This document shows positions 1-64,000 of a stretch of DNA of 64,000 bases, one piece after another; within the stretch, counting starts at the first letter, position 1; each line of letters opens with the position of its first letter. This DNA comes from Acidobacteriota bacterium (GTDB lineage Bacteria > Acidobacteriota > Terriglobia > Acidiferrales > UBA7541), in contig JAJPIE010000037.1 in the NCBI GenBank assembly GCA_021324935.1, positions 1-64,000 of the forward strand, in the 5' to 3' direction. The notes under the pieces are model-generated. The model was not told the DNA's origin. It did not search any database and saw only the letters and a program-made list of their open reading frames with translations. Position numbers and translations under genes: made by a program.

Positions 1-98
1 CCGCGGCACACTCGGCTTACCCGGTACCGTTGCTCCCTTCCGGGCCTGGCGGGGTTCGCGGGACCTCGTTGCACGAAGCCCGAAGTTCCACGCTTCGA
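1..98 (-). ncRNA. ffs: Signal recognition particle RNA (small bacterial 4.5S type)
   Basis: Read on the minus strand, the segment contains GCCAGGCCCGGAAGGGAGCA, the helix-8 signature of bacterial SRP RNA: a GGAA tetraloop on a short CCC/GGG stem flanked by the asymmetric internal loops that bind the Ffh M domain. The RNA acts with Ffh in co-translational targeting to the membrane. The 5' boundary is approximate, and the 3' end may continue past the left edge of the window because the outer closing stem is not fully visible. Confidence 0.85.
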
Positions 99-163
99 CA
101 CTCGCTCACCGCGAATGCCTTTTCAGTCTAGCACACCCAGCGCCGCGTCCAAACGCGCCAGCA

Positions 164-1852
164 TCAATCGACCTTGAGCGGCGCCGTCACGCTTCCCGTA
201 TTTTCATTCACCCGGTCGATCACCGCGAAGCTCAGTGCATATTCCCCCGGCGGAAGATCCATGGTCCCGGTAAACAGGACTCCTTTCTCCTCCACTTGTT
301 TCTTTTGGGCATCCGTCAATTTCCCTTCGATCAGCTTCGTAAAGCTCCCCGCCATTTTCCCACTGGAGTCGCGTGCCGCGGCGGCGAATTCCAGTTTCAA
401 ATGATTATCTTCTCCCCCATCGACGCGGATTGCTCCTGCGGGAATGGAATAGAGAAAGCGCACGCTTTTCTCACCCGCTTTCGCGCTTTGCGCCTCGCCC
501 TCGATCTTCAGATTCAGCGGCAAGCCCGTATATTCAAACGGGGAGAACAGTGCCATTTCCATCAGCTTGGCCTCTGTTGGCGAGTCGTGCGCCGCCGCGT
601 TCACGTAGTAGCCGCTTCGGGCGCGGATCTGCAAGTCCGGCCGCGGCGTGCGGACGCTCAACTTCCGCCAACCGGGCTTTTCCGTGCCGCTCTTGTCGTA
701 AATTCCCAAAAGATAGTAATCGGAGGAGTCGCTCGCCGCTTCCGCAAAGCACTTTTTCGCGTCCGTGCTGCGGTCGCAGAATTTTCCGCCCGTCATTTCC
801 GCGAGGTTTTCCAGATTGCCTCGATGCGTCCCGATCATGATGTGTTGCGGCCGCAAACCCCCGACGCGCGCCGACACGTATCCCGGATTCAGCAACTCGC
901 TTACGTCCAGCGGGTATACCGCAATGTTGGCTTCCTCCAGGGTTCTCCATGCCTGCTGATAAAGCGGGATCATCCCCTGATCGCCGAGACTCTGCAGCAT
1001 TCCTCCTCTTTCAAACGCCGTCGAGTCGTTAATCAGCAGCGGAAATCCCGCCGTCGCCCAAATCATCGATTTTCGTCCCGGAACGCCTACAAATGCATCG
1101 GCGATTTCCAGCAGCGATAACAGCGTCAGACGGATGCGCTCCCCCGCCCCCAGGTCCGAGAAATTTTCCTGCATCTCCAGCATGCGCAGCCGCGATTCCT
1201 CCATGGTGACGTTAGCCTCCGCGTTGTGCGTATGCCAGCCGTTGACCGTCCGATAAATTTCCTCCTCCGGATTCCCCGCGGGAAGGTCCGCATCCGTCGG
1301 TTGCTGTTTCAGCTTATTCAGCGCCTCGATCAGCACCTTCGGGTCGGTTGTGAATCCGTGAAGCAGCCAGGCTCCTTGCGCGTTCACCGCGACCAGACAA
1401 ACGGGTTCCTGGTCTCCCAAGGCTTTCGACAGGAAATCCAGAATCTGTTTTCGCGCCTCTTTTTGCTCCTCGATATTTGAATTCAGCAGGTCGATCACAA
1501 AAATCGTGATCCGGCTCGGACCTTGCTGCACCGTGTTCGTAAACACCCCTGGCGGTGCTTCTCCGGGCTTTGCCACTTCCGCTTTTGTGGTCACGTGTTC
1601 AAAGAACGCGATTTCCTGCCGCTTGTCGTTTTCGAATACCGCAAAGTCCTCTTTCTTCAGGTCGGTGACGCGATTTCCCTTCTTGTCGGTTACCTGTGTG
1701 GGAATCAACACCATCTCGGTGCGGACTTTGATGACGGAAGGCGTGGTGCCTGCGTTGCCCGCCGGTGCTTGCGCCCAACCACGGGAAGCCACGGCCACTG
1801 ACAACAGCCAGAAAATCAGTGTTTTCAAGAACCTTTCGCGCAACCCGGCCAT
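164..1852 (-). CDS. VWFA-related secreted protein (acidobacterial type)
   Basis: The product is about 562 aa. I start it at the internal ATG that is preceded by GGGAG and followed by a clear signal peptide (MAGLRERFLKTLIFWLLSVA...WAQA); the ORF track begins 26 codons earlier without a good ribosome site. The N-terminal part (TEMVLIPTQVTDKKGNRV, then DLKKEDFAVFENDKRQ) is a short beta module typical of the acidobacterial VWFA-related family. It is followed by a von Willebrand A-like fold with FVIDLLNSN in the MIDAS region, where the classical DxSxS is degenerate. The protein is exported and its ligand is unknown. It is a single gene running toward the SRP RNA. The family call is firm; the function is not known. 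Confidence 0.8.
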   Translation of the reverse strand: MAGLRERFLKTLIFWLLSVAVASRGWAQAPAGNAGTTPSVIKVRTEMVLIPTQVTDKKGNRVTDLKKEDFAVFENDKRQEIAFFEHVTTKAEVAKPGEAPPGVFTNTVQQGPSRITIFVIDLLNSNIEEQKEARKQILDFLSKALGDQEPVCLVAVNAQGAWLLHGFTTDPKVLIEALNKLKQQPTDADLPAGNPEEEIYRTVNGWHTHNAEANVTMEESRLRMLEMQENFSDLGAGERIRLTLLSLLEIADAFVGVPGRKSMIWATAGFPLLINDSTAFERGGMLQSLGDQGMIPLYQQAWRTLEEANIAVYPLDVSELLNPGYVSARVGGLRPQHIMIGTHRGNLENLAEMTGGKFCDRSTDAKKCFAEAASDSSDYYLLGIYDKSGTEKPGWRKLSVRTPRPDLQIRARSGYYVNAAAHDSPTEAKLMEMALFSPFEYTGLPLNLKIEGEAQSAKAGEKSVRFLYSIPAGAIRVDGGEDNHLKLEFAAAARDSSGKMAGSFTKLIEGKLTDAQKKQVEEKGVLFTGTMDLPPGEYALSFAVIDRVNENTGSVTAPLKVD

Positions 1853-2103
1853 GGTTTCTCCCAAGACATGCAGTCTTTCTTTTGAAGTAAGCCAAAGTGT
1901 ACTCCGACTCCTTATCATCACAAACTTCAAAGGGGGAACGCTCTCCCTCTCCCTCCTCCTTGGGATTACCTTAGCTGCACCATCCCCGCGGATTTGATTG
2001 CATTGTCCTTGAATTCTGCTCTACTCTGACTTCAGGTTGGAGTTCCTCCCCAACCGCCTCGCTTTCGCCCGCAGCGGAAGCAGGGTCCGCGCGCCAGCGC
2101 TTG

Positions 2104-2163
2104 GCCGCCTTCTTGGCGGCTCTCCCCGCGTTACGGGGACACCACACCTGCACGCACGTGCAG
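2104..2163 (+). promoter_or_regulatory. Three tandem stem-loops in the leader of the next gene
   Basis: Three short perfect inverted repeats follow one another: GCCGCC-TTCTT-GGCGGC, CCCCG-CGTTA-CGGGG and CTGCACG-CA-CGTGCAG. The last ends one base before the AGGAGG ribosome site. They could form a structured 5' leader that controls translation or stability, or part of a terminator for unseen upstream transcription. The rest of the 324-bp divergent gap (1853-2176) shows nothing else I can support. Confidence 0.4.
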
Positions 2164-2176
2164 CAGGAGGAGTTTC

Positions 2177-2863
2177 ATGAAAGTCGCCGTATCGTTTCTA
2201 TTGGTTATCGCGCTTGTAATTTCCGCCGCTATTCCCAGCAGCGCGGAACCCCGCCAGATCATCCAGGGCACCGAAGTACATCTCACGCTGCTCACACCCG
2301 TCAGCACCACCATCAGCCGTGAAGGCGATCCTTTTATCGCTGTACTGGCGCAGCCCGTGGCCGTCGATAGCCGCATCGTGCTTCCCGCCGGCACACGGGT
2401 GCATGGCGTCGTCGGCGCCATCCAGCGGCCAAAATCCTTTTCGCTCTTCCGTGGCCAGGCCTACATGAGCCTAGCCTTCAAGAGCATCGAACTCGATAGC
2501 CGCCTCGTCCCCGTCCAGATGAGCCTTATCGCCATCGGCCAGCCGCGCATCGATTCCTACAGCCAGCCCCGCCGCGACGTGAAAATCACCGAAGGCGAAG
2601 TCGTCGAGGAAAAGCACGACATCAAGGGCGACGCCTACGGCATGTTGATTGGCGGAGGCGGTGGTACCCTGATGGGCGTCCTCTTCAGCAACGTCGCTCG
2701 TGGCCTCGGGATCGGCCTTGCCGCTGGTGCCGTCTACGTCGTCGCGCGCAAGGGCAAGGAAATCGACATGCCCGCGCAAACCGGCATGCTCGCGCGTCTC
2801 GACAGCACCGTCACCGTCCCGTACATCTCTGCCTTGAACCAGGAACCCGTGTCCGCTCACTGA
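2177..2863 (+). CDS. Secreted protein with Gly-zipper-like segment, function unknown
   Basis: This 228-aa protein starts at an ATG with a strong AGGAGG site 7 nt upstream. Residues 1-23 are a signal peptide ending near SSAEP. The middle (LPAGTRVHGVVGAIQRP and following) is beta-rich and resembles the pattern in which a polymer- or barrel-associated domain alternates hydrophobic strands with polar turns. Residues about 155-195 form a glycine-rich hydrophobic hairpin (GMLIGGGGGTLMG ... GLGIGLAAGAVYVV) like Gly-zipper membrane motifs. The gene is monocistronic, closed by the hairpin at 2984-3007. I do not recognise the family; periplasmic or outer-membrane association is inferred from the signal peptide and Gly-zipper only. 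Confidence 0.7.
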   Translation: MKVAVSFLLVIALVISAAIPSSAEPRQIIQGTEVHLTLLTPVSTTISREGDPFIAVLAQPVAVDSRIVLPAGTRVHGVVGAIQRPKSFSLFRGQAYMSLAFKSIELDSRLVPVQMSLIAIGQPRIDSYSQPRRDVKITEGEVVEEKHDIKGDAYGMLIGGGGGTLMGVLFSNVARGLGIGLAAGAVYVVARKGKEIDMPAQTGMLARLDSTVTVPYISALNQEPVSAH

Positions 2864-2983
2864 GCTGGACCGAAATCTCCATCGACCGCGCTGCGTTCCA
2901 GCGCAACAATGCAGCAGGGAGATCGCACTAGCACCGGGCAATCGCTCCACCTCAAGACATCTGCCGCACTGCGAACATTTTCC

Positions 2984-3007
2984 AAGCCCGCTGCCCCCAG
3001 CGGGCTT
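2984..3007 (+). terminator. Terminator-like hairpin
   Basis: AAGCCCGCTG-CCCC-CAGCGGGCTT is a perfect 10-bp stem with a 4-nt loop, placed 120 nt after the preceding stop codon. There is no long T-run, so it may be a weak or bidirectional terminator. Confidence 0.5.
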
Positions 3008-3762
3008 ACTCGTCTTCCGCCTTCAGCAAACCGCTGCAGCCTCAGCGCGCCTGCGTTCGGCTCGCTTCCTCTTTCTGATGACTGAGTTCAGATTTCTGAT
3101 TGCTTCGATCTGGTTGCCATCCTCGCTGGCCAATGCAAAACAAACTAAGGTCAGCAACAGGCCTATGTCCACAGGGAGGAAAGGGCGCCGCAAATTATTC
3201 AGGGTAAATTCGCGGCGCCCGTGAGGATTCTGGCGGGCTAATACGAGGTACTTTCTTGGGGTTCGATCTAAGCGCCATCGGGCAATTTGCTGCTCCGCCC
3301 ATTGCGCCGTGGCGCCTACAACCTACTGCTGTCCACTCAAATGCAGGAGCCGTGCCACTCTTGCCAACTCGAACTCCCTTGCAAATACAAGGCTTAGCCA
3401 GTTGCCCCCCATTCTCGTTCTTGCATCAACCCCGCCCTCGTGTCCCAATCCGAAACGCCACTCCCTCCTTCTCTTTGACCTCCTTGTATCTGGAATGAGG
3501 CGGCAGGTTTGGTAAGAATGTCGCTCTGCTCTGACCTCCGCGAACTCTGTGCCAAATCGACTCTTCCACCGTCGCATTTCGACCGCGGAGTCCCCCTCAA
3601 CTTCCATTCACTTTTTGAATCCTTCTTATTCATTATTCCTCTTGTGGAAATTCCTTTTTCCATTTGACGCTGCATTTCCGCTCGCGCTACCTTAACAAGC
3701 GTCAGGGATGTCCACCCCAAAATTGCCAATCTGGCACCATACGCTCCAAATCAAGGAGATTC
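3008..3762. other. Long intergenic region upstream of glutamine synthetase
   Basis: No convincing gene is present in these 755 bases. The listed ORFs here lack ribosome sites and coding character. One structured element is visible: GGGCGCCGC (3183-3191) pairs with GCGGCGCCC (3212-3220) around a 20-nt A/T-rich loop. It could be a small structured RNA, a terminator or a leader element. I see no sigma-54 -24/-12 promoter for glnA: TGGCACC occurs near 3732 but lacks a correctly spaced GC. Confidence 0.4.
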
Positions 3763-5193
3763 ATGTCCACCGACCTGCGTAATTTTCTGGCTCTCTCATA
3801 CGAAGAACTCGAAGATCTCAACCTTAAGGCCAAGGAACAGCGTAAAAATCGCACCCCGGTTCACAAAATTCAGGAAGAGCGGTTGAAATACCTCACCGGG
3901 GAAAAGCGCATCAAGGCCGTCACCGTCCTTTTCAGCGATCTCGAAGGCCGCCTGCACATGCTCGATTACGACAAGAAATTCCTCCTCAAGAGTTGGGACA
4001 ATCTGACCTTCGACGGCTCTTCCATCCGCGGCTTCACCGCGCAGCGTGAAAGCGATCTCCGCCTTGGCATTGATTGGTGCTCGTTCTATTGGGCGCCGGC
4101 GGACATCTTCGGCAATGGCAAAGTCCTCGTTTTTGGCGAAGTCATCGATAAGGACGGCTCGCCCTACAACGCCGACATTCGCGGCGTGCTGAAGGGCTAC
4201 GCCGAAGCGCTGCACAAAAAGGAAGGCTACACCCTCAACGCGGCCAACGAAATCGAAGGCTTCCTCTTCAAGGGAGCCGAAGCCGAGCGCCACTATCACG
4301 AAACCACCAAGTTCGAGTACGTCAATACCGGCGGCTACTATCACTCGCTCCCTGGCGATCCCCTCCGCACGTTCATCGACACCACAGCCGAAGTCCAGCG
4401 CGCCATGGGTTTCCAAAACGAAAAGGACCACCCCGAAGTGGCGCCTTCGCAGTTCGAAATCAATTACAGCTATTCCGAGGTCGTCAACGCCGCCGACCAG
4501 ATTCAGCTCTACAAACTGATCTGCCGCCAGGTGGCCAACAAGATGGGCCTCACCGCAAGCTTCCTGCCCAAGCCGGTTGTCGGCGTCAACGGCAGCGGCA
4601 TGCATACTAACGTTTCTATCAGCGAAAACGGCAAGAACCTCTTCTGGGATCCAAAGGGAGAGGAAAAGCTCAGCAAACTCGGCTGGTCGTTTATTGACCG
4701 CATCCTCACGCACGGCAACGACATCTGCCTACTGCTCAACGCCAGCGTGAATGCCTATCGCCGCCTCGACCCGCACTTCGAAGCCCCCAACCAGATCAAG
4801 GCTTCGCCCGTGGATCGCGGCTCCATGATCCGCATTCCGATCGGCAATGAAAAGTCCATGCGCGTCGAAGTCCGCTCCGTTTCCCCGGACTCCAACCCTT
4901 ACCTCGTCATGTATTCCATCTTCAAGACGGGCATCGACGGCGAAACCGCCAAGATCAAGAATCTTCGCCAGGCCGAACGCTATCTTCCCGACAACATTTA
5001 CACCGCCATCGACAACTTCCAGAAAGCCGAGTGGACCACGAAGCTGCTCGGCGCCGACGTGAAGGGCCGCTACGCCGAACTGAAAATCGCTTCCGCCGAT
5101 CGCTGCCCGCGCGCACTCGGCACCTTCGTCAAAGCGCCCGAAGTCCAATACCATCACGAGGTCTACAACCAGTTCCTCTGGAACCTTTTCTAG
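3763..5193 (+). CDS. glnA: Glutamine synthetase, type I-like
   Basis: Condenses ammonia and glutamate to glutamine using ATP in the cytoplasm, the main entry of ammonium into metabolism. The 476-aa length fits GSI. Visible landmarks in order are FDGSSIRGF (N-terminal beta-grasp), NEIEGFLFKG (metal-binding Glu strand), the long PSQFEINYSYSEVVNAADQI segment, LPKPVVGVNGSGMHTN (active-site loop and His) and NAYRRLDPHFEAPNQI. I place the start at the ATG 9 nt after AAGGAG, 33 codons inside the track ORF. The region of the usual adenylylation Tyr reads PDNIYTAIDN instead of the enterobacterial NLYDLP, so adenylylation control is uncertain. Single gene, closed by a strong terminator. Confidence 0.92.
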   Translation: MSTDLRNFLALSYEELEDLNLKAKEQRKNRTPVHKIQEERLKYLTGEKRIKAVTVLFSDLEGRLHMLDYDKKFLLKSWDNLTFDGSSIRGFTAQRESDLRLGIDWCSFYWAPADIFGNGKVLVFGEVIDKDGSPYNADIRGVLKGYAEALHKKEGYTLNAANEIEGFLFKGAEAERHYHETTKFEYVNTGGYYHSLPGDPLRTFIDTTAEVQRAMGFQNEKDHPEVAPSQFEINYSYSEVVNAADQIQLYKLICRQVANKMGLTASFLPKPVVGVNGSGMHTNVSISENGKNLFWDPKGEEKLSKLGWSFIDRILTHGNDICLLLNASVNAYRRLDPHFEAPNQIKASPVDRGSMIRIPIGNEKSMRVEVRSVSPDSNPYLVMYSIFKTGIDGETAKIKNLRQAERYLPDNIYTAIDNFQKAEWTTKLLGADVKGRYAELKIASADRCPRALGTFVKAPEVQYHHEVYNQFLWNLF

Positions 5194-5214
5194 TCTCGAA
5201 CTATTTTCGAAACA

Positions 5215-5250
5215 AAAATGGCCGATCCTTGATCGGCCATTTTCTTTTTT
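5215..5250 (+). terminator. Intrinsic terminator of glnA
   Basis: AAAATGGCCGATC-CTT-GATCGGCCATTTT is a perfect 13-bp stem followed by CTTTTTT, a textbook Rho-independent terminator 21 nt after the stop codon. The core GGCCGATC/GATCGGCC recurs in similar form after the amidase gene near 14.47 kb. Confidence 0.9.
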
Positions 5251-5342
5251 GATCCACGATCACCTTGAGCAATCCGCACGCGATATTCTCAACGCTCCCG
5301 CGCCTTTGTGGCCCTTTCCGTTCTCTGTGGCAATCCTTTTTC

Positions 5343-6008
5343 CTAGTTTGTCGGGGTGGATTGAAATTCCCGGTTCCGGTCAAACCACCACGCCCACCCC
5401 ACGATAACCATCGTCGCAATCAATCCCGTCTGCGCCACTTCGTGCATATTCTCAGGTGGCGTGCCAAATCGGTCTGCCACATACACCAACAGCAGCATCG
5501 CCACAAACGCCCACGCAATGTACCTGCCGATCCAGTTCTTCGCCCGCGTTGCCGTTAAATAAATCCCCACGCCCGCCGCTAACATCACAATCTCCACCGC
5601 CATCGTTCCCGTGATCGAATTCCATAGCCCCAATCCAAATTTCGGTCCGCCCGGATAGAGCGGCATATCCGCCCGATGCGTCACCCAATCCAGGACCCAG
5701 TGGCTCACCACGCAGCCGCCCACAACCCATGCGCCTGTCGCGGACTTTCGCATCAACCAGTACGCGCCCCCCAGTGCTGTTCCCCACGCCAGCAGCATCA
5801 GCAAACTGTGGGACCACGGATAGTCATACAAATCAAATGGCGTGTATTTCGTATCGCCAGGTGCGATTCTCGCGTGCTCCCAGCCCGCCATCAGGAAAAT
5901 TGTCCACAGAATATCGGCCCATGCCACCGCCGCCATCAGCAGTGCCAGCGGCGCCCGCGGCGCAAGCTTCTTCGTCCCAAATCCGACCGCAAAATGTCCG
6001 ATGAACAT
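5343..6008 (-). CDS. Membrane-bound metal-dependent hydrolase-like protein
   Basis: A 221-aa polytopic membrane protein with about five or six hydrophobic segments. The N-terminus MFIGHFAVGFGTKKLAP and the internal SHSLLM and SHWVLDWVTHR motifs, with His/Asp at membrane edges, match the pattern of the YdjM/LexA-regulated family of predicted inner-membrane metal-dependent hydrolases. The start is supported by GGGGTGA 4 nt upstream. No substrate is known. It stands alone between the glnA terminator and a 325-bp gap. Confidence 0.65.
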   Translation of the reverse strand: MFIGHFAVGFGTKKLAPRAPLALLMAAVAWADILWTIFLMAGWEHARIAPGDTKYTPFDLYDYPWSHSLLMLLAWGTALGGAYWLMRKSATGAWVVGGCVVSHWVLDWVTHRADMPLYPGGPKFGLGLWNSITGTMAVEIVMLAAGVGIYLTATRAKNWIGRYIAWAFVAMLLLVYVADRFGTPPENMHEVAQTGLIATMVIVGWAWWFDRNREFQSTPTN

Positions 6009-6333
6009 TGCTCACCCCAATCGGCAGATGCAGCTGCATCGAGCGAAGATTCTATCTCGAATTCCGCACTAGGAATTTGCGCTGCGAGGATCAGGTGGGG
6101 GAAGCGCTCCCGACGCGAAAGCCAATCGCGTGACGCTTCTCCGCAACCTCTCTGCTTACCATTCGCTCTGCGGCCATTCCGCTTTCCGCGTGGCACCGCT
6201 GGGCTTTGCGGGCAAGTGGGACAAGGCGCTGCTTTGGGGTATGGCGAATTGCTCAGCTAGAGAACTTCCAGGGCAGGGAACCCGCTCCTAAAACTTCGCT
6301 TGCGTAGCGCGACAACGCTGGGCGATTTTGATG
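6009..6333. other. Intergenic, nothing recognised
   Basis: This 325-bp gap separates two minus-strand genes. The plus-strand ORF listed across it is an antisense extension of the neighbouring gene, with no ribosome site or recognisable motif. No terminator or operator stands out. Confidence 0.4.
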
Positions 6334-6948
6334 CTACCTTCTCCGCCCGTCCAGAAAATACGTGAAGCTCACCACGCCCCGGATGTTCCCCTGCCCCGCC
6401 AGCGCAAAATTCGGATCCCAATAACTGGTGTGCATATAATCCGCCCCAATCCGCAACGCGAACTCGCGTGAAGTGCGGATCTCGAATCCGCCTCCGCCCG
6501 CCCATGCAAATTCATTGGCATACCCGCGGATGTAGCCGCCCTGTCCGTCGGGCGTCGCTCCGGTCACGCGCGCCCCGCCCAGCAGAATCTGCGCATAGGG
6601 CGAAATGCGGCTGGTGCGCACCGGATAAATCACCGGCCCGGCCATGTAGCTCAGTATGTCGCTGGGGTGCCCCGAGCTGAACACATTCCCCGCCCGCGCA
6701 TAAGCCACATCCAGTCGGATGCTCAGGTGTTTTGTCACACCCGATGTCAACCCGCCATTCACGCCATACATGGGCACGCGCGATCCTTGCGATGGCACCT
6801 GCTGCCCGATGTACTCGAACCCCCCGTTCGCTTCGAGCATCGGCCCGGTTGCCGTCACCATTGGAGCCTGCGCCGCCACGCGCGGCGCCGCTCCCAACAT
6901 TCCGCAAACCACCACGCCGCACAGTGCGAATCTCGAAAGATGCTTCAT
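6334..6948 (-). CDS. Small outer-membrane beta-barrel protein
   Basis: About 204 aa from the ATG preceded by GGGGAA; the track start is 13 codons upstream. The signal peptide is MKHLSRFALCGVVVCGMLGAA...AQA. The mature part shows alternating strand patterns ending in strands such as FALRIGADYMHTSYW and IRGVVSFTYFLDGRRR, typical of an OmpA/OmpW-sized porin-like barrel common in acidobacteria. Glycine- and aromatic-rich turns (GFEYIGQQVPSQGSR) support this. The role is unknown: it could be structural or a small-molecule channel. The 344-bp gap beyond its start (6949-7292) shows no gene. Confidence 0.65.
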   Translation of the reverse strand: MKHLSRFALCGVVVCGMLGAAPRVAAQAPMVTATGPMLEANGGFEYIGQQVPSQGSRVPMYGVNGGLTSGVTKHLSIRLDVAYARAGNVFSSGHPSDILSYMAGPVIYPVRTSRISPYAQILLGGARVTGATPDGQGGYIRGYANEFAWAGGGGFEIRTSREFALRIGADYMHTSYWDPNFALAGQGNIRGVVSFTYFLDGRRR

Positions 6949-7292
6949 GGCTTCCCCATTCCACAGCGATTTCCCTGCGGAGCACACCCCTGCGTGCGTT
7001 CCGCGTCCCCTCGTGGGCCCGGTTCCCCTCGCTGTGTTTCCTCTTGATTTCTCGTTGGAGGTGCCTGCCTCGCGACTCGCGCGGTATTCCGCTCAAGCGC
7101 AGGGCAGTCCGAGTGGCGACTCGAGTGGCTGGTGGATGTCCTCCACGCGGAACAGTAAAGTCCTGAATTAGATTTGTCTACGGTACGGAAGGGCAGAGCG
7201 GCCCGCTCCATGGGGATACGTCGAGTACAGTTCGCGACCTGCACCCATGCTCTACGTAATTTTTCCTTGGTTTTCCCCCGGCGTGACCTTCA

Positions 7293-7637
7293 TCAGTCCG
7301 CGGAGTTGGGGTCGAACCCCACCGAAATCTCGATGCTCTCTTCCTTATCTGCCGATGCGAATACCCATTGTTTCACGGCTTTCGCCGCACAGTCCGAGAG
7401 GATCGGGTTTCCTCCCAGAATTTGCGCATCCTTCACCGTGCCGTTCGGATTTACCAGAACGCGCAATTTCACCGTGCCGCCAATCCCTCTTCGCTTCAGC
7501 ACAGACGGATACTGCGCCGCCACCGACTTCACTACCTTGCGGCTCGTAGTCACTTCTTGCGCCGCCCACAGTCCCGCGCCGGCGGCAGCCAACACGGCCC
7601 CCGCCAGGATTCCCCGGAGTTTGATGCTAGGATTCAT
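7293..7637 (-). CDS. TonB C-terminal domain protein
   Basis: A 114-aa protein from the ATG preceded by AAGGAAGG. The track uses a TTG 36 codons earlier with no support. A single N-terminal membrane anchor (GILAGAVLAAAGAGLWAA) is followed by a TonB-C-like fold: YPSVLKRRGIGGTVKLRVLVNPNGTVKDAQILGG and AAKAVKQWVFA. Such proteins usually touch TonB-dependent receptors in the periplasm to pass on proton-motive energy. This one lacks the long Pro-rich spacer of true TonB, so it probably cannot span the periplasm alone and may be an accessory. No exbBD genes are nearby. Confidence 0.75.
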   Translation of the reverse strand: MNPSIKLRGILAGAVLAAAGAGLWAAQEVTTSRKVVKSVAAQYPSVLKRRGIGGTVKLRVLVNPNGTVKDAQILGGNPILSDCAAKAVKQWVFASADKEESIEISVGFDPNSAD

Positions 7638-7912
7638 TGTTGCTGACCTTCCTTGTGTTGCCGGCGTGGGCGTAAGTGCGCGGCATACTTCGATATGCCC
7701 TGGAAATGCAGCAAGCGCTTTTCCACAGTGTTTCCCCTCCCGCAATCCCGTCCGAAAGTCTAAACACCTCCTAACCCTCTGAACACTAACCGTTTAGAGG
7801 CCTTCTTCCTCTTCGCCTTTTCCTTGCCGGCAATTCTCTCCTGGTAAGCCCTCAGAGTCTCGCTTTGCTTGTCTCACTCCTGAGATTCGCGGCCTTCCGC
7901 TGCGAATTTCCT

Positions 7913-7946
7913 CCAAAATAATAAGGAGCGGCCACAGGCCGCTCCT
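7913..7946 (-). terminator. Intrinsic terminator of the di-heme oxidase gene
   Basis: On the minus strand AGGAGCGGCC-TGT-GGCCGCTCCT forms a perfect 10-bp stem followed by the T-rich tail TTATTATTTTGG, about 90 nt after the stop codon of the oxidase gene. The 399-bp gap 7638-8036 holds nothing else that I can support. Confidence 0.8.
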
Positions 7947-8036
7947 CACAGTTTCTGCACCACCCTATGCGTGAGGAGGTCCGGAGTGCGCGAGTCAGCT
8001 AACCCCGTGCCGGCTTTGCTTGCAAGGAGTGCGAGA

Positions 8037-9587
8037 CTAGAGCGACCTCAGAAAATCCAGGATCGCCTGCTTATCCGCTGCCGAAAGTGCATCAAAGTTC
8101 CGGATCACCGTATTTGCCTCCGAAGGTCCGTAACAACCCGTCGCGTTCTCTCGGTCCTCGTGATCGCAGTCCATTCCCGCGGACCGGTGGGCCTCAATCG
8201 CCGCCAGCAGGTCGCTGGTGCGGCCATCGTGCAGGAAAAATCGCCGTTGTCCCACGCCCCAAAGCGGGGTCGTGCGGAACATGTCGCCCGTGGCCTTTCC
8301 CTGGGTGATGTCGTCGGCCAGGCCTTTGCCCATGTGGTGGATCAACAGATCCGAAAACAGGTGCGCTTCGACGTTTTGGAGCGCCTCCGTTTCGCTTTGC
8401 GGAGGCGTCACCATTACCGGCGTGTGGCACGCAAAACACCCAATGCCCGGGTTATGCACATCCGTTCCGAACAGTTGCATGCCGCGTTGCGCGCTCGCGC
8501 TCATCGGCGACGCCTGGGGCGCGTCCAGGAAGCGCATGAAGATTGCGAACATCTGCCAGTCCGGCAGAATGTGAAATGGATTGTAGAAGCTCTGATTCCG
8601 TTCATCGGTCGGATCGTTCCGGAAGATGTCGTTGGGCTCGCTCTTGTTCACCGTGCAGTTCGGAGCTTCGTCGGTGGCCTGCGGAAACAGGTCGTTCGTT
8701 ACGCCCATCTCGACGTTGTACGCCTCGCCGGCGAAAATCATGATCGACTTGTTCTGCGCCTTCCAGCCGAATCGCGTGATTGTTCCGTCATTCGGGCTGC
8801 GGTTCGGCATCCCCTGAATGCCAAGTTCCTGCCGGATCGCTGCGGTTGCTGCAAACCGGTCCAGAATTTCGCGATCCTGAATTCCATCAATGATGCCCAG
8901 TCCGAATAGCTGCAAGGGGATCCGGAACCTTACGTTGCCGCGCTTATACTCGCCATCAAAATCCGTCGGCGGCAGATCGTTTGCCGTGCACGATCCCGGT
9001 TGCCCGTTCGGAAATACGTCGGACCGGCCCACTACTGTGAAGAGTTGGTGCACGCCCCCATCCGGCGTCCCATCCGCCTTCCGCACGAATCGTACTTCGC
9101 GAATCGGCCCGTATTGCTGGATGAACGAGGGCACCTTATTCGCTGCTCCCTTGCGGTGCGCCATCAGGTCGAACATCGGGTTCTCTGGCGCCCGGTATTG
9201 ATTCGGAGGATCCTGCGGATTCGGCACCATGAAGCCACCCGAACCTCCAAAGGCCGGCTGGTTGTGACAAGCCGTGCATTGATCCCCGTTGAATCGCACG
9301 CCCAGCCCCGATGAATTCGTCTGCGTCACCAGGTTGCCCTTCGCTGGATCCGTGTACGACCCCAGCGTGATGTCGCTGCACCCATCGCACACCGCTTCCA
9401 ATTGCAGCGCGCGATTCAGTCCTTCGTTGAACATCGATAGTTCGATCGGCGTCAGCCCCTTCAGCGGCGCCCCTGCCCCCGGCGATCCTTGCCGGAGCCC
9501 CGGATCTTTTTGCGCCCAGCAAACGCCCTGGCCTGCCCCCAATACCCACAAACAACAGAACACACTGACCCCAACGCGCAAGCGCAT
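8037..9587 (-). CDS. Di-heme oxidoreductase (DUF1111/DHOR, putative peroxidase)
   Basis: A 516-aa periplasmic c-type cytochrome, started at the ATG after GGAGAG with a signal peptide (RVGVSVFCCLWVLGAGQGVCWAQ). Two heme-binding motifs are visible, QCTACHNQPAFGGSGG near residue 110 and GCFACHTP about 280 residues later. They are followed by LWGVGQRRFFLHDGRTSDL and IEAHRS, which are hallmarks of the DUF1111 family related to MauG/CcpA peroxidases. It likely reduces peroxide or oxidises a periplasmic substrate using electrons from small cytochromes. It is monocistronic, with its own terminator, and lies 21 kb from the multiheme locus. Confidence 0.85.
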   Translation of the reverse strand: MRLRVGVSVFCCLWVLGAGQGVCWAQKDPGLRQGSPGAGAPLKGLTPIELSMFNEGLNRALQLEAVCDGCSDITLGSYTDPAKGNLVTQTNSSGLGVRFNGDQCTACHNQPAFGGSGGFMVPNPQDPPNQYRAPENPMFDLMAHRKGAANKVPSFIQQYGPIREVRFVRKADGTPDGGVHQLFTVVGRSDVFPNGQPGSCTANDLPPTDFDGEYKRGNVRFRIPLQLFGLGIIDGIQDREILDRFAATAAIRQELGIQGMPNRSPNDGTITRFGWKAQNKSIMIFAGEAYNVEMGVTNDLFPQATDEAPNCTVNKSEPNDIFRNDPTDERNQSFYNPFHILPDWQMFAIFMRFLDAPQASPMSASAQRGMQLFGTDVHNPGIGCFACHTPVMVTPPQSETEALQNVEAHLFSDLLIHHMGKGLADDITQGKATGDMFRTTPLWGVGQRRFFLHDGRTSDLLAAIEAHRSAGMDCDHEDRENATGCYGPSEANTVIRNFDALSAADKQAILDFLRSL

Positions 9588-9886
9588 GGCTTTTCTCTCC
9601 TTTAGTTTTTCGCGATACCTGATCGGGCGCGGCCGCCCGCAATTTCTCCCCGCCTCGCGGGGATGCGGCGGCAATTCCGCGCACTCTACGGGCAGCCCCT
9701 TCGCCCAATCAATGGATCGTCGATTCGCTTCACCTTCCTTTCTTCTTCCCAGCTATGCATTTAAGGACACGGGAATTAGCCGGACTACCTGCCCGCAGAC
9801 TCCTTATCCTGTGCTTTTCCTTTCTCAAACTTCACCCGCTCACGCTACAATCTGGCCACTCGTTTTTCCGGACGGAGATCGCCCCT

Positions 9887-12016
9887 TTGCCCAAGTCCAC
9901 GCTCCTGTTCCGCTTCGACCCTTTCGAGGTGGACGCCACCGCCGGCCAGCTCCGCAAGCATGGCCTCAAGCTCCGTCTTTCCGGGCAGCCCCTTGAGATC
10001 CTGATCATGCTCCTCGAGCATCCTGGTGCGGTCGTTACCCGCGAGGAAATTCGCCAGCGCTTGTGGTCCTCCGAGACCTTTGTGGATTTTGAAAACAGCC
10101 TGAACAAAGCCATCAACAAGCTTCGCCAGGCTCTTTCCGACTCATCCGACAAGCCCACCTACATTGAGACCCTGCCTCGCCGTGGTTACCGCTTTCTCCA
10201 GCCCGTCCAACGCATCGAATCGCAGACTGTATCCGTGCAACCCGAGCCCTTCGCCCCTGCGACTTTCTCTTCCGCTCCCATCGCAACTCCCAATAAACCG
10301 CCAAAGGCCCGCGCACTTCGGCTTACTCTTTTCGTTGCCGCTGCTCTGATCTTTCTGGGTTTCTCATGGCTCTTCTTCCGTCCGCTGCCGGCCCCTCGCA
10401 TTTTGAAAATCACACCTCTCACCACTTCCGGCCGTGCTGACATGTTCGGCCGCCTGCAAACCGATGGCGTCCGCCTGTTCTTTCTCGAGCGCCGAGGCCA
10501 TCGCTGGCAACTCTCCCAGATGCCCGCTTCCGGCGGAGCCGTCGAGCCGTTTCCCACTTCGCTCTCCAATGCAAAAATTCTCTCCGTCTCGCCCGACGCC
10601 TCCGAACTCCTGCTCGCCTCCTTCACCGAGCGCGGCCGCCTGCTCGCACTCTGGCTCATGCCTTCCGTCGGCGGCACGCCCCGCCGTCTCGGCGACCTCA
10701 TGGCCACAGACGCGGTCTTCACTCCGGACGGCGCCCGGATCACCTACGCCAACGACGACGGAATTTTCGAAGTTGCCCGCGACACTCTCAATCCTCGTAA
10801 GCTCCTCGGCGCCAAAGGCCCTAAGCAGAGTCTCTCCTGGTCGCCCGACGGCAGGGAACTCCGCTTCGAGTGGATCACCGCCCCGCAAGACGGAGCCACT
10901 CTCTGGTCTGTTTCTTCCGATTCACGCAAGCTCCACCAGCTTTTTCCGGATTGGAGGGAAGCTCCCGCTCAGTGCTGTGGCCGCTTCTCCCCCGATGGCC
11001 GCTACTTTTTTTTCGTGGGTTTTTCGCCAGATGGCTCTCGCGCTGTTTACGCGCTCCGCGAGCCGCGCGGCTTTCTATTTCGCCGTTCTCTTCCACAGCG
11101 TTTGGACACCAGCCCTTTCTTCCTCGACGAGCCCGTACCCGGGCTCGATGGCCGCCATCTTTATTCGCTGGTCATCGATGCGCGTAGCGAGTACGTGCGC
11201 TTTGATCCATCCACTCACGATCTCCATCCGTTGCTTGGTGGCGCCAGCGCTTCCTGGCTGAACATCGCTCCCTCATTGGATCGGGGCGTCTTTCGCGGCG
11301 AGGGCAGCGCTCTTTTCATTAGCAAACTCAACGGCAGCGAGCGCGGCGAACTTGTTCCCGCGTCCCTCCATCCCGAAATCCCTGCCCTCAGCCCCGACGG
11401 CAAGCAAATACTTTTTTGCGCAAAACCTTCAGGCTCGCCGTTCTTCAAAATCTCCGCCGTTTCCCCCGATGGCGGCCCGGTGCACGACCTCGTCTCCGAA
11501 TCCTTTTCCGTTTACGCGCCCTCCTGGTCCCCTGACAGTGGCAAATTTCTCTATGCCGCGGATCCCGACGATTCCACCCATACCGGCGTGTTTGTGTACG
11601 ACTGCAATACCAAACACTCCCGCAAAATCCCCGGCTCCGAGGGCTTGTGGAAGTCCCGCTACTCTCCCGACGGAAAGTTCGTCGTCAGCGTCTCCGGCGA
11701 CAACAAATCCGTTCATCTCTTCGACGTTTCGTCGCAAAAATGGACCGTCATTGCCCAAGGCAAGGTCTTAAGTCCCGTCGCCTGGTCCGCCGACTCCAAA
11801 TTCCTCTTCTTTCAGGATGTCCTTGAGGACGACGAGCCCGTTCATCGCTACGACCTGCAAACCCGCAAAACGGACCTCGCCATGGAATGCCGGCCCCTCC
11901 TCGAAGGCGGGGTTCTCCGCTGTGGCTTTGAAGACGTGCTTCCCGACGGCTCGCTCCTGCTTCACCTTACCCGCGGCGACCACAACGTCTACTCGCTCGC
12001 GCTTGATCTCCCCTGA
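9887..12016 (+). CDS. Winged-helix regulator fused to a TolB/PD40 beta-propeller
   Basis: I start it at TTG, 8 nt after GGAG, so that the wing-helix begins at once (STLLFRFDPFEVDATAGQL). The track ATG is 44 codons upstream without a ribosome site and remains possible. Residues about 5-105 are an OmpR/CadC-type DNA-binding domain (VVTREEIRQRLW, then IETLPRRGYRFL). One transmembrane helix follows (LRLTLFVAAALIFLGFSWLFF), then about 500 residues of repeated SPDG-type propeller blades. The arrangement is that of a membrane-bound transcription activator of CadC type with a periplasmic sensor. The ligand is unknown. It is a common acidobacterial architecture. Confidence 0.82.
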   Translation: MPKSTLLFRFDPFEVDATAGQLRKHGLKLRLSGQPLEILIMLLEHPGAVVTREEIRQRLWSSETFVDFENSLNKAINKLRQALSDSSDKPTYIETLPRRGYRFLQPVQRIESQTVSVQPEPFAPATFSSAPIATPNKPPKARALRLTLFVAAALIFLGFSWLFFRPLPAPRILKITPLTTSGRADMFGRLQTDGVRLFFLERRGHRWQLSQMPASGGAVEPFPTSLSNAKILSVSPDASELLLASFTERGRLLALWLMPSVGGTPRRLGDLMATDAVFTPDGARITYANDDGIFEVARDTLNPRKLLGAKGPKQSLSWSPDGRELRFEWITAPQDGATLWSVSSDSRKLHQLFPDWREAPAQCCGRFSPDGRYFFFVGFSPDGSRAVYALREPRGFLFRRSLPQRLDTSPFFLDEPVPGLDGRHLYSLVIDARSEYVRFDPSTHDLHPLLGGASASWLNIAPSLDRGVFRGEGSALFISKLNGSERGELVPASLHPEIPALSPDGKQILFCAKPSGSPFFKISAVSPDGGPVHDLVSESFSVYAPSWSPDSGKFLYAADPDDSTHTGVFVYDCNTKHSRKIPGSEGLWKSRYSPDGKFVVSVSGDNKSVHLFDVSSQKWTVIAQGKVLSPVAWSADSKFLFFQDVLEDDEPVHRYDLQTRKTDLAMECRPLLEGGVLRCGFEDVLPDGSLLLHLTRGDHNVYSLALDLP

Positions 12017-12082
12017 CCCCCGGACTTTTCTTCTCCCCTCTCCCCGCGTACACTTCCTGTGTCTGCGCTTTGGGGGATGGTC

Positions 12083-14425
12083 ATGATTTTGGATTTCTAC
12101 GGCTTGCGGGAGCAGCCGTTCGGCGTCACGCCGGACCCTGCCTACCTCTACGCCAGCCGGACCCACTGCGCCGCGCTGGACTCCCTCTCCGATGCCATCC
12201 TCTCCGACCGCGGCTTCCTCGCCCTCATCGCCGACCCCGGCATGGGCAAGACGACGCTCCTTCATCAGGTCCTCGACTCGGTCGGCGCCACCGCCCGCGC
12301 CGTCTTTCTTTTCCAGACGCAGTGCGACTCCCGCGAATTTTTCCAGTACCTGATGAGCGAGCTTGGTGTCGATTTCACCGGCATGGGCCTCGTCGCCATG
12401 CACAACAAGTTGAACGAAATCCTCTTCAACGAAATGCTCGCCGGCCGCCGCTTCGTCCTCATCGTCGACGAAGCCCAAAACCTTGACGACAACGTCCTCG
12501 AGACCATCCGCATGCTCTCCAACTTCGAAACCACGCATGCCAAGCTCATGCAGATCATCCTCGCCGGCCAGCCCCAGCTCGGCGAAAAGCTCCAACAGAA
12601 ACATCTTGCCCAGCTTCTTCAGCGCCTCACCGTTGTGCAATACCTCGAACCGTTCACTCCCGAAGAGACCGCCGGCTACATCCACCACCGCCTCAAGGTC
12701 GCCGGCTATCAGGGTCTGCCTCTCTTCGATTCTTCCGCTCTCGCCTTGATCGCCGAAGAAAGTCGCGGCATTCCCCGCGACATCAACAAAATTTGTTTTC
12801 GCGCCCTCCTCGAAGGCTACGCCGCTGACGCCCGCCTGATCGGCTCCGACCTCGTCGAAAAAGCCATTCGCCGCCACAAACTCCAAGCCCCGCCTCGCCC
12901 CCAACCGGCTTCTTCATCCGCTCCTGCTTTAATTCCTGTTCCTCCCCCGCCGCAGGCCGCTCTTCAGCCTGCCCCGCAGCCTAAAGCCGTTGCGGCGGCC
13001 GCTGGTGCGGGCGCTGTCGCTGGGGCGAATCTCACTTACCCCGCAACGAAAAATTCGCGTTGGAATCCCTGGAAACTCCGCACAATTTCTTCCGTCGTCC
13101 TGCTTCTTTTCGGCAGCCTGCTGCTTCCGCATGACGCCATTCCTCGCGTCGCGAAAACCCTTCAGCAAAAGCTGACCGCCACTCGAGATCTTGTGCAGCG
13201 CCAGGCCGCGGAACTTGCCCGCTCATCGCCCGTCCCGCGCGTATCCCCCGGCGCCGGCTCCTCGCTTATTTCCAACGCCGGCTTTGCCTCCTTGCCCAAC
13301 GTCACCTCCGTCGAGGCCTTCACCACCGCTTCCGACGCTCAGGTCGTCGTCAATGTCGATACTGCTGTTCAATACGACTCCGCGCGCCTCGATTCCCCCG
13401 ATCGCGTCTATTTCGATCTTCGAGGCGCGCGTCTCGCTCCTTCCGTTGACGCAAAAATCTCTCCGGCGCAGCCCGGCCTGCTCCAGGCTGTCCGCGTCGC
13501 GCAAAACGCAGACGGCGGCGTCCGGCTTGTGCTCGATGCCGGCGGCCCCACCGATTTTTCCGCGAAGCTGCTTCCCGATCCCTACCGCTTGGTCATCGAT
13601 GTCCGCGCAAAGACTTCCCCCGCCGGCGACGCCCCGCAGGAATCGCTCGCCCGCGAGCTCGGCCTCAAGGTCAATCGGATCGCCATCGATCCCGGCCACG
13701 GCGGCTACGACACCGGCACCATCGGCCCGCATGGCCTCATGGAAAAGGATCTTTGCCTTGACGTTGCCATGCGTCTCGGCCAGCTCCTCAAGGAAAATCT
13801 TCCGGGCGCCGAAATTATCTATACGCGCACCGATGATCGCCACGTCTCCCTCGAGGAACGCACCGCCATCGCCAACGACGCCGGCGCTGACCTCTTCATC
13901 TCCGTCCACGCCAATTCCAGCCGCATCCGTGATATTCGCGGCGCCGAAACTTTCTATTTCAGCCTCGCTGATTCCCGCGAAGCCCGCGACCTCGCCTCCC
14001 GCGAAAACGCGCTCTCTGAATCCTCCCTCCACGAGCTTCCCGACCTCCTTCGCAAAATCACCCGCAATGAAAAAGTAGCCGAGTCGCGCCAGCTCGCCGC
14101 CGACATTCAGCAGTCCCTCTCCGCGCAGCTTCAGGCCGTCAGCCGCCAGGAAACCAACCGCGGCGTCAAGCACGCGCCCTTCCTCGTCCTCACCGGCGCC
14201 AACATGCCCGCCGTCCTCTCCGAAATCTCCTTCGTCAGCAATGCCGCTGACGAGTCCCTACTGCTGGAATCCGCTCAGCGCCAGCGCATCGCCGAAGCCC
14301 TCTTTCGCGGCGTCTCCTCCTACCTCAACCGCCTCTCCGCCACCCCAGCTCCGAATCTGGCCCCGCAACGCCAAGGCACTGCCCAAGCGGTAACCAAAAC
14401 CTCAGCAAAAAATACCGGCCTCTAG
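12083..14425 (+). CDS. ExeA-type AAA ATPase fused to AMIN and N-acetylmuramoyl-L-alanine amidase
   Basis: A 780-aa fusion, started at the ATG 5 nt after GGGGGA (track start 8 codons upstream). Residues 1-270 are a GspA/ExeA-like AAA ATPase: FYGLREQPFGVTPDP, Walker A ADPGMGKTTLL, Walker B FVLIVDEAQNL. A Pro/Ala-rich linker and one transmembrane helix (SSVVLLLFGSLLL, about 345) follow. Then comes an AMIN domain (VTSVEAFTTASDAQVVVNVD) and an Amidase_3 domain (RIAIDPGHGGYDTG, GLMEKDLCLDVAMRL, SVHANSS, EISFVSN) with the Zn-binding His and Glu in place. ATP binding inside is thereby joined to septal or pore-making peptidoglycan cleavage outside. It may serve assembly of a wall-spanning machine; no secretion genes are adjacent. 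Confidence 0.85.
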   Translation: MILDFYGLREQPFGVTPDPAYLYASRTHCAALDSLSDAILSDRGFLALIADPGMGKTTLLHQVLDSVGATARAVFLFQTQCDSREFFQYLMSELGVDFTGMGLVAMHNKLNEILFNEMLAGRRFVLIVDEAQNLDDNVLETIRMLSNFETTHAKLMQIILAGQPQLGEKLQQKHLAQLLQRLTVVQYLEPFTPEETAGYIHHRLKVAGYQGLPLFDSSALALIAEESRGIPRDINKICFRALLEGYAADARLIGSDLVEKAIRRHKLQAPPRPQPASSSAPALIPVPPPPQAALQPAPQPKAVAAAAGAGAVAGANLTYPATKNSRWNPWKLRTISSVVLLLFGSLLLPHDAIPRVAKTLQQKLTATRDLVQRQAAELARSSPVPRVSPGAGSSLISNAGFASLPNVTSVEAFTTASDAQVVVNVDTAVQYDSARLDSPDRVYFDLRGARLAPSVDAKISPAQPGLLQAVRVAQNADGGVRLVLDAGGPTDFSAKLLPDPYRLVIDVRAKTSPAGDAPQESLARELGLKVNRIAIDPGHGGYDTGTIGPHGLMEKDLCLDVAMRLGQLLKENLPGAEIIYTRTDDRHVSLEERTAIANDAGADLFISVHANSSRIRDIRGAETFYFSLADSREARDLASRENALSESSLHELPDLLRKITRNEKVAESRQLAADIQQSLSAQLQAVSRQETNRGVKHAPFLVLTGANMPAVLSEISFVSNAADESLLLESAQRQRIAEALFRGVSSYLNRLSATPAPNLAPQRQGTAQAVTKTSAKNTGL

Positions 14426-14467
14426 CGGCCAACCCTCCCTGTAGTGGCCAACCCTATTTCCTTTGTA

Positions 14468-14500
14468 GTGGCCGAACTTTAGATCGGCCACCTTTCTTCC
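14468..14500 (+). terminator. Terminator after the amidase fusion gene
   Basis: GTGGCCGA-ACTTTAGA-TCGGCCAC followed by CTTTCTTCC. It is preceded by two partial copies of the same arm (GCGGCCAACCCT, GTGGCCAACCCT), so the element looks like a small expanded repeat built from one terminator arm. Confidence 0.65.
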
Positions 14501-14653
14501 GTAGCGTAAGGCCCGGTTTTCAGGGGGGCGGCGCATTTATCCGGGCTGGCCTACCCTTTCGGTTTGGTGTTCAGTCCCATGACGTGTTTTGCAGGCTGCC
14601 CCTAGACATTCTTTACACATCGGCGCGCGCGGTAGGCGCGCTGGGGTGTCACT

Positions 14654-14965
14654 ATGGCATGGAAGACTGTGGATATTCACGAGCAACATGTTCGATTCGT
14701 GATAGAAGCTGCCGCGGGTTTACGACCATTCCGTTCTCTGTGCACTGAGTTCGGGAATTCTCTTCCAACGGGGTACTTGTGGCTGCGACGGTATAGGGAA
14801 TTGGGCCTGCGTGGTATTGCCGAGCGGAGCCGCCGGTCCCCGCGGCGTGTGGCCCAGGTTGCCATACCAGATTTCACAGCCAATCGCTGTGATGTAGGTT
14901 CTCACATTGGAACTGGTACAAAACCTCGGGCTGGTCAGCAGCATTCACGGCTTGAGCGACAGTAG
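14654..14965 (+). pseudogene. IS481-like transposase remnant (N-terminal HTH only)
   Basis: The first about 70 residues (MAWKTVDIHEQHVRFVIEAA, then PTGYLWLRRYRELGLRGIAERSRR) are the N-terminal helix-turn-helix of IS481/IS3-like transposases. The sequence then changes character and stops at 103 codons, without the DDE integrase core that should follow. A full transposase is about 300-400 aa, so this is a truncated, probably inactive copy. No complete terminal inverted repeats were recognised. Confidence 0.7.
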
Positions 14966-15083
14966 CCGGCGTCCCTGCCCCTGTGCCCACCAACTGCCCT
15001 TTCAGGTCATGAACTTTATACTGAACGTGAAGCACGAGCATCCCAAGCGGGAACGAAGTTGGCGCGAATTCTAGGCCGTAACT
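14874..15083 (-). pseudogene. Open-frame remnant without start
   Basis: Directly after the TAG of the winged-helix/TPR gene, a minus-strand frame stays open for about 70 codons (YGLEFAPTSFPLGMLVLHVQ ... VAQAVNAADQPEVLYQF) and then stops. It has no start or ribosome site and abuts the transposase remnant. It may be the broken tail of a gene cut by the insertion, or chance. I do not recognise it. Confidence 0.25.
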
Positions 15084-17042
15084 CTAGTTTGGTCCGCTTT
15101 TTCGGATCAATTCCTGGAATCTTCTCTCTGTTCGCAGCGAGTCGAATCGGGGTTCAACTCGGATAGGTGGCAGGTCGTGCATCCGATAGCTGCGTTCCAG
15201 CCAGTCCAGTGCCGAGTCTGTTTCACCGAGTGCTGTGTAGATGACGGCAAGGAAGTATGGCGAAACATAATGGTTGCGAGTCGCAGCCAGCAGATCGGAG
15301 AGTATCGTGCGGGCCTCCGTAGTGCTTCCCGAAAGGGCGTAGGCGTGCGCAAGCTGGGTCTTCATTTCGTCGCTTCCACCAGAGAGGTCACACGCTCTGC
15401 GAAACACCACAATCGCGTCAACGAACTTTCCTTTCTGTTCGTAGGCCCAACCTAGACGTTCTAGGGCGGGAAGAAAGTCAGGCTCTATCTCGAGAACGCG
15501 CTTTGCCTCTTGAATGGCGTGGTCATAGTCACGCGCGAAGTAGAAGGTTTCTGCCACGATTGCACCCACGATCGGAGACCGCGGTTCGATTTCTTGCGCC
15601 CGTTTTGCTTCCGAAATTGCCTCCTTGTGCCGGCCCAAATGCGAAAGATAATCCTCCGCATACCACAAATGCGCGGTCGCGTAGCTAGGATCCCACCGGA
15701 TTGCTTCCAAAAAGTACTTCGCGCCTGCTTGCCAGTCGAAGTCGTACTTGATTTCCAAATCTGCAAGCGCCGTGTAAGCCTCGGCCAACGTTCCGTCGAG
15801 TTGAAGAGCTTTCTCGGCGTATGCCTTCGCCTTCGGATAGGCATCTTCTGGTGCCGCAAAGCCATACTCGCCAAGCAGATTGTATGCGTCGGCGAGACCC
15901 GCACAAGCCGGAGCATAGTCAGGCTGCTTTTGCAGAGCCTCTTCAAAGTAAGCTATGGCAGCGCGAAAGCCCTCTCCGCTTCGCTTGTTCCACTCGTAAC
16001 GGCCTCGCAGATAGGCATCGTGTGCTTCAGCCGAGATAGCGGAAGCAGATGCCAGCTTGTGTTCCTGCTCGGCAGTAAGCTGAATCCTGATATGGTCAGC
16101 AACCGCTGTCGCGATTTCTCGCTGCAGGCCGAGAGTGTCACCCAAGTCGCGGTCGTATTCCTCGGCCCAGATATGCGTCTGGGTCGCCACGTCAATGAGT
16201 TGGACCGTGGCTCGAACACGGTTGTACTCCCGCCGGATGCTGCCCTCCAGGACGTAGTTGGCTGCAACCTCTTTCCCAATTTGCGCAATGTCTTTGCCAC
16301 TGTGCTTGTAGCTCATTGCCGTTAACCGGCCGATCACCCCCAATCGATTCGGGTCGAGGAGGGCCAGTTGGGTCGTGATTTCTTCGGTGATGCCGTCGCT
16401 AAAGTACTCTTGCTGAGGGTCGCCGCTCAAATTGTCAAGGGGTATGACGATGAGTGTAACTCTTTCGCTCGCGAACGGATGCCGTGACAACATCTTGCGC
16501 TTGAACAGGAAGCTAAACGGGGCAGCAATACAGAGCGCCAGAATAACCACCGCGATGATCGGCCATCTCCGAGCCCCATGACGCGCTCCCAGAACCAAAC
16601 TCGACGAATTTCCGTTGCTCGTAGCACTCGGGGCAATCTCTGGGCTCAAGTCGGATGGTGATGCTTTCCTGGTTTCGGCAGCTTCGCTCTGGTGAACAGA
16701 GACCTGCGTTGTAACTGGGGCAAGAAAGCGGTAACCCCGCCGAGGGATGGTTTCGATGAAGCGCGGGTTGTCGGTGGAATCATTGAGTGCCGCGCGCAGC
16801 TTCTTGATAGCAGTGTTGAGCCCATCGTCAAATTCGACGAAGGTGTCGGAAGGCCAGAGCCGTTGGCGAATCTCTTCCCGCGTGACCACTTCACCTGGAC
16901 GGTCCACTAGCATTGCCAGGACCTGGAAGGGCTGGTCCTGAAGCTTGATCCGCAGTCCCCCTTTGGTCAGGATGAACTGCTCGAAATCGGCCTCGAACAA
17001 ACCAAAACGCGCCACTTTGGGCTTGCGCGGGAGATGGTGCAT
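15084..17042 (-). CDS. Winged-helix regulator with TolB-like and TPR domains
   Basis: A 652-aa CadC-like regulator. Residues about 10-110 form an OmpR-type winged helix (VTREEIRQRLWPSDTFVEFD, ETIPRRGYRFLAPV). One transmembrane helix lies near 175 (WPIIAVVILALCIAAPFSFLF). Next is the FlgO/TolB-N-like domain often paired with adenylate-cyclase regulators (IPLDNLSGDPQQEYFSDGIT, YVLEGSIRR, HIWAEEYDR). The C-terminal half is at least six TPR units. It probably senses a periplasmic or protein signal and activates transcription from the membrane. It is divergent from the Ig-like lipoprotein gene across a 195-bp gap, making that gene a candidate target. Confidence 0.85.
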   Translation of the reverse strand: MHHLPRKPKVARFGLFEADFEQFILTKGGLRIKLQDQPFQVLAMLVDRPGEVVTREEIRQRLWPSDTFVEFDDGLNTAIKKLRAALNDSTDNPRFIETIPRRGYRFLAPVTTQVSVHQSEAAETRKASPSDLSPEIAPSATSNGNSSSLVLGARHGARRWPIIAVVILALCIAAPFSFLFKRKMLSRHPFASERVTLIVIPLDNLSGDPQQEYFSDGITEEITTQLALLDPNRLGVIGRLTAMSYKHSGKDIAQIGKEVAANYVLEGSIRREYNRVRATVQLIDVATQTHIWAEEYDRDLGDTLGLQREIATAVADHIRIQLTAEQEHKLASASAISAEAHDAYLRGRYEWNKRSGEGFRAAIAYFEEALQKQPDYAPACAGLADAYNLLGEYGFAAPEDAYPKAKAYAEKALQLDGTLAEAYTALADLEIKYDFDWQAGAKYFLEAIRWDPSYATAHLWYAEDYLSHLGRHKEAISEAKRAQEIEPRSPIVGAIVAETFYFARDYDHAIQEAKRVLEIEPDFLPALERLGWAYEQKGKFVDAIVVFRRACDLSGGSDEMKTQLAHAYALSGSTTEARTILSDLLAATRNHYVSPYFLAVIYTALGETDSALDWLERSYRMHDLPPIRVEPRFDSLRTERRFQELIRKSGPN

Positions 17043-17237
17043 AACTGCTATCTCTTAGACGGTTAGCTAATTTATCCCAGATTGTAGTACAGGAGTTCAG
17101 GAATTTTCCTAAACTCCTGTCTTTGCATGGAATTAGTTGTTCAGATTCCGTCTCGAAATTGATCCTTTGACCCGCTTCAAGGTTGCCCCTAAAAGTTCAC
17201 TGACGAGAGCTTGATATCGCGGGCAGGTGAGGCTGAC

Positions 17238-19853
17238 ATGATTTCGAACTATTCGCTGGTGACAAAGGACCTGGAACAAGCGAAGGGGAGACTGTCCTCT
17301 TTGGTGCTTGCATTGGCTTGTTTACTTCCGCCATTTCTAGCTGCTTGCAACAATAGCAGTAGCAATGGAGGCCACGCGGGCACGCCAGCCCTGACGGCCA
17401 CGGTGACGACACAAGGCAATTTCAGCAGCGGCCAACGGAACGCAACTTACACGATCCAGGTTACCAACAGCGGAACTGCCGCGACGAGCGGCACAGTTTC
17501 GGTCGTGGACCCTCCCGTGGGTTTCACCGTCACAGCCATCTCTGGAACAAACTGGACGTGTACGTTAGCGACTACGACCTGCACTTACGCTAACTCCGTG
17601 GCTGCCGGACAGGCCTTCCCGCCAATCACCGTAACGGGAAATGTCACCTCCGCAAACGGCACCCCGGTAAGCATTGCGCTGAGCCTCTCGGGTGGAGGAA
17701 CGTCGGCACCCGTGAACAGCACTCCCATGGTCACCGTGGCAGCCCCCAGTCTGAGCATAGCCAAAACGCACACTGGCAACTTCAGCTTGGGCCAGCAAGG
17801 GGCTACTTACTCGGTTATGGTAAGCAACGGGGCTTCCGCGGGAGCAACTAACGCGAAGGTAACGATAACGGAAACAGTACCGTCGGGCGAGAACTTGGTT
17901 TCTATGTCGGGCACTGGCTGGACATGCCCCGGGGCAGGAGGGTTGAACACCTGTGACCGCACCGATACACTGGCTACCGGCGCGAGCTATCCTGCGCTCA
18001 CTGTGACAGTAAATGTGTCTGCAACGGCGACGTCGCCACAGGTGAACCAAGTTAGCGTGTCGGGCGGGGGTATGGCCGGTTCGGTTTTGGCCAGCGACTC
18101 GACAACGCTCAATGCTCCAACAATTGCGTCAATCTCGGTTTCGCCGTCATCCCCTTCCATTGGGATGGGCGGTACTCAGCAGTTCACGGCAACCGCCCAA
18201 GACAGCGGCGGCAACGTGATCAGCGGTGTGACCTTCACATGGGCCAGCAGCGCCACGAATGTCGTCATAATCGACAGCAACGGCCTCGCCACCGGCGTGA
18301 GCCCAGGCACATCCCAGATTACTGCTTCTGCAGACGGTATCACAAGCGCGCAAGATACGCTCACGGTCACCTCGTCGATCGCCTGCGGCTCAAGCGGCAG
18401 CGAATCGCTGCTGAACGGGTCATATGCGTTTTTGCTGAAGGGGTTCGACAGCTCGAATAATCCAGTTCTCATCGGCGGCGTGCTTACTTTCAATGGTGCT
18501 GATAACAATGGATCGATCACTGCAGGCGCCATCGATATGAATCTGAATTCCGGAGTGCAGTCGAATCTCGCCGTGACTTCTGGTTCCTACGGAATCGGTT
18601 CGGATCAGCGCGGGTGCATGACGATTACCACGGCGGCGGGAACGCAGAACTATCGCTTCGCTCTCGGCAATATTGCCGGCGGTGTGGCCTCGACAGGACA
18701 TGTGATTGGCTTCGATCAAGGGGGACCGTTCACCGCAGGCATCCTGCGCAAACAGACGACCTCGGCCTTCTCCACTTCACAGGTCACTGGCAGCTACGTC
18801 TTTGGCGTATCCTCCATCCTGAATGTGGCTCAAGGCGGCGGCAAATTCGCTGCCGTCGGCCTGCTCAACTTCTCTTCTGGCACCGTCACCGGCGGTGAGG
18901 TTGATCTCAACACCAACGGCACGTTGGACGCCAACCCCGCTAACACAACGTGGCCGGCGAGTCCGCTCACCTATAGTGGTGGCACCTATTCCATCTCAAG
19001 CACCAATGGCCGTGGCGCGCTGTCCATCACTCTGAATGTCCCAGGCGCGTCTCCAATCAACACGATCATTTACGTAGTTTCTTCGACCGAGGTGCTCATC
19101 CTGAGCAGCGATTTTCAAACCAATGCCACGGGTAACAATATCTTTGCTGGCGTGGCGCTGCAGCAATCCGGAACACCCTTCGCTGCCAACCCTCTTTTCG
19201 GCAGCTACATCGGATACGACTCAGGATTGGGCAACACGGGCACCGGCAGGGCCGAGATCACTCTCTTAGGTCCGGCGACCTCTGGAAACAACACGGTCAA
19301 CGTCAACCTGTTGAGGAACGACGGCGGCACTTTCTCCCCCGGTTCCTTTTCCGGAACTTATAGCGTTTCATCGACAGGACGGATGATCCTGTCCGGAGGT
19401 GGCCATGCGCCAGTACTCTACCTTGCAAATGACAACCAGGCATTCTTTCTGAGGAGTAATCCCAGTGTTGATTCAGGCTTTTTTGAGTCCCAAAGCGGCA
19501 GCCCCTTCTCCAATTCCTCGGCGAGCGGAACTTACGCTTACGGCCCTATCGATCCCGAAAACCTCAACGGCAATTACGGGTCGGGCGTGGCCATATTCGA
19601 CCCGGCCACTGGGAGCATAAGCGAGACTGACGACGGCAACCAAAGTGGCGGCACTCCCGGGCTCGGTCATACGGGGAGTCTCACCTACTCCATTGATTCC
19701 ACAGGTTTGGGCTTGAGCCCGTCCGGTTGCTCCATCTCCATCACACCGGCAACGTGTCAAACGATTTTCTATTTCATTTCGCCGACGAAGGCGGTCCTCA
19801 TCAATAACAATCCACAGTCCACCACCCCGAAGGTGTATCTCTTAGATCAGTGA
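17238..19853 (+). CDS. Large Ig-like lipoprotein
   Basis: About 871 aa, from the ATG after GTGAGG, nine codons inside the track ORF. The N-terminus carries a lipobox (LPPFLAAC), so it is lipid-anchored. Two DUF11-like beta repeats follow (NATYTIQVTNSGTAATSGTV and GATYSVMVSNGASAGATNAK), then a BIG2-type Ig domain (SISVSPSSPSIGMGGTQQFTA, SSATNVVIIDSNGLATGVSPG), then a repeated C-terminal domain built of units such as GSYAFLLKGFD, GSYVFGVSS, GSYIGYDSG and GTYAYGPID. It is Ser/Thr/Gly-rich and probably surface exposed, with adhesion or a matrix role. The divergent winged-helix regulator may control it. Confidence 0.75.
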   Translation: MISNYSLVTKDLEQAKGRLSSLVLALACLLPPFLAACNNSSSNGGHAGTPALTATVTTQGNFSSGQRNATYTIQVTNSGTAATSGTVSVVDPPVGFTVTAISGTNWTCTLATTTCTYANSVAAGQAFPPITVTGNVTSANGTPVSIALSLSGGGTSAPVNSTPMVTVAAPSLSIAKTHTGNFSLGQQGATYSVMVSNGASAGATNAKVTITETVPSGENLVSMSGTGWTCPGAGGLNTCDRTDTLATGASYPALTVTVNVSATATSPQVNQVSVSGGGMAGSVLASDSTTLNAPTIASISVSPSSPSIGMGGTQQFTATAQDSGGNVISGVTFTWASSATNVVIIDSNGLATGVSPGTSQITASADGITSAQDTLTVTSSIACGSSGSESLLNGSYAFLLKGFDSSNNPVLIGGVLTFNGADNNGSITAGAIDMNLNSGVQSNLAVTSGSYGIGSDQRGCMTITTAAGTQNYRFALGNIAGGVASTGHVIGFDQGGPFTAGILRKQTTSAFSTSQVTGSYVFGVSSILNVAQGGGKFAAVGLLNFSSGTVTGGEVDLNTNGTLDANPANTTWPASPLTYSGGTYSISSTNGRGALSITLNVPGASPINTIIYVVSSTEVLILSSDFQTNATGNNIFAGVALQQSGTPFAANPLFGSYIGYDSGLGNTGTGRAEITLLGPATSGNNTVNVNLLRNDGGTFSPGSFSGTYSVSSTGRMILSGGGHAPVLYLANDNQAFFLRSNPSVDSGFFESQSGSPFSNSSASGTYAYGPIDPENLNGNYGSGVAIFDPATGSISETDDGNQSGGTPGLGHTGSLTYSIDSTGLGLSPSGCSISITPATCQTIFYFISPTKAVLINNNPQSTTPKVYLLDQ

Positions 19854-20103
19854 GGCGTGTCTGGCTGATGTGCTTTGGCGAAAAATTGTCTTGGTTCGAA
19901 GCCGAGACTGGCCGGAAATCCGGAAATTGTCCCGAGCATAGTTTGCGACTGGGACTGGCGAGTGTGGCGGGCGAGCAGGACAGACGGAACGTTTCCCGGA
20001 GTATGTCCTACTCCAACTAGCGACCAAAGGGCTCCGCATCCCGCCACACGCCCATTCGAAACTTATCGCGCTAAATAGTTAGTGACTTAGTATATCTTTC
20101 CGC

Positions 20104-20124
20104 GCTATCACACGTTGTGATAGC
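20104..20124. promoter_or_regulatory. Perfect palindrome, possible operator
   Basis: GCTATCACA-CGT-TGTGATAGC is a perfect 9-bp inverted repeat in the 827-bp gap 19854-20680, just after an A/T-rich stretch (TAGTTAGTGACTTAGTATATC). Its half-sites face the opposite way to a CRP site, so it is more likely an operator of another repressor or activator. The following pyrimidine-rich 550 bases to the DinB start show no credible gene, although one long frame is open across them. Confidence 0.35.
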
Positions 20125-20680
20125 CGCGTACCATCTCGCCCTGGCTCGTACTGCCGCTCCCGACTTCCTTCGCTGCCTTGTCCCCGCCGTATTACTTTCC
20201 AATTTGCAGCCCCAATCTTCGCGTAATTTTCGCGTTACATTCCGCAACTCCTTTCCTTCTCGCTCTCACAACCATTTCCGCCCATTTCTTCCGCTAAGTC
20301 CTTTCGCTGCCACTCTTAGGCGAACTCCCAGGGCTACCCCTTGCCAATACCCACCGATCACCGGCCTACAGAAGCCTCTATTCTCCCACGCAGATGCCTC
20401 CGTCCTGGCCTACCGTTTTCCATTTTCCAATTTAGATTTTCCCACTTCTCCTGGCCACCGCTTATGGCTAACGGCTTACGGCTCCAGCACCTCTTTGCCT
20501 CGCGGCTCTCGGGTCGCAGCTTACGTCCCCTCCGCCCATCACCAATCCCGTCCGCCTCAGAAGGCGGCCGCCACAAGCTTCAAGCCTTCTTCTCTTGCTC
20601 GCCACTCGTCACTTCGTACCAACATCCACCCAGCCCGCATCCTACAGATCGCCGTCCATTCCATCCGAGGTGATCTCGAC

Positions 20681-21211
20681 ATGAATTCCATCACGCCCGA
20701 GCAGGCCGCGTTTCTCCTGCAATACAATCTTCCCGCGGTGAAGAACGAGCATCGCACCACCGCCGCCGTCATCGCTGCCATCCCCTCCGCCAACGCCGAC
20801 TATCGCCCCGACCCGCAATCCAAAACCGCCGCCGAGCTTGCCTGGCACATCGCTGCCGCCGAGCATCGTTTTTATGGCGGCGTCGTCGCCGGCGCCTTCG
20901 ACTTCAACGCCATCCCTCGCCCCGAGGGCGGCATCACTCCCGAAAACATCTCCAAGTGGTACGAAGCCACCTTCGCCAAAAATTTTGAAGCGCTCACGCA
21001 CCTCTCGGGCGAACAAGCCGCCAAAATTCTCGACTTCCGCGGCGCCTTCCAGTTTCCCGCCGTCGCCTTCGTCGATTTCAGCCTGCGCCACTCGATCCAC
21101 CATCGCGGACAACTCTCCGCCTATTTGCGCGCCATGGGCGGCAAAGTCCCCGCGATCTACGGCGAAAGCTATGATTCCGAGCTGGCCAAGAAAGCCGCGC
21201 AAGCCGGCTGA
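20681..21211 (+). CDS. DinB family protein
   Basis: A 176-aa cytoplasmic protein. The start is the ATG after GAGGTGA; the track ORF begins 188 codons earlier in low-complexity C/T-rich DNA that I regard as non-coding. Features of the DinB/YfiT four-helix fold are visible: the metal-binding His residues in AELAWHIAAAEHRFYGG and FSLRHSIHHRGQLSAYLRAMG, the last being the typical C-terminal HxxxHRGQ motif. Members act as metal-dependent enzymes or thiol transferases in stress responses; the substrate here is unknown. It stands alone. Confidence 0.82.
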   Translation: MNSITPEQAAFLLQYNLPAVKNEHRTTAAVIAAIPSANADYRPDPQSKTAAELAWHIAAAEHRFYGGVVAGAFDFNAIPRPEGGITPENISKWYEATFAKNFEALTHLSGEQAAKILDFRGAFQFPAVAFVDFSLRHSIHHRGQLSAYLRAMGGKVPAIYGESYDSELAKKAAQAG

Positions 21212-21319
21212 AGGCAACAGAAGGGAGCGCTTACTTTTTTACAAGCGAGCTTCGCCCGTGCATGGTCCTTGGGGAGCGCAGCTTTAGCTCCGACGTAGAG
21301 ACTAGGCTACCAAGCGGCT

Positions 21320-22390
21320 TCAGCCCCTGAGGGCCGCTCTTATGCGTGCGCCCGCGCTCCCAAACATGACGCCACAGCGGAACATCTGGAACTCCGGCAC
21401 TTCGCGAATGTTCACCACCCGCGCCGGCACAAAAATCGCCGGGGCGTTCGGCGATTCCGGCGAAAATGGCACGGCGATCTGCACCTCTGTCGAGATGACG
21501 TACGGATTTTTGGTGCGAAAGCCCAGGCCGCCGCGCGACATGTCGATGCACGTCACCACGTCGTCGCCGAACGCTGCGCTGCGCACGCACGCAAAATAGT
21601 TCACCTTCGCCCGCACGCGATTCCTCCGGTCCTCGAGCGCCGCGCTCGCAGCCCGCGATTCGTTCCAATGTTTGGTTTCCGCGGATGCCCGTGCCTCGCG
21701 GACGCCCGCGTTTTCACGTGCTTCGTGCGGCCGCGCGCTCGCTCGCCGATCCATCGTTGGCGGCAGGCATTCCGCCAGCGGCTGCAAATCCCACTCGTGT
21801 TCCTCGATCACGCCCTCGCTCGCAAGCGGGCGCACGCTTTCCCGCCGCTGAACTTCTACACACTTTGGAGCCGCTTGCTTCGGCTTGGCGCGTGGTTCCA
21901 CCCCTGCTTCCGGGCGTTTCCACACCGTCGCGAAGCCGCATTCGCCGCAATACTTCACCAATCCGCCGTGAATCGCCACCACGTCGAACTCGAAGTCGCC
22001 GTTTAACACCGTCTCCGGCGAGCCGCAAGCCGAACACTCGAGCAAAAATTCCAGCGGGCGCTCTTCGAGCGAAGGCGGTGGCGGAAAATCCACTTGCCAG
22101 AAGTCCATGGAGTCGTCCAGAAACGCCACGCCGTAGGTGTGCTTGTCGCCTTGTTCGCCGATTTCGCCGACTACGCGAACTTCCGCTTCGCGATTGGTCA
22201 CCATCGAACGCAAGACGAGTTCCTGCTCCGCGAGCAGCTTGTGGGAAGAAACCACACCCGCGCCGTGCAGGCTCAGCACCACGGTGTGGGTCACTTCCGA
22301 AAACACGCGGCCTTCGGTGTCGCTGCCGATGAGAAGAATGGGAACGGACTTCGAGATGCGCCCGCTGCGGCGCAGTTTTTTGTACGTCAT
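21320..22390 (-). CDS. PilZ domain protein with internal zinc-ribbon-like module
   Basis: A 356-aa cytoplasmic protein with two PilZ-like regions. The N-terminal one (RRSGRISKSVPILLIGSDTEGRVFSEVTHTVVLSLHGAGVV) and the C-terminal one (RRNRVRAKVNYFACVR ... DMSRGGLGFRTKNPY) each keep an approximation of RxxxR and the DxSxxG motif that binds c-di-GMP; the C-terminal copy is the better match. Between them CSACGSP...YCGECGF looks like a four-Cys zinc ribbon. It probably acts as a c-di-GMP receptor affecting motility or envelope functions. It is separated from the downstream-oriented glycosyltransferase gene by a terminator. Confidence 0.78.
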   Translation of the reverse strand: MTYKKLRRSGRISKSVPILLIGSDTEGRVFSEVTHTVVLSLHGAGVVSSHKLLAEQELVLRSMVTNREAEVRVVGEIGEQGDKHTYGVAFLDDSMDFWQVDFPPPPSLEERPLEFLLECSACGSPETVLNGDFEFDVVAIHGGLVKYCGECGFATVWKRPEAGVEPRAKPKQAAPKCVEVQRRESVRPLASEGVIEEHEWDLQPLAECLPPTMDRRASARPHEARENAGVREARASAETKHWNESRAASAALEDRRNRVRAKVNYFACVRSAAFGDDVVTCIDMSRGGLGFRTKNPYVISTEVQIAVPFSPESPNAPAIFVPARVVNIREVPEFQMFRCGVMFGSAGARIRAALRG

Positions 22391-22440
22391 CCTGGCTACC
22401 TGGGGAAGGGGCCAAGAATTCTTCCCGCTCAGGATACAGG

Positions 22441-22466
22441 AAAAAGCCGCTGGCAGAGCGGTTTTT
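22441..22466 (-). terminator. Bidirectional terminator between PilZ and glycosyltransferase genes
   Basis: AAAAAGCCGCT-GGCAG-AGCGGTTTTT reads as a short GC stem flanked by A-run and T-run on either strand. It lies 76 nt after the stop codon of the minus-strand glycosyltransferase gene. Confidence 0.7.
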
Positions 22467-22541
22467 CGAGCGAGATGGGCCAGCCAATATTGAGTTTTGT
22501 CCCGAAGATAACTGTTTCAGAAAGGAACAGAGGCGGAAGAT

Positions 22542-23480
22542 TCAGCGAGGCAGGCCGGCACTGGCTGAGCAGCCGCACAGATGCCAAGCGATCAGCCGGC
22601 GGTGTACGGCGAATTTTTCGCGCCAGCGCTGGGATTGCCCCAGTGTCAACGCGGTGAACAAACCGCTGAACAGTGCGTCGATGACCAGCCGAAGCAGCAA
22701 ACCGACACGCAGCACAAAGCGAGCGGCCAGACCGCGATGTTTGGCGAAATAAGCGTAACGCGAGCGCCAATATTCAATGCGGGCGGCGGCGAGGTTTTGT
22801 CTCGCGGTTTGTCCCTGCCCATGCCAAACGCGGACCTGGGGAAGATGCGTGGTGGAAAATCCAGCCTGGCGTGCGCGCAAGCAGAAATCCGTCTCTTCGA
22901 GGAAAAAGAAGAAGCGCTCATCCAGGCCGCCGAGCAGATCCCAAACGGACCGGCGAACCAGGAAAAACGCGCCGATGACGGAATCGACCTCGAGCGGTTC
23001 GCGGAATTCCTGCTCTTTGCCCGGAAATTCCTTCGGCCAGAAGGTGCGCAGCAGAAATTTGTTTAAAAGCTCCGTAGCCAGGGAAGGGAAGTTGGCGATG
23101 GAGTTCTGTTTGCGCCCGTTCGGATGATAAAGCTGGCCGCCGACAATGCCGCAGCAGGGATGCCCGCGCATCCAGTCGACTGCGATTTGCAGAGCATCCG
23201 GCGCGATCCGCGCATCGGAATTCAGGAGCAACAGAAACTCGCCGCGAGCTTCGCGGGAGGCGAAATTCACGCCGCGCGCAAAGCCGAGATTCCGCTCCAT
23301 GTAAAAATAATGAATTTGCGGAAAAGCTTTCGGCAAAACTTCCCGTGTCTCGTCCGTGGAGCCGTTGTCCACGACGTGAATCTCTTTGGAAAGCGCGTCG
23401 GTGGATGCGAGCACGGACTCAATAGCTTCGCGGGTCTGGTGGCAGGTGTTGCGCGTGAGCAGAATGACGGAAACGTCCAA
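22542..23480 (-). CDS. Glycosyltransferase family 2 (rhamnosyltransferase-like)
   Basis: A 312-aa GT-A enzyme. Visible motifs are SVILLTRNTCHQTREAIESV (nucleotide-binding strand), VVDNGSTDETREVL, LLNSDARIAPDAL (the DxD-like metal site) and EETDFCLRARQAGF (the catalytic ED region). This pattern is that of GT2 enzymes close to WbbL-type rhamnosyltransferases that build surface polysaccharide from nucleotide sugars at the inner membrane. The C-terminus has an amphipathic, partly hydrophobic segment (VLRVGLLLRLVIDALFSGLF) that may bind the membrane. The start is supported by GAGGAGCG. The donor and acceptor cannot be told. Confidence 0.85.
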   Translation of the reverse strand: MDVSVILLTRNTCHQTREAIESVLASTDALSKEIHVVDNGSTDETREVLPKAFPQIHYFYMERNLGFARGVNFASREARGEFLLLLNSDARIAPDALQIAVDWMRGHPCCGIVGGQLYHPNGRKQNSIANFPSLATELLNKFLLRTFWPKEFPGKEQEFREPLEVDSVIGAFFLVRRSVWDLLGGLDERFFFFLEETDFCLRARQAGFSTTHLPQVRVWHGQGQTARQNLAAARIEYWRSRYAYFAKHRGLAARFVLRVGLLLRLVIDALFSGLFTALTLGQSQRWREKFAVHRRLIAWHLCGCSASAGLPR

Positions 23481-23757
23481 ACAGAGCGCTCCTCGGTTGA
23501 AACGCCATCGGCCGCGCCTGGCGTGGCCTGCTTGAGTTTAGCAAGAGAGGAGCGAGCGGCAACAGAATAAGGCGAAGTGATGCAGGTAAATGGCGCAAGG
23601 GAAGATGCTCTGTTCCAGACGAAATGCGCCATCGTGTGGCGAACTCAGCCAGGCAGGCAGCGTTAGAGCACATTTCCCCGCGCAGTTCGGCACATAATTT
23701 TGCGAGCGAGGCCCATGAAACGAGGACCCACTCACTGCCTGTAGCTGCCCCACGGCT

Positions 23758-23774
23758 GGCCCGTGAGGTGCCAA
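23758..23774 (-). promoter_or_regulatory. Weak candidate sigma-54 promoter before the glycosyltransferase gene
   Basis: On the minus strand TTGGCACCTCACGGGCC has a perfect TTGGCAC -24 element and a GC at the right 12-nt spacing, but the -12 element is GGGC instead of TTGC. It lies in the 310-bp gap (23481-23790) between the regulator and the glycosyltransferase gene, where I see no other feature. It could also be part of a terminator for the regulator gene. Confidence 0.25.
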
Positions 23775-23790
23775 GTGCCACCGGGTGGCC

Positions 23791-25215
<1,425 letters not shown>

Positions 25216-25227
25216 GTCCCACAAGAA

Positions 25228-25244
25228 GGCAACCCCTGTGCCAA
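25228..25244 (-). promoter_or_regulatory. Sigma-54 (-24/-12) promoter of the NtrC-type gene
   Basis: On the minus strand TTGGCACAGGGGTTGCC matches TTGGCACG-N4-TTGCA almost perfectly, with GG and GC 12 nt apart. The expected transcription start is about 2 nt before the regulator's ATG. That gives a nearly leaderless mRNA, or the true start codon is a little further in. It suggests the regulator gene is itself sigma-54 dependent. Confidence 0.7.
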
Positions 25245-25461
25245 ACAGGATGTATGTTTCAGGGAGACCGCAAGCCGGGAGCCTCCTGAGAGTTGCGCGG
25301 CAGGGAAGTGCCAATAAGTGGAACGCCATCAAACAGGTGGGACAATTCAGAGAAGAGCACGAGTTGTGAAGCGTGGAGAAGGGGAGGGATGAGTAGAGTT
25401 TAAGAAGCTCAGAAAGCTGTTTCCAAATCGGGCCATTGTCCCGAATTGGATGGGAAGCCAT

Positions 25462-25779
25462 CTAATTTACGAAGAAACTTTCCTTGCTGTGGCGCGGTTG
25501 CACGCCATTCAGACGAAACTGGTGATGCCCTTCCGGACTGCACCCAACAAATTCCGCCTCGTAGGGAATGGGATTTGCGCGGTGCGCCGCCGTTGGGAGG
25601 ATCGGGCGCACGAAAATGATGGAGCCTTCCGAGAGCATGCGGCTGAGGGTCACATGCTTTCCGGCGAATTCGTCCCAGCCGAGCTCGGAGCGCTCGACAA
25701 AAAAGATCTCGTCTTCATCCCAGCCCGAAACTTCCACCAGACCGCTCTGCTGGAGGGAAAAAGATTCCGTGGATTTCAT
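25462..25779 (-). CDS. Hypothetical protein
   Basis: A 105-aa soluble protein from the ATG at MKSTESFSLQQSGLV, which follows GGAGGAAG; the track adds 12 codons. The body has a beta-rich, PilZ-like appearance (SGLVEVSGWDEDEIFFVE, KHVTLSRMLSEGSIIFVRP, AEFVGCSPEGHHQFRL), with strands ending in a possible small barrel. The RxxxR and DxSxxG signatures of true PilZ domains are absent. It lies upstream of the NtrC-type gene on the same strand, 217 bp before its promoter element. I do not recognise the family. Confidence 0.55.
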   Translation of the reverse strand: MKSTESFSLQQSGLVEVSGWDEDEIFFVERSELGWDEFAGKHVTLSRMLSEGSIIFVRPILPTAAHRANPIPYEAEFVGCSPEGHHQFRLNGVQPRHSKESFFVN

Positions 25780-25978
25780 AAGCCGCTTCCTCCGCTCCTG
25801 AAAAGAGCAGTTCATCGGCCATCACCAGGAAGGGAGGCTGGCGCAGGGAAAGCACTTAGAGGAGCGCGCACCGGCCGTCTGTACAGGGTCGAGACAATCG
25901 CCGGAATCCTGGTTCAAAGTGGCAATCCATTAAGGAATCTTGAGAGGCCCGATGGAGTATTTCCGCAGAGAGTCTAAA

Positions 25979-26644
25979 TCAGAAAAAGAGACGCATGGCA
26001 ACGGCCTCGACATAGGGATACACGCTGCGGAAAACGTACAGCGCGACCAATATTCCCGCGAGCGCATAATTGCTGCCGCGAATCTTGTCGAGATAGCTTT
26101 GCGCGGTGCGTTCGCTCATCAGCACCATGATACCGGCGCTGCCGTCGAGTGGAGGCACGGGGAGCAGATTGAATGTGCCTAGAAGAAGATTCAGCGAGAA
26201 AACGATGCTCAGCGCGATTCCCAGGAAGCTGGGCGCGCCGGTGACGGGTTCGCGATGGAAAAGATGCAGATAACGGCCGGCGCGAAGAGCAAGCACGGCG
26301 AGGAACATCAGCGTGAAGTTGGCAGCGGGACCCGCGAGGGCCATCCAGCCGGCGCGGCGCGGATGGCGGCGTTCCCATACTGGGTCGTAAGGCGCGCTCG
26401 CCCATCCGATCATGCCTCCGCCGGAAAGGAAGAAGCTCAGAAGCGGGAAAACCACCATTCCAAACGGAGAGCGCCGGATGTGGGGAATCGGATTCAAGCT
26501 GACCTGGCCGCCGAGAGCCGCGGTGGTGTCTCCCCCCAACTGAGCGACAAGCGCGTGGGAAGCTTCGTGGCAGGTGGTGGAAAAGAGAAAGACCATGTAG
26601 GAAATGAACCCGATCATCAGCATTTCGGGGGAAAGAGCGTTCAT
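25979..26644 (-). CDS. Site-2 protease (peptidase M50) family membrane protein
   Basis: A 221-aa polytopic membrane metalloprotease. The zinc motif HEASH lies in the first helix (FLFSTTCHEASHALVAQLGG), and the third ligand is in FNLLPVPPLDGS near residue 165; NPIPHI and ALAGPAANF are also family landmarks. Length and lack of a PDZ domain fit the small cytoplasmic-side branch of the family. M50 enzymes cut proteins inside the membrane in regulated proteolysis, for example of anti-sigma factors. No anti-sigma gene is adjacent, so the substrate is unknown. Confidence 0.85.
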   Translation of the reverse strand: MNALSPEMLMIGFISYMVFLFSTTCHEASHALVAQLGGDTTAALGGQVSLNPIPHIRRSPFGMVVFPLLSFFLSGGGMIGWASAPYDPVWERRHPRRAGWMALAGPAANFTLMFLAVLALRAGRYLHLFHREPVTGAPSFLGIALSIVFSLNLLLGTFNLLPVPPLDGSAGIMVLMSERTAQSYLDKIRGSNYALAGILVALYVFRSVYPYVEAVAMRLFF

Positions 26645-26851
26645 GATTGCTTCCGCTTTTGATCGCGCATGAGAAAACCGAAGACCTCAGGCGGGACTGG
26701 GCGTTGCGCCCTCCTTTGATTCAAATTTGATTCAGAATAACGCGGCGCTTTGGGCAGAGCGCGGAAATTCAAAACACGCGGCGAGTATCACATGCAGGAC
26801 CCGGAGCACGTCTCGCCCCCGTCAGACTAGCGCAAACCGCTTCCAACCTCA

Positions 26852-26872
26852 AAATATCGACTTACGATATTT
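26852..26872. promoter_or_regulatory. Perfect inverted repeat, candidate operator of the alcohol dehydrogenase gene
   Basis: AAATATCG-ACTTA-CGATATTT is a perfect 8-bp repeat in the 338-bp divergent gap 26645-26982, about 110 bp before the dehydrogenase ATG. The A/T-rich core differs from the surroundings. It is shaped like a site for a small dimeric repressor (PadR, BlaI or TetR type). No regulator gene is adjacent. Confidence 0.45.
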
Positions 26873-26982
26873 GCGGGGCTGCGCCTTCCCTTCAGCTATA
26901 GTTTTGTGTATCGTTATTGCAACACGTGTGTTGGCCGCCTTCCTTTGTGATGTGCGGAGGAAATCCGAACTGAGGGCTTGCG

Positions 26983-27984
26983 ATGAAAGCCTGTTTCCTG
27001 CGCACACCTGCCGCAATTGAAACAAATCCCCTCGAGTATGGCGAATTTCCGAAGCCGGTGCCGGCGGCCGGCGAGGCTCTGATTCGCGTGGAGGTGTGCG
27101 GCGTTTGCCGCACGGACCTGCACGTGATTGAGGGAGAACTCACGGCCAAGAGATCGCCAGTGATTCCCGGGCACCAGGTGGTGGGCCACGTCGCTGCGCG
27201 CGGCACCGGAGCGGAGCGGTTGCTCCTCGGAGCGCGGGTTGGGGTGGCGTGGCTGCACAGGACGGACCAGAGTTGCGAATACTGCAAGCGCGGCGAAGAA
27301 AATCTTTGCGATCATCCGGAGTTCACGGGTTACACGGTGAACGGAGGCTACGCGGAATACCTGGTGGCGCCGGAGAATTTTGTGTATCCATTGCCGGAGA
27401 AGCTCTCCGCGGAACTCGCCGCGCCGTTACTCTGCGCGGGGATCATCGGCTACCGATGCCTGCGATTGAGCGGAGTGAAAGCGGGGGCAAAACTTGGTCT
27501 CTACGGATTTGGCGCCGCAGGTCACGTGGCCATACAGGTGGCGCGCTATTGGGGAGTGGAAGTGTATGCCTCCACGCGGGATGCGCGGCATCGAAAGTTG
27601 GCAAGCGAGTTAGGCGCGATCTGGACCGGCGGCACACTGGAGGCACCCCCGGAGAAACTCGATGCGGCAATCGTGTTCGCTCCGGCCGGGGAGATTGTGC
27701 CGGCTGCACTCGCCGCCTTGCGCAAGGGAGGTAGGCTGATTCTGGGCGGCATCCACATGAGCGATATCCCCCGCTTTCCGTATTCCCTGCTTTATCAGGA
27801 GCGGATGATACGAACTGTGGCCAACAACACGCGCCAGGACGGAGAGGAATTTCTTCGCCTGGCGGCGGAGATTCCGGTACATACGCACGTGCAGATGTTT
27901 CCGCTGGCGGACGCGAATCGCGCGCTGAACGCGCTGAAGAATGATGCGATTCCGGGCGCAGCGGTACTGCGCGTCCACGATTGA
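26983..27984 (+). CDS. Zinc-dependent alcohol dehydrogenase family protein
   Basis: A 333-aa medium-chain dehydrogenase/reductase that oxidises alcohols or reduces aldehydes with NAD(P). Catalytic zinc region: [16 protein letters not shown] with Cys39, and PGHQVVGHV with His64. The structural zinc loop reads [16 protein letters not shown]; the usual first Cys of CxxCxxC is Asp95, leaving Cys98, Cys101 and Cys109. The Rossmann motif is [21 protein letters not shown]. The sequence is close in pattern to the AdhA-like group. The start follows a plausible leader (GAACTGAGGGCTTGCG). It runs toward the transpeptidase gene 48 nt downstream and may be co-transcribed. Confidence 0.88.
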
Positions 27985-28032
27985 AGGCTCGCCTGCGCCG
28001 AACGGAAGGAAGCGGTTCCATCGGGAAATGCG

Positions 28033-29763
28033 ATGAGAATGATCCGCGAAGTGCGATTCATGTTTTTTTGTGGATTGCTTACCACAGCGGGTTGTTCGGC
28101 AAGCGCTCCGCATGCGCAGAGGGGGCAGGCATCACAGGCGGTGTCCGCAGCGGCGGCTCCCCCGGAAACGCTTTCGCCGGCGGGCAAGGCAAAGCTCGAG
28201 GCATTGCTCAGCAAAGGACGTCTGGAAGATTTGCAGTGGCCGAATTTTTCGGAATATGCCGCGCAAGTGCGGGAATTTTATGAGAGAGACGGCACTGCCC
28301 TGGAATGGACGCGGGAGGGGAAGCCGACGCAGCAGGCGCTCCAGTTGATTGGGGAATTGGAGCAGGCCGATCGCAAAGGTCTCGATTCGCGTGATTATGA
28401 TGCGGGGCGTTGGGCGGGCCGTCTGCAGGGGCTGAACGCCTCCGGACATCCGGCGGAAACCACGCTGGTGGAGTTTGATCTGGCGTTGACGGTAAGCGGG
28501 ATGCGCTACGCCTCCGATCTGCATCTCGGGAAGATCGATCCGCGTAAGTTGCACAAATCGTTTGAACCGGATCGCACCGAATATGATCTAGCCGATTTTC
28601 TACGGAAGCGGATTGCCGTTGCGCCGGACGTGGGCGAGGCATTCAAAAAGATTGAGCCGCCATACCTCGAATACTGGCGAGCGCTGGACGCACTGCAAAA
28701 ATATCTGAAGCTGGCCCGGGACGAGCAGCGCGTTCTTCTGCCGACGGTGGCCAAGCCGGTCGCCCCTGGCAAGCCGTACGCTGCAGTGCCGCAACTCGTG
28801 GAGCGGCTGAAATTTCTCGGCGATTTGCCTGTGGATACACCGAGCGCTGCGGAAAACGGGTTGTACGAAGGCTCCGTAGTCGAGGGCGTAAAACACTTTC
28901 AGATGCGACATGGCCTGGATGCGGCGGGAACTCTGGGAGCGCAGACGATTGCGGAACTGAACCGGCCAATGAGCGACCGAGTGAAGCAATTGCAGCTCGC
29001 GCTGGAACGCTGGCGATGGGTGCCGCACAATTTCGAGCAGCCCCCGATCGTGGTGAATATCCCGGAATTTGTCTTGCGCGCATACGACGAGGAGCGCCAA
29101 GTGCGATTGACCATGCGGGTGGTTGTGGGCCGCGCCCTGCACACACAAACTCCGGTGATGGAAGAGGACATGAAGTACGTCATCTTCTGGCCTTACTGGA
29201 ATGTGCCTACAAGCATCATGCGCCACGAAATGCTCCCGAAGATTGTAAAGAATCGCGCGTACCTGCAAAAAAATGGCTACGAAGTGACCTCATATTCCGG
29301 GCAGGTGGTGACGGAGGGAGTGGTCGACGACGACGTACTGGCCAAATTGCGCGCTGCCAAGCTGATGATCCGACAGAAACCCGGACCGAAAAACGCGCTC
29401 GGGCTGATCAAATTTATTTTCCCTAATGACAAAAACGTATATCTGCACGCGACGCCGGCGCAGAGTCTGTTTTCACAGAGCCGCCGGGATTTCAGCCACG
29501 GCTGCATTCGCGTGGAGAAACCCGCCGCACTGGCGGAATGGGTGCTGCGGAATAATCCCGGCTGGACGACAGAGCGCATCGATACCGCGCTTGCCGAGCA
29601 GAAGCAGATGCAGGTGAACCTGGCGAAAACGATTCCGGTCCTGATCGTTTATGGGACGGCGGTAGTGGCGGAAGACGGCACCGTCTATTTCTTCGACGAC
29701 ATCTATGGCCTGGACAAAGAGCTCGACAACCTGTGCTGCCAGGCGTATACCGCGGACAAGTAG
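28033..29763 (+). CDS. L,D-transpeptidase, YcbB/LdtD-like lipoprotein
   Basis: A 576-aa envelope enzyme that would form 3-3 peptidoglycan cross-links or attach proteins to the wall. The N-terminus is a lipobox signal (FCGLLTTAGC). Residues about 60-240 form the YcbB-type scaffold (AQVREFYERDGTALEWTREG). A peptidoglycan-binding domain follows (VEGVKHFQMRHGLDAAGTLG). The catalytic YkuD domain has YVIFWPYWNVPTSI and the active-site Cys in SRRDFSHGCIRVEKP. It is convergent with an M15/DUF882 peptidase gene 33 nt away, matching the functional pairing of LdtD and MepK in enterobacteria. Confidence 0.9.
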   Translation: MRMIREVRFMFFCGLLTTAGCSASAPHAQRGQASQAVSAAAAPPETLSPAGKAKLEALLSKGRLEDLQWPNFSEYAAQVREFYERDGTALEWTREGKPTQQALQLIGELEQADRKGLDSRDYDAGRWAGRLQGLNASGHPAETTLVEFDLALTVSGMRYASDLHLGKIDPRKLHKSFEPDRTEYDLADFLRKRIAVAPDVGEAFKKIEPPYLEYWRALDALQKYLKLARDEQRVLLPTVAKPVAPGKPYAAVPQLVERLKFLGDLPVDTPSAAENGLYEGSVVEGVKHFQMRHGLDAAGTLGAQTIAELNRPMSDRVKQLQLALERWRWVPHNFEQPPIVVNIPEFVLRAYDEERQVRLTMRVVVGRALHTQTPVMEEDMKYVIFWPYWNVPTSIMRHEMLPKIVKNRAYLQKNGYEVTSYSGQVVTEGVVDDDVLAKLRAAKLMIRQKPGPKNALGLIKFIFPNDKNVYLHATPAQSLFSQSRRDFSHGCIRVEKPAALAEWVLRNNPGWTTERIDTALAEQKQMQVNLAKTIPVLIVYGTAVVAEDGTVYFFDDIYGLDKELDNLCCQAYTADK

Positions 29764-29796
29764 TTTCGCGCTGGAAAATCAGAAAAAGCCGGCGGA

Positions 29797-30381
29797 TCAA
29801 TCGCGGGGTGTATTCGCGGCTGTGCAGCCATAGCACCAAGTGCGGACGCGACCGGTGTCCACGTGGACGAAGCCCGACCGGGGATAATAGCCCACTCCAC
29901 CCTCGTGCAGCGCTAGCGCCGCGTTGCGCAGCGTCAAGGTGCTGATGCCGGGAATGCGAATGTCGATGGCGTGCGCCCGCATGTGCAGGCTGTTTTTGGC
30001 GACGCCGGCAGAGCGCGAGCGAAGGAATTCATTACTCCACGAGGAGCGGTAACCGCAGATGATGTCGATCTCGGCGTTAGGACGCCCGACGGCGGCGGTG
30101 AGCTGCGACAGGATGTCAAACAGGCGCGGATCGTAGTGCTTTACATCGCCGGTGCGATGGTCGCGCAGGAAGTGGTCAAGCTGAGCTTCGGCTTCGGGGA
30201 GAAATGTGTCGCCGTGGCGATAGACGATATCGATGTGTTCGCCGGTGTGCGTGTGAAAAAGACGCAGATGTTGATCGAGTGTGTGGTCAGGCTCGACGGC
30301 GAAGCTGGTTGAGTTGAATGCGATTGCGTATACAAGGCAGAACGCGAAAACAAAAACAAAGGCCACCACAGAAATGCGCAA
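29797..30381 (-). CDS. DUF882/M15 peptidase (MepK/YcbK-like)
   Basis: About 194 aa using a TTG start 6 nt after GGAGGG, directly before a signal anchor (LRISVVAFVFVFAFCLVYAIAF). The track TTG lies 34 codons further out. The zinc-peptidase fold of the M15A/DUF882 family is visible: CGYRSSWSNEFL, SLHMRAHAIDIRIPG (His and Asp ligands) and GFVHVDTGRVRTW (last His). MepK-type enzymes cut peptidoglycan cross-links, including the 3-3 links made by L,D-transpeptidases. The convergent transpeptidase gene fits this role. Confidence 0.85.
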   Translation of the reverse strand: MRISVVAFVFVFAFCLVYAIAFNSTSFAVEPDHTLDQHLRLFHTHTGEHIDIVYRHGDTFLPEAEAQLDHFLRDHRTGDVKHYDPRLFDILSQLTAAVGRPNAEIDIICGYRSSWSNEFLRSRSAGVAKNSLHMRAHAIDIRIPGISTLTLRNAALALHEGGVGYYPRSGFVHVDTGRVRTWCYGCTAANTPRD

Positions 30382-30512
30382 GCAGCACCCTCCACTTTTT
30401 ATTTGGATGGCTCGCGGTCCCGGCGTGGTTTGCTGGGAGATGCGGGCGAAATTGAGATAGGAACGCAACCAAATGGGCGGCAAAGAGCGTTGAATTTTTC
30501 ATCGGAAATTTG

Positions 30513-30529
30513 TGTGATTTTCCATCACA
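30513..30529 (+). promoter_or_regulatory. Candidate enhancer-binding-protein site A (TGTGAT-N5-ATCACA)
   Basis: TGTGATTTTCCATCACA is a perfect 6-bp inverted repeat with a 5-nt spacer. Half-site length and spacing are those of NtrC-type upstream activator sites. It lies 134 nt before the -24/-12 element of the 16-heme operon; an identical arrangement recurs upstream of the tetraheme gene. A CRP/FNR site is the alternative, but those have a spacer one base shorter. Confidence 0.65.
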
Positions 30530-30663
30530 TTTGGGGTAAATCACGCAGAATTCAGGAAGGAGGGTGGGGTAAACTTGCGCATTGAGCCCGGTTTGGCTTG
30601 CAGTAAGGCTTGTATATTGAAAAGGTTGCAGGTGACTTGAGAAGGGCTCAGAGGCTGCCTCAG

Positions 30664-30681
30664 TTCGGCACAGCAGGTGCA
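30664..30681 (+). promoter_or_regulatory. Sigma-54 promoter of the 16-heme cytochrome operon
   Basis: TTCGGCACAGCAGGTGCA has GG and GC 12 nt apart and matches TTGGCAC-N5-TTGCA closely. Fifteen of 18 bases are identical to the element before the tetraheme gene. The predicted start is near 30692, leaving a leader of about 110 nt. Confidence 0.7.
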
Positions 30682-30802
30682 AACAGAGACAGTGCGTTTT
30701 GGTACTCCAGAATCCGACAACGGCGAAAGGTTCGGCCTGTGCCCCTATGAAAAGCGGAGTCGGATTCAGAAAGCCGCTAGGCGGCGCTAGTCCGCAGCGA
30801 GA

Positions 30803-31003
30803 ATGGGTATGACGGTGAAATCATCGAATCGCTCCCACCGAATTCTTTACATGATTATGTTGCTTGGATTCGCCGTGGCACTGACCACTGCGCTGGTGCT
30901 GGCGGTCGAGCGGAGCCCCGAAGAAATGAAGTCGAGTACCCTACAGTCAAACACCGTCCCCGCGTTGCGTTCCGTTTGCCTGTGGGGGAACCGCAATGCG
31001 TAG
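30803..31003 (+). CDS. Small single-pass membrane protein (possible)
   Basis: A 66-aa ORF with one hydrophobic helix (ILYMIMLLGFAVALTTALVLAV) after a basic N-terminus. It starts at an ATG with a GCGAGA site and overlaps the start of the 16-heme gene by 8 nt (ATGCGTAG). The overlap suggests translational coupling, so this could be a real leader gene of the operon. There is no homology that I recognise, and a chance ORF cannot be excluded. Confidence 0.4.
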   Translation: MGMTVKSSNRSHRILYMIMLLGFAVALTTALVLAVERSPEEMKSSTLQSNTVPALRSVCLWGNRNA

Positions 31004-32441
31004 GACCGTAAATCCCTCCGGAAAATTTGGCGAAATCGCTCTGGGAATTCCGGCGCTCGTCCTGATGCTGGTGCTGCCGGTGCGCGCGGACATCCATCCG
31101 GTTCCCCTGGACAAAAACACCGATGCGGCAAAGTGCCTGGAATGCCACGGCGACAAGGCACAGGGAAAACACGTGCACACGGCGATTTCGACAGGCTGCC
31201 TGAGCTGCCACGAGATCCGCGTGAATCGCGATGTGACGCGCGTGAAGCTGATCACCACTTCACCCGCCTCACTCTGCTTCACTTGCCATGCGGACAAGAA
31301 CCCCGCGGACATCAAAGGCGTGGTGCATGCTCCGGCGCGGCGCGATTGCCTGAAGTGCCACGATCCGCACGAGTCCGACAACGAATTTCAATTGCTGAAG
31401 GCGCCGGAAGGGGATCAGAAGACAAACCTGTGCCTGGAATGCCATAACATCGGCGTGAATGTGCCGGAAAAGGGCAGCCGGCACGCGGCGCTGGATATGG
31501 GTTGCGAGACCTGCCACAAGACCCATAAGACGGGCGAAAAGGAGAACCAGGAGTTTGATTATCACCTGACGAAGCCGACGCCCGCGCTGTGCATCGATTG
31601 CCACGATCCGAAGGACGAAGCTTTACAGAAGGCACACCAGAACCAGCCCTTCGGCACGGCGAATTGCATCGAGTGCCACGATCCGCACCAATCGGCACTG
31701 CCGAAGCTGATGGCGAAATACGTTCACCCGCCGTTTGCGGACAAGCAGTGCGAAGTATGCCACGAGCCGGCGAAAGACGGAAAAGTGGTGTTGACGCAGC
31801 CCGACGCGAAATCGCTCTGCGTGATGTGCCACGACGAAAAAGCAAAAGCGATCGAGAGCGCCAAGGTGCAGCATCCGGGCGCGGCCGGGGATTGCACGGA
31901 TTGCCACACTCCGCATGCCAGCAAGTACATCGCGCTGCCAAAGACCAATCCAGTGGACATCTGTCTGGGCTGCCACGCGGATATCGCCGACCTGGCGAAG
32001 AAGCCGGTGCATCACCAGCCAGCCTTCCAACAGGGCTGCGGCACGTGCCATGAACCGCACGGCGGGGAACGCGAAAAGCTGCTGCGCGCCGACGGAAACA
32101 ATCTTTGCCTGGACTGCCATGGTCCGGATTCCACGCCGCAGCAGGACAAAACCACCGGGCTCTACAAGATATTCAACGGCAAGGTCAGTCTGCCCGACGA
32201 CTACTTCACGAAGAACAAGGTGCCCATTCTGCCGCTGCGCTATGGGAAAGGTCACCCGGTGATGGGTCATCCGGTTTCGGACGTTCCCGATCCGACCGAC
32301 CCCTCCAAGGTCTTCGCCAAAATCAGCTGCCTGACGTGCCACCAGCCGCACAGTTCGGCGTATCCCAATCTGATTGCCAAAGATCAGCAGAACAATACGC
32401 AGTTTTGCGCCACGTGCCACAAGGACCTGACCAAGCGATAG
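30996..32441 (+). CDS. Multiheme cytochrome c with 16 CXXCH motifs
   Basis: A 481-aa exported protein: the signal peptide (IALGIPALVLMLVLPVRA) carries no lipobox. I count 16 CXXCH motifs, for example CLECHGDKAQGKH near residue 47 and CATCHKDLTKR at the very C-terminus. Many are followed by PH or KTH (CHDPHES, CHKTHKTG, CHTPHAS), as in the decaheme/NrfE-like doubled CXXCH family (paired motifs about 25-30 residues apart). It probably stores or conducts electrons in the periplasm or at the outer membrane. The ATG has GGGGGAA upstream. The gene is followed 26 nt later by an NHL gene in the same operon. Confidence 0.9.
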   Translation: MRRTVNPSGKFGEIALGIPALVLMLVLPVRADIHPVPLDKNTDAAKCLECHGDKAQGKHVHTAISTGCLSCHEIRVNRDVTRVKLITTSPASLCFTCHADKNPADIKGVVHAPARRDCLKCHDPHESDNEFQLLKAPEGDQKTNLCLECHNIGVNVPEKGSRHAALDMGCETCHKTHKTGEKENQEFDYHLTKPTPALCIDCHDPKDEALQKAHQNQPFGTANCIECHDPHQSALPKLMAKYVHPPFADKQCEVCHEPAKDGKVVLTQPDAKSLCVMCHDEKAKAIESAKVQHPGAAGDCTDCHTPHASKYIALPKTNPVDICLGCHADIADLAKKPVHHQPAFQQGCGTCHEPHGGEREKLLRADGNNLCLDCHGPDSTPQQDKTTGLYKIFNGKVSLPDDYFTKNKVPILPLRYGKGHPVMGHPVSDVPDPTDPSKVFAKISCLTCHQPHSSAYPNLIAKDQQNNTQFCATCHKDLTKR

Positions 32442-32467
32442 AGTGAATTTTCCGGGGAGAGACCGCC

Positions 32468-33745
32468 ATGTGCAAAATCGTTATAAGCCGAGATTTTTCG
32501 AAGCGGGCAGCGAGCTTGCTTGCCGTCCTTGCCCTGCTGGCGTCGCTGGTTCCCGGGGCGCTCGAAGCGAACGACAAGAAGAAAAAAAAGAGCAAGGAAG
32601 AAGAGCAGGCTGAGATTGCCGCGAAAATCAAGGCAATCGATTACTCTTTTATTGTGTGGCCCAACCCGCCAGCCGTCGCGCGCATCCGGTACACGAACTG
32701 GTACTCCTCCGATAAGGAAAAGCGAAATGTCCAGGGAAAGGTCCAGAAGAAGAATTCCTGGATGGACCGGCTCGCTGGGACGCAAACCGGCGACGAAGTC
32801 TTCAGCATGCCGTTCCAACTGGTCCAGCCTTATGGGATCGCCGTCGATTCGAAGGGCAACGCCTATGTGGCGGACTCCAAGGTGGGAGCCATCTTCATCT
32901 TCAATACGGATACGCGCGAGGTGCAACTGATCAAGAACGGGTCCGACGCGCATTTCGTGCGTATCATCGGCTTGGCCATGGACGATGACGACCGGTTGTT
33001 CGTGTCCGATCCCGGCCTGCGCCACGTGCTGGTCTTCAATAAGGACCACAAGGCACAGGACGTGATCACCGAAGGAATGGCGGAGCCAGGAGACCTGGCG
33101 ATTGACACGCAAAACAGGCTGCTCTACGTGTCCGACGTGACGCTCGATCAGGTATTGGTTTACGACGCGGATACCCTGAAGCCGGTGCGGAAAATCGGCA
33201 CGACGGGGCATAAGCACTCGCTAACAAGCCCTGGCGATTTCGCGCGCCCGAGCGGACTGGCAGTGGACCGCGAGGGAAATCTTTACGTGGCGGATACCCT
33301 GAACAATCGCATCGAGATCTTCGATCCCGACGGCAATTTCATCAGTGCGTTCGGAAAGAGCGGAGACGGTCCTGGTTACTTTTCGAGGCCCAAGGGCGTG
33401 GCCATCGACAGCGACGGCCACCTCTGGGTCGCCGACGGAATGCAAGACCGCGTGCAGGTATTTTCGAAAGACGGCAGTCAGTTGATGATTTCATTTGGCG
33501 GGCACGGGTTGCTGCCGGGTCAGTTCCAGGGGCTGGTGAATATTGTGATCGATAAGCAGGACCGTGTGTTCACCACGGAGATTTATCCCGGGCGCTTGCA
33601 GCAGATGCAGTACGTCACGGATGCGCAGGCAGAAAAGGAACGCGAGCGGCGCGAGAAAGAGCGTGCGAAGCAAACCGCGGAGCGCCACGCCCCTGCGTCA
33701 CAGCCGGAAGCCGCGCCCGCAGCGGTGCCAAACGCCAAGCCATAG
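32468..33745 (+). CDS. NHL-repeat beta-propeller protein A
   Basis: A 425-aa secreted propeller. Signal peptide (KRAASLLAVLALLASLVPGALEA) followed by a Lys/Glu-rich linker (KKKKKSKEEEQAE). At least five NHL blades are visible, e.g. PYGIAVDSKGNAYVADSKVG, RPSGLAVDREGNLYVADTLN and RPKGVAIDSDGHLWVADGMQ. The C-terminal tail is charged and then Pro/Ala-rich (RREKERAKQTAERHA). NHL propellers are protein- or ligand-binding platforms in the periplasm or outside. Position directly after the 16-heme gene, and a second NHL gene in the neighbouring operon, suggest a role in cytochrome assembly or partner docking. Confidence 0.88.
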   Translation: MCKIVISRDFSKRAASLLAVLALLASLVPGALEANDKKKKKSKEEEQAEIAAKIKAIDYSFIVWPNPPAVARIRYTNWYSSDKEKRNVQGKVQKKNSWMDRLAGTQTGDEVFSMPFQLVQPYGIAVDSKGNAYVADSKVGAIFIFNTDTREVQLIKNGSDAHFVRIIGLAMDDDDRLFVSDPGLRHVLVFNKDHKAQDVITEGMAEPGDLAIDTQNRLLYVSDVTLDQVLVYDADTLKPVRKIGTTGHKHSLTSPGDFARPSGLAVDREGNLYVADTLNNRIEIFDPDGNFISAFGKSGDGPGYFSRPKGVAIDSDGHLWVADGMQDRVQVFSKDGSQLMISFGGHGLLPGQFQGLVNIVIDKQDRVFTTEIYPGRLQQMQYVTDAQAEKERERREKERAKQTAERHAPASQPEAAPAAVPNAKP

Positions 33746-33842
33746 CGGCAATGGGCCTTTGGCCAAGCCGGCAGCCAGAACTTGGCTGGCGGCGAGAGCA
33801 GCAACGAGAAGAGCAGAGAAGAGCCAAGAGTAAAACAGGAAG

Positions 33843-33876
33843 AGAGCGCTGGTTTGCGGCCAGCGCTCTTGTTTTT
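33843..33876 (+). terminator. Terminator of the 16-heme/NHL operon
   Basis: AGAGCGCTGG-TTTGCGG-CCAGCGCTCT followed by TGTTTTT: a perfect 10-bp stem with T-rich tail, 97 nt after the NHL stop codon. It separates unit A from the tetraheme unit. The rest of the 721-bp gap to the tetraheme start holds only the regulatory sites listed. Confidence 0.85.
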
Positions 33877-34202
33877 GCGGCGAAGCTTTCCTTTCCGGCT
33901 GTCCCCGTTATTGAACGAAGACATCAAACAATGCCGTGGCGCTGAGACTCTCGCGCCCGCAGGAGGGCGGATCTCCGTACGGCAAAGGAAAACAAGACGA
34001 GTGCATGCATGGATTCGCAGAGGGAATCGGTGCGAAGTCGAGGGACATCGTGCATGTCTCGCCGTCAAAAAAATTTGCGGGCAGCAAAGAAATGCTGCGG
34101 TGAATCGCAGCAATGCCGCGGCATCGTGCGCGCGGATGTGTGCGTGAACGTGTGGCTGTGATGTGCAACACACAAAAGGGTTTATCCGTTCAACACAAAC
34201 TG

Positions 34203-34219
34203 TGTGATTGCTCATCACA
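34203..34219 (+). promoter_or_regulatory. Candidate enhancer-binding-protein site B (TGTGAT-N5-ATCACA)
   Basis: TGTGATTGCTCATCACA has the same half-sites and the same 5-nt spacer as site A, and lies 131 nt before the -24/-12 element of the tetraheme gene (134 nt for site A). The shared spacing supports a common activator. Confidence 0.65.
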
Positions 34220-34350
34220 ACTGAGCCATATCGCGCAAACGAGCCGAGGTGGGGCAATTTTGGCAGCCCTTGCCGAAGGGGACTAGTACCGCAACGGATA
34301 GAAAATTAAACACTTACGGCAAGTCTTAGGAAACGCCGATTTTGTGCCGG

Positions 34351-34368
34351 TTCGGCATAACAGATGCA
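34351..34368 (+). promoter_or_regulatory. Sigma-54 promoter of the tetraheme cytochrome unit
   Basis: TTCGGCATAACAGATGCA, with GG and GC 12 nt apart, differs from the unit A element at only three of 18 positions. The predicted start is near 34379, giving a leader of about 90 nt. Confidence 0.7.
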
Positions 34369-34466
34369 CTTTGGGACAACGCAGGCCGGCCCGCTCCAGG
34401 CTCTGGCCATTTACGAAGTGGAAACTTAAGTTCCGTCTCGCAACACACATGGAGGTTTCACAAGTT

Positions 34467-35384
34467 ATGAAAAAGGCGATCTTAGTAGCGCTTTTTGGAC
34501 TGGCCAGCGCCGGATTGGCATTCGGCCAGAACGCGACATCCACGGTCGACGTCCTCGGAGCTCACAATAACCAGGGCCGCGGCTGCGCGGGATGCCACTC
34601 ACCGCACAGCGGCTCGTTCGGTTCGGGCCATGGCGGCGCGGCGGATGCCGGCTCCTATGCATTGTGGGGCCAGGATGCCAGCCCACTCTACGGCAAGACC
34701 CTCGCATTCGGCGACGGCGGCTCGTACGTAGAAGTTCTGCCCAGCACCATCGCCACGGGTTCGCAGGAAGTTGGCGGCATTCTCCTCTGCCTCAGCTGCC
34801 ATGACGGCAACGTGACCCCGACCAACATGATGACCAAGCAGTCCTACGAACAAAAGATCGGTTTGTTGACGAACGTAGCGTATGGCAGCCAGCCGATTCC
34901 GACGCTGCTCGGCAACGACGGCACGACCACCGGCAATTACACCAACGACCACCCGGTGGGCCAGAATGCAACGATTCGCGCGGGCAACGGCCTGGTGTGG
35001 GCCAACAATACCTTTACCGTGACCGCAGGCTCGCCCTATGCCCAGTTCGTAGCCAACTACGGCTGGCCCGCATTGGCTCCTGGAAAGTGGAGCAGCCCCT
35101 ACGCCGTCAATGGCGCCGGACAGGCCTATGTCCTCTGCACCACCTGCCACAACCAGCACGTTATGACCGTGTACACCTCCTCCGCGAATAGCCCGATCGC
35201 GGGCGACGGCGGCGGAAAGTATTACAACACGTTCTTCTTCGTGAACGGCCCGTACAACCCGAACATCACGCCCGACCCGACCGGCAAGACGGCTCCTTCG
35301 ACCACCCAGTTCTGCCGCCAGTGCCACTTCGGCGAAGCGAACGAAGCCAACAACACCAACACCATCACGACGCAATTCCAGTAG
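34467..35384 (+). CDS. Tetraheme cytochrome c, candidate extracellular electron carrier
   Basis: 305 aa from the ATG at MKKAILVALFGLASAGLAFGQ; the track adds 41 codons. GGAGG lies 11 nt upstream. Signal peptide, then four CXXCH motifs at residues 40, 108, 224 and 283, with five further His (33, 47, 55, 162, 231) available as distal ligands. Between them the chain is rich in Gly, Asn, Thr and Tyr, with little charge, as in secreted filament-forming cytochromes. The N-terminal module LGAHNNQGRGCAGCHSPHSG recurs in the 12-heme protein of the same unit. Immediately downstream lies a strong terminator, so this gene is probably expressed far above the genes behind it. Filament formation is an inference. 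Confidence 0.85.
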   Translation: MKKAILVALFGLASAGLAFGQNATSTVDVLGAHNNQGRGCAGCHSPHSGSFGSGHGGAADAGSYALWGQDASPLYGKTLAFGDGGSYVEVLPSTIATGSQEVGGILLCLSCHDGNVTPTNMMTKQSYEQKIGLLTNVAYGSQPIPTLLGNDGTTTGNYTNDHPVGQNATIRAGNGLVWANNTFTVTAGSPYAQFVANYGWPALAPGKWSSPYAVNGAGQAYVLCTTCHNQHVMTVYTSSANSPIAGDGGGKYYNTFFFVNGPYNPNITPDPTGKTAPSTTQFCRQCHFGEANEANNTNTITTQFQ

Positions 35385-35399
35385 AACGTCCAGCGGTTC

Positions 35400-35433
35400 G
35401 GGGGAGAGAAGGTCTTCTCTCCCCCTTTTTTTT
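35400..35433 (+). terminator. Strong intrinsic terminator inside the tetraheme unit
   Basis: GGGGGAGAGAA-GGTC-TTCTCTCCCCC is a perfect 11-bp stem followed by eight T residues. It lies between the tetraheme gene and the PPIase gene, 24 nt before the next ATG, so it should lower transcription of the assembly genes relative to the cytochrome. No separate promoter fits in the remaining space. Confidence 0.92.
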
Positions 35434-35457
35434 AGAAAGGAACGGAGGCATTCCATC

Positions 35458-36477
35458 ATGAGGTACCTGGTAGTTTTCGCTCTACTACTAGCGGCGGCGA
35501 CCAACGCAAGTTCTCAAGTTTCCTCCCACGCACCGACGGCTCTTGCAACGGCCAATACTCCTTCCAGCTCGGCCTTCAACGTCAGCGACAAACCGGTAGC
35601 CAAAGTGAACGGGGCGATTCTGACCGACCGCGACTTGCTGCGCGAAATGCTGCAGATTTTTCCTTACGCCAGCCAGCACAACGGATTTCCGAAAGAGCAA
35701 GAGGCATCCATCCGGCAGGGCGCCCTGCAGATGATTATCTTCGAGGAACTGGTGTACCAAGAGGCGATGCGGCGCAAGCTGACGGTCTCGCCGCAAGCGT
35801 TGAAGCAGTCCGAGCTCGAGTTCAAGAAGCAATTTCATTCCGCTCAGGAATACCAGCAGTATCTGGTGACCGAGATGGGCGGCTCGGAACAGAACGTTAT
35901 CGGCAAGATCAAGAGGTCGCTGCTGATCGAAAAGGTATTGAAAAGCGATGTGCAGGACAAGTCCGAGGTAACGCCGGCCGAAGTGCGGGCCTACTACGAC
36001 AAGAATCCGGGCAAGTTTCGCGTTGCGGAATCCTATAGCTTTCAATCGATTTCCATTCTGCCGCCGCTGCATCCGACGCCGGACCAGCAGAAAGAAGCGG
36101 CCAAGCGAGCGAACGACTACCTGAAACAGGCGCAAGCGGCCAAGACGTACCAGGATTTCGGATTGTTGGCGGAAAAGATTTCCGAGGACGATTTCCGCGT
36201 GAACATGGGCGATCACCATTCGGTGAGCAAGGAGCAGCTCCCGCCGCAGGTGGGGAAAGCGCTTTCGAGCATGAAGCCCGGCACGATCAGCGGGCTGATC
36301 CCGATCGAATCGGCGTACACCATCGTGCGGTTGAACGCGCACACGCCGGCCGGAAAACAGAGCTTTGAATCCGTCAAGGCTGGCCTGCGGACGCAATTGC
36401 AGCAGGCCAAATACGAAAGCCTTCGCGCGGGACTCGACAAGGCCCTCAGGGCCAAAGCCCAGGTCCAGATCCTGTAG
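35458..36477 (+). CDS. SurA-like peptidyl-prolyl isomerase (PPIC/parvulin)
   Basis: A 339-aa periplasmic protein with a signal peptide (RYLVVFALLLAAATNASSQ). A SurA-N-like chaperone region follows (VAKVNGAILTDRDLLREML, LQMIIFEELVYQEAMRRKLT, EVRAYYDKNPGKFR). The parvulin domain spans about residues 195-305 (YSFQSISI, DFGLLAEKISED, LPPQVGKALSSMKPGTISGLI). Such proteins fold outer-membrane barrels and exported proteins. It starts 24 nt after the internal terminator and precedes a barrel gene by 22 nt, so it probably serves the barrel or the cytochromes of this unit. Confidence 0.9.
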   Translation: MRYLVVFALLLAAATNASSQVSSHAPTALATANTPSSSAFNVSDKPVAKVNGAILTDRDLLREMLQIFPYASQHNGFPKEQEASIRQGALQMIIFEELVYQEAMRRKLTVSPQALKQSELEFKKQFHSAQEYQQYLVTEMGGSEQNVIGKIKRSLLIEKVLKSDVQDKSEVTPAEVRAYYDKNPGKFRVAESYSFQSISILPPLHPTPDQQKEAAKRANDYLKQAQAAKTYQDFGLLAEKISEDDFRVNMGDHHSVSKEQLPPQVGKALSSMKPGTISGLIPIESAYTIVRLNAHTPAGKQSFESVKAGLRTQLQQAKYESLRAGLDKALRAKAQVQIL

Positions 36478-36499
36478 GGGAAGCAGGAAAGAGGTTGGG

Positions 36500-38341
36500 G
36501 TGAAACGAATTCTCCAATGCGGCGGCCTCCTGATGGTTCTGCTGGCGGCGGCAAGCGCGCGCGCGCAGTTGCAGGTCGGAGACACGACCATGCGCATGAA
36601 CGGCACGCTCACCGGCGGCTATTCGGCCGGCTACGGAGATCAGATCCCCTCGAATCACAGCGTGAACTTTGGCGCGGACGCGCAACTCAGCGGCGATTAC
36701 TACAACCCGAATTTTCTAAACTTCGATATCACCCCGTATTACAACCGTTCCACGTCCGATTCGACGTTTCAATCCTTGACCGATGCCTCGGGACTGAACG
36801 CGAATGTGAACCTGTTTACGGGCAGCAGAACCCCGGGTTACGTAAGCTTCAACTACACGCGGAACTCGACCGGAAATTTCGGATTGATCGGGACGCCGAA
36901 TTTCACCACGATCGGCAACGGATACGGTTTTGGCATCGGATGGAGCCTGTTGCTTCCGGACAAGCCGACCCTCTCTTTCAGCTATTCGCAGGGTTCGGGA
37001 GGCGGGAACGTTTATGGGACGAATGAGGAGTCGCATTCCGCCCTGAAAACGTTCAACCTGCGTTCCAGCTATATGCTTGCGGGCTGGAACCTGAACGCCT
37101 ACTATCAGCGCCTCAGCAACGATTCTCAGTTGCCGACGTTTCTTTCCGGAGAGACGAATCTGAGCTACAGCTCGACGACCGGCAATGTCCTGGGAGTGAA
37201 CGGGTCGCATGCCCTTCCGTGGAACGGCAGCGTATCGATGTACTACACTTACTCGACCTATTCGGGCCATTTCAACGATACCTCGCAACCCTACGACAAC
37301 TTCACGGACTTTTCGACCAACACCGAGGCGGCGAATGTGGTCTTCCATCCGACGAAGAAGTGGAGCTTGTACGGCAGCGAAAATTACACCGACAATTTGA
37401 ATGGCTATTTGTACCAGAATATCGCCAACAACGGCCAGGGCGTTCCGATCAACCAGCAGAATTCGACCTCCAATTCGTTCACCACCAGCGCCGGCGTGGG
37501 GTACAACATTCTCCCCAACCTTTTTGCCCAGGGCCAGATTACCTACTTTCAGCAATCGTACTTCGGGCAAACTTACACGGGAAGCTACATGTCGGGTTTG
37601 CTGGGCTATGGCAAGCGGATCTTCGGCATCTTCAGTCTGTCCGCGAGCGTGATCGACAGCACCAATCAGTTTTCGAACAACAATCTGGGATTCATCGCCA
37701 ACATCGACGGCTTCAAGCGCATCGGAGAGTGGGAAGTTTCCGGGAATCTGAGCTACGCGCAGAATGTGCAGACCCTGCTGGTGACCTACACAACCTCCTA
37801 TTACAATTACGGCGGCAACTTGCATCATCGCCTGGGCAGAGGGAAGCAGGTCACCTTTGCTTACAATGGGTCGCACAGCGGTCTGAACCAGGGCCAGGGA
37901 TCCTACGATTACAGCAACAGTTTTTCGACCACGCTGGCGATGCGCCGCGTCACACTTGGCGCAACGTATATCAAATCCAAGGGACTTTCGATCCTCACCA
38001 GCACGGGTATCCAGCCCATTACGCCGACGCCCGGATTGCCGCCCCTTGGGCAGATTGTTTACAATGGCACCAGCTACGGCGGAAACGTCGGGTTTACCCC
38101 GGTGGCAAGGCTAACCTTAAGCGCATCCTACTCCCACGCCGTGAGCGATACCCTCGCGAACGACATTTCTTCCCAGAATCGCACCGAGATTTTCTACACG
38201 CAGTTGCAATACCGGCTGCGCCGCGTCAACGTTTTCGCGGGCTACACGAAATTTTCCCAGGGGATCAGCGCGGCAGGCACTCCGCCGGGTAACACGTATT
38301 CGTATTTCATCGGAGTGTCGAGATGGCTCAGCTTCTTTTAG
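36500..38341 (+). CDS. Outer-membrane beta-barrel, candidate porin of a porin-cytochrome conduit
   Basis: 613 aa from GTG, 5 nt after GAGG; the track ORF extends upstream into the PPIase gene. Signal peptide KRILQCGGLLMVLLAAASARA. The whole mature chain alternates polar and aromatic residues in strands of about 10 residues (TLTGGYSAGYG, FLNFDITPYYNRST, PGYVSFNYTRNSTGNFG) and ends with WLSFF, the aromatic C-terminal signature recognised by the Bam machinery. It is large enough for 20 or more strands, as in MtrB/PioB-type sheaths that hold a multiheme cytochrome. It overlaps the next gene by 19 nt. The link to a cytochrome conduit rests on context. Confidence 0.8.
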   Translation: MKRILQCGGLLMVLLAAASARAQLQVGDTTMRMNGTLTGGYSAGYGDQIPSNHSVNFGADAQLSGDYYNPNFLNFDITPYYNRSTSDSTFQSLTDASGLNANVNLFTGSRTPGYVSFNYTRNSTGNFGLIGTPNFTTIGNGYGFGIGWSLLLPDKPTLSFSYSQGSGGGNVYGTNEESHSALKTFNLRSSYMLAGWNLNAYYQRLSNDSQLPTFLSGETNLSYSSTTGNVLGVNGSHALPWNGSVSMYYTYSTYSGHFNDTSQPYDNFTDFSTNTEAANVVFHPTKKWSLYGSENYTDNLNGYLYQNIANNGQGVPINQQNSTSNSFTTSAGVGYNILPNLFAQGQITYFQQSYFGQTYTGSYMSGLLGYGKRIFGIFSLSASVIDSTNQFSNNNLGFIANIDGFKRIGEWEVSGNLSYAQNVQTLLVTYTTSYYNYGGNLHHRLGRGKQVTFAYNGSHSGLNQGQGSYDYSNSFSTTLAMRRVTLGATYIKSKGLSILTSTGIQPITPTPGLPPLGQIVYNGTSYGGNVGFTPVARLTLSASYSHAVSDTLANDISSQNRTEIFYTQLQYRLRRVNVFAGYTKFSQGISAAGTPPGNTYSYFIGVSRWLSFF

Positions 38342-39435
38342 AAAAGAGGTCGCTCCTGAGCTTGCAAGGAAAAATGCTGGCGGCGTGCCTGGCCGGGACG
38401 TTGTGCCTGACTCCGGCGGGATTTGCCACGGACAAAAAGAAAAACGAGCCGGTGCGGATCGACATTCCCGAACTGCTTCTGGATGGGGGCCGGAAGCTGC
38501 GCTTCGAGCGGATGTTCAGCACGGAGCAGGAAGTGAAGCCCAAGAAGGGGTTCTGGACGAAGGTCGTGGACGTGGTGATCGGGGCGCCGGACTATCACAC
38601 CATGGTCAGGCCCTACAGCATCACCACCGATTCGAAGGGGCGGATCATCGTCACCGATCCGGGCGCGCATGGCGTGCACATCTTCGACTTCAACAAGGAA
38701 AAATACAAATTTTTGTCGCGCCAGGACACCGATCACAACCCGTTGGTCGAGCCGCAGTGCGTGGCCGTGGACGCCGAAGACCGCATCTACGTGACCGATT
38801 CGGACGCCGGGAAGATTTTCGTCTTCAATCCGAGCGGGAAGCTGGAGCGCGTGATCGGCGCGCTGAAATACGGCGAGGGGTTTTTCAAGCGGCCGACGGG
38901 CATCGCCATCGATTCGGCGGCGCAACGGATTTACGTGAGCGACACTCTGCGCGACCAGATTTTCGAGATGGACATGCAGGGAAGCGTGCTGCGGAAGATC
39001 GGCAAGCGCGGAACGGGCGACGGGGAATTCAACTATCCCACCGAATTGCGGTTGCATGGCGATTCGCTGGCGGTGGTGGAAGCGATGAATTTCCGCGTGC
39101 AGGTGCTGGACAAGAACGGCGAGTACCAATACTCAATCGGGAAGATCGGCGACCATGTGGGGTCGATGTTCCGGCCAAAGGGTGTGGGCTTCGATTCCGA
39201 GGGGCACCTTTATGTGGTCGACGGGATGTGGAGTGTCGTGCAGGTGTTCGATCGGGAAGGACAATTGCTTTATTACTTCGGGAAGCTCGGCACGGCGCCG
39301 GGCGATTTCCAGTTGCCCACGGGCTTGCGCATCGACGACCAGGACCGGATTTATGTGGTGGATTCGTTCAACAAGCGCGTGCAGGTGTATCACTATTTCG
39401 GCGCGGCGAGCGCCACGGGCGGGGTGAAGCCGTGA
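38323..39435 (+). CDS. NHL-repeat beta-propeller protein B
   Basis: A 370-aa secreted propeller: signal peptide (LQGKMLAACLAGTLCLTPAGFA), Lys-rich linker, then about six NHL blades such as RPYSITTDSKGRIIVTDPGA, PQCVAVDAEDRIYVTDSDAG and RPKGVGFDSEGHLYVVDGMW. It is clearly a paralogue of the propeller in unit A, with the same architecture but a shorter tail. Its start lies inside the end of the barrel gene, and its stop overlaps the GTG of the 12-heme gene (GTGA), so the three are translationally coupled. It probably helps localise or assemble the cytochromes. Confidence 0.88.
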   Translation: MAQLLLEKRSLLSLQGKMLAACLAGTLCLTPAGFATDKKKNEPVRIDIPELLLDGGRKLRFERMFSTEQEVKPKKGFWTKVVDVVIGAPDYHTMVRPYSITTDSKGRIIVTDPGAHGVHIFDFNKEKYKFLSRQDTDHNPLVEPQCVAVDAEDRIYVTDSDAGKIFVFNPSGKLERVIGALKYGEGFFKRPTGIAIDSAAQRIYVSDTLRDQIFEMDMQGSVLRKIGKRGTGDGEFNYPTELRLHGDSLAVVEAMNFRVQVLDKNGEYQYSIGKIGDHVGSMFRPKGVGFDSEGHLYVVDGMWSVVQVFDREGQLLYYFGKLGTAPGDFQLPTGLRIDDQDRIYVVDSFNKRVQVYHYFGAASATGGVKP

Positions 39436-41378
39436 AGCAGAAACTTCTCATCGCCGCGCTGGTGTTGCTGGTCACGATGGCCTGCCGATTGGCATTTGCG
39501 CAGACCACGCCTCCGCCACCGACGGGGGACGCGCTGGGCATGCACAACATGTCGGCGGGGAGCGGTTCGTCGGTGACCGCGCCGGGAAGCCTCGGCTGCA
39601 CGTTTTGCCACGCGCCGCACAGCGGATTGGGCGGCGTGACACCGTTGTGGAACCAGCAGTTGTCTCAGCAGACTTACACGCCGTATACGAGCACGACGTA
39701 CAAGCAGAAGGGAAATACGCAGCCGACGCTGGGCGTGACCAGCAGCCTGTGCTTGAGTTGCCACGACGGCACGGTGGCCGTGGGACAGACCGCAGTGTTC
39801 GGAAAAATTCCCGTGAGCGGCGCCTTGAACAACATCGACGTTTTGACCACCAACCTGAGCGGATCCCACCCCTTCAGCCTGGTGTTGCCGATCAAGGATT
39901 CGCCGGACCTGGCCGCATCGCTGGCGGCGCAGGGCGTGACCGCCGATCCGACGGGAGCGGTCAAGCTGGTAAACGGAAATATTGAGTGCACGAGCTGCCA
40001 CAATCCGCACGTGCAAGGCATCGATACCGTGGCGCAGAACTTCCTGGTGCGCGACAGTTCTAACGGGCAGATGTGCCTGGCGTGCCATGATCCGGCGCGC
40101 ACGCTGACCGGGCAGGTAAATCCGCTGACCGGATGGACCGGGAGCATTCACCAGACGGCGACGAATCAGGTGGCGAACACGGCGAATGTGGGTGTGTACC
40201 CGACCGTTGCGGTGAACGCGTGCACTTCGTGCCACATGGAGCACAACGCCGGGGGGCCTTCGCGGCTGATGCGGCCGGCGACGCCCGCGGCGCCGGGTGT
40301 GGACGCGGCTACGCAGGATTGCATTTCGTGCCACGGCGGAACGAACGCGAACATCTCGCCCCTGCCGCTGAACGTTTATGGTGAGTTTTCGAAGATCTCG
40401 CACTTATTGCCGGCGGGCAGCAATCTGCACGACGCGGCCGAGCCGGCGGTTTTGAACAACAATCGCCATGCGACGTGCGTGGACTGCCACGATCCGCACT
40501 CGGGAAATCGGCTTACGGTGTTTGCGCAGCCGCCCGCGATCCGGCCGCCGCAGAGCGGCGTGGAAGGCGTCAGCGCCGCGGACGGCAGTACGGTGCTTGC
40601 ACCGGCGGTGAATCAATACGAAAGCTGTTTCCGCTGCCATGGCACCAGCGTTGGCAAACAGGTGCTGATCAAGTACGGCTACTTGCCGACCCGGCTGGTG
40701 TTTTCGGGCGATCCTCTCAATCTGATCCCGCAGTTCAGCCCAAGTTCCACGTCGAGTCACCCGGTGGTGCATCCCCGGAGCAGCCCATTGCCGCAACCCA
40801 GCTTGCTGACGAACATGCTCAATCAGAACGGCACGGCTTCGAGCCGCCTGGTGGGCTCGCAGATTTTCTGCACCGATTGCCACGCCAGCGACGACAATCG
40901 CGAATTTGGCGGGGCCGGCCCGAACGGACCACACGGCTCGATCTATCCACATATCCTGGAGCGCAACTATCAGTTTTCACAGGCGGGCGTGCCGGGCGGG
41001 CCGGTCACGAACACGTTCCCGACGCCAGACCTGAGCCCGCTGGGACCTTACGCCATGTGCGCGAAGTGCCACGACCTGAACAACGTTATTTCCAACGCGA
41101 GTTGGGCGCAGCACGGGCGGCACATTTCCAACGACGGATTCTCCTGCTCGGTGTGCCACACGGCGCACGGTATGGGATCGGTGAACCCCAGCGTAACCGG
41201 CGAACGGTTGATTAATTTCGATGTGAACGTAGTCGGCCAGAATAACGGCGCGCCCATTTCGTATAACCATGCCACAAACACTTGCACGTTGACCTGCCAC
41301 AATGCCGCGCACAACCCGGATGGCAGCGTCTCCGTGAATGGAACGGTCTTGCCCCAGGTGATGGGAATCAAGCACTGA
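39432..41378 (+). CDS. 12-heme cytochrome c with one CX3CH motif
   Basis: 648 aa from the GTG that overlaps the preceding stop codon; the 349 codons before it in the track ORF are a shadow of the NHL gene. Signal peptide KQKLLIAALVLLVTMACRLAFAQ. I count eleven CXXCH motifs (first at residue 56, GCTFCHAPHSG) plus a final CTLTCH with three residues between the Cys. The first about 220 residues (LGMHNMSAG, GCTFCHAPHSG, LCLSCHDGTV, CTSCHNPHV) mirror the tetraheme protein, so a shared module is extended here by eight more hemes. Likely periplasmic or outer-membrane electron carrier working with the barrel. Confidence 0.88.
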   Translation: MKQKLLIAALVLLVTMACRLAFAQTTPPPPTGDALGMHNMSAGSGSSVTAPGSLGCTFCHAPHSGLGGVTPLWNQQLSQQTYTPYTSTTYKQKGNTQPTLGVTSSLCLSCHDGTVAVGQTAVFGKIPVSGALNNIDVLTTNLSGSHPFSLVLPIKDSPDLAASLAAQGVTADPTGAVKLVNGNIECTSCHNPHVQGIDTVAQNFLVRDSSNGQMCLACHDPARTLTGQVNPLTGWTGSIHQTATNQVANTANVGVYPTVAVNACTSCHMEHNAGGPSRLMRPATPAAPGVDAATQDCISCHGGTNANISPLPLNVYGEFSKISHLLPAGSNLHDAAEPAVLNNNRHATCVDCHDPHSGNRLTVFAQPPAIRPPQSGVEGVSAADGSTVLAPAVNQYESCFRCHGTSVGKQVLIKYGYLPTRLVFSGDPLNLIPQFSPSSTSSHPVVHPRSSPLPQPSLLTNMLNQNGTASSRLVGSQIFCTDCHASDDNREFGGAGPNGPHGSIYPHILERNYQFSQAGVPGGPVTNTFPTPDLSPLGPYAMCAKCHDLNNVISNASWAQHGRHISNDGFSCSVCHTAHGMGSVNPSVTGERLINFDVNVVGQNNGAPISYNHATNTCTLTCHNAAHNPDGSVSVNGTVLPQVMGIKH

Positions 41379-41430
41379 GCCCCGGGCAGCCCGCGCGGAC
41401 GAGGTTCTCCGGGCAATCCCGAAATTGTTT

Positions 41431-42933
41431 ATGAACACTGCAGATTCCGCTCGTGAAACTCGCGGTTCGTCCACCGACAGCCTATTGGGATTTGCCGGGG
41501 TGTTTTTGTTGCTTGGCCTTGCCGCGGGATTGGAGTGCGTGAAACTCGCTTCGCTCCGCGAACCGGGGATTTGGGGACATCTTCGGGCGGGCGCGTGGAT
41601 TCTGCAAAACAAAGCGTGGCCGCACACGGGAATATTTTCCCAGGCGCAAAACTTGAGCTGGCAGGACTTTTCGTGGGGCTACGATGCCCTCGCGGCGGTA
41701 TTGTATCGCTTGGCCGGTCTGCGAGCAGTGCCCCTGCTTTTACTGGTGTCGCGATTCGCGCTTGCGCTGATCTCATTTTTGCTGGCGGGGGGGTGGCGAA
41801 ATCTTTGGCCCGCGGTGATCTTGTCGGCGACCGCGCAATACGTGCTTTTCTCGATGGGACCAAGCTCCGCGATTGTTTCGGTGGTTTTTGGGGGAATCGA
41901 GCTGCTGGTTTTGTTCGGCGCACGCGAGTCAGGCTCCCTGCGCATGCTGCGGTGGCTGCCGGCGCTGTTCGTGTGCTGGGCAAATCTCGATGGCGGGTTT
42001 GTTTACGGAATCGCGCTGTACGGCATTTTTGTCGCGGCATCACTCCTGGAGCACTGGCAGATCAGGAGCAAATTGCATTGGCTGGATCAACCAGCAGGGC
42101 AAGCACCCCTGAAATCCTGGCTACTGTATGGCGGAGCGTGCGTCCTGGCCAGCTTGCTGAATCCTTACACGATTCACGCCTATGGCTCCTTTCTGACGAA
42201 CGAATTCAGCCCGGTGAACCAGCACCTGCCCTTCTACACCGCCATGAGTTTTCGCCAGCCACAGGATTACGTGCTGATGCTGCTAGGGATGGTTGCTTAT
42301 CTTGGCCTGGGGCTGCGCCGCTCGCGGAATGCGTTTTCGATTGGCGTGCTCGTGGGCAGCATGGCGCTGGCGTTTCACGCGCAACGCGAGGCATGGGTGC
42401 TCGCGCTGGCGTCGGCAGCGGTGATTGGCCACTGCATCCTTCGAAGTGCGGAGGCAGGCGCCGCTTCCGGTTTGCGCGATTGGAACGCGCCGCGGCTCGG
42501 AGTGGCGGCCGCGGCCCTTTCCGTTGCGTTGGTCCTTTTCTTTGCGCATGTGCCGAAACGGCAAGACGTATTGCTTGCCAAAGTAGCCGAGCACTTTCCG
42601 GTGCGTGCCGCGGATTTCCTTCGCACGCATCCGCAGCCGGCTCCTTTCTTCAATGTCTATCAATGGGGTGCATTTCTCACCTGGTACCTGCCGGAATATC
42701 CCGTGGCGATTGACGGACGCCGCGGCCTTTATCCCGAAGAGACCGAACTCGGCTACTTCAAAGCGATGAACGCGGATATTCCTTATCGCCAGTTTCCGCC
42801 CATGAATCGGGCGCGCACCTTTCTGATGGACAAGGCGGGAATTATGGGAGAGGCGCTGCGCGGCGTGAAGGGTTTTCAGGCGATTTATGAAGACAATCTC
42901 TCGATTGTGTATTCCCACGAGACCCAGGAGTAA
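41431..42933 (+). CDS. GT-C-like polytopic membrane protein
   Basis: 500 aa with about ten hydrophobic helices, from the ATG (the track TTG is two codons earlier). After a first membrane helix comes a loop with GIWGHLRAGAWILQNKAWPH and WQDFSWGYDALAAVLY, in the position of the acidic first loop of GT-C glycosyltransferases. The C-terminal domain ends with FFNVYQWGAFLTWYLPEYPV and AIDGRRGLYPE. The same blocks occur in the minus-strand gene at 51.2-52.7 kb, so the two are paralogues. Probably a polyprenyl-phosphate-sugar-dependent transferase or an accessory; the substrate is unknown. It begins the plus-strand acylation cluster. Confidence 0.7.
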   Translation: MNTADSARETRGSSTDSLLGFAGVFLLLGLAAGLECVKLASLREPGIWGHLRAGAWILQNKAWPHTGIFSQAQNLSWQDFSWGYDALAAVLYRLAGLRAVPLLLLVSRFALALISFLLAGGWRNLWPAVILSATAQYVLFSMGPSSAIVSVVFGGIELLVLFGARESGSLRMLRWLPALFVCWANLDGGFVYGIALYGIFVAASLLEHWQIRSKLHWLDQPAGQAPLKSWLLYGGACVLASLLNPYTIHAYGSFLTNEFSPVNQHLPFYTAMSFRQPQDYVLMLLGMVAYLGLGLRRSRNAFSIGVLVGSMALAFHAQREAWVLALASAAVIGHCILRSAEAGAASGLRDWNAPRLGVAAAALSVALVLFFAHVPKRQDVLLAKVAEHFPVRAADFLRTHPQPAPFFNVYQWGAFLTWYLPEYPVAIDGRRGLYPEETELGYFKAMNADIPYRQFPPMNRARTFLMDKAGIMGEALRGVKGFQAIYEDNLSIVYSHETQE

Positions 42934-42945
42934 AGCGGGGAACTG

Positions 42946-44517
42946 ATGGCCAGCGCGGCACAGATCGAATCGCTACCGGCGGTGAAGGCGCGTGAGTTGT
43001 GGAAGTTGGGGGACGCGGCGGTTGTGCTGGTCTATTCGAGCGTGGTTCTCTGGACGCTGCAATACCACGAAAAATGGGCGGACGAAGCGCAGGCGTGGCT
43101 GATTGCGCGCGATCTGGATTTGAAGACCATCTGGTTTCACGAGTTGCGTTACGAAGGTACGCCGGGGCTTTGGCACACGATATTGTGGATCGCGCAGCAC
43201 GTTTTTCATGCGAAGTACGGAGCGCTCGGTTACATCGGCGCGGTGTTCGCGATCGCGGGCGCGGCAGCGCTGCTCTTCCTCGCGCCGTTTCCGCGTTACA
43301 TCCGCTGGCCGCTCGCTTTCACCTACGTGATGGTCTACCAATACGCCCTGATCTCCCGGCCATATACACTTTTTCCTTTGCTGGCATTCCTGGCGGCTTA
43401 CTTTTACAAGGACGTGGCCAAGCCCGAACGTATAAGCCTTGTATTGGCGATTCTCGCCTTGCTTACCCTGCACGGCACGATCCTCGCGGGTTGTCTTGGA
43501 TTGACCTATTTAATTCAGGGATTGCAAATGTGGCCGGTCCTGGACGTTACGGTCAAGCGTCGCTACTTCGTGTGTATTGCGGGGCTCACGCTGCTATTTC
43601 TGTTCATTGTGCTGATCATGAAGCCAACACCGGATGTCGCGGAGTTTGCCATGAAGGAAAAGGTGAATCAGCTTGGCCATGTTTTTCAGCAAGCACAGCC
43701 AACTACACTTCGCAAAACGGGTGCGGTGATTTCGGGCGCATTCCTTGACTACACCGTACCGTCCGCGGCATTTATCTTGCTCGCCTTTGCGTGGTGCGCC
43801 TATCGGCGGAAACCGCTGGAGTTTGCGCTACCGGTTTCGTCCCTGGTTGTTTTCTACGCGCTTATCCATGGCTACCCGCATCACCATGGAACCGTGTTTG
43901 TCGCGGCGATTACCGCGATCTGGATTGCCTGGCCGACAAACGACCCGCCTTTGGCACGCATAGTCGGGGAAAATTGGCCCCATATCGGTATAACTGCTCT
44001 GCTGCTGGTTCTTTGCACGGTCAATCTCTTTGACGCTGCCGTGGTCATTCATCGAGAGTATCTATACCCCTATAGTGGTTCTGAAGATGCAGCCAAGTTC
44101 CTGAAAAATGTGGGCGCGGACCGACAGCCGCTCTTCGGGCTGCTCTACGGGGTCGCGGCGATTCAAGCCTATTTTGACCACAACATCCTGACAAATCTGC
44201 ACACCGCATATTTTCATCACGGATTGCCTGATGAAGAGGCGGGCACAACCTTGAATCTGTCCGAGTTGCACCGGGTCGACCCGGAATACATTGTTGTCTA
44301 TTCAGACGAACCAGAATTGATGATGCAGTTGGGAGCACCCTACCTCTTCAACGAGGGCTACAGAATCGTCCACTTTTCGGATGGATACTACCTGTATAAG
44401 CGAGCAGTCTACCAGCGCGATACATACTTCATTTTTCAGAAACCTCGCGCTGGCCAGGGTTCGGACACGGGTTTTATGCCCTTACCAGAGCCGGCAGGAA
44501 ACGAGGAAGCACCATAG
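42946..44517 (+). CDS. GT39/PMT-like membrane glycosyltransferase
   Basis: A 523-aa polytopic membrane protein with about eleven helices. The first periplasmic loop carries EKWADEAQAWLIARDLDLKT and LRYEGTPGLWHTILW. The Asp-Glu pair followed by a Trp-rich loop is the catalytic signature of the GT-C superfamily (PMT, ArnT, PglB-like), which takes sugars from polyprenyl carriers. The start has GGGGAA 5 nt upstream, 12 nt after the previous stop. It presumably acts on the same surface molecule as the acylation enzymes downstream. The acceptor cannot be told. Confidence 0.75.
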   Translation: MASAAQIESLPAVKARELWKLGDAAVVLVYSSVVLWTLQYHEKWADEAQAWLIARDLDLKTIWFHELRYEGTPGLWHTILWIAQHVFHAKYGALGYIGAVFAIAGAAALLFLAPFPRYIRWPLAFTYVMVYQYALISRPYTLFPLLAFLAAYFYKDVAKPERISLVLAILALLTLHGTILAGCLGLTYLIQGLQMWPVLDVTVKRRYFVCIAGLTLLFLFIVLIMKPTPDVAEFAMKEKVNQLGHVFQQAQPTTLRKTGAVISGAFLDYTVPSAAFILLAFAWCAYRRKPLEFALPVSSLVVFYALIHGYPHHHGTVFVAAITAIWIAWPTNDPPLARIVGENWPHIGITALLLVLCTVNLFDAAVVIHREYLYPYSGSEDAAKFLKNVGADRQPLFGLLYGVAAIQAYFDHNILTNLHTAYFHHGLPDEEAGTTLNLSELHRVDPEYIVVYSDEPELMMQLGAPYLFNEGYRIVHFSDGYYLYKRAVYQRDTYFIFQKPRAGQGSDTGFMPLPEPAGNEEAP

Positions 44518-44566
44518 GCATAGATGCAGCAATTCGGGCCGAAGAAAACGTTCGAAAGGAAATGTG

Positions 44567-44779
44567 ATGAGCAGGCAAGAAAAGCCTCCGGAAACAACCA
44601 TTCCGAAAGATTCGTTTATGGATCTCATGTGGAGGCACCGGCTGTGGTGGATGCTGCCACTCGGGGTTTTGCTGCTGTTGCTAGGGGCCATTTACGCGCT
44701 GGAGCACCTTTCAAAGACGGACTCGGAGATGTATCCGACGTCGTCAAGCACCCGCGTGGAATTGCCATATTCGGGTTGA
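44567..44779 (+). CDS. Small membrane protein, DUF5989-like
   Basis: 70 aa from the ATG after AAAGGAAATG; the track ORF starts 62 codons earlier. One helix (WWMLPLGVLLLLLGAIYAL) is preceded by a cytoplasmic stretch with SFMDLMWRHRLWW, the pattern of DUF5989 proteins found next to SGNH and acyltransferase genes. As I recall the family, members end in a PFIYTLF-like tail; here the C-terminus is VELPYSG and the aromatic motif is missing. It overlaps neither neighbour and lies 3 nt before the SGNH gene. Its position parallels DltX. Confidence 0.6.
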   Translation: MSRQEKPPETTIPKDSFMDLMWRHRLWWMLPLGVLLLLLGAIYALEHLSKTDSEMYPTSSSTRVELPYSG

Positions 44780-44782
44780 TAC

Positions 44783-46006
44783 ATGTCGCCGGCCAAAAGA
44801 GAATTAATCCTTGCCGCGCTTGTCTTTTTCGCGCTTCCGGTCCTGGCGGAGCTTGTCCTGCGCGCGGCACGTGTTCCCTTTGATGCGCAACTCTACGGCC
44901 CGGATTGCGCACTGGGTTGGCGGCTGCGGCCCGGCGCCAGTGGCCGGGTGTCCACCGAAACACCGCAGTGGGTTCGCATCAACAGCCGCGGATTTCGCGA
45001 TCGCGAGCGAACTTTCGAAAAGCCGGCGGACACATTTCGCATCGCCGTGCTGGGGAATTCCTGGACGGAAGCGCTACAAGTCCCCCAAGAGAAAACGTAC
45101 ACGGCAGTCCTGGAACAGCAACTCAACGATAGAAAGTGCTTTGCGGGAAAGCGCGTGGAAGTGCTGAATTTCGGGGTGGCCGGCTATTCCACCGCGCAGG
45201 AGCTCCTCCTGCTGCGGCAGAAAGTCTGGAACTATCATCCCGACCTGATTCTGCTGGCCATCTACCCCGCGCGAGACATAGCGAACAACATTCGTGAACT
45301 GAACAACGCGGTGACGCCGGAACGCTCGCCATACTTCGTTTTTCGCGGGGAACAGCTTGCTTTGGACGATTCTTTCCGTTCGCTCCCGGCCCTCCAACCG
45401 TGGCAAATCCGGCTGCAATCGACGGAGTTCTGGTTCGACGACCATTTCCGAACGCTGGAAGCCATCAACACGGTCCAACGATACGGGAAAATCCGTGTGG
45501 CCATGGCCGCGGCGAGAGAACGCGCCGAGCAATCCGGCATGGACAATCTGGAATACGCCATTTATGCGCCGCCATCCACGCCGGCGATGCAACAGGCCTG
45601 GAAGGTTACGGAAGCCTTACTGCTGGCGATGAACAGGGAGGTGCGCGAGCGTGGCGCGGAGTTTCGGTTGGTCACCCTGGCCACACGGCCACAAGTCATT
45701 CCCGATCCGGCGAAAAAAGAGGACTTGTTGCGAAAACTCGGCGTCCAGGACTTTTCGTATGCGGATGAGCGGATCAACAAGCTGGCGGTAGCAAACGGGA
45801 TCGCGGTCACCCAACTGGCGCCTGCGCTCGCGGCATATGCGGAGGCGCACAACGTTTATCTGAATGGGTTCAATGCCTCGAATTATGGTGCCGGCCATTG
45901 GAATGAGACTGGCCACCGGCTGGCTGCGGAGACCATTGGCGAGGATTTGTGCCGCGCGCCGCAAGATGCGGCCGTCCATATTTCGACGACGCGCGCCAGG
46001 GAGTGA
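44783..46006 (+). CDS. Membrane-anchored SGNH/GDSL-fold protein, DltD-like role
   Basis: A 407-aa protein with one N-terminal membrane helix (LILAALVFFALPVLAELVL), the rest outside. SGNH motifs: nucleophile block IAVLGNSWTEALQVP (Ser near residue 94), LNFGVAGYSTAQELLL (Gly block), and the C-terminal NYGAGHWNETGHRLAAE with the catalytic His. No strict DxxH is seen, but HWNETGH fills the position. In Dlt-type and alginate-type systems such proteins carry the acyl group on Ser and pass it to the polymer. Its place before the ligase, carrier and MBOAT genes supports the same role here. Confidence 0.8.
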   Translation: MSPAKRELILAALVFFALPVLAELVLRAARVPFDAQLYGPDCALGWRLRPGASGRVSTETPQWVRINSRGFRDRERTFEKPADTFRIAVLGNSWTEALQVPQEKTYTAVLEQQLNDRKCFAGKRVEVLNFGVAGYSTAQELLLLRQKVWNYHPDLILLAIYPARDIANNIRELNNAVTPERSPYFVFRGEQLALDDSFRSLPALQPWQIRLQSTEFWFDDHFRTLEAINTVQRYGKIRVAMAAARERAEQSGMDNLEYAIYAPPSTPAMQQAWKVTEALLLAMNREVRERGAEFRLVTLATRPQVIPDPAKKEDLLRKLGVQDFSYADERINKLAVANGIAVTQLAPALAAYAEAHNVYLNGFNASNYGAGHWNETGHRLAAETIGEDLCRAPQDAAVHISTTRARE

Positions 46007-46013
46007 GCCGCGA

Positions 46014-47723
46014 GTGACCACCCACTTCGAATTTTGCAGACAACTTCGCCAGCGCTTAAGCGCACACGAGGACCGGGTACTCTTGCGCGTGGTGGTTTCG
46101 CCGGACTTTGAGCAACCTCGAGAGTTCACGGGCAAAGCGATTCTCGAACGCGCCGAGCAGTTAGCGGCACCGTTCAGTTTGCCTGGCCCACGATGCGTTG
46201 TTTTGCTGCTGCTGCCGCATTCGCCGGAACTTTTCCTGCTGCAACTTGGACTGGTGCTTGGCGGTCACATCCCTGCGATTCTGGCGTGGCCCACCAGCCG
46301 TATCGATGCGGAAAAGTATCAGCGCAACTTGGTGCATCAACTAAGCCATCTGCCGGCGGACCGGCTAGTCACGCTGCCGCGGTTGGCAGAAAATCTTCAG
46401 GGCAGCCTTCCGTATCCTGTGTGCGGCGTTCCGGTCGAAAATGCCGGGGCATTTGAAAAGGTGTTTCCCGCGGCGCCGGTGACACAGCGCCTGGAAAGCG
46501 GCAAATTTGAGCCCCGAAAATTCCGCACCGATCCGGATACGCTGTTCCTGCAATTTTCCGGTGGCACCACCGGGGCGCAGAAGGCCATCGTCGTCACGGC
46601 GGAGATGCTGCGCGCGCAATTCCGCCAGTTGACCGAGGCGCTGGATTTTTCCTCCGTGGATTCCGTGGCATCTTGGTTGCCGCTTTATCACGATATGGGT
46701 TTGATTGCATGCTACTGGATGCCGTTGTGGCATGGCGCGGCGTCGTTGCAGATGGCGGCGAACGATTGGGTGCTGAATCCGGAGCTTCTTCTCAAATATA
46801 CTGCCCGCTATCGCGTGAGCTTCTGCTGGCTGCCGAATTTTGCGTTTTCCTACATGAGCCAACGGAGAGAACAGATGTCCCGGCACGATCTTTCGAGCGT
46901 GCGCGCGTGGATCAACTGTTCCGAACCGGTGCGGCTTAAATCCGTCATGGAGTTCGCGAGTGCGTTCGCGGATTGCGGGGTGCGCAAAGAAAGCCTGCAG
47001 GCGTCGTACGCCATGGCAGAAACGGTGTTTGCAATTACGCAGTCGCAATTGGGAAAGGAACTTGCCGTCGTGCCGCGGCAGCGGGTGCAGCAAGGGAAGC
47101 ACAGCTATTCCGAACTGGCGTTTGATCTGATCGACGACGTATACGTTTCCTCCGGAAAGCCCTTGAGCGGCACGGAAATTAAAACGGTGGCGGCGGATGG
47201 TTCACGCTGCCCGGACAACATGCCGGGGGAGATTTGGGTCCGCACGCCTTCGCTGTTTTCCGGCTACTGGAGCGCGGAAGGGTTTCAAACGCATTCCTTG
47301 AATGACGGATGGCACGCGACTGGCGATTTTGGATTTGTGAGGGACGGAGAACTCTATGTGATTGGGCGCTTCAAGGACATTGTGATCGTCGGCGGCAACA
47401 ATATTTTTCCGGAAGACGTGGAAGCGGTGGTGAATTCGATCGAGCGCGTTTATCCGGGGCGCGTGGTGGCCTTCGGGGTGGAGGACGAGGAGTTCGGCAC
47501 GCAGAGCCTGGCCGTGGTTGCAGAGATGAAGGGCGAGTTCAACGAAGAAGCCGCTTCCCAGCTCGAAGCGGCAATCCGCAAGCTGGTGATGACCGCGATT
47601 GGCACGGCCGCGCGCTACGTGGCCGTGGTTCCACAGCGCTGGATCGTGAAGAGCACCGCGGGGAAGATTTCCCGGCGCGAAACGCGCGAGCGATTTGTAC
47701 GCGAGCGCCTGAACAGCGTCTGA
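46014..47723 (+). CDS. AMP-forming acyl ligase (FAAL/DltA-like)
   Basis: About 569 aa from GTG, 7 nt after the previous stop; the track ORF starts 50 codons earlier inside the SGNH gene. Adenylate-forming motifs: FLQFSGGTTGAQKAIV (phosphate loop), LPLYHDMGLIACYW, ASYAMAETVFA (adenine pocket), HATGDFGFVRDGELYVIGR, GGNNIFPEDVE and the catalytic Lys in STAGKISRRE. LPLYHDMGL and the overall layout resemble fatty-acyl-AMP ligases, which load acids onto carrier proteins. It should charge the acyl carrier protein encoded directly downstream. The acid itself is not evident. Confidence 0.85.
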   Translation: MTTHFEFCRQLRQRLSAHEDRVLLRVVVSPDFEQPREFTGKAILERAEQLAAPFSLPGPRCVVLLLLPHSPELFLLQLGLVLGGHIPAILAWPTSRIDAEKYQRNLVHQLSHLPADRLVTLPRLAENLQGSLPYPVCGVPVENAGAFEKVFPAAPVTQRLESGKFEPRKFRTDPDTLFLQFSGGTTGAQKAIVVTAEMLRAQFRQLTEALDFSSVDSVASWLPLYHDMGLIACYWMPLWHGAASLQMAANDWVLNPELLLKYTARYRVSFCWLPNFAFSYMSQRREQMSRHDLSSVRAWINCSEPVRLKSVMEFASAFADCGVRKESLQASYAMAETVFAITQSQLGKELAVVPRQRVQQGKHSYSELAFDLIDDVYVSSGKPLSGTEIKTVAADGSRCPDNMPGEIWVRTPSLFSGYWSAEGFQTHSLNDGWHATGDFGFVRDGELYVIGRFKDIVIVGGNNIFPEDVEAVVNSIERVYPGRVVAFGVEDEEFGTQSLAVVAEMKGEFNEEAASQLEAAIRKLVMTAIGTAARYVAVVPQRWIVKSTAGKISRRETRERFVRERLNSV

Positions 47724-47738
47724 TCGGAGGAAATGCCA

Positions 47739-47993
47739 GTGATTCCCGATAGCCAAACGATTCGCACCGCCGCCACCGAGGCGGCCTCACAACTGATCGG
47801 CAGACCGCTGCGGCCGGGGCAGCGCCTGGTCACCTCCGGGCTGATCGATTCGCTCTCGGTGTTGAAGTTGATCGGCCTGCTGGAGAAAAAGCTGCGCGTC
47901 GTCATTCCTCCCGAAACACTGCAACCGGAGGATTTCGACGACGTCGACTTGATTGTCGAGACCGTGGAGCGCGTGGCGAAACCAGCGGCGTGA
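47739..47993 (+). CDS. Acyl carrier protein
   Basis: 84 aa, acidic, four-helix carrier. The phosphopantetheine attachment Ser is in GLIDSLSVLKLIG, near residue 38. I prefer GTG as start because GGAGG lies 8 nt before it; the ATG two codons upstream, used by the track, is only 2 nt from GGAGG. It is encoded between the ligase and MBOAT genes with short gaps, so it is the likely cytoplasmic thioester donor for the MBOAT, as DltC is in D-alanylation. Confidence 0.88.
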   Translation: MIPDSQTIRTAATEAASQLIGRPLRPGQRLVTSGLIDSLSVLKLIGLLEKKLRVVIPPETLQPEDFDDVDLIVETVERVAKPAA

Positions 47994-48026
47994 ACGCGAG
48001 GACGCCGGAGATTCGGATCAAGGCAC

Positions 48027-49460
48027 ATGGCGTTTAACTCAGTTCTCTATCTTGGATTGCTCGGGGTCGTGGCGGCGGTGTTCTGGCTGCTGCCTGCGCG
48101 TTGGCGCCGAGGTTTTGCTTTGCTCAGCAGCGTGGCGTTTTATGCATCGTGGGGCCTGGCGTTTGTTTGGCTGCCGCTGCTGGTGGCTGGCATCGTGCAC
48201 ATCGCTGGAGAAAGGATCACGGCGGAATCCACGGGCAAGAAGCGTTGGTCGCGATTGGGCATGGCCGGCGTGCTGGCGCTGCTGATTGTATTCAAGTATC
48301 GGGGTTTTATTGCCGACAATCTCCACGCGCTTGGTTTTTCTTTCGGCGCCCACCCTCATCTGATGTTTGCCGCGATTGCGTTTCCGATAGGCATTTCGTT
48401 CTACAGCTTCGAAGCGATCGCGTACCTGGTGGATTTGCGCCAGGGCCGCGTGACGATGCAGCGCTTTGCCGACCTGTGCCTGTTCTTTTACTTCTGGCCA
48501 AACATTCTTTCCGGGCCGATTGTTCGCGCGCGCGAGCTGATGCCGCAGCTTTCCTTTCAGAAGCGATTCGAGCCACGATTCGTGTTCGAAGGGATGGACC
48601 GGATCGTTTGGGGGCTCGTGCAGAAGAATGTGATCGCGAACATGCTTGGGATTTGGGTTGACCGCGGGTTTGACGCAAATGGACCAATCACTCTGCCTAC
48701 ACGGGATGCCTGGCTGCTGGCGATTGGATTTGCGTTGCAAATTTATTTCGATTTTTCCGCGTATACAAATATGGCCATCGGCGCCGCGCGGCTGCTGGGC
48801 GTGACACTGCCCGAAAATTTCCGCCAGCCGTATCACGCCGCCACGCCGCCGGAATTCTGGGCGCGCTGGCACATGACGCTCTCGCGTTGGGTCCGCGACT
48901 ATTTGTTCTTCCCGATCAACGCGAAGCATGCGGGCGCGCCACTGCCTTTGTATCTGAGCCTGCTGGGTGTGATGGCTTTGGTGGGGCTTTGGCACGGCGC
49001 GGGCTGGGGATTCCTGGTGTGGGGCGCGCTGCATGGCGCGTACCTGGTGCTGTATCGCGCGTATGAAAGCTGGAAGGATGCGGAGGGCGCGGCTCACGAG
49101 CAGAGAATCGCAGGATGGTTCTGGAGAATTCTGACGTTGACTGCCGCGACTGCGGCCTGGGTGCCGTTCCGTGCGACATCGCTCGGCAAAGCGTGGACGA
49201 TCTGGGGCTCGATGTTTTGGCGGTGGAGCGGCAGAGGCAGCCTCGGAGCGGGATTTTGCGCTTTCGTTGCCGTGGTTGCGGGGTTTTGTGCGATTGAGCC
49301 GTGGTTGGTGCGGAAACTGAGCGACATCGAAGAAAATGCGGGAACGCAGGGGCCTTCGGTGTTTCGAGTGCTGGTGCGGCCCATCGCGTATTCGATTGGG
49401 TTGCTGCTGTTTCTGCTTTGTGACGAGCACAACACGCAATTTATTTACTCGCAGTTCTGA
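48027..49460 (+). CDS. MBOAT acyltransferase with C-terminal FxYxxF shuttle motif
   Basis: A 477-aa polytopic enzyme of the AlgI/DltB family. Landmarks: FPIGISFYSFEAIAYLVDL, FFYFWPNILSGPIVRARELM, FWARWHMTLSRWVRDYLFFP and the catalytic His in VGLWHGAGWGFLVWGALHG. The protein ends in HNTQFIYSQF, so the last six residues fit FxYxxF. In Dlt-type pathways the Tyr of this hexapeptide takes the acyl group on the outer face and hands it to a Ser on a partner protein; when no DltX-like carrier is used, the motif is fused to the MBOAT, as here. Substrate unknown. It ends the plus-strand cluster. Confidence 0.92.
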   Translation: MAFNSVLYLGLLGVVAAVFWLLPARWRRGFALLSSVAFYASWGLAFVWLPLLVAGIVHIAGERITAESTGKKRWSRLGMAGVLALLIVFKYRGFIADNLHALGFSFGAHPHLMFAAIAFPIGISFYSFEAIAYLVDLRQGRVTMQRFADLCLFFYFWPNILSGPIVRARELMPQLSFQKRFEPRFVFEGMDRIVWGLVQKNVIANMLGIWVDRGFDANGPITLPTRDAWLLAIGFALQIYFDFSAYTNMAIGAARLLGVTLPENFRQPYHAATPPEFWARWHMTLSRWVRDYLFFPINAKHAGAPLPLYLSLLGVMALVGLWHGAGWGFLVWGALHGAYLVLYRAYESWKDAEGAAHEQRIAGWFWRILTLTAATAAWVPFRATSLGKAWTIWGSMFWRWSGRGSLGAGFCAFVAVVAGFCAIEPWLVRKLSDIEENAGTQGPSVFRVLVRPIAYSIGLLLFLLCDEHNTQFIYSQF

Positions 49461-49517
49461 TGATGTTGCCTCTGGAATTGCTGCGATGCCCGCGCCCTGC
49501 TGGGTTTTGCGCAAGCC

Positions 49518-51200
49518 TCATTGGATGCGGGTGCCGTCAGGGAGAAAAACCGGGAAGTTGTCGTTTGGGCGGGCGAGGACGAGTTGTTGCGCGGCGGCCA
49601 TGCGGTCGTAATCGAATAAAAATAATCCGAATTTATAGTGCAGGGCGAGATCATTGGGAGCCTGCGCGATGGCCCACTGATACTCGGCGACGACGTCCTG
49701 GAAGCTTTCCGCCGGCGCAGAGGCGCGCAGCAGGAGGCTTTGCAACATTTCAACGTGATTCAACTGCGTGGTGAAGGGCGGGCGTTGCACGCGATCCACC
49801 ATCTCGGCGGCGACGCGGGCGCGGTCCTGCGCAGTGAAAGCCAACAGGCGTTCGCATTCGCCCTCGGTGAGGGGCTCGGTGGTTGAAGCCGATTTCTGAA
49901 TTGCGGGTGGAAGAGTCTTCACCACCTGCTCGAAGACTTCGCGGGCAAACAGATAGTTGCCGAGGGGAGTGAAGTGCACATGGTCGTAAAGCATCTCGCC
50001 GCCGACGGTTGCGTCGCGACTCTGGCTCGCCAGCATTGCCTCCGTATCGAGCAGCGCGGCTGAGCCTGCGGAGTTTTCTGCCGTTGAGCGGATGATGTCG
50101 TTGATGCGGGAATCGGCGCGAAAACGCAGCGTGTCCAGGTCGCGTGCGCGGGAATAATATTCTTTCGCGGCCTGAAAATTCCCGATCCGCGTGTAGCAGC
50201 GCGCGATGCGAAATTCCAGCTCGGCAAATTGATCGTCGATCTGGCGGGCGGAAGCGTAATACTTCAGAGCGTCGTCGTACGATTGGGTTACTTCTGCGGC
50301 CGCACCTTGCTGGACCAGCGTGTTCCAGGAATCGAGCGCCCGCGGAGCGAGGTCCGCGCGATGCAGCGAACCGAAAGGGGCCGAATCGCGCAGATTCGTG
50401 GCCACTGTGGAAAGCAACAAGTGTGCACCGGTTTCGCGGCCCAATTGCACGAGATCTCGCAGGTTGCCGGCAAAATTCCGGTAGGCCGGCTGCATGCGGG
50501 GGGAATCGGCACGCACCTGTTTGTCCAAAAACATTTCCATTCCGCGCCATTCCTGCTTTGGCTGGCCGCCTTCCTCCAGCAACTGACCCAGGCGCGAAGA
50601 TCGCACGAAAATGCTGGCGCGAATCACAGGCAGGCTCATCGAGCCGGTGGTCAGTACCGTCCCCGGGCCGTACGGCCCGACAACCTCGTTGCTGCCGATG
50701 TACGCGACGTAAAAATCCGGCTGATATTTTGCAAGGCCGCGTGCCATCGCCAGGCTGACGTGCGAATTGATCGCCACCATGCCTGTATTGACCACTTCGA
50801 AGTTCACTCCCGGAAAACGCGTGCGCAGCATGACTTCGAGATACCGGCTGAATCCATAGGCAAAATCCGGATCGCCCATGGCCGCGGATTCGCCCAATAC
50901 GAAAATCCGGTACGTGTTCTTCGGCTTCACCGGATCGATGGAAAAAAACTGCGGCGTCTTGATCATGCCGGGCGGGAAATAAGGCGCGGCGAAGAACAGG
51001 TTGTAACAGTCAGCGGGCCGGCCGTGAATGGTGCAGGGTTCCATGAGGCTGGTGGAATAGCCGACGTTGAAAGCGCGCAGCGCGATTTCGGTCAGGACCA
51101 GCAGTAAAACGGGAGCTGCAACGGCAAAAGCAATGCGGGGCATCCAAAACGTCCAGCCGCGCCGGGTGCTTTCTGTTTTCTCTGTGCTGACCTGGGCCAT
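49518..51200 (-). CDS. SGNH-fold protein with TPR region
   Basis: 560 aa from the ATG at MAQVSTEKTE; the track adds 18 codons. One N-terminal membrane helix (IAFAVAAPVLLLVLTEIAL). SGNH blocks: IFVLGESAAMGDPDFAYG with the Ser nucleophile, VAYIGSNEVVGPYGPG and the C-terminal DHVHFTPLGNYLFA with Asp and His. Between the catalytic blocks a TPR-like helical stretch is inserted (DDALKYYASARQIDDQFAEL, CYTRIGNFQAAKEYYSRARD). It is convergent with the MBOAT gene and may be a second acceptor or transferase of the same system. Confidence 0.8.
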   Translation of the reverse strand: MAQVSTEKTESTRRGWTFWMPRIAFAVAAPVLLLVLTEIALRAFNVGYSTSLMEPCTIHGRPADCYNLFFAAPYFPPGMIKTPQFFSIDPVKPKNTYRIFVLGESAAMGDPDFAYGFSRYLEVMLRTRFPGVNFEVVNTGMVAINSHVSLAMARGLAKYQPDFYVAYIGSNEVVGPYGPGTVLTTGSMSLPVIRASIFVRSSRLGQLLEEGGQPKQEWRGMEMFLDKQVRADSPRMQPAYRNFAGNLRDLVQLGRETGAHLLLSTVATNLRDSAPFGSLHRADLAPRALDSWNTLVQQGAAAEVTQSYDDALKYYASARQIDDQFAELEFRIARCYTRIGNFQAAKEYYSRARDLDTLRFRADSRINDIIRSTAENSAGSAALLDTEAMLASQSRDATVGGEMLYDHVHFTPLGNYLFAREVFEQVVKTLPPAIQKSASTTEPLTEGECERLLAFTAQDRARVAAEMVDRVQRPPFTTQLNHVEMLQSLLLRASAPAESFQDVVAEYQWAIAQAPNDLALHYKFGLFLFDYDRMAAAQQLVLARPNDNFPVFLPDGTRIQ

Positions 51201-51228
51201 GGCGGTTGTTCTCAAACTCCCTTGTGTT

Positions 51229-52689
51229 TCATCGACGCGTGAACACCGTCGCAATGTCGTCGTGATAGACCATCTGAAAGCGATTATCGACGGTGAGAAG
51301 TTTTGCCAGAGGAAGCGTGGAATCGAGAATCACCAGGTGAGACTCATCCAGGTATGGATCGGTGGTATAGGAGGGGAACGCCGACTGGGATTCATAGAAA
51401 ACCTTGTCCATGGCGTCGCCATAAAGATCGTTGCGGCCGTCCACGGCGACGGGCAATTCTGGCAGATACCACATCAGGAAGCCGCCCCAATTCAGATTGT
51501 TATAAAGCGGCCCGGAATAGCCCTGGCGGCGGAGAAAATTCACTGCGTTTACCGGGTAGTCCGCGCTGATAGCGCGATCGATTCCGCGCGCATCGAAATC
51601 TACCAGCGGTGCCGCCACCACCAAGGCCGCGGCCACCGCGGCGCCGGCCACCGCCAGTTCCATCCAGGATTCCAGGCGTGAGCGTTTTTCCTGCGCAACG
51701 GGAAAATCCGCGAGGCAAGCAATTGCGGAAAAACAGAGAAACCAACCGTCACGCGTGGTGCGAAAGGCAACGGCGCTGGCCACCACCAGCAGGAGCAGCT
51801 TGAAGGGCTCGATTTTTCGCTGCCATCCCACGGCGTAAAAGCCGGCGGCGCCCAGAAACAGTTCCGTGAAGTTGCTCAAGCCACGAAAGCTCAGCGGCTG
51901 CAACTCCATGATGATGTTGTAGGCGAACTTGGATTTCGTATAGACGAGCACGGCTACATAGGGGCGGTAGAGATTCGGGCCTGCCAAAGTAGCCAGAAAG
52001 CAGAGACCCAGAATGACGAGCAAGCGCTCGGCCGGGAAGGAGGCGGGCTTCAGAAAGCTCGGGGTCCAGCCGGCCGCGTCAAGCCACTGCTGCAGCACGT
52101 TCACGCCCACGAACAGGCAGACGGCGAATAAGCCGTAAATGAACTGAATGTGCAGATTCGCCCACAGTAGCAGCAACGGCGGCAGCCAGTAGAGCAGTTC
52201 GATCCGTTCGCGGCGCTGCGCCTCCAGCAATATAGCCAGTGTGAGGCAGTAAAGCATTTGAGAAAAAAACACTGGTCGCGGCATGCCATTGAAGAGATAG
52301 GCGGAACACCCCAGCGCTGCAAGAATCACCGCCAGCCAGAAATTCCCAGAAATGCGGCGCGCCATCCAATATGCGGAATAAGCCACGCCGATAGTTAGCA
52401 AAGTGCCGAAAACGCCCATCCCGGCAAGTCCAAACCATGCATAGAAGCGCGATAGAAGCACTTCATAGCCCCAACTGTAAGCGACCCAAGGATGGTCCGC
52501 GGCGGTTCGCGAGAGAATGCCGGTGTGCGGCACGGCGGAGTGCTCGACGATCCAATCGCCGACCTTGAGGTGCCACCACAAATCATAATCGATGACGCAA
52601 TATTTCAGTCGCAGCGCATTGACGCCGATGAAGGCAAGAAAGCCTGAAAGGACAGAAAGTTGCACCCAGCGATTGCGAAGAAAACTCAT
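51229..52689 (-). CDS. GT-C-like polytopic membrane protein, paralogue of the 41.4-kb gene
   Basis: 486 aa from the ATG that overlaps the stop of the upstream FAD gene (ATGA); the track adds 33 codons. About ten helices. The first loop has [21 protein letters not shown] and [17 protein letters not shown], and the end has [20 protein letters not shown] and GRNDLYGD. The same motifs in the same order occur in the plus-strand protein. Asp-containing WWHL is better kept here than in the paralogue. Likely a polyprenyl-sugar-dependent transferase or a related membrane enzyme; no function is proven. Confidence 0.72.
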
Positions 52690-54188
52690 GTGCTTGGAGC
52701 GGCGGCGGGGACTCGACTCGCCGGAGCGGCAAATTGCTCGCCGGCCCGGCCAGATTCGTGATATTCGCCATCTTCGTTGACGGCCCAAATGTCGTACTTT
52801 TCCTCGCCGGCCAGAATATTTCGCGCCGCCAGCATGGCGGTCATCATGGCGTGGTCCTGATTGTTATATTTGTGCATGCCATTGCGACCCACGAGATGAA
52901 GATTCGGGGAATGCGCGGCCAAAGCTTTACGGATGACGTCGACGTTACGACGATAGTCGTCGTCGTACACCGGATACGCCTTGGCCTGGCGAATCACGCA
53001 GCCGTCTACCACGTCGGCTGCCGCGCCAAGCCCCACTTGTTCGATTTCCTTTTTGGCCATGGCGATCAATTCCTCATCCGGTGTGGCCCACAGGCCATCG
53101 CTTTCGAAGCAGAAATACTCCAAGCCGTAGCAGCAGTAGTTGGGATCGGGAACCATTTCTGGCGACCACGATTTGTAGTTCTGGACGCGGCCGACCTTCA
53201 CATTCGGGTCGTGAATGTAAATCCAATTGTCATTGAAGCGATTTTGTTCGCGAAGGATCAAACCGATTGTGATGAAGTCGCGGTAGCGCAGGGACCTTGC
53301 GGAATGCTGTGCATTCTCGGGCAGGCGTGGCTCGATTTGCGAAACCAATTGGCGCATGGGCATGGAGGAAACCAGATGCTCGGCGCGATATTCTTCCAAT
53401 GTTCCGTCCGAGTTTCTGGCCGTGACCGTCCAGCGATTTGCAACCGCATCCCAGCAGCAACCGGTCACGCTGCGCCCGAGCAGGACTTCGCTGCCCATTT
53501 TGCGAACCTTATCCGCGCACGTTTCCCACATCATGCCCGGCCCCAGCCGCGGATAGCGGAAGGTGTCGATCAGCGTCTTGACGACCTGCTTGCGATCTTT
53601 CGTCATCCGCTTGGGCAGAATCGCATTCTTGATCGCCGTGGCCAGCGAAAGTCCCTTGATGCGTTGCGCGGCCCAATCCGCCGAAATTTCCTTGCAGCTC
53701 ATGCCCCAGACTTTTTCCGTGTAGGTTTTGAAGAAAATGCGGAACAGCCGTTCGCCAAACTGGTTCACCACCCAGTCTTCAAACGATCTCGGATGCTGCG
53801 TGGGATGCAATTTCGCCTGGAGAAAAGAAAAAACGCAGAACATGGATTCCAGGAAACCCAGCTTGGAAAGCGCTTCGAAGGGCTTCAGGGGATATGCGTA
53901 AAACTCGCCGCGGTAATAAATTTTCGATGAGCGCGGGCGCTCCAGCATGTCCGCGCCGAGGATCTCCGTCCAAAGATCCTCGACCTCGCGCGATTTGGAG
54001 AAGAAGCGGTGGCCGCCGATGTCGAAGCGATAACCGTGATAGGCGACGGTTCTCGAAATGCCGCCCACATATCGGGGGTCGCTCTCCAGCACCAGCACGC
54101 GCTGCCCGTGCTTGCTCAGTTCGTAGGCGGCGGTAAGGCCGGCGGGTCCTGCGCCGACGATGATGGCCTTGTATTCGGGATTGCTCAT
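52686..54188 (-). CDS. FAD-dependent oxidoreductase, UDP-galactopyranose mutase/amine-oxidase type
   Basis: A 500-aa flavoprotein. The FAD-binding motif [20 protein letters not shown] lies at the N-terminus, followed by [14 protein letters not shown] and [15 protein letters not shown], a block shared with UDP-galactopyranose mutases and related proteins of polysaccharide loci. [17 protein letters not shown] is also typical of that group. The C-terminal FAD site is [18 protein letters not shown]. It probably modifies a nucleotide sugar or lipid-linked sugar in the cytoplasm. Translationally coupled to the downstream membrane gene, so both are likely part of the surface-glycan pathway. Confidence 0.82.
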
Positions 54189-54252
54189 GGGCAGTATTCC
54201 TAAGCGGCGAACTCCTAACGCTGCATCCTCGAGTTAGCGTCCCTCTCAGCTA

Positions 54253-54900
54253 TCATTGCTGCGCCTGTGCGATCAATTGCTGCACGGCATCCTTATTGGG
54301 ATACGCAGGGTTGGTCGCCAGCAATTTCTGCCAGGCGGCGATTGCCCCCGGCCCATCTTTTTTCCCCTGCCACTTTACGACGCCAAGATTGAAAAGGGTA
54401 TCGGCCTTGTTTGGGTCGTAGGTCAGGGCTTTTTCGAACTGTGCGATCGCGGCATCCGCATCGCCGGTATACCAATACGCAGTGCCAAGATCCGTGCGCA
54501 CGGAAGTATCCGCCGGTTGATTTTTCAGGGCGTGCTCATACAATTCGATGGCCTTGGGATATTGTCTGGAGTCGTAATAGATGTTGCCGGCGCTGACGAG
54601 CAAGGCGGTATTGTTGGGCTCCGCTTTCAACTTTTCCAGAACGGGCGCGACCTGCGAATCGGCCGCATCCTTCAATTGCTGAGCCGAAGGCGTCACATTG
54701 TCCAAGCCGAAATTTGGAGGAGGGGGCGCGCTGGCCACTGGCGCGGATTCGGACGTTGCTGGCGGCGCCGCGGGCCTCGCGGTGGACTTCCGAATCAGCC
54801 AACCACCGGCGGTGCCAGCGAGAAAACAGACCAGCACGAGGGCCGCAGTCTGCGCGCGGCTCCAGGAATCGCTAGACGTTGTCTTCAATGTTTCCGCCAC
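54253..54900 (-). CDS. Membrane-anchored TPR protein 1
   Basis: A 215-aa protein with an N-terminal anchor (AALVLVCFLAGTAGGWLI), an Ala/Pro-rich spacer, then about three TPR units (ALLVSAGNIYYDSRQYPKAI, DLGTAYWYTGDADAAIAQFE, LFNLGVVKWQGKKDGPGAIA). It is the paralogue of the next gene, 30 nt upstream, with the same layout. It resembles the TPR part of CcmH/NrfG-type cytochrome-maturation helpers, but no heme-lyase motif is present. It may be a scaffold for the envelope genes of this operon or for the nearby cytochromes. Confidence 0.75.
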   Translation of the reverse strand: MAETLKTTSSDSWSRAQTAALVLVCFLAGTAGGWLIRKSTARPAAPPATSESAPVASAPPPPNFGLDNVTPSAQQLKDAADSQVAPVLEKLKAEPNNTALLVSAGNIYYDSRQYPKAIELYEHALKNQPADTSVRTDLGTAYWYTGDADAAIAQFEKALTYDPNKADTLFNLGVVKWQGKKDGPGAIAAWQKLLATNPAYPNKDAVQQLIAQAQQ

Positions 54901-54930
54901 GAATTGGCTCCTTCCGGCAAGATGCCGGTT

Positions 54931-55596
54931 TTACTTCTTCGAGGCCGCCTTTTGTTGCGCCTCGGCGATCATTTGCTCCACGATCGGCTTGCGATCCAGA
55001 TCGGGATGCGATTTCAATAGCTGCTGCCAGGTGGCGACAGCGCGGGCGGGATCGTCCTTGCCCTGATATTCAATCATCCCCAGATTAAAGAGCGCGTTGA
55101 CATCGTTGGGCTTGTCTTTCAAGGCTTGCTGCAATTGATGGAGTGCGCCATCCACATCGCCGGAGTAATAGAGGCTGGAGGCAAGTTCCGTGCGCGTGGT
55201 GACATTCTTGGGATCCGCTTCCAGCGACTTCGTGTAGTAGCTCGCGGCGTCTTTGAATTGATGGGTGCTTTGATAAAGCGCCGCCACATGCGCGAGCAGC
55301 TTGGGATCTTTGGGCTTGGTTTTTAGCGCTTCCAGAAGCGGCGCGGCTTTTACGTCCGCCATCGCTTTCATCTGCTCCATGGTTGGCTTGGGATGTCCTC
55401 CGGGGGGCATTCCCATGCTACCGGCAGCCCCCGCCGCGCGCGCCGGTGCTGCTGGCGGCTCGGCCTTGGGGCCAAGCAAGAAATACCCGAGAATGAGCCC
55501 GAATAGCAGAGCGGCCCCTGCGAGTGGATAGACCTGCGCATTTGGCAGGCCCGTTGCAGCGGATGGAACCGCTCCTGTTGAGGAATCGCTCACCAT
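54931..55596 (-). CDS. Membrane-anchored TPR protein 2
   Basis: A 221-aa protein: anchor (YPLAGAALLFGLILGYFLLG), Ala/Pro/Gly-rich spacer with GMPPGGHPKPTMEQMKA, then TPR units (LAHVAALYQSTHQFKDAASY, ELASSLYYSGDVDGALHQLQ, LFNLGMIEYQGKDDPARAVA). Clearly a tandem duplicate of the gene behind it. It is the first gene of the minus-strand group that runs down to the SGNH-TPR gene. Confidence 0.75.
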   Translation of the reverse strand: MVSDSSTGAVPSAATGLPNAQVYPLAGAALLFGLILGYFLLGPKAEPPAAPARAAGAAGSMGMPPGGHPKPTMEQMKAMADVKAAPLLEALKTKPKDPKLLAHVAALYQSTHQFKDAASYYTKSLEADPKNVTTRTELASSLYYSGDVDGALHQLQQALKDKPNDVNALFNLGMIEYQGKDDPARAVATWQQLLKSHPDLDRKPIVEQMIAEAQQKAASKK

Positions 55597-55820
55597 GGAT
55601 GGATGGCTCCTTTATGCCGTGCGCGGAGCAAGCCTATCTTCTTCCCCCGAGCCGGCAAAGCCCACCTCGCGGCACTTCTAAGCCCCTGTAAGACTAGAAT
55701 AACAAAGGCGTTATCGGATATCTCGGGGGCATGGACGGTGGCTGGCGGAAAGCCTTCCCCGGACGTCCCCCGTACATTTTATAAAATATCGGTTCGGGCT
55801 CACGTTGGTCCGCGTCGTTT

Positions 55821-55848
55821 GTCACAGCGTTTTGTGACCTTCGTCACA
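55821..55848 (+). promoter_or_regulatory. CRP/FNR-family site cluster
   Basis: TGTGACCTTCGTCACA fits the CRP consensus TGTGA-N6-TCACA exactly. A further GTCACA lies 6 nt upstream, making three alternating half-sites in a row (GTCACA GCGTTT TGTGAC CTTC GTCACA). The cluster is 97 nt before the FG-GAP gene's ATG, in the 348-bp divergent gap 55597-55944, which holds no gene that I can support. Confidence 0.6.
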
Positions 55849-55944
55849 GGGACGTTAGCGGGCCAATTCTGTGTTGCGAACACAAATTGCGCAATCCTAC
55901 GTTTGCCAATCCCCCCGCCTGTTGCGATAGACTGTTCCGGCTTC

Positions 55945-56616
55945 ATGACGACGACTCGCTGGATTCTACGCCTCCTTCCGATCGCCATCGCGATTTTGTG
56001 CTTGACTACCTTTCTGGTTCTGCTTCCCGCAGTTCATCTGGATGTGGACCGGCCTGCGGCGCGTTTGGTACGAAGCGCGTTGGAGCAAGGTTCAACTCAT
56101 TTTGCGATTGCCGATTTTGACGGGGATCAGCGACCGGACCTGGCAATGATTCGCGTGTCGCGCGACGGCGTGCCCGATACGGAATATTCCCTCCAATTGA
56201 AATTCAGTTCCGGTGCGCGGGCGCCAATTGGACTAATTGGACCCGCCGGCGGGCTGGAGGTATCGCCGCAGGACGTAAATGGAGATCAGATTGCCGACCT
56301 GGTGATAACCTCCGTTGTGGACTCGAATTTCGTCGCCATCCTTCTCAACGACGGCAAGGGAAATTTCACAAAAGTGGATCGAGCGGAGTATCCCGGCGTG
56401 GGGAGGCCTGCGAGTTCGCACCTGCTGGCGCCGTTGGATTCCGGCTCACACCATCTCGCAGTCGGCCAATGTCAGAACTTATATGGGGATGAGATTCGCT
56501 CGGCCAAATGGGAAGGCGTCCCGCAAACTTCTTCTCCCCTGTCTTCCGATTGCCCCGAATCCGCGTCGGATTCGTTGCAGCTCCTTCCGGCGGGCAGGGC
56601 TCCTCCGCTCGTTTAA
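55945..56616 (+). CDS. FG-GAP/VCBS repeat protein
   Basis: A 223-aa protein from the ATG at MTTTRWILRLL; the track ORF runs 114 codons further upstream through the regulatory region. A signal anchor (LPIAIAILCLTTFLVLLPAV) precedes two VCBS-type calcium-binding repeats, FAIADFDGDQRPDLAMIR and SPQDVNGDQIADLVI. It is likely periplasmic. Only two or three blades are present, against about seven in a full propeller, so it is a short member or truncated. The C-terminal tail (SSPLSSDCPESASDSL) looks unstructured. It lies upstream of the efflux operon with a 179-bp gap; joint transcription is possible. Confidence 0.65.
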   Translation: MTTTRWILRLLPIAIAILCLTTFLVLLPAVHLDVDRPAARLVRSALEQGSTHFAIADFDGDQRPDLAMIRVSRDGVPDTEYSLQLKFSSGARAPIGLIGPAGGLEVSPQDVNGDQIADLVITSVVDSNFVAILLNDGKGNFTKVDRAEYPGVGRPASSHLLAPLDSGSHHLAVGQCQNLYGDEIRSAKWEGVPQTSSPLSSDCPESASDSLQLLPAGRAPPLV

Positions 56617-56795
56617 CTGGCAGGCATCACTCTTTAACGCCATCGTAACAACTTCCCAATGTGAGTCTCGTTACCGTGGAAGCTCTTGCGCTACCTGTCT
56701 AGGCCAAGGTGCATACAAAGGTTAAGGGGCGAGCATCAAGTTCCATCCAAATAAGGATAAAAGTAGCTGAATTACGACCACGCGAGGATCGAATT

Positions 56796-58073
56796 ATGCA
56801 GTCCATCATAAGGGCCGTGTTTCTGGCCACCGCGTTTCTTGCAGGAATTGCCGGGCCGGCAAGTGCGCAAAAAGCGCTGACGTGGGATGAGGTGCGTGCG
56901 CGCTTTGAAGCCAACAATCCGGTGTTGCGAGCCGGGCAGATCGGCATCGACGAATCCAAAGCCGGGGAAATCACCGCGTTTCTCCGGCCGAATCCGCAAG
57001 CCTCGCTCGGCGTGGATCAGGTCGGCCCCACCGGCAAAGGACCTTTCAACGAAGCGGTGCTTACCGCCAACCTCAGCTATCTGCACGAACGGCAGCACAA
57101 GAGGGAACTCCGCCTGGAAAGCGCACAAAAGGCCACGGCTATTGCCGTCTCGGCGCAAGCCGACCTGGAGCGTAACCTGATCTTTAATTTGCGCAGCGCG
57201 TTTGTCGGGATTCTTCAGGGGCAGGCGGTTCTCCACCTGGCGCAGGATAATCTTAAGTATTGGGATGACCTCCTGCGCATCAGCCGCGACCGGTTTGCCG
57301 CCGGCGACATCGCGCAGATTGACCTGGACCGCCTGGAACTCCAGCGCGTTCAATTCGAATCGGATCTGCAGGCCGCCGCAGTGAACCTCCGCACCGCGAA
57401 GATTCAAATGCTGATGTTGCTGAACGAGCGCACTCCAGTGGAACAGTTCAATGTGATGGGACTTTACGATTACACGGACCAACTCGCTCCACTCGATGAT
57501 TTTCGCCAGACGGCTGTCGACAATCGGCCGGACTTGCGCGAAGCGTTGCAAGCGGCGGACAAGGCTCGCACCGATCACAAGCTTGCGGTCTCGAATGGTT
57601 CCACCGATCCGACGTTCACGGTTGATGCCGTGTTCCCGGGTGTTTCTAAGGACTACGGCAACTTCACCCCCTTCCTGCGCGAATATATGGGAGTTGGCGT
57701 CAGCATTCCACTGCGAGTCTTCGATCGCAACCAAGGTGAAAAGCTCCGCACGCAGCTCGATATTGACCGCAACCAAAAACTTCTCGACGCGCTACGCGCC
57801 CAGGTTTTCAGCGACGTGGATTCCGCCTATGCCCTGGTGGATAGCAACCTCATCCTGCTGCGCCCCTATAAAGCCAGGTATCTCGCTCAGGCTACCCGCG
57901 TGCGCGAAACGGTGCGCTTTTCTTATGAGCATGGCGCGGCTTCGCTGCTCGACTTTCTCAACGCAGAAAGTGATTACCGAAGCGTGCAACTGAACTACAT
58001 CAACCTGGTCGGCGCCTACCTGCTGGCCGCCGGGCAGCTCAATCTGGCCGTTGGCAAAGAGGTGATTCCATGA
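56796..58073 (+). CDS. TolC-family outer-membrane efflux protein
   Basis: 425 aa from the ATG after CGAGG; the track adds 29 codons. Signal peptide (SIIRAVFLATAFLAGIAGPASAQ). It shows the internal two-fold repeat of TolC/CusC-like channels: NPVLRAGQIGIDESKAGEIT and later RPDLREALQAADKARTDHKL, with long heptad-rich helices (ARVRETVRFSYEHGAASLLDFLNAESDYRSVQ type). It forms the outer duct of a tripartite pump. It overlaps the adaptor gene by 4 nt (ATGA). Confidence 0.9.
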   Translation: MQSIIRAVFLATAFLAGIAGPASAQKALTWDEVRARFEANNPVLRAGQIGIDESKAGEITAFLRPNPQASLGVDQVGPTGKGPFNEAVLTANLSYLHERQHKRELRLESAQKATAIAVSAQADLERNLIFNLRSAFVGILQGQAVLHLAQDNLKYWDDLLRISRDRFAAGDIAQIDLDRLELQRVQFESDLQAAAVNLRTAKIQMLMLLNERTPVEQFNVMGLYDYTDQLAPLDDFRQTAVDNRPDLREALQAADKARTDHKLAVSNGSTDPTFTVDAVFPGVSKDYGNFTPFLREYMGVGVSIPLRVFDRNQGEKLRTQLDIDRNQKLLDALRAQVFSDVDSAYALVDSNLILLRPYKARYLAQATRVRETVRFSYEHGAASLLDFLNAESDYRSVQLNYINLVGAYLLAAGQLNLAVGKEVIP

Positions 58074-59215
58074 GCAGCCTGACGCGCTTGCTGACTTCCA
58101 TCGGGGCGGGATGCCTGCCACTCGGGTTGTGGTTGGCGGGGTGTGGCGACGGCAAGGCGAATCTAGAGGCACAAGCGCCACCACCCGCGAAAGTAGAGGT
58201 GCAAACAGACGTCAGCGTGGTTCAAGTGGATCACCCCGAGCAATTCCCGGTCGCCAAAGCCTCGGAGTCGCTGCAGGCTCCATCTTTGAGCGTTACCGGC
58301 GTTGTGAATCCGGACGTCAGCCGGACCGTCCCTGTGATTTCGCTGGTCACCGGCCGCGTGGTGGAAATCCGTGCCCGCCTCGGGGATACCGTTCAAAAAG
58401 GTCAAGTGCTCCTGCGCGTGCAGAGCCCGGACATCGCTTCCGCGTTTTCAGATTACCGGAAAGCGGTCGCCGATGAAACGCTGACCGGGAAGCAGTTCGA
58501 ACGCGCTCAGATCTTGTATGACAAAGGCGCCATCTCGATGAATGATCTCCAGGTTGCGCAGGATGCCGAGGAAAAAGCAAAGGTGGATACGGAAACCACG
58601 CTGGAGCACCTGCGCGTTCTGGGCGTCGACAAGGATCATCCTTCAGGAGTGGTCGACATCAAAGCTCCCATCAGCGGCGTGATTACCGATCAGCAGGTGA
58701 CGACTGCGGCGGGCGTGCAAGGTCTTTCGGGCAGCAATCCCTTCACGATTTCGGACCTCAGCCACGTTTGGGTGCTCTGCGACGTCTACGAAAACGATCT
58801 CTCCAATGTGCGTGTGGGCGAAACCGCCGAAATACGGCTGGTGGCCTATCCGGACAAAGTTCTTACCGGCAGGATCAGCAATATTGGGCCGATCCTTGAC
58901 CCCGCGATTCGCACCGCAAAAGTGCGCGTGGAGGTGGCCAATCCGGGTGAATTGCTGCGCGTGGGCATGTTCGTCACCGCGACGTTTCACGGGCAACAGA
59001 AGGTGCGTGTGGCCAGTGTTCCGGCTTCAGCGATCCTTCATCTGCATGACCGCGATTGGGTTTACGTTCCCGCGGGAGGCAAGAAGTTCCGCCGCGTCGA
59101 AGTCAAGGCCGGCAAGACCTTTCCTGACAAAACACAGTTGATCCTCTCCGGCGTAGAGCCCGGACAGGAAGTGGTCACAAATGCACTCATGCTGCAAAGC
59201 ACCGTGGAACAGTAG
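58070..59215 (+). CDS. RND efflux periplasmic adaptor (HlyD/CusB type)
   Basis: 381 aa, lipoprotein signal (LPLGLWLAGC). The chain contains the membrane-fusion fold: biotinyl-lipoyl half-motifs (VISLVTGRVVEIRARLGDTVQKGQVLLRVQSPD and VDIKAPISGVITDQQVTTA), a helical hairpin (FERAQILYDKGAISMNDLQVAQ) and a beta-barrel domain (LSHVWVLCDVYENDLSNVRVG). It bridges the TolC-type duct and the inner-membrane pump. No His/Met-rich metal-binding N-terminus is seen. Confidence 0.92.
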   Translation: MSSLTRLLTSIGAGCLPLGLWLAGCGDGKANLEAQAPPPAKVEVQTDVSVVQVDHPEQFPVAKASESLQAPSLSVTGVVNPDVSRTVPVISLVTGRVVEIRARLGDTVQKGQVLLRVQSPDIASAFSDYRKAVADETLTGKQFERAQILYDKGAISMNDLQVAQDAEEKAKVDTETTLEHLRVLGVDKDHPSGVVDIKAPISGVITDQQVTTAAGVQGLSGSNPFTISDLSHVWVLCDVYENDLSNVRVGETAEIRLVAYPDKVLTGRISNIGPILDPAIRTAKVRVEVANPGELLRVGMFVTATFHGQQKVRVASVPASAILHLHDRDWVYVPAGGKKFRRVEVKAGKTFPDKTQLILSGVEPGQEVVTNALMLQSTVEQ

Positions 59216-59254
59216 GCGCACCATGCACCGCCAGCACTTTCTGGAGACCTGCCG

Positions 59255-62200
59255 ATGATCCGAGCCATCGTCGACTTTGCGCTGGACAATCGTTTCATTG
59301 TTCTGGCGATCGCCGTTCTCTTGCTGATCTGGGGGGCCGTATCCTTTCACAATTTGCCCGTGGAGGCGTATCCGGACGTCGCGAATAACTACGTGCAGAT
59401 CATCACTCAGTGGCCGGGGCACGCCGCCGAGGAAATCGAGCAGCAGTTGACAATTCCGATTGAAATCCAGATGAACGGCCTGCCGCATCTGGCGCACCTG
59501 CGTTCCGTTTCGCTGTTCGGGCTTTCCAGCGTGATGCTGATTTTCGACGATTCTTCGATCAACGACTGGAATCGCCAGAAGGTCCTCGAGCGGCTTTCCC
59601 AAGTAACGCTGCCCAACAATCTGGCACCGGCGATTGGAACGGATTGGAGTCCGGTCGGGCAAATCTATTGGTATTCGCTGAAAAGCACGAATCCCAAGTA
59701 TGACCTGATGGAGTTGAAAGCGCTGGAGGATTGGGTTCTGGAAAAGCAGTTCAAGTCCGTTCCCAATGTTGTCGATGTATCGAGTTTTGGGGGCACGACA
59801 CGGGAGTACCAGGTGCGCGTGGATCCCGCCAAGTTGATTTCCTATGGCCTAAGCATCAGCCAGGTGGAACAGCAACTCGCCAATAACAACGTCAATGCCG
59901 GCGGGAGCTTCATCGAATCCGGTGCACAGCAGATCAATGTTCGTGCGATCGGTCTTTATACCAGTGTTCAGGACATCGAGGAGACCGTACTGAAGACGCA
60001 AAACGGTACGCCCTTGCTGGTAAAAGACATCGCCGTGGTCACGCAGGGGCCAAAGATCCGGCTTGGCCGGATTGGCCAGGCCATTCACAGGGAAGACGGC
60101 ACCGTGCTCGACGACGATGATGTTGTCGAAGGCATCGTGCTTCTCCAAAAGGGTGCGGACTCCGACAGTACCCTGGAAGGCATCCACGCCAAAGTGAAGG
60201 AACTTAACGACCACATCCTTCCGCCGGGAGTGAAAGTGGTGCCGTTTCTGGACCGCAGCGATCTGGTCCACTACACCACGCACACCGTCTTGCACAATCT
60301 TACCGAAGGCGTGCTCCTGGTATCCGTCATACTGTTCTTCTTTCTGGGCAATGTTCGTGGCGCCTTGATTGTGGCCATGACCATTCCGTTTTCGCTGCTC
60401 TTCGCTTCCATTTGCCTGGATTTGAATCGCATTCCGGCGAACCTGCTCTCCCTGGGCGCGCTGGACTTCGGCATGGTCGTGGATGGTGCGGTAGTGGTAA
60501 TCGAAAATATCGTGCGCCACTTTAACTTGCCCACCGGAGCCGGCAAGACACCGCTGGAAAAAATCCGCGACGCCGCCCACGAAGTGCAACGTCCGGTTTT
60601 TTATGCGATTGCCATCATCATTACGGCCTACATGCCCATCTATACGCTGCAAAGCGTGGAGGGGAAGCTCTTCCGGCCCATGGCCTGGACGGTGGCTTTC
60701 GCGTTGCTTGGCGCGCTGATTTTTTCCATGACGATTGCGCCGGTGCTGGCCTGGTTTCTGTTCCGCGGCGGGGTTCGCGAATGGCACAACCCCGTGATGA
60801 CCTTTCTTCGCGAGCGTTATCGCCACTCTCTCCGATGGGCCATCGAGCACAAGCCCCTTACTCTGATGTTGGGAGCTTGCGCGCCAATCCTCAGCTTCGT
60901 TTTGCTCTATAGCAATGTGATCGGCTCTGAATTCCTTCCTCATTTGGATGAAGGTGCCATTTGGGCACGAGGCACATTGGCCCCCAGTGCGGGTCCCACG
61001 GAAGGCACGCGGGTCATGAATCAAGCGCGCCTTGTGTTTGCCTCCTTTCCGGAAGTGAAGCAGGTTGTTTCCCAGGTGGGGCGACCCGACGACGGCACCG
61101 ATACCACCGGATTTTTCAACACCGAATACTTTGTGGACCTGAAACCCAAGGAACAATGGAGACCCGTGTTCCATGAGGACAAAGACGCTCTGATTGACGC
61201 CATGGACCGGGAAGTCGGCAAAATTCCCGGAGTGCTCTGGAATTTTTCGCAGCCGATATCCGATAACGTTGAAGAGGCCGTCAGCGGCGTAAAAGGAGAG
61301 TTGGCAGTAAAAATGTATGGCGACGATCTCCGGACACTCGAAGCGAAGGCAGAAGAAGTGGTCAACGTGATGAAGGGTGTGCGAGGAATTGAAGACCTGG
61401 GGCTGTTCCGCGTACTCGGGCAACCCAATCTGAATCTATCTGTGAACCGGGAAAGGGCGGCAAGGTATGGACTCAATGTGTCGGACATCCAGGATGCCAT
61501 CGAGACGGCGGTGGGCGGCAAGAGCGTAACGCAGGTGCTGCAGGGTGAACGTCGCTTTGACGTGGTAGTCCGGTACCAGGAATCCTATCGCGATACAAAA
61601 GAAGCGATCGAAAATATCCGGCTGCTTGCACCGACGGGCGAACGCGTTTCCCTTGCCCAGGTGACGAATGTGGATACTCTGGACGGCGCTTCGGAAATCT
61701 ATCGTGAGGCCAACTCGCGCTACGTTGCCATCAAGTATAGCGTGCGCGGTCGCGATCTTGGCAGCACCGTCGAAGAAGCCATGGCTAAGGTGCAGAGCCA
61801 GGTGAAACTCCCGGAAGGATTTCGGCTAGACTGGGCAGGTGAATACGAGAGCCAGAAGCGCTCAGAACGCCGCTTGCTGTTCGTCTTGCCCATCACACTG
61901 TTAATGATTTATGTGATTCTTTACTCGATGTTCGGATCTCCGAAATGGGCTTTACTCGTTCTAGGCAACGTGGCCATGGCGCCACTCGGCGGCCTCCTGG
62001 CTTTGCTGATTACCGGCGAGCACTTGAGCGTGTCCTCCGGCGTGGGCTTCCTGGCGCTATTCGGAGTTTCCGTGCAAACCGGCGTGATCATGGTGGAGTA
62101 CATCAACCATTTGCGAGGGTCGGGCTATACGATTGAAGACGCGGCCGTGGAAGGGGCGATACTCCGCTTGCGCCCGATCATGATGACCATGCTGGTGGCC

Positions 62201-62398
62201 ATTCTCGGGTTGTTGCCGGCGGCGTTATCGCGGGGCATTGGTTCGGACTCCCAACGACCCTTTGCGATTGTCATCGTGGGAGGATTGCTCGCCGCGCTGC
62301 TGCTGAGCATCTACCTGCTGCCCGCGCTGTATGTAACCTTCGCGCGCGACACAGATAAGTTGCCGCCGGCCAGCGCGGAGTGGCAGGAAATCACCTGA
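59255..62398 (+). CDS. RND efflux pump, heavy-metal (CzcA/CusA) type
   Basis: A 1047-aa inner-membrane proton antiporter with 12 helices. HME-family features: NLPVEAYPDVANNYVQIITQWPGHAAEEIEQQ at the N-terminus, and LGALDFGMVVDGAVVVIENIVRHF in helix 4, keeping the Asp, Asp and Glu needed for proton flow. RSVSLFGLSSVMLIF and VGRPDDGTDTTGFFNTE are also HME blocks. It would export metal ions or a related substrate through the adaptor and duct. It starts 39 nt after the adaptor gene, completing the tripartite operon. The metal cannot be told from sequence alone. Confidence 0.92.
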   Translation: MIRAIVDFALDNRFIVLAIAVLLLIWGAVSFHNLPVEAYPDVANNYVQIITQWPGHAAEEIEQQLTIPIEIQMNGLPHLAHLRSVSLFGLSSVMLIFDDSSINDWNRQKVLERLSQVTLPNNLAPAIGTDWSPVGQIYWYSLKSTNPKYDLMELKALEDWVLEKQFKSVPNVVDVSSFGGTTREYQVRVDPAKLISYGLSISQVEQQLANNNVNAGGSFIESGAQQINVRAIGLYTSVQDIEETVLKTQNGTPLLVKDIAVVTQGPKIRLGRIGQAIHREDGTVLDDDDVVEGIVLLQKGADSDSTLEGIHAKVKELNDHILPPGVKVVPFLDRSDLVHYTTHTVLHNLTEGVLLVSVILFFFLGNVRGALIVAMTIPFSLLFASICLDLNRIPANLLSLGALDFGMVVDGAVVVIENIVRHFNLPTGAGKTPLEKIRDAAHEVQRPVFYAIAIIITAYMPIYTLQSVEGKLFRPMAWTVAFALLGALIFSMTIAPVLAWFLFRGGVREWHNPVMTFLRERYRHSLRWAIEHKPLTLMLGACAPILSFVLLYSNVIGSEFLPHLDEGAIWARGTLAPSAGPTEGTRVMNQARLVFASFPEVKQVVSQVGRPDDGTDTTGFFNTEYFVDLKPKEQWRPVFHEDKDALIDAMDREVGKIPGVLWNFSQPISDNVEEAVSGVKGELAVKMYGDDLRTLEAKAEEVVNVMKGVRGIEDLGLFRVLGQPNLNLSVNRERAARYGLNVSDIQDAIETAVGGKSVTQVLQGERRFDVVVRYQESYRDTKEAIENIRLLAPTGERVSLAQVTNVDTLDGASEIYREANSRYVAIKYSVRGRDLGSTVEEAMAKVQSQVKLPEGFRLDWAGEYESQKRSERRLLFVLPITLLMIYVILYSMFGSPKWALLVLGNVAMAPLGGLLALLITGEHLSVSSGVGFLALFGVSVQTGVIMVEYINHLRGSGYTIEDAAVEGAILRLRPIMMTMLVAILGLLPAALSRGIGSDSQRPFAIVIVGGLLAALLLSIYLLPALYVTFARDTDKLPPASAEWQEIT

Positions 62399-62415
62399 CA
62401 AAACTGCGCAGCGGC

Positions 62416-62431
62416 TGTGATATTGGTCACA
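62416..62431 (+). promoter_or_regulatory. CRP/FNR-family site upstream of nifJ
   Basis: TGTGATATTGGTCACA fits TGTGA-N6-TCACA exactly and lies 102 nt before the nifJ ATG, similar to the spacing of the site before the FG-GAP gene. Control by a CRP/FNR-type regulator that senses redox or cAMP would suit this oxygen-sensitive enzyme. Confidence 0.6.
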
Positions 62432-62533
62432 CAGCGGACGGCAGGTTTCTTTTGTTTCGCGAGATGCATACTTGCCATTGCAATCGACTTTATCCCGGCC
62501 TAGGATTTTTCTAGTCGCTCCCGGGAGTTTTCC

Positions 62534-64000
62534 ATGAAACATTCCATGTCTATCCTCGACGGCAATGAAGCGGCCGCCTCGGTCGCCTACCGCTTGAATG
62601 AGGTCATTGCCATTTATCCGATCACGCCCTCCTCGCCGATGGGCGAATGGTCGGATCAGTGGAACTCCGAGAAAAAGAAGAATATTTACGGCGCGATTCC
62701 CGATGTGATCGAAATGCAGAGCGAAGGCGGCGCGGCGGGCGCGCTGCACGGCGCATTGCAAGCGGGAGCCCTGGGAACGACGTTCACCGCATCGCAGGGC
62801 CTGCTGCTGATGATCCCGAATATGTACAAGATCGCCGGTGAGCTTACTTCCGCGGTGATTCATGTGGCCGCGCGGACTCTGGCCACGCATGCGCTCTCGA
62901 TTTTCGGGGATCACAGCGACGTGATGTCCACGCGCGCCACGGGATTTGCGCTGCTTTCTTCGAATTCCGTGCAGGAAGCCCACGATCTCGCGTGCATCGC
63001 GCAGGCGGCAACGCTCGAATCGCGAATTCCGTTTTTGCACTTCTTCGACGGGTTTCGCACTTCGCATGAAGTGGGGATGATCGATGCGCTGAGCGACGAT
63101 GATTTGCGCGCGATTGTGGACGAAAAATTCGTGCGCCAGCATCGCGAGCGCGCCATGTCTCCCGACCGTCCGGTGCTGCGCGGGACGGCGCAAAATCCGG
63201 ACGTGTTCTTCCAGGCGCGCGAAGCTTGCAACCCCTTCTATCGCGCCTGCCCCACGATTGTTCAGGAAGTGATGGATCGCTTCGCCAAACGCATCGGCAG
63301 GTGCTATCACCTTTTTGATTATTACGGCGCGCCTGATGCCGAGCGCTTGATCATTCTGATGGGCTCCGGCGCCGGAGCCGCCGAAGAAGCCGTCGACGCG
63401 TTGCAAAAATCTGGCGAAAAGGTGGGCATGCTGAAAGTGCGCTTGTTCCGGCCCTTCTCTGCGGACGCGTTTTTGGGGGCAATCCCGAACAGCGTGAAGT
63501 CCATCGCTGTGCTCGACCGCACGAAAGAACCCGGCAGCCTGGGCGAGCCGCTCTATCAGGATGTGCTGAGCGTCTATATGGAGCGTTACGCCGCGAACCC
63601 GTCGGCAGGAATTCCGCGAGTAATTGGCGGACGCTACGGGCTCTCTTCCAAGGAATTTACCCCGGCAATGGCGAAATCGGTCTTCGATGAGTTGAAGAAG
63701 GCCGAGCCGAAGAATCATTTCACGGTCGGCATCCACGACGACGTGACGCACACCAGTCTCAGCTACGACCCGGAGTTTTCAACCGAAGACCCGCGGGTCG
63801 TGCGCGCTCTCTTCTACGGTCTCGGCTCCGATGGGACCGTTGGTGCGAACAAAAACTCGATCAAGATCATCGGCAAGGGCACGAATTATTTCGCGCAGGC
63901 GTACTTTGTGTATGACTCGAAAAAAGCCGGCGCGATCACCGTGTCTCATCTGCGCTTTGGCCCGGACCCGATCCGTTCTACGTACCTGATCAGCCGGGCG
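62534..64000 (+). CDS. nifJ: Pyruvate:ferredoxin (flavodoxin) oxidoreductase, 5' part
   Basis: Open to the right edge and therefore missing from the ORF track: 489 codons of a protein usually about 1170-1200 aa. It oxidises pyruvate with CoA to acetyl-CoA and CO2, reducing ferredoxin or flavodoxin, with thiamine diphosphate and iron-sulfur clusters. The N-terminus SILDGNEAAASVAYRLNEVI and AIYPITPSSPMGEWSDQW are diagnostic of the pyrimidine-binding domain. FGDHSDVMSTRATGFALLSS and FLHFFDGFRTSHEVGMI follow, and the visible end, LRFGPDPIRSTYLISRA, belongs to domain III. The ATG follows GGGAG. The enzyme points to fermentative or anaerobic metabolism. Confidence 0.95.
   Translation, partial: MKHSMSILDGNEAAASVAYRLNEVIAIYPITPSSPMGEWSDQWNSEKKKNIYGAIPDVIEMQSEGGAAGALHGALQAGALGTTFTASQGLLLMIPNMYKIAGELTSAVIHVAARTLATHALSIFGDHSDVMSTRATGFALLSSNSVQEAHDLACIAQAATLESRIPFLHFFDGFRTSHEVGMIDALSDDDLRAIVDEKFVRQHRERAMSPDRPVLRGTAQNPDVFFQAREACNPFYRACPTIVQEVMDRFAKRIGRCYHLFDYYGAPDAERLIILMGSGAGAAEEAVDALQKSGEKVGMLKVRLFRPFSADAFLGAIPNSVKSIAVLDRTKEPGSLGEPLYQDVLSVYMERYAANPSAGIPRVIGGRYGLSSKEFTPAMAKSVFDELKKAEPKNHFTVGIHDDVTHTSLSYDPEFSTEDPRVVRALFYGLGSDGTVGANKNSIKIIGKGTNYFAQAYFVYDSKKAGAITVSHLRFGPDPIRSTYLISRA

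Follow-up and report, generated by a model that had tools for sequence, protein, structure and literature searches.

A run of genes in an acidobacterial genome probably encodes a carrier-fed MBOAT-SGNH system for trans-envelope O-acylation of a surface glycan. This reading is based on a ligase of the fatty-acyl-AMP ligase (FAAL) type, a DltB-fold MBOAT with a fused FxYxxF motif, the linkage of ligase, carrier and MBOAT in 14 of 15 loci, the grouping of ligase-linked MBOATs in one clade, and the co-divergence of ligase and MBOAT. The cassette appears to be a hybrid: published MBOATs with a fused shuttle motif use acyl-CoA and work without a carrier (PMC12148441), whereas the MBOAT described here adjoins both a ligase and a carrier.

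Organisation of the cassette

The window is the whole stretch of DNA that was analysed, 64,000 nucleotides in length; the source genome is 4.5 Mb and 91% complete. TolC-type and AcrB-type genes inside the window are consistent with an outer membrane. The preliminary description placed a small membrane protein, an SGNH protein, a ligase, a carrier and an MBOAT in one plus-strand run, and all five are present (Table 1), with intergenic gaps of 3, 7, 9 and 33 bases. The run does not start with the small protein, as had been proposed: this gene is directly preceded by a cytochrome gene and two GT-C-like genes, separated by gaps of 12-49 bases. At the other end, beyond the five genes first described, a second SGNH gene convergently adjoins the MBOAT gene and may be part of the acylation system.

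In a Pfam scan, MBOAT (63 bits, cut-off 27) and AMP-binding (140 bits, cut-off 29.9) are clearly matched. Three further matches fall just below their cut-offs: Lipase_GDSL_2 (29.2 of 32.9 bits), PP-binding (19.9 of 20.8 bits) and DUF5989 (24.5 of 27 bits). The start of the ligase was taken as the GTG at 46014; its residue K552 is counted from 46011.

Table 1. Features of the cassette and its surroundings, in window coordinates
Feature	Coordinates	Strand	Basis
Multiheme cytochrome block; context outside the cassette	30996..41378	+	Same order in G245
GTC1, membrane protein resembling GT-C glycosyltransferases; same run as cassette	41425..42933	+	Inferred from topology; no Pfam match
GTC2, GT-C-like membrane protein, WADEAQ near N-terminus; same run	42946..44517	+	Inferred from sequence reading; no Pfam match
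Small protein of 70 aa with one TM, degenerate relative of DUF5989	44567..44779	+	PF19451 match; DUF5989 members among its own search hits
Candidate for the terminal transferase, with SGNH fold and N-terminal TM	44783..46006	+	Lipase_GDSL_2 match, AF2, Foldseek
FAAL-type acyl-AMP ligase	about 46014..47723	+	PRK07768, PRK09192 and PDB profile matches
Acyl carrier protein, 86 aa, DSL phosphopantetheine site	47733..47993	+	PP-binding, 9e-4
MBOAT ending in FIYSQF after two extra TM helices	48027..49460	+	PF03062, 4e-17; motif; AF2
TPR-SGNH protein, one TM, convergent with MBOAT	49518..51254	-	S123, N189, D424, H427
GTC3, GTC1-related membrane protein	51229..52788	-	49-55% relatives at cytochrome locus in G245, G339

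Ligase, carrier and MBOAT

The best curated models for the ligase are FAAL-like (PRK07768, 279 bits; PRK09192 FAAL, 246 bits), and it contains the FAAL-type stretch SWLPLYHDMGL. In profile comparison with the PDB, its 15 best matches are all of FAAL type, as are the PDB sequences found at 1e-20. When a profile of 16 ligase relatives is aligned with the Legionella FAAL 3kxw, the alignment covers the full length of the insertion region, which lies between YAMAE and SSG; the catalytic-loop lysine K552 is invariant. On the DltA equivalog model TIGR01734, for which the cut-off is 559.85 bits, the ligase reaches 34.5 bits; this rules out that it is DltA, and other ligases of the same genome score higher on this model. 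The earlier view that it is closer to FAALs than to DltA is thus supported. The carrier is 46-51% identical to carriers in the same place in the closest relatives of the cassette, and scores 23.1 bits on the DltC model NF003464 (cut-off 68). Given a FAAL-type ligase and the missed DltA and DltC cut-offs, the sequences make it likely that the activated acid is other than D-alanine. Judging from the ligase family, it probably belongs to the fatty acids or to related aliphatic acids; no fatty-acid-modifying genes were found in the window.

In the MBOAT, the extra C-terminal helices (residues 408-437 and 442-465) are followed by FIYSQF, which fits the FxYxxF acyl-shuttle motif. This motif is found on a separate DltX in Dlt and is fused to the MBOAT in PatA, AlgI and WssH (PMC12148441). 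The predicted catalytic residue is His323 and the predicted shuttle residue is Tyr474; H323, F472, Y474 and F477 are invariant in 16 MBOAT sequences. FxYxxF is present in 83 of the 90 long MBOAT frames collected, and the other frames look wrong or lie at contig ends. An AF2 model (pLDDT 82.9) has DltB as its top Foldseek matches, and the protein is also DltB-like by sequence profile; it scores 157.8 bits on the DltB equivalog model TIGR04091, for which the cut-off is 375. The consistent linkage of ligase and carrier to a fused-shuttle MBOAT argues against an acyl-CoA donor acting without a carrier.

Fifteen loci were compared: the window, the two nearest ligase groups, and L162 from elsewhere in the phylum. 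L161, which likewise has ligase and MBOAT, was left out as its carrier is unconfirmed. Ligase, carrier and MBOAT are together in all but one (L108, where the ligase stands alone). In a sample of 400 genomes of the class, six ligases are 54-59% identical to that of the window, and five of their loci (L107, L109, L110, L111 and L112) have the order ligase-carrier-SGNH-MBOAT. The second ligase group (L113-L119, about 35-41%) has carrier and MBOAT adjacent in 7 of 7 loci, and L162 has all three genes. This recurrence in distant Acidobacteriota indicates that the five-gene run is not a product of chance. However, the arrangement is conserved only in its ligase-carrier-MBOAT core, and not as five genes: an SGNH gene is adjacent in most of these loci but varies in subfamily, and no relative was found to have the small protein next to its cassette. 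A ligase locus on a Leptolinea plasmid, with the ligase alone among sugar transport genes, was uninformative.

In a quick tree, the ligase-linked MBOATs form one clade (14 rows, SH-aLRT 87), with L162 outside on a long branch. Ligase linkage changes once on the MBOAT tree, versus about 11.5 times in shuffles; the labels of the non-ligase MBOATs rest partly on only 1.5 kb of flanking DNA. Ligase and MBOAT distances are correlated (r = 0.915, 0 of 5000 permutations). The correlation is also seen inside the second group (19 of 5040 permutations); inside the group of closest relatives alone it is not significant (103 of 720).

SGNH partners, the small protein and the cytochrome locus

The SGNH protein inside the run retains Ser93 and His372, which are invariant in its family. 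Arg164 replaces the block III Asn and there is no Asp at -3 of the His, so this protein may be weak or may not be the transferase. Its AF2 model (pLDDT 84.8) matches SGNH enzymes in Foldseek, the best being CgnD (8a2n) from crocagin biosynthesis; Pfam and NCBIfam scans gave no DltD match, only Lipase_GDSL_2 and a weak AlgX match. SGNH proteins in the closest-relative cassettes form one family with invariant Ser91, Asp375 and His378, and the window protein belongs to another subfamily, which is also present in L116 of the second ligase group. Relatives of the window protein at 37-45% adjoin NodU/CmcH carbamoyltransferases (L151-L154, L158) or directly an MBOAT (L157), and a more distant relative in L160 adjoins an MBOAT. 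The SGNH partner is thus exchangeable across cassettes, which suggests how new acceptors are acquired.

The convergent TPR-SGNH protein has its Ser, Asn, Asp and His all in place. It is rare: among 161 genomes of the class, the only strong match is the window itself. A 56% relative in G245 is again convergent with an MBOAT next to a ligase and carrier. The intact residues and this repeated placement make it a serious candidate for the terminal transferase on sequence grounds. It could possibly act as a second or the true terminal transferase, or as a de-acylase.

The small protein had been likened to DltX. It ends in VELPYSG and has no FxYxxF motif; this rules it out as a DltX in function, although it is distantly of the shuttle-microprotein type. 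Its match to PF19451 (2.9e-5) covers model positions 7-37 of 49, and a search with the protein itself brings up DUF5989 members of other genomes (best 2.8e-5); by these matches it is a DUF5989 relative and not a full member. In a register read by eye, its Tyr (SEMYPTS) falls ungapped on the DUF5989 shuttle Tyr. The flanking Phe residues are lost, and the working copy of the motif is on the MBOAT; by motif, it is therefore not a working DltX. In almost all loci read from the class, intact DUF5989 proteins have the ending PF(I/V)YTLF (for example PFIYTLF) or one similar to it, and they resemble free shuttles. On the DUF5989 model, the tails of the MBOATs in L116 and L119 exceed the cut-off (51.4 and 38.3 versus 27 bits). 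From these endings and tails, it appears that the MBOAT tail and DUF5989 are one and the same element, a result that would give a testable role to an unnamed family adjoining carbamoyltransferases. A scan for TM segments directly upstream of related SGNH genes missed DUF5989; the PF19451 search located it before the carbamoyltransferase. Open-access papers, in which absence is weak evidence, yielded nothing on DUF5989 or on the ligase-carrier-MBOAT-SGNH gene set.

The cassettes of relatives lie mostly in polysaccharide clusters, with genes for priming sugar transferases, Wzz, glycosyltransferases, FkbM and carbamoyltransferases. The window cassette is outside any exopolysaccharide cluster. Upstream of it are, in order, genes for a 16-heme cytochrome, an NHL propeller, a 4-heme protein, a SurA-type isomerase, a putative outer-membrane barrel, a further NHL propeller and an 11-heme cytochrome; two GT-C-like genes follow, and the cassette closes the run. 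The order of the cytochrome block is the same in G245, largely kept in G177, G339 and G058, and partly kept in G087. Among the loci examined, the cassette is at this block only in the window and G245, which rules out its presence in all relatives of the 11-heme locus. In G245 the ligase (36%) and the MBOAT (34%) come from the other group, whereas identity is 46-62% for most of the cytochrome genes that flank them; a 33% relative of GTC1 adjoins the 11-heme gene there. The presence of two different cassette versions at one cytochrome locus, each with the rare TPR-SGNH protein and GTC1/GTC3, suggests that cassette and locus are linked, although two cases are few.

Proposed mechanism and comparison with known systems

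From family knowledge and sequence, the ligase would convert a free carboxylic acid, probably fatty or a related aliphatic one, into its acyl-adenylate and load the phosphopantetheine of the carrier. By analogy with PatA and Dlt, the MBOAT would unload the carrier on the cytoplasmic side of the membrane, and His323 would move the acyl group to the MBOAT's own Tyr474, which would be periplasmic. One of the two SGNH proteins would then accept the group on its Ser and transfer it to a surface-glycan hydroxyl. The small protein, with its degenerate DUF5989 sequence, probably serves the SGNH protein as a structural adaptor and would be a relic of the shuttle found near the same SGNH type elsewhere. 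The acceptor would most likely be an exopolysaccharide, or a glycan that the GT-C-like proteins make. A surface polymer had been put forward as the target, and the polysaccharide clusters around related cassettes agree with this.

A true Dlt-type system, in which a Gram-negative would activate D-alanine or another amino acid and attach it to a polymer, is very improbable: although the MBOAT is nearest to DltB in structure and profile, and the carrier weakly matches DltC, the DltA, DltB and DltC scores are far below their cut-offs, the ligase is of another type (with other ligases of the genome scoring higher on DltA), and the small protein lacks the DltX motif. It is also unlikely that MBOAT and SGNH acylate a glycolipid or a small molecule that is secreted, in place of an envelope polymer, with ligase and carrier supplying its acyl precursor. 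FAALs mostly feed polyketide or peptide synthases, and just downstream of L109 there are genes for a ketosynthase, a second carrier, a second ligase and a hexapeptide transferase. However, such neighbours are found in one locus only, whereas several loci lie among polysaccharide genes, and the MBOAT tail and SGNH protein place the final step in the periplasm. A further alternative is that MBOAT and SGNH form an ordinary acetyl-CoA-fed O-acetyltransferase, with ligase and carrier as unrelated neighbours; MBOATs of the broad family normally use acetyl-CoA and have the same tail (PMC12148441), as do nearly all long MBOAT frames collected here. The repeated adjacency, the single clade of ligase-linked MBOATs and their co-divergence with the ligase make this explanation improbable.

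Trans-envelope O-acylation of a surface glycan is therefore preferred. A more elaborate version of it is doubtful, if less so than these alternatives: a third design in Gram-negatives, in which long or unusual acyl groups go from FAAL and carrier to an MBOAT that has its own tyrosine shuttle and interchangeable SGNH heads, the TPR-SGNH protein included, and which in this lineage, coupled to the multiheme cytochrome and GT-C-like locus, would acylate a glycan of the outer electron-transfer apparatus.

The Dlt system (DltA-DltX-DltB-DltC-DltD), which D-alanylates teichoic acids, resembles the cassette, as its mechanism is proposed here, in that a ligase loads a carrier, an FxYxxF tyrosine serves as shuttle and an SGNH protein finishes the reaction; both have a DltB-fold MBOAT, which in the cassette would likewise take the acyl group from the carrier. 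The proposed Dlt-like logic of activating an acid, loading a carrier and passing it through MBOAT and SGNH is supported. The proposed one-to-one equivalence is not: the ligase is FAAL-type, the shuttle is fused to the MBOAT and missing from the small protein, the Dlt equivalog cut-offs are missed by a wide margin, and the host is an outer-membrane bacterium. In its proposed mechanism the cassette is like Dlt, yet it does not belong to that system. The ligase shares its sequence family, including the insertion region, with FAALs such as Legionella FAAL 3kxw, FadD32 and FadD28; unlike these enzymes, which feed polyketide or peptide synthases, it lies beside an MBOAT.

SxtJ-DUF5989-NodU/CmcH carbamoyltransferase-SGNH clusters have the same SGNH subfamily as the window, and a DUF5989 protein to which the small protein is related. 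There, however, DUF5989 has an intact FIYTLF end, and no MBOAT or ligase-carrier pair was seen. PatA/PatB, AlgI/AlgJ/AlgX and WssH/WssI, which carry out O-acetylation, resemble the cassette in having an SGNH partner and an MBOAT whose C-terminal part adds two TM helices and a fused FxYxxF motif; they use acetyl-CoA without carrier or ligase (PMC12148441), whereas the cassette MBOAT is linked to both. The published division sets Dlt, which is fed by a carrier and has DltX as a protein of its own, apart from fused-shuttle systems that use acyl-CoA and have no carrier (PMC12148441). This division may not be strict, since in the cassette a fused shuttle is combined with both a carrier and a ligase, which would allow acids besides acetate or D-alanine on surface polymers. 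Structurally, the cassette belongs with the fused-shuttle MBOAT-SGNH systems and appears to break their no-carrier rule.

Shuttle motifs outside the cassette

The FxYxxF acyl-shuttle motif is found, as PFIYTLF, at the C-terminal end of DUF5989 (PF19451) microproteins. These are encoded in clusters of SxtJ-like, DUF5989, NodU/CmcH carbamoyltransferase, and SGNH genes, in which no MBOAT is visible. This setting suggests an undescribed trans-membrane transfer system. In a profile search, the DUF5989 model was matched above cut-off by the MBOAT tails of L116 and L119, two loci with ligase, carrier and MBOAT. Firmicutes may also have a fused shuttle with a ligase; this is proposed because of the SFVYGAF ending of the MBOAT and the weak ligase match next to it at L046. 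In L109, another ligase-carrier-MBOAT locus, the downstream genes possibly make or edit the acyl group.

Features within and beyond the window
Feature	Location	Strand	Remarks
Multiheme cytochrome block	window 30996-41378		16, 4 and 11 CxxCH
TPR-SGNH protein	window 49518-51254		rare; relative in G245
FAD-dependent oxidoreductase, PRK07208 type	window 52686-54188	minus	adjoins GTC3 (GT-C-like membrane protein)
DUF5989 microproteins; MBOAT tails	L167-L191; L116:3570-3707, L119:5785-5904
MBOAT ending SFVYGAF	L046:14-2243		Lachnospiraceae genome; adjoins weak ligase match (23%)
Second carrier, ketosynthase, second AMP ligase, hexapeptide transferase	L109:12468-16715		directly after MBOAT

Neighbouring genes in the window

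The FAD-dependent oxidoreductase scores 787 bits against PRK07208 (cut-off 451); a possible role is the modification of a sugar or lipid precursor. The TPR-SGNH protein shares 56% identity with its relative in G245, a genome with the cytochrome block and a cassette of the other ligase group at the same locus; in both, the gene is convergent with the neighbouring ligase-linked MBOAT. The cytochrome block also codes for two NHL propellers, a SurA-type isomerase, and a putative outer-membrane barrel. Its gene order is kept in several Acidobacteriota. The block looks like an extracellular electron-transfer conduit.
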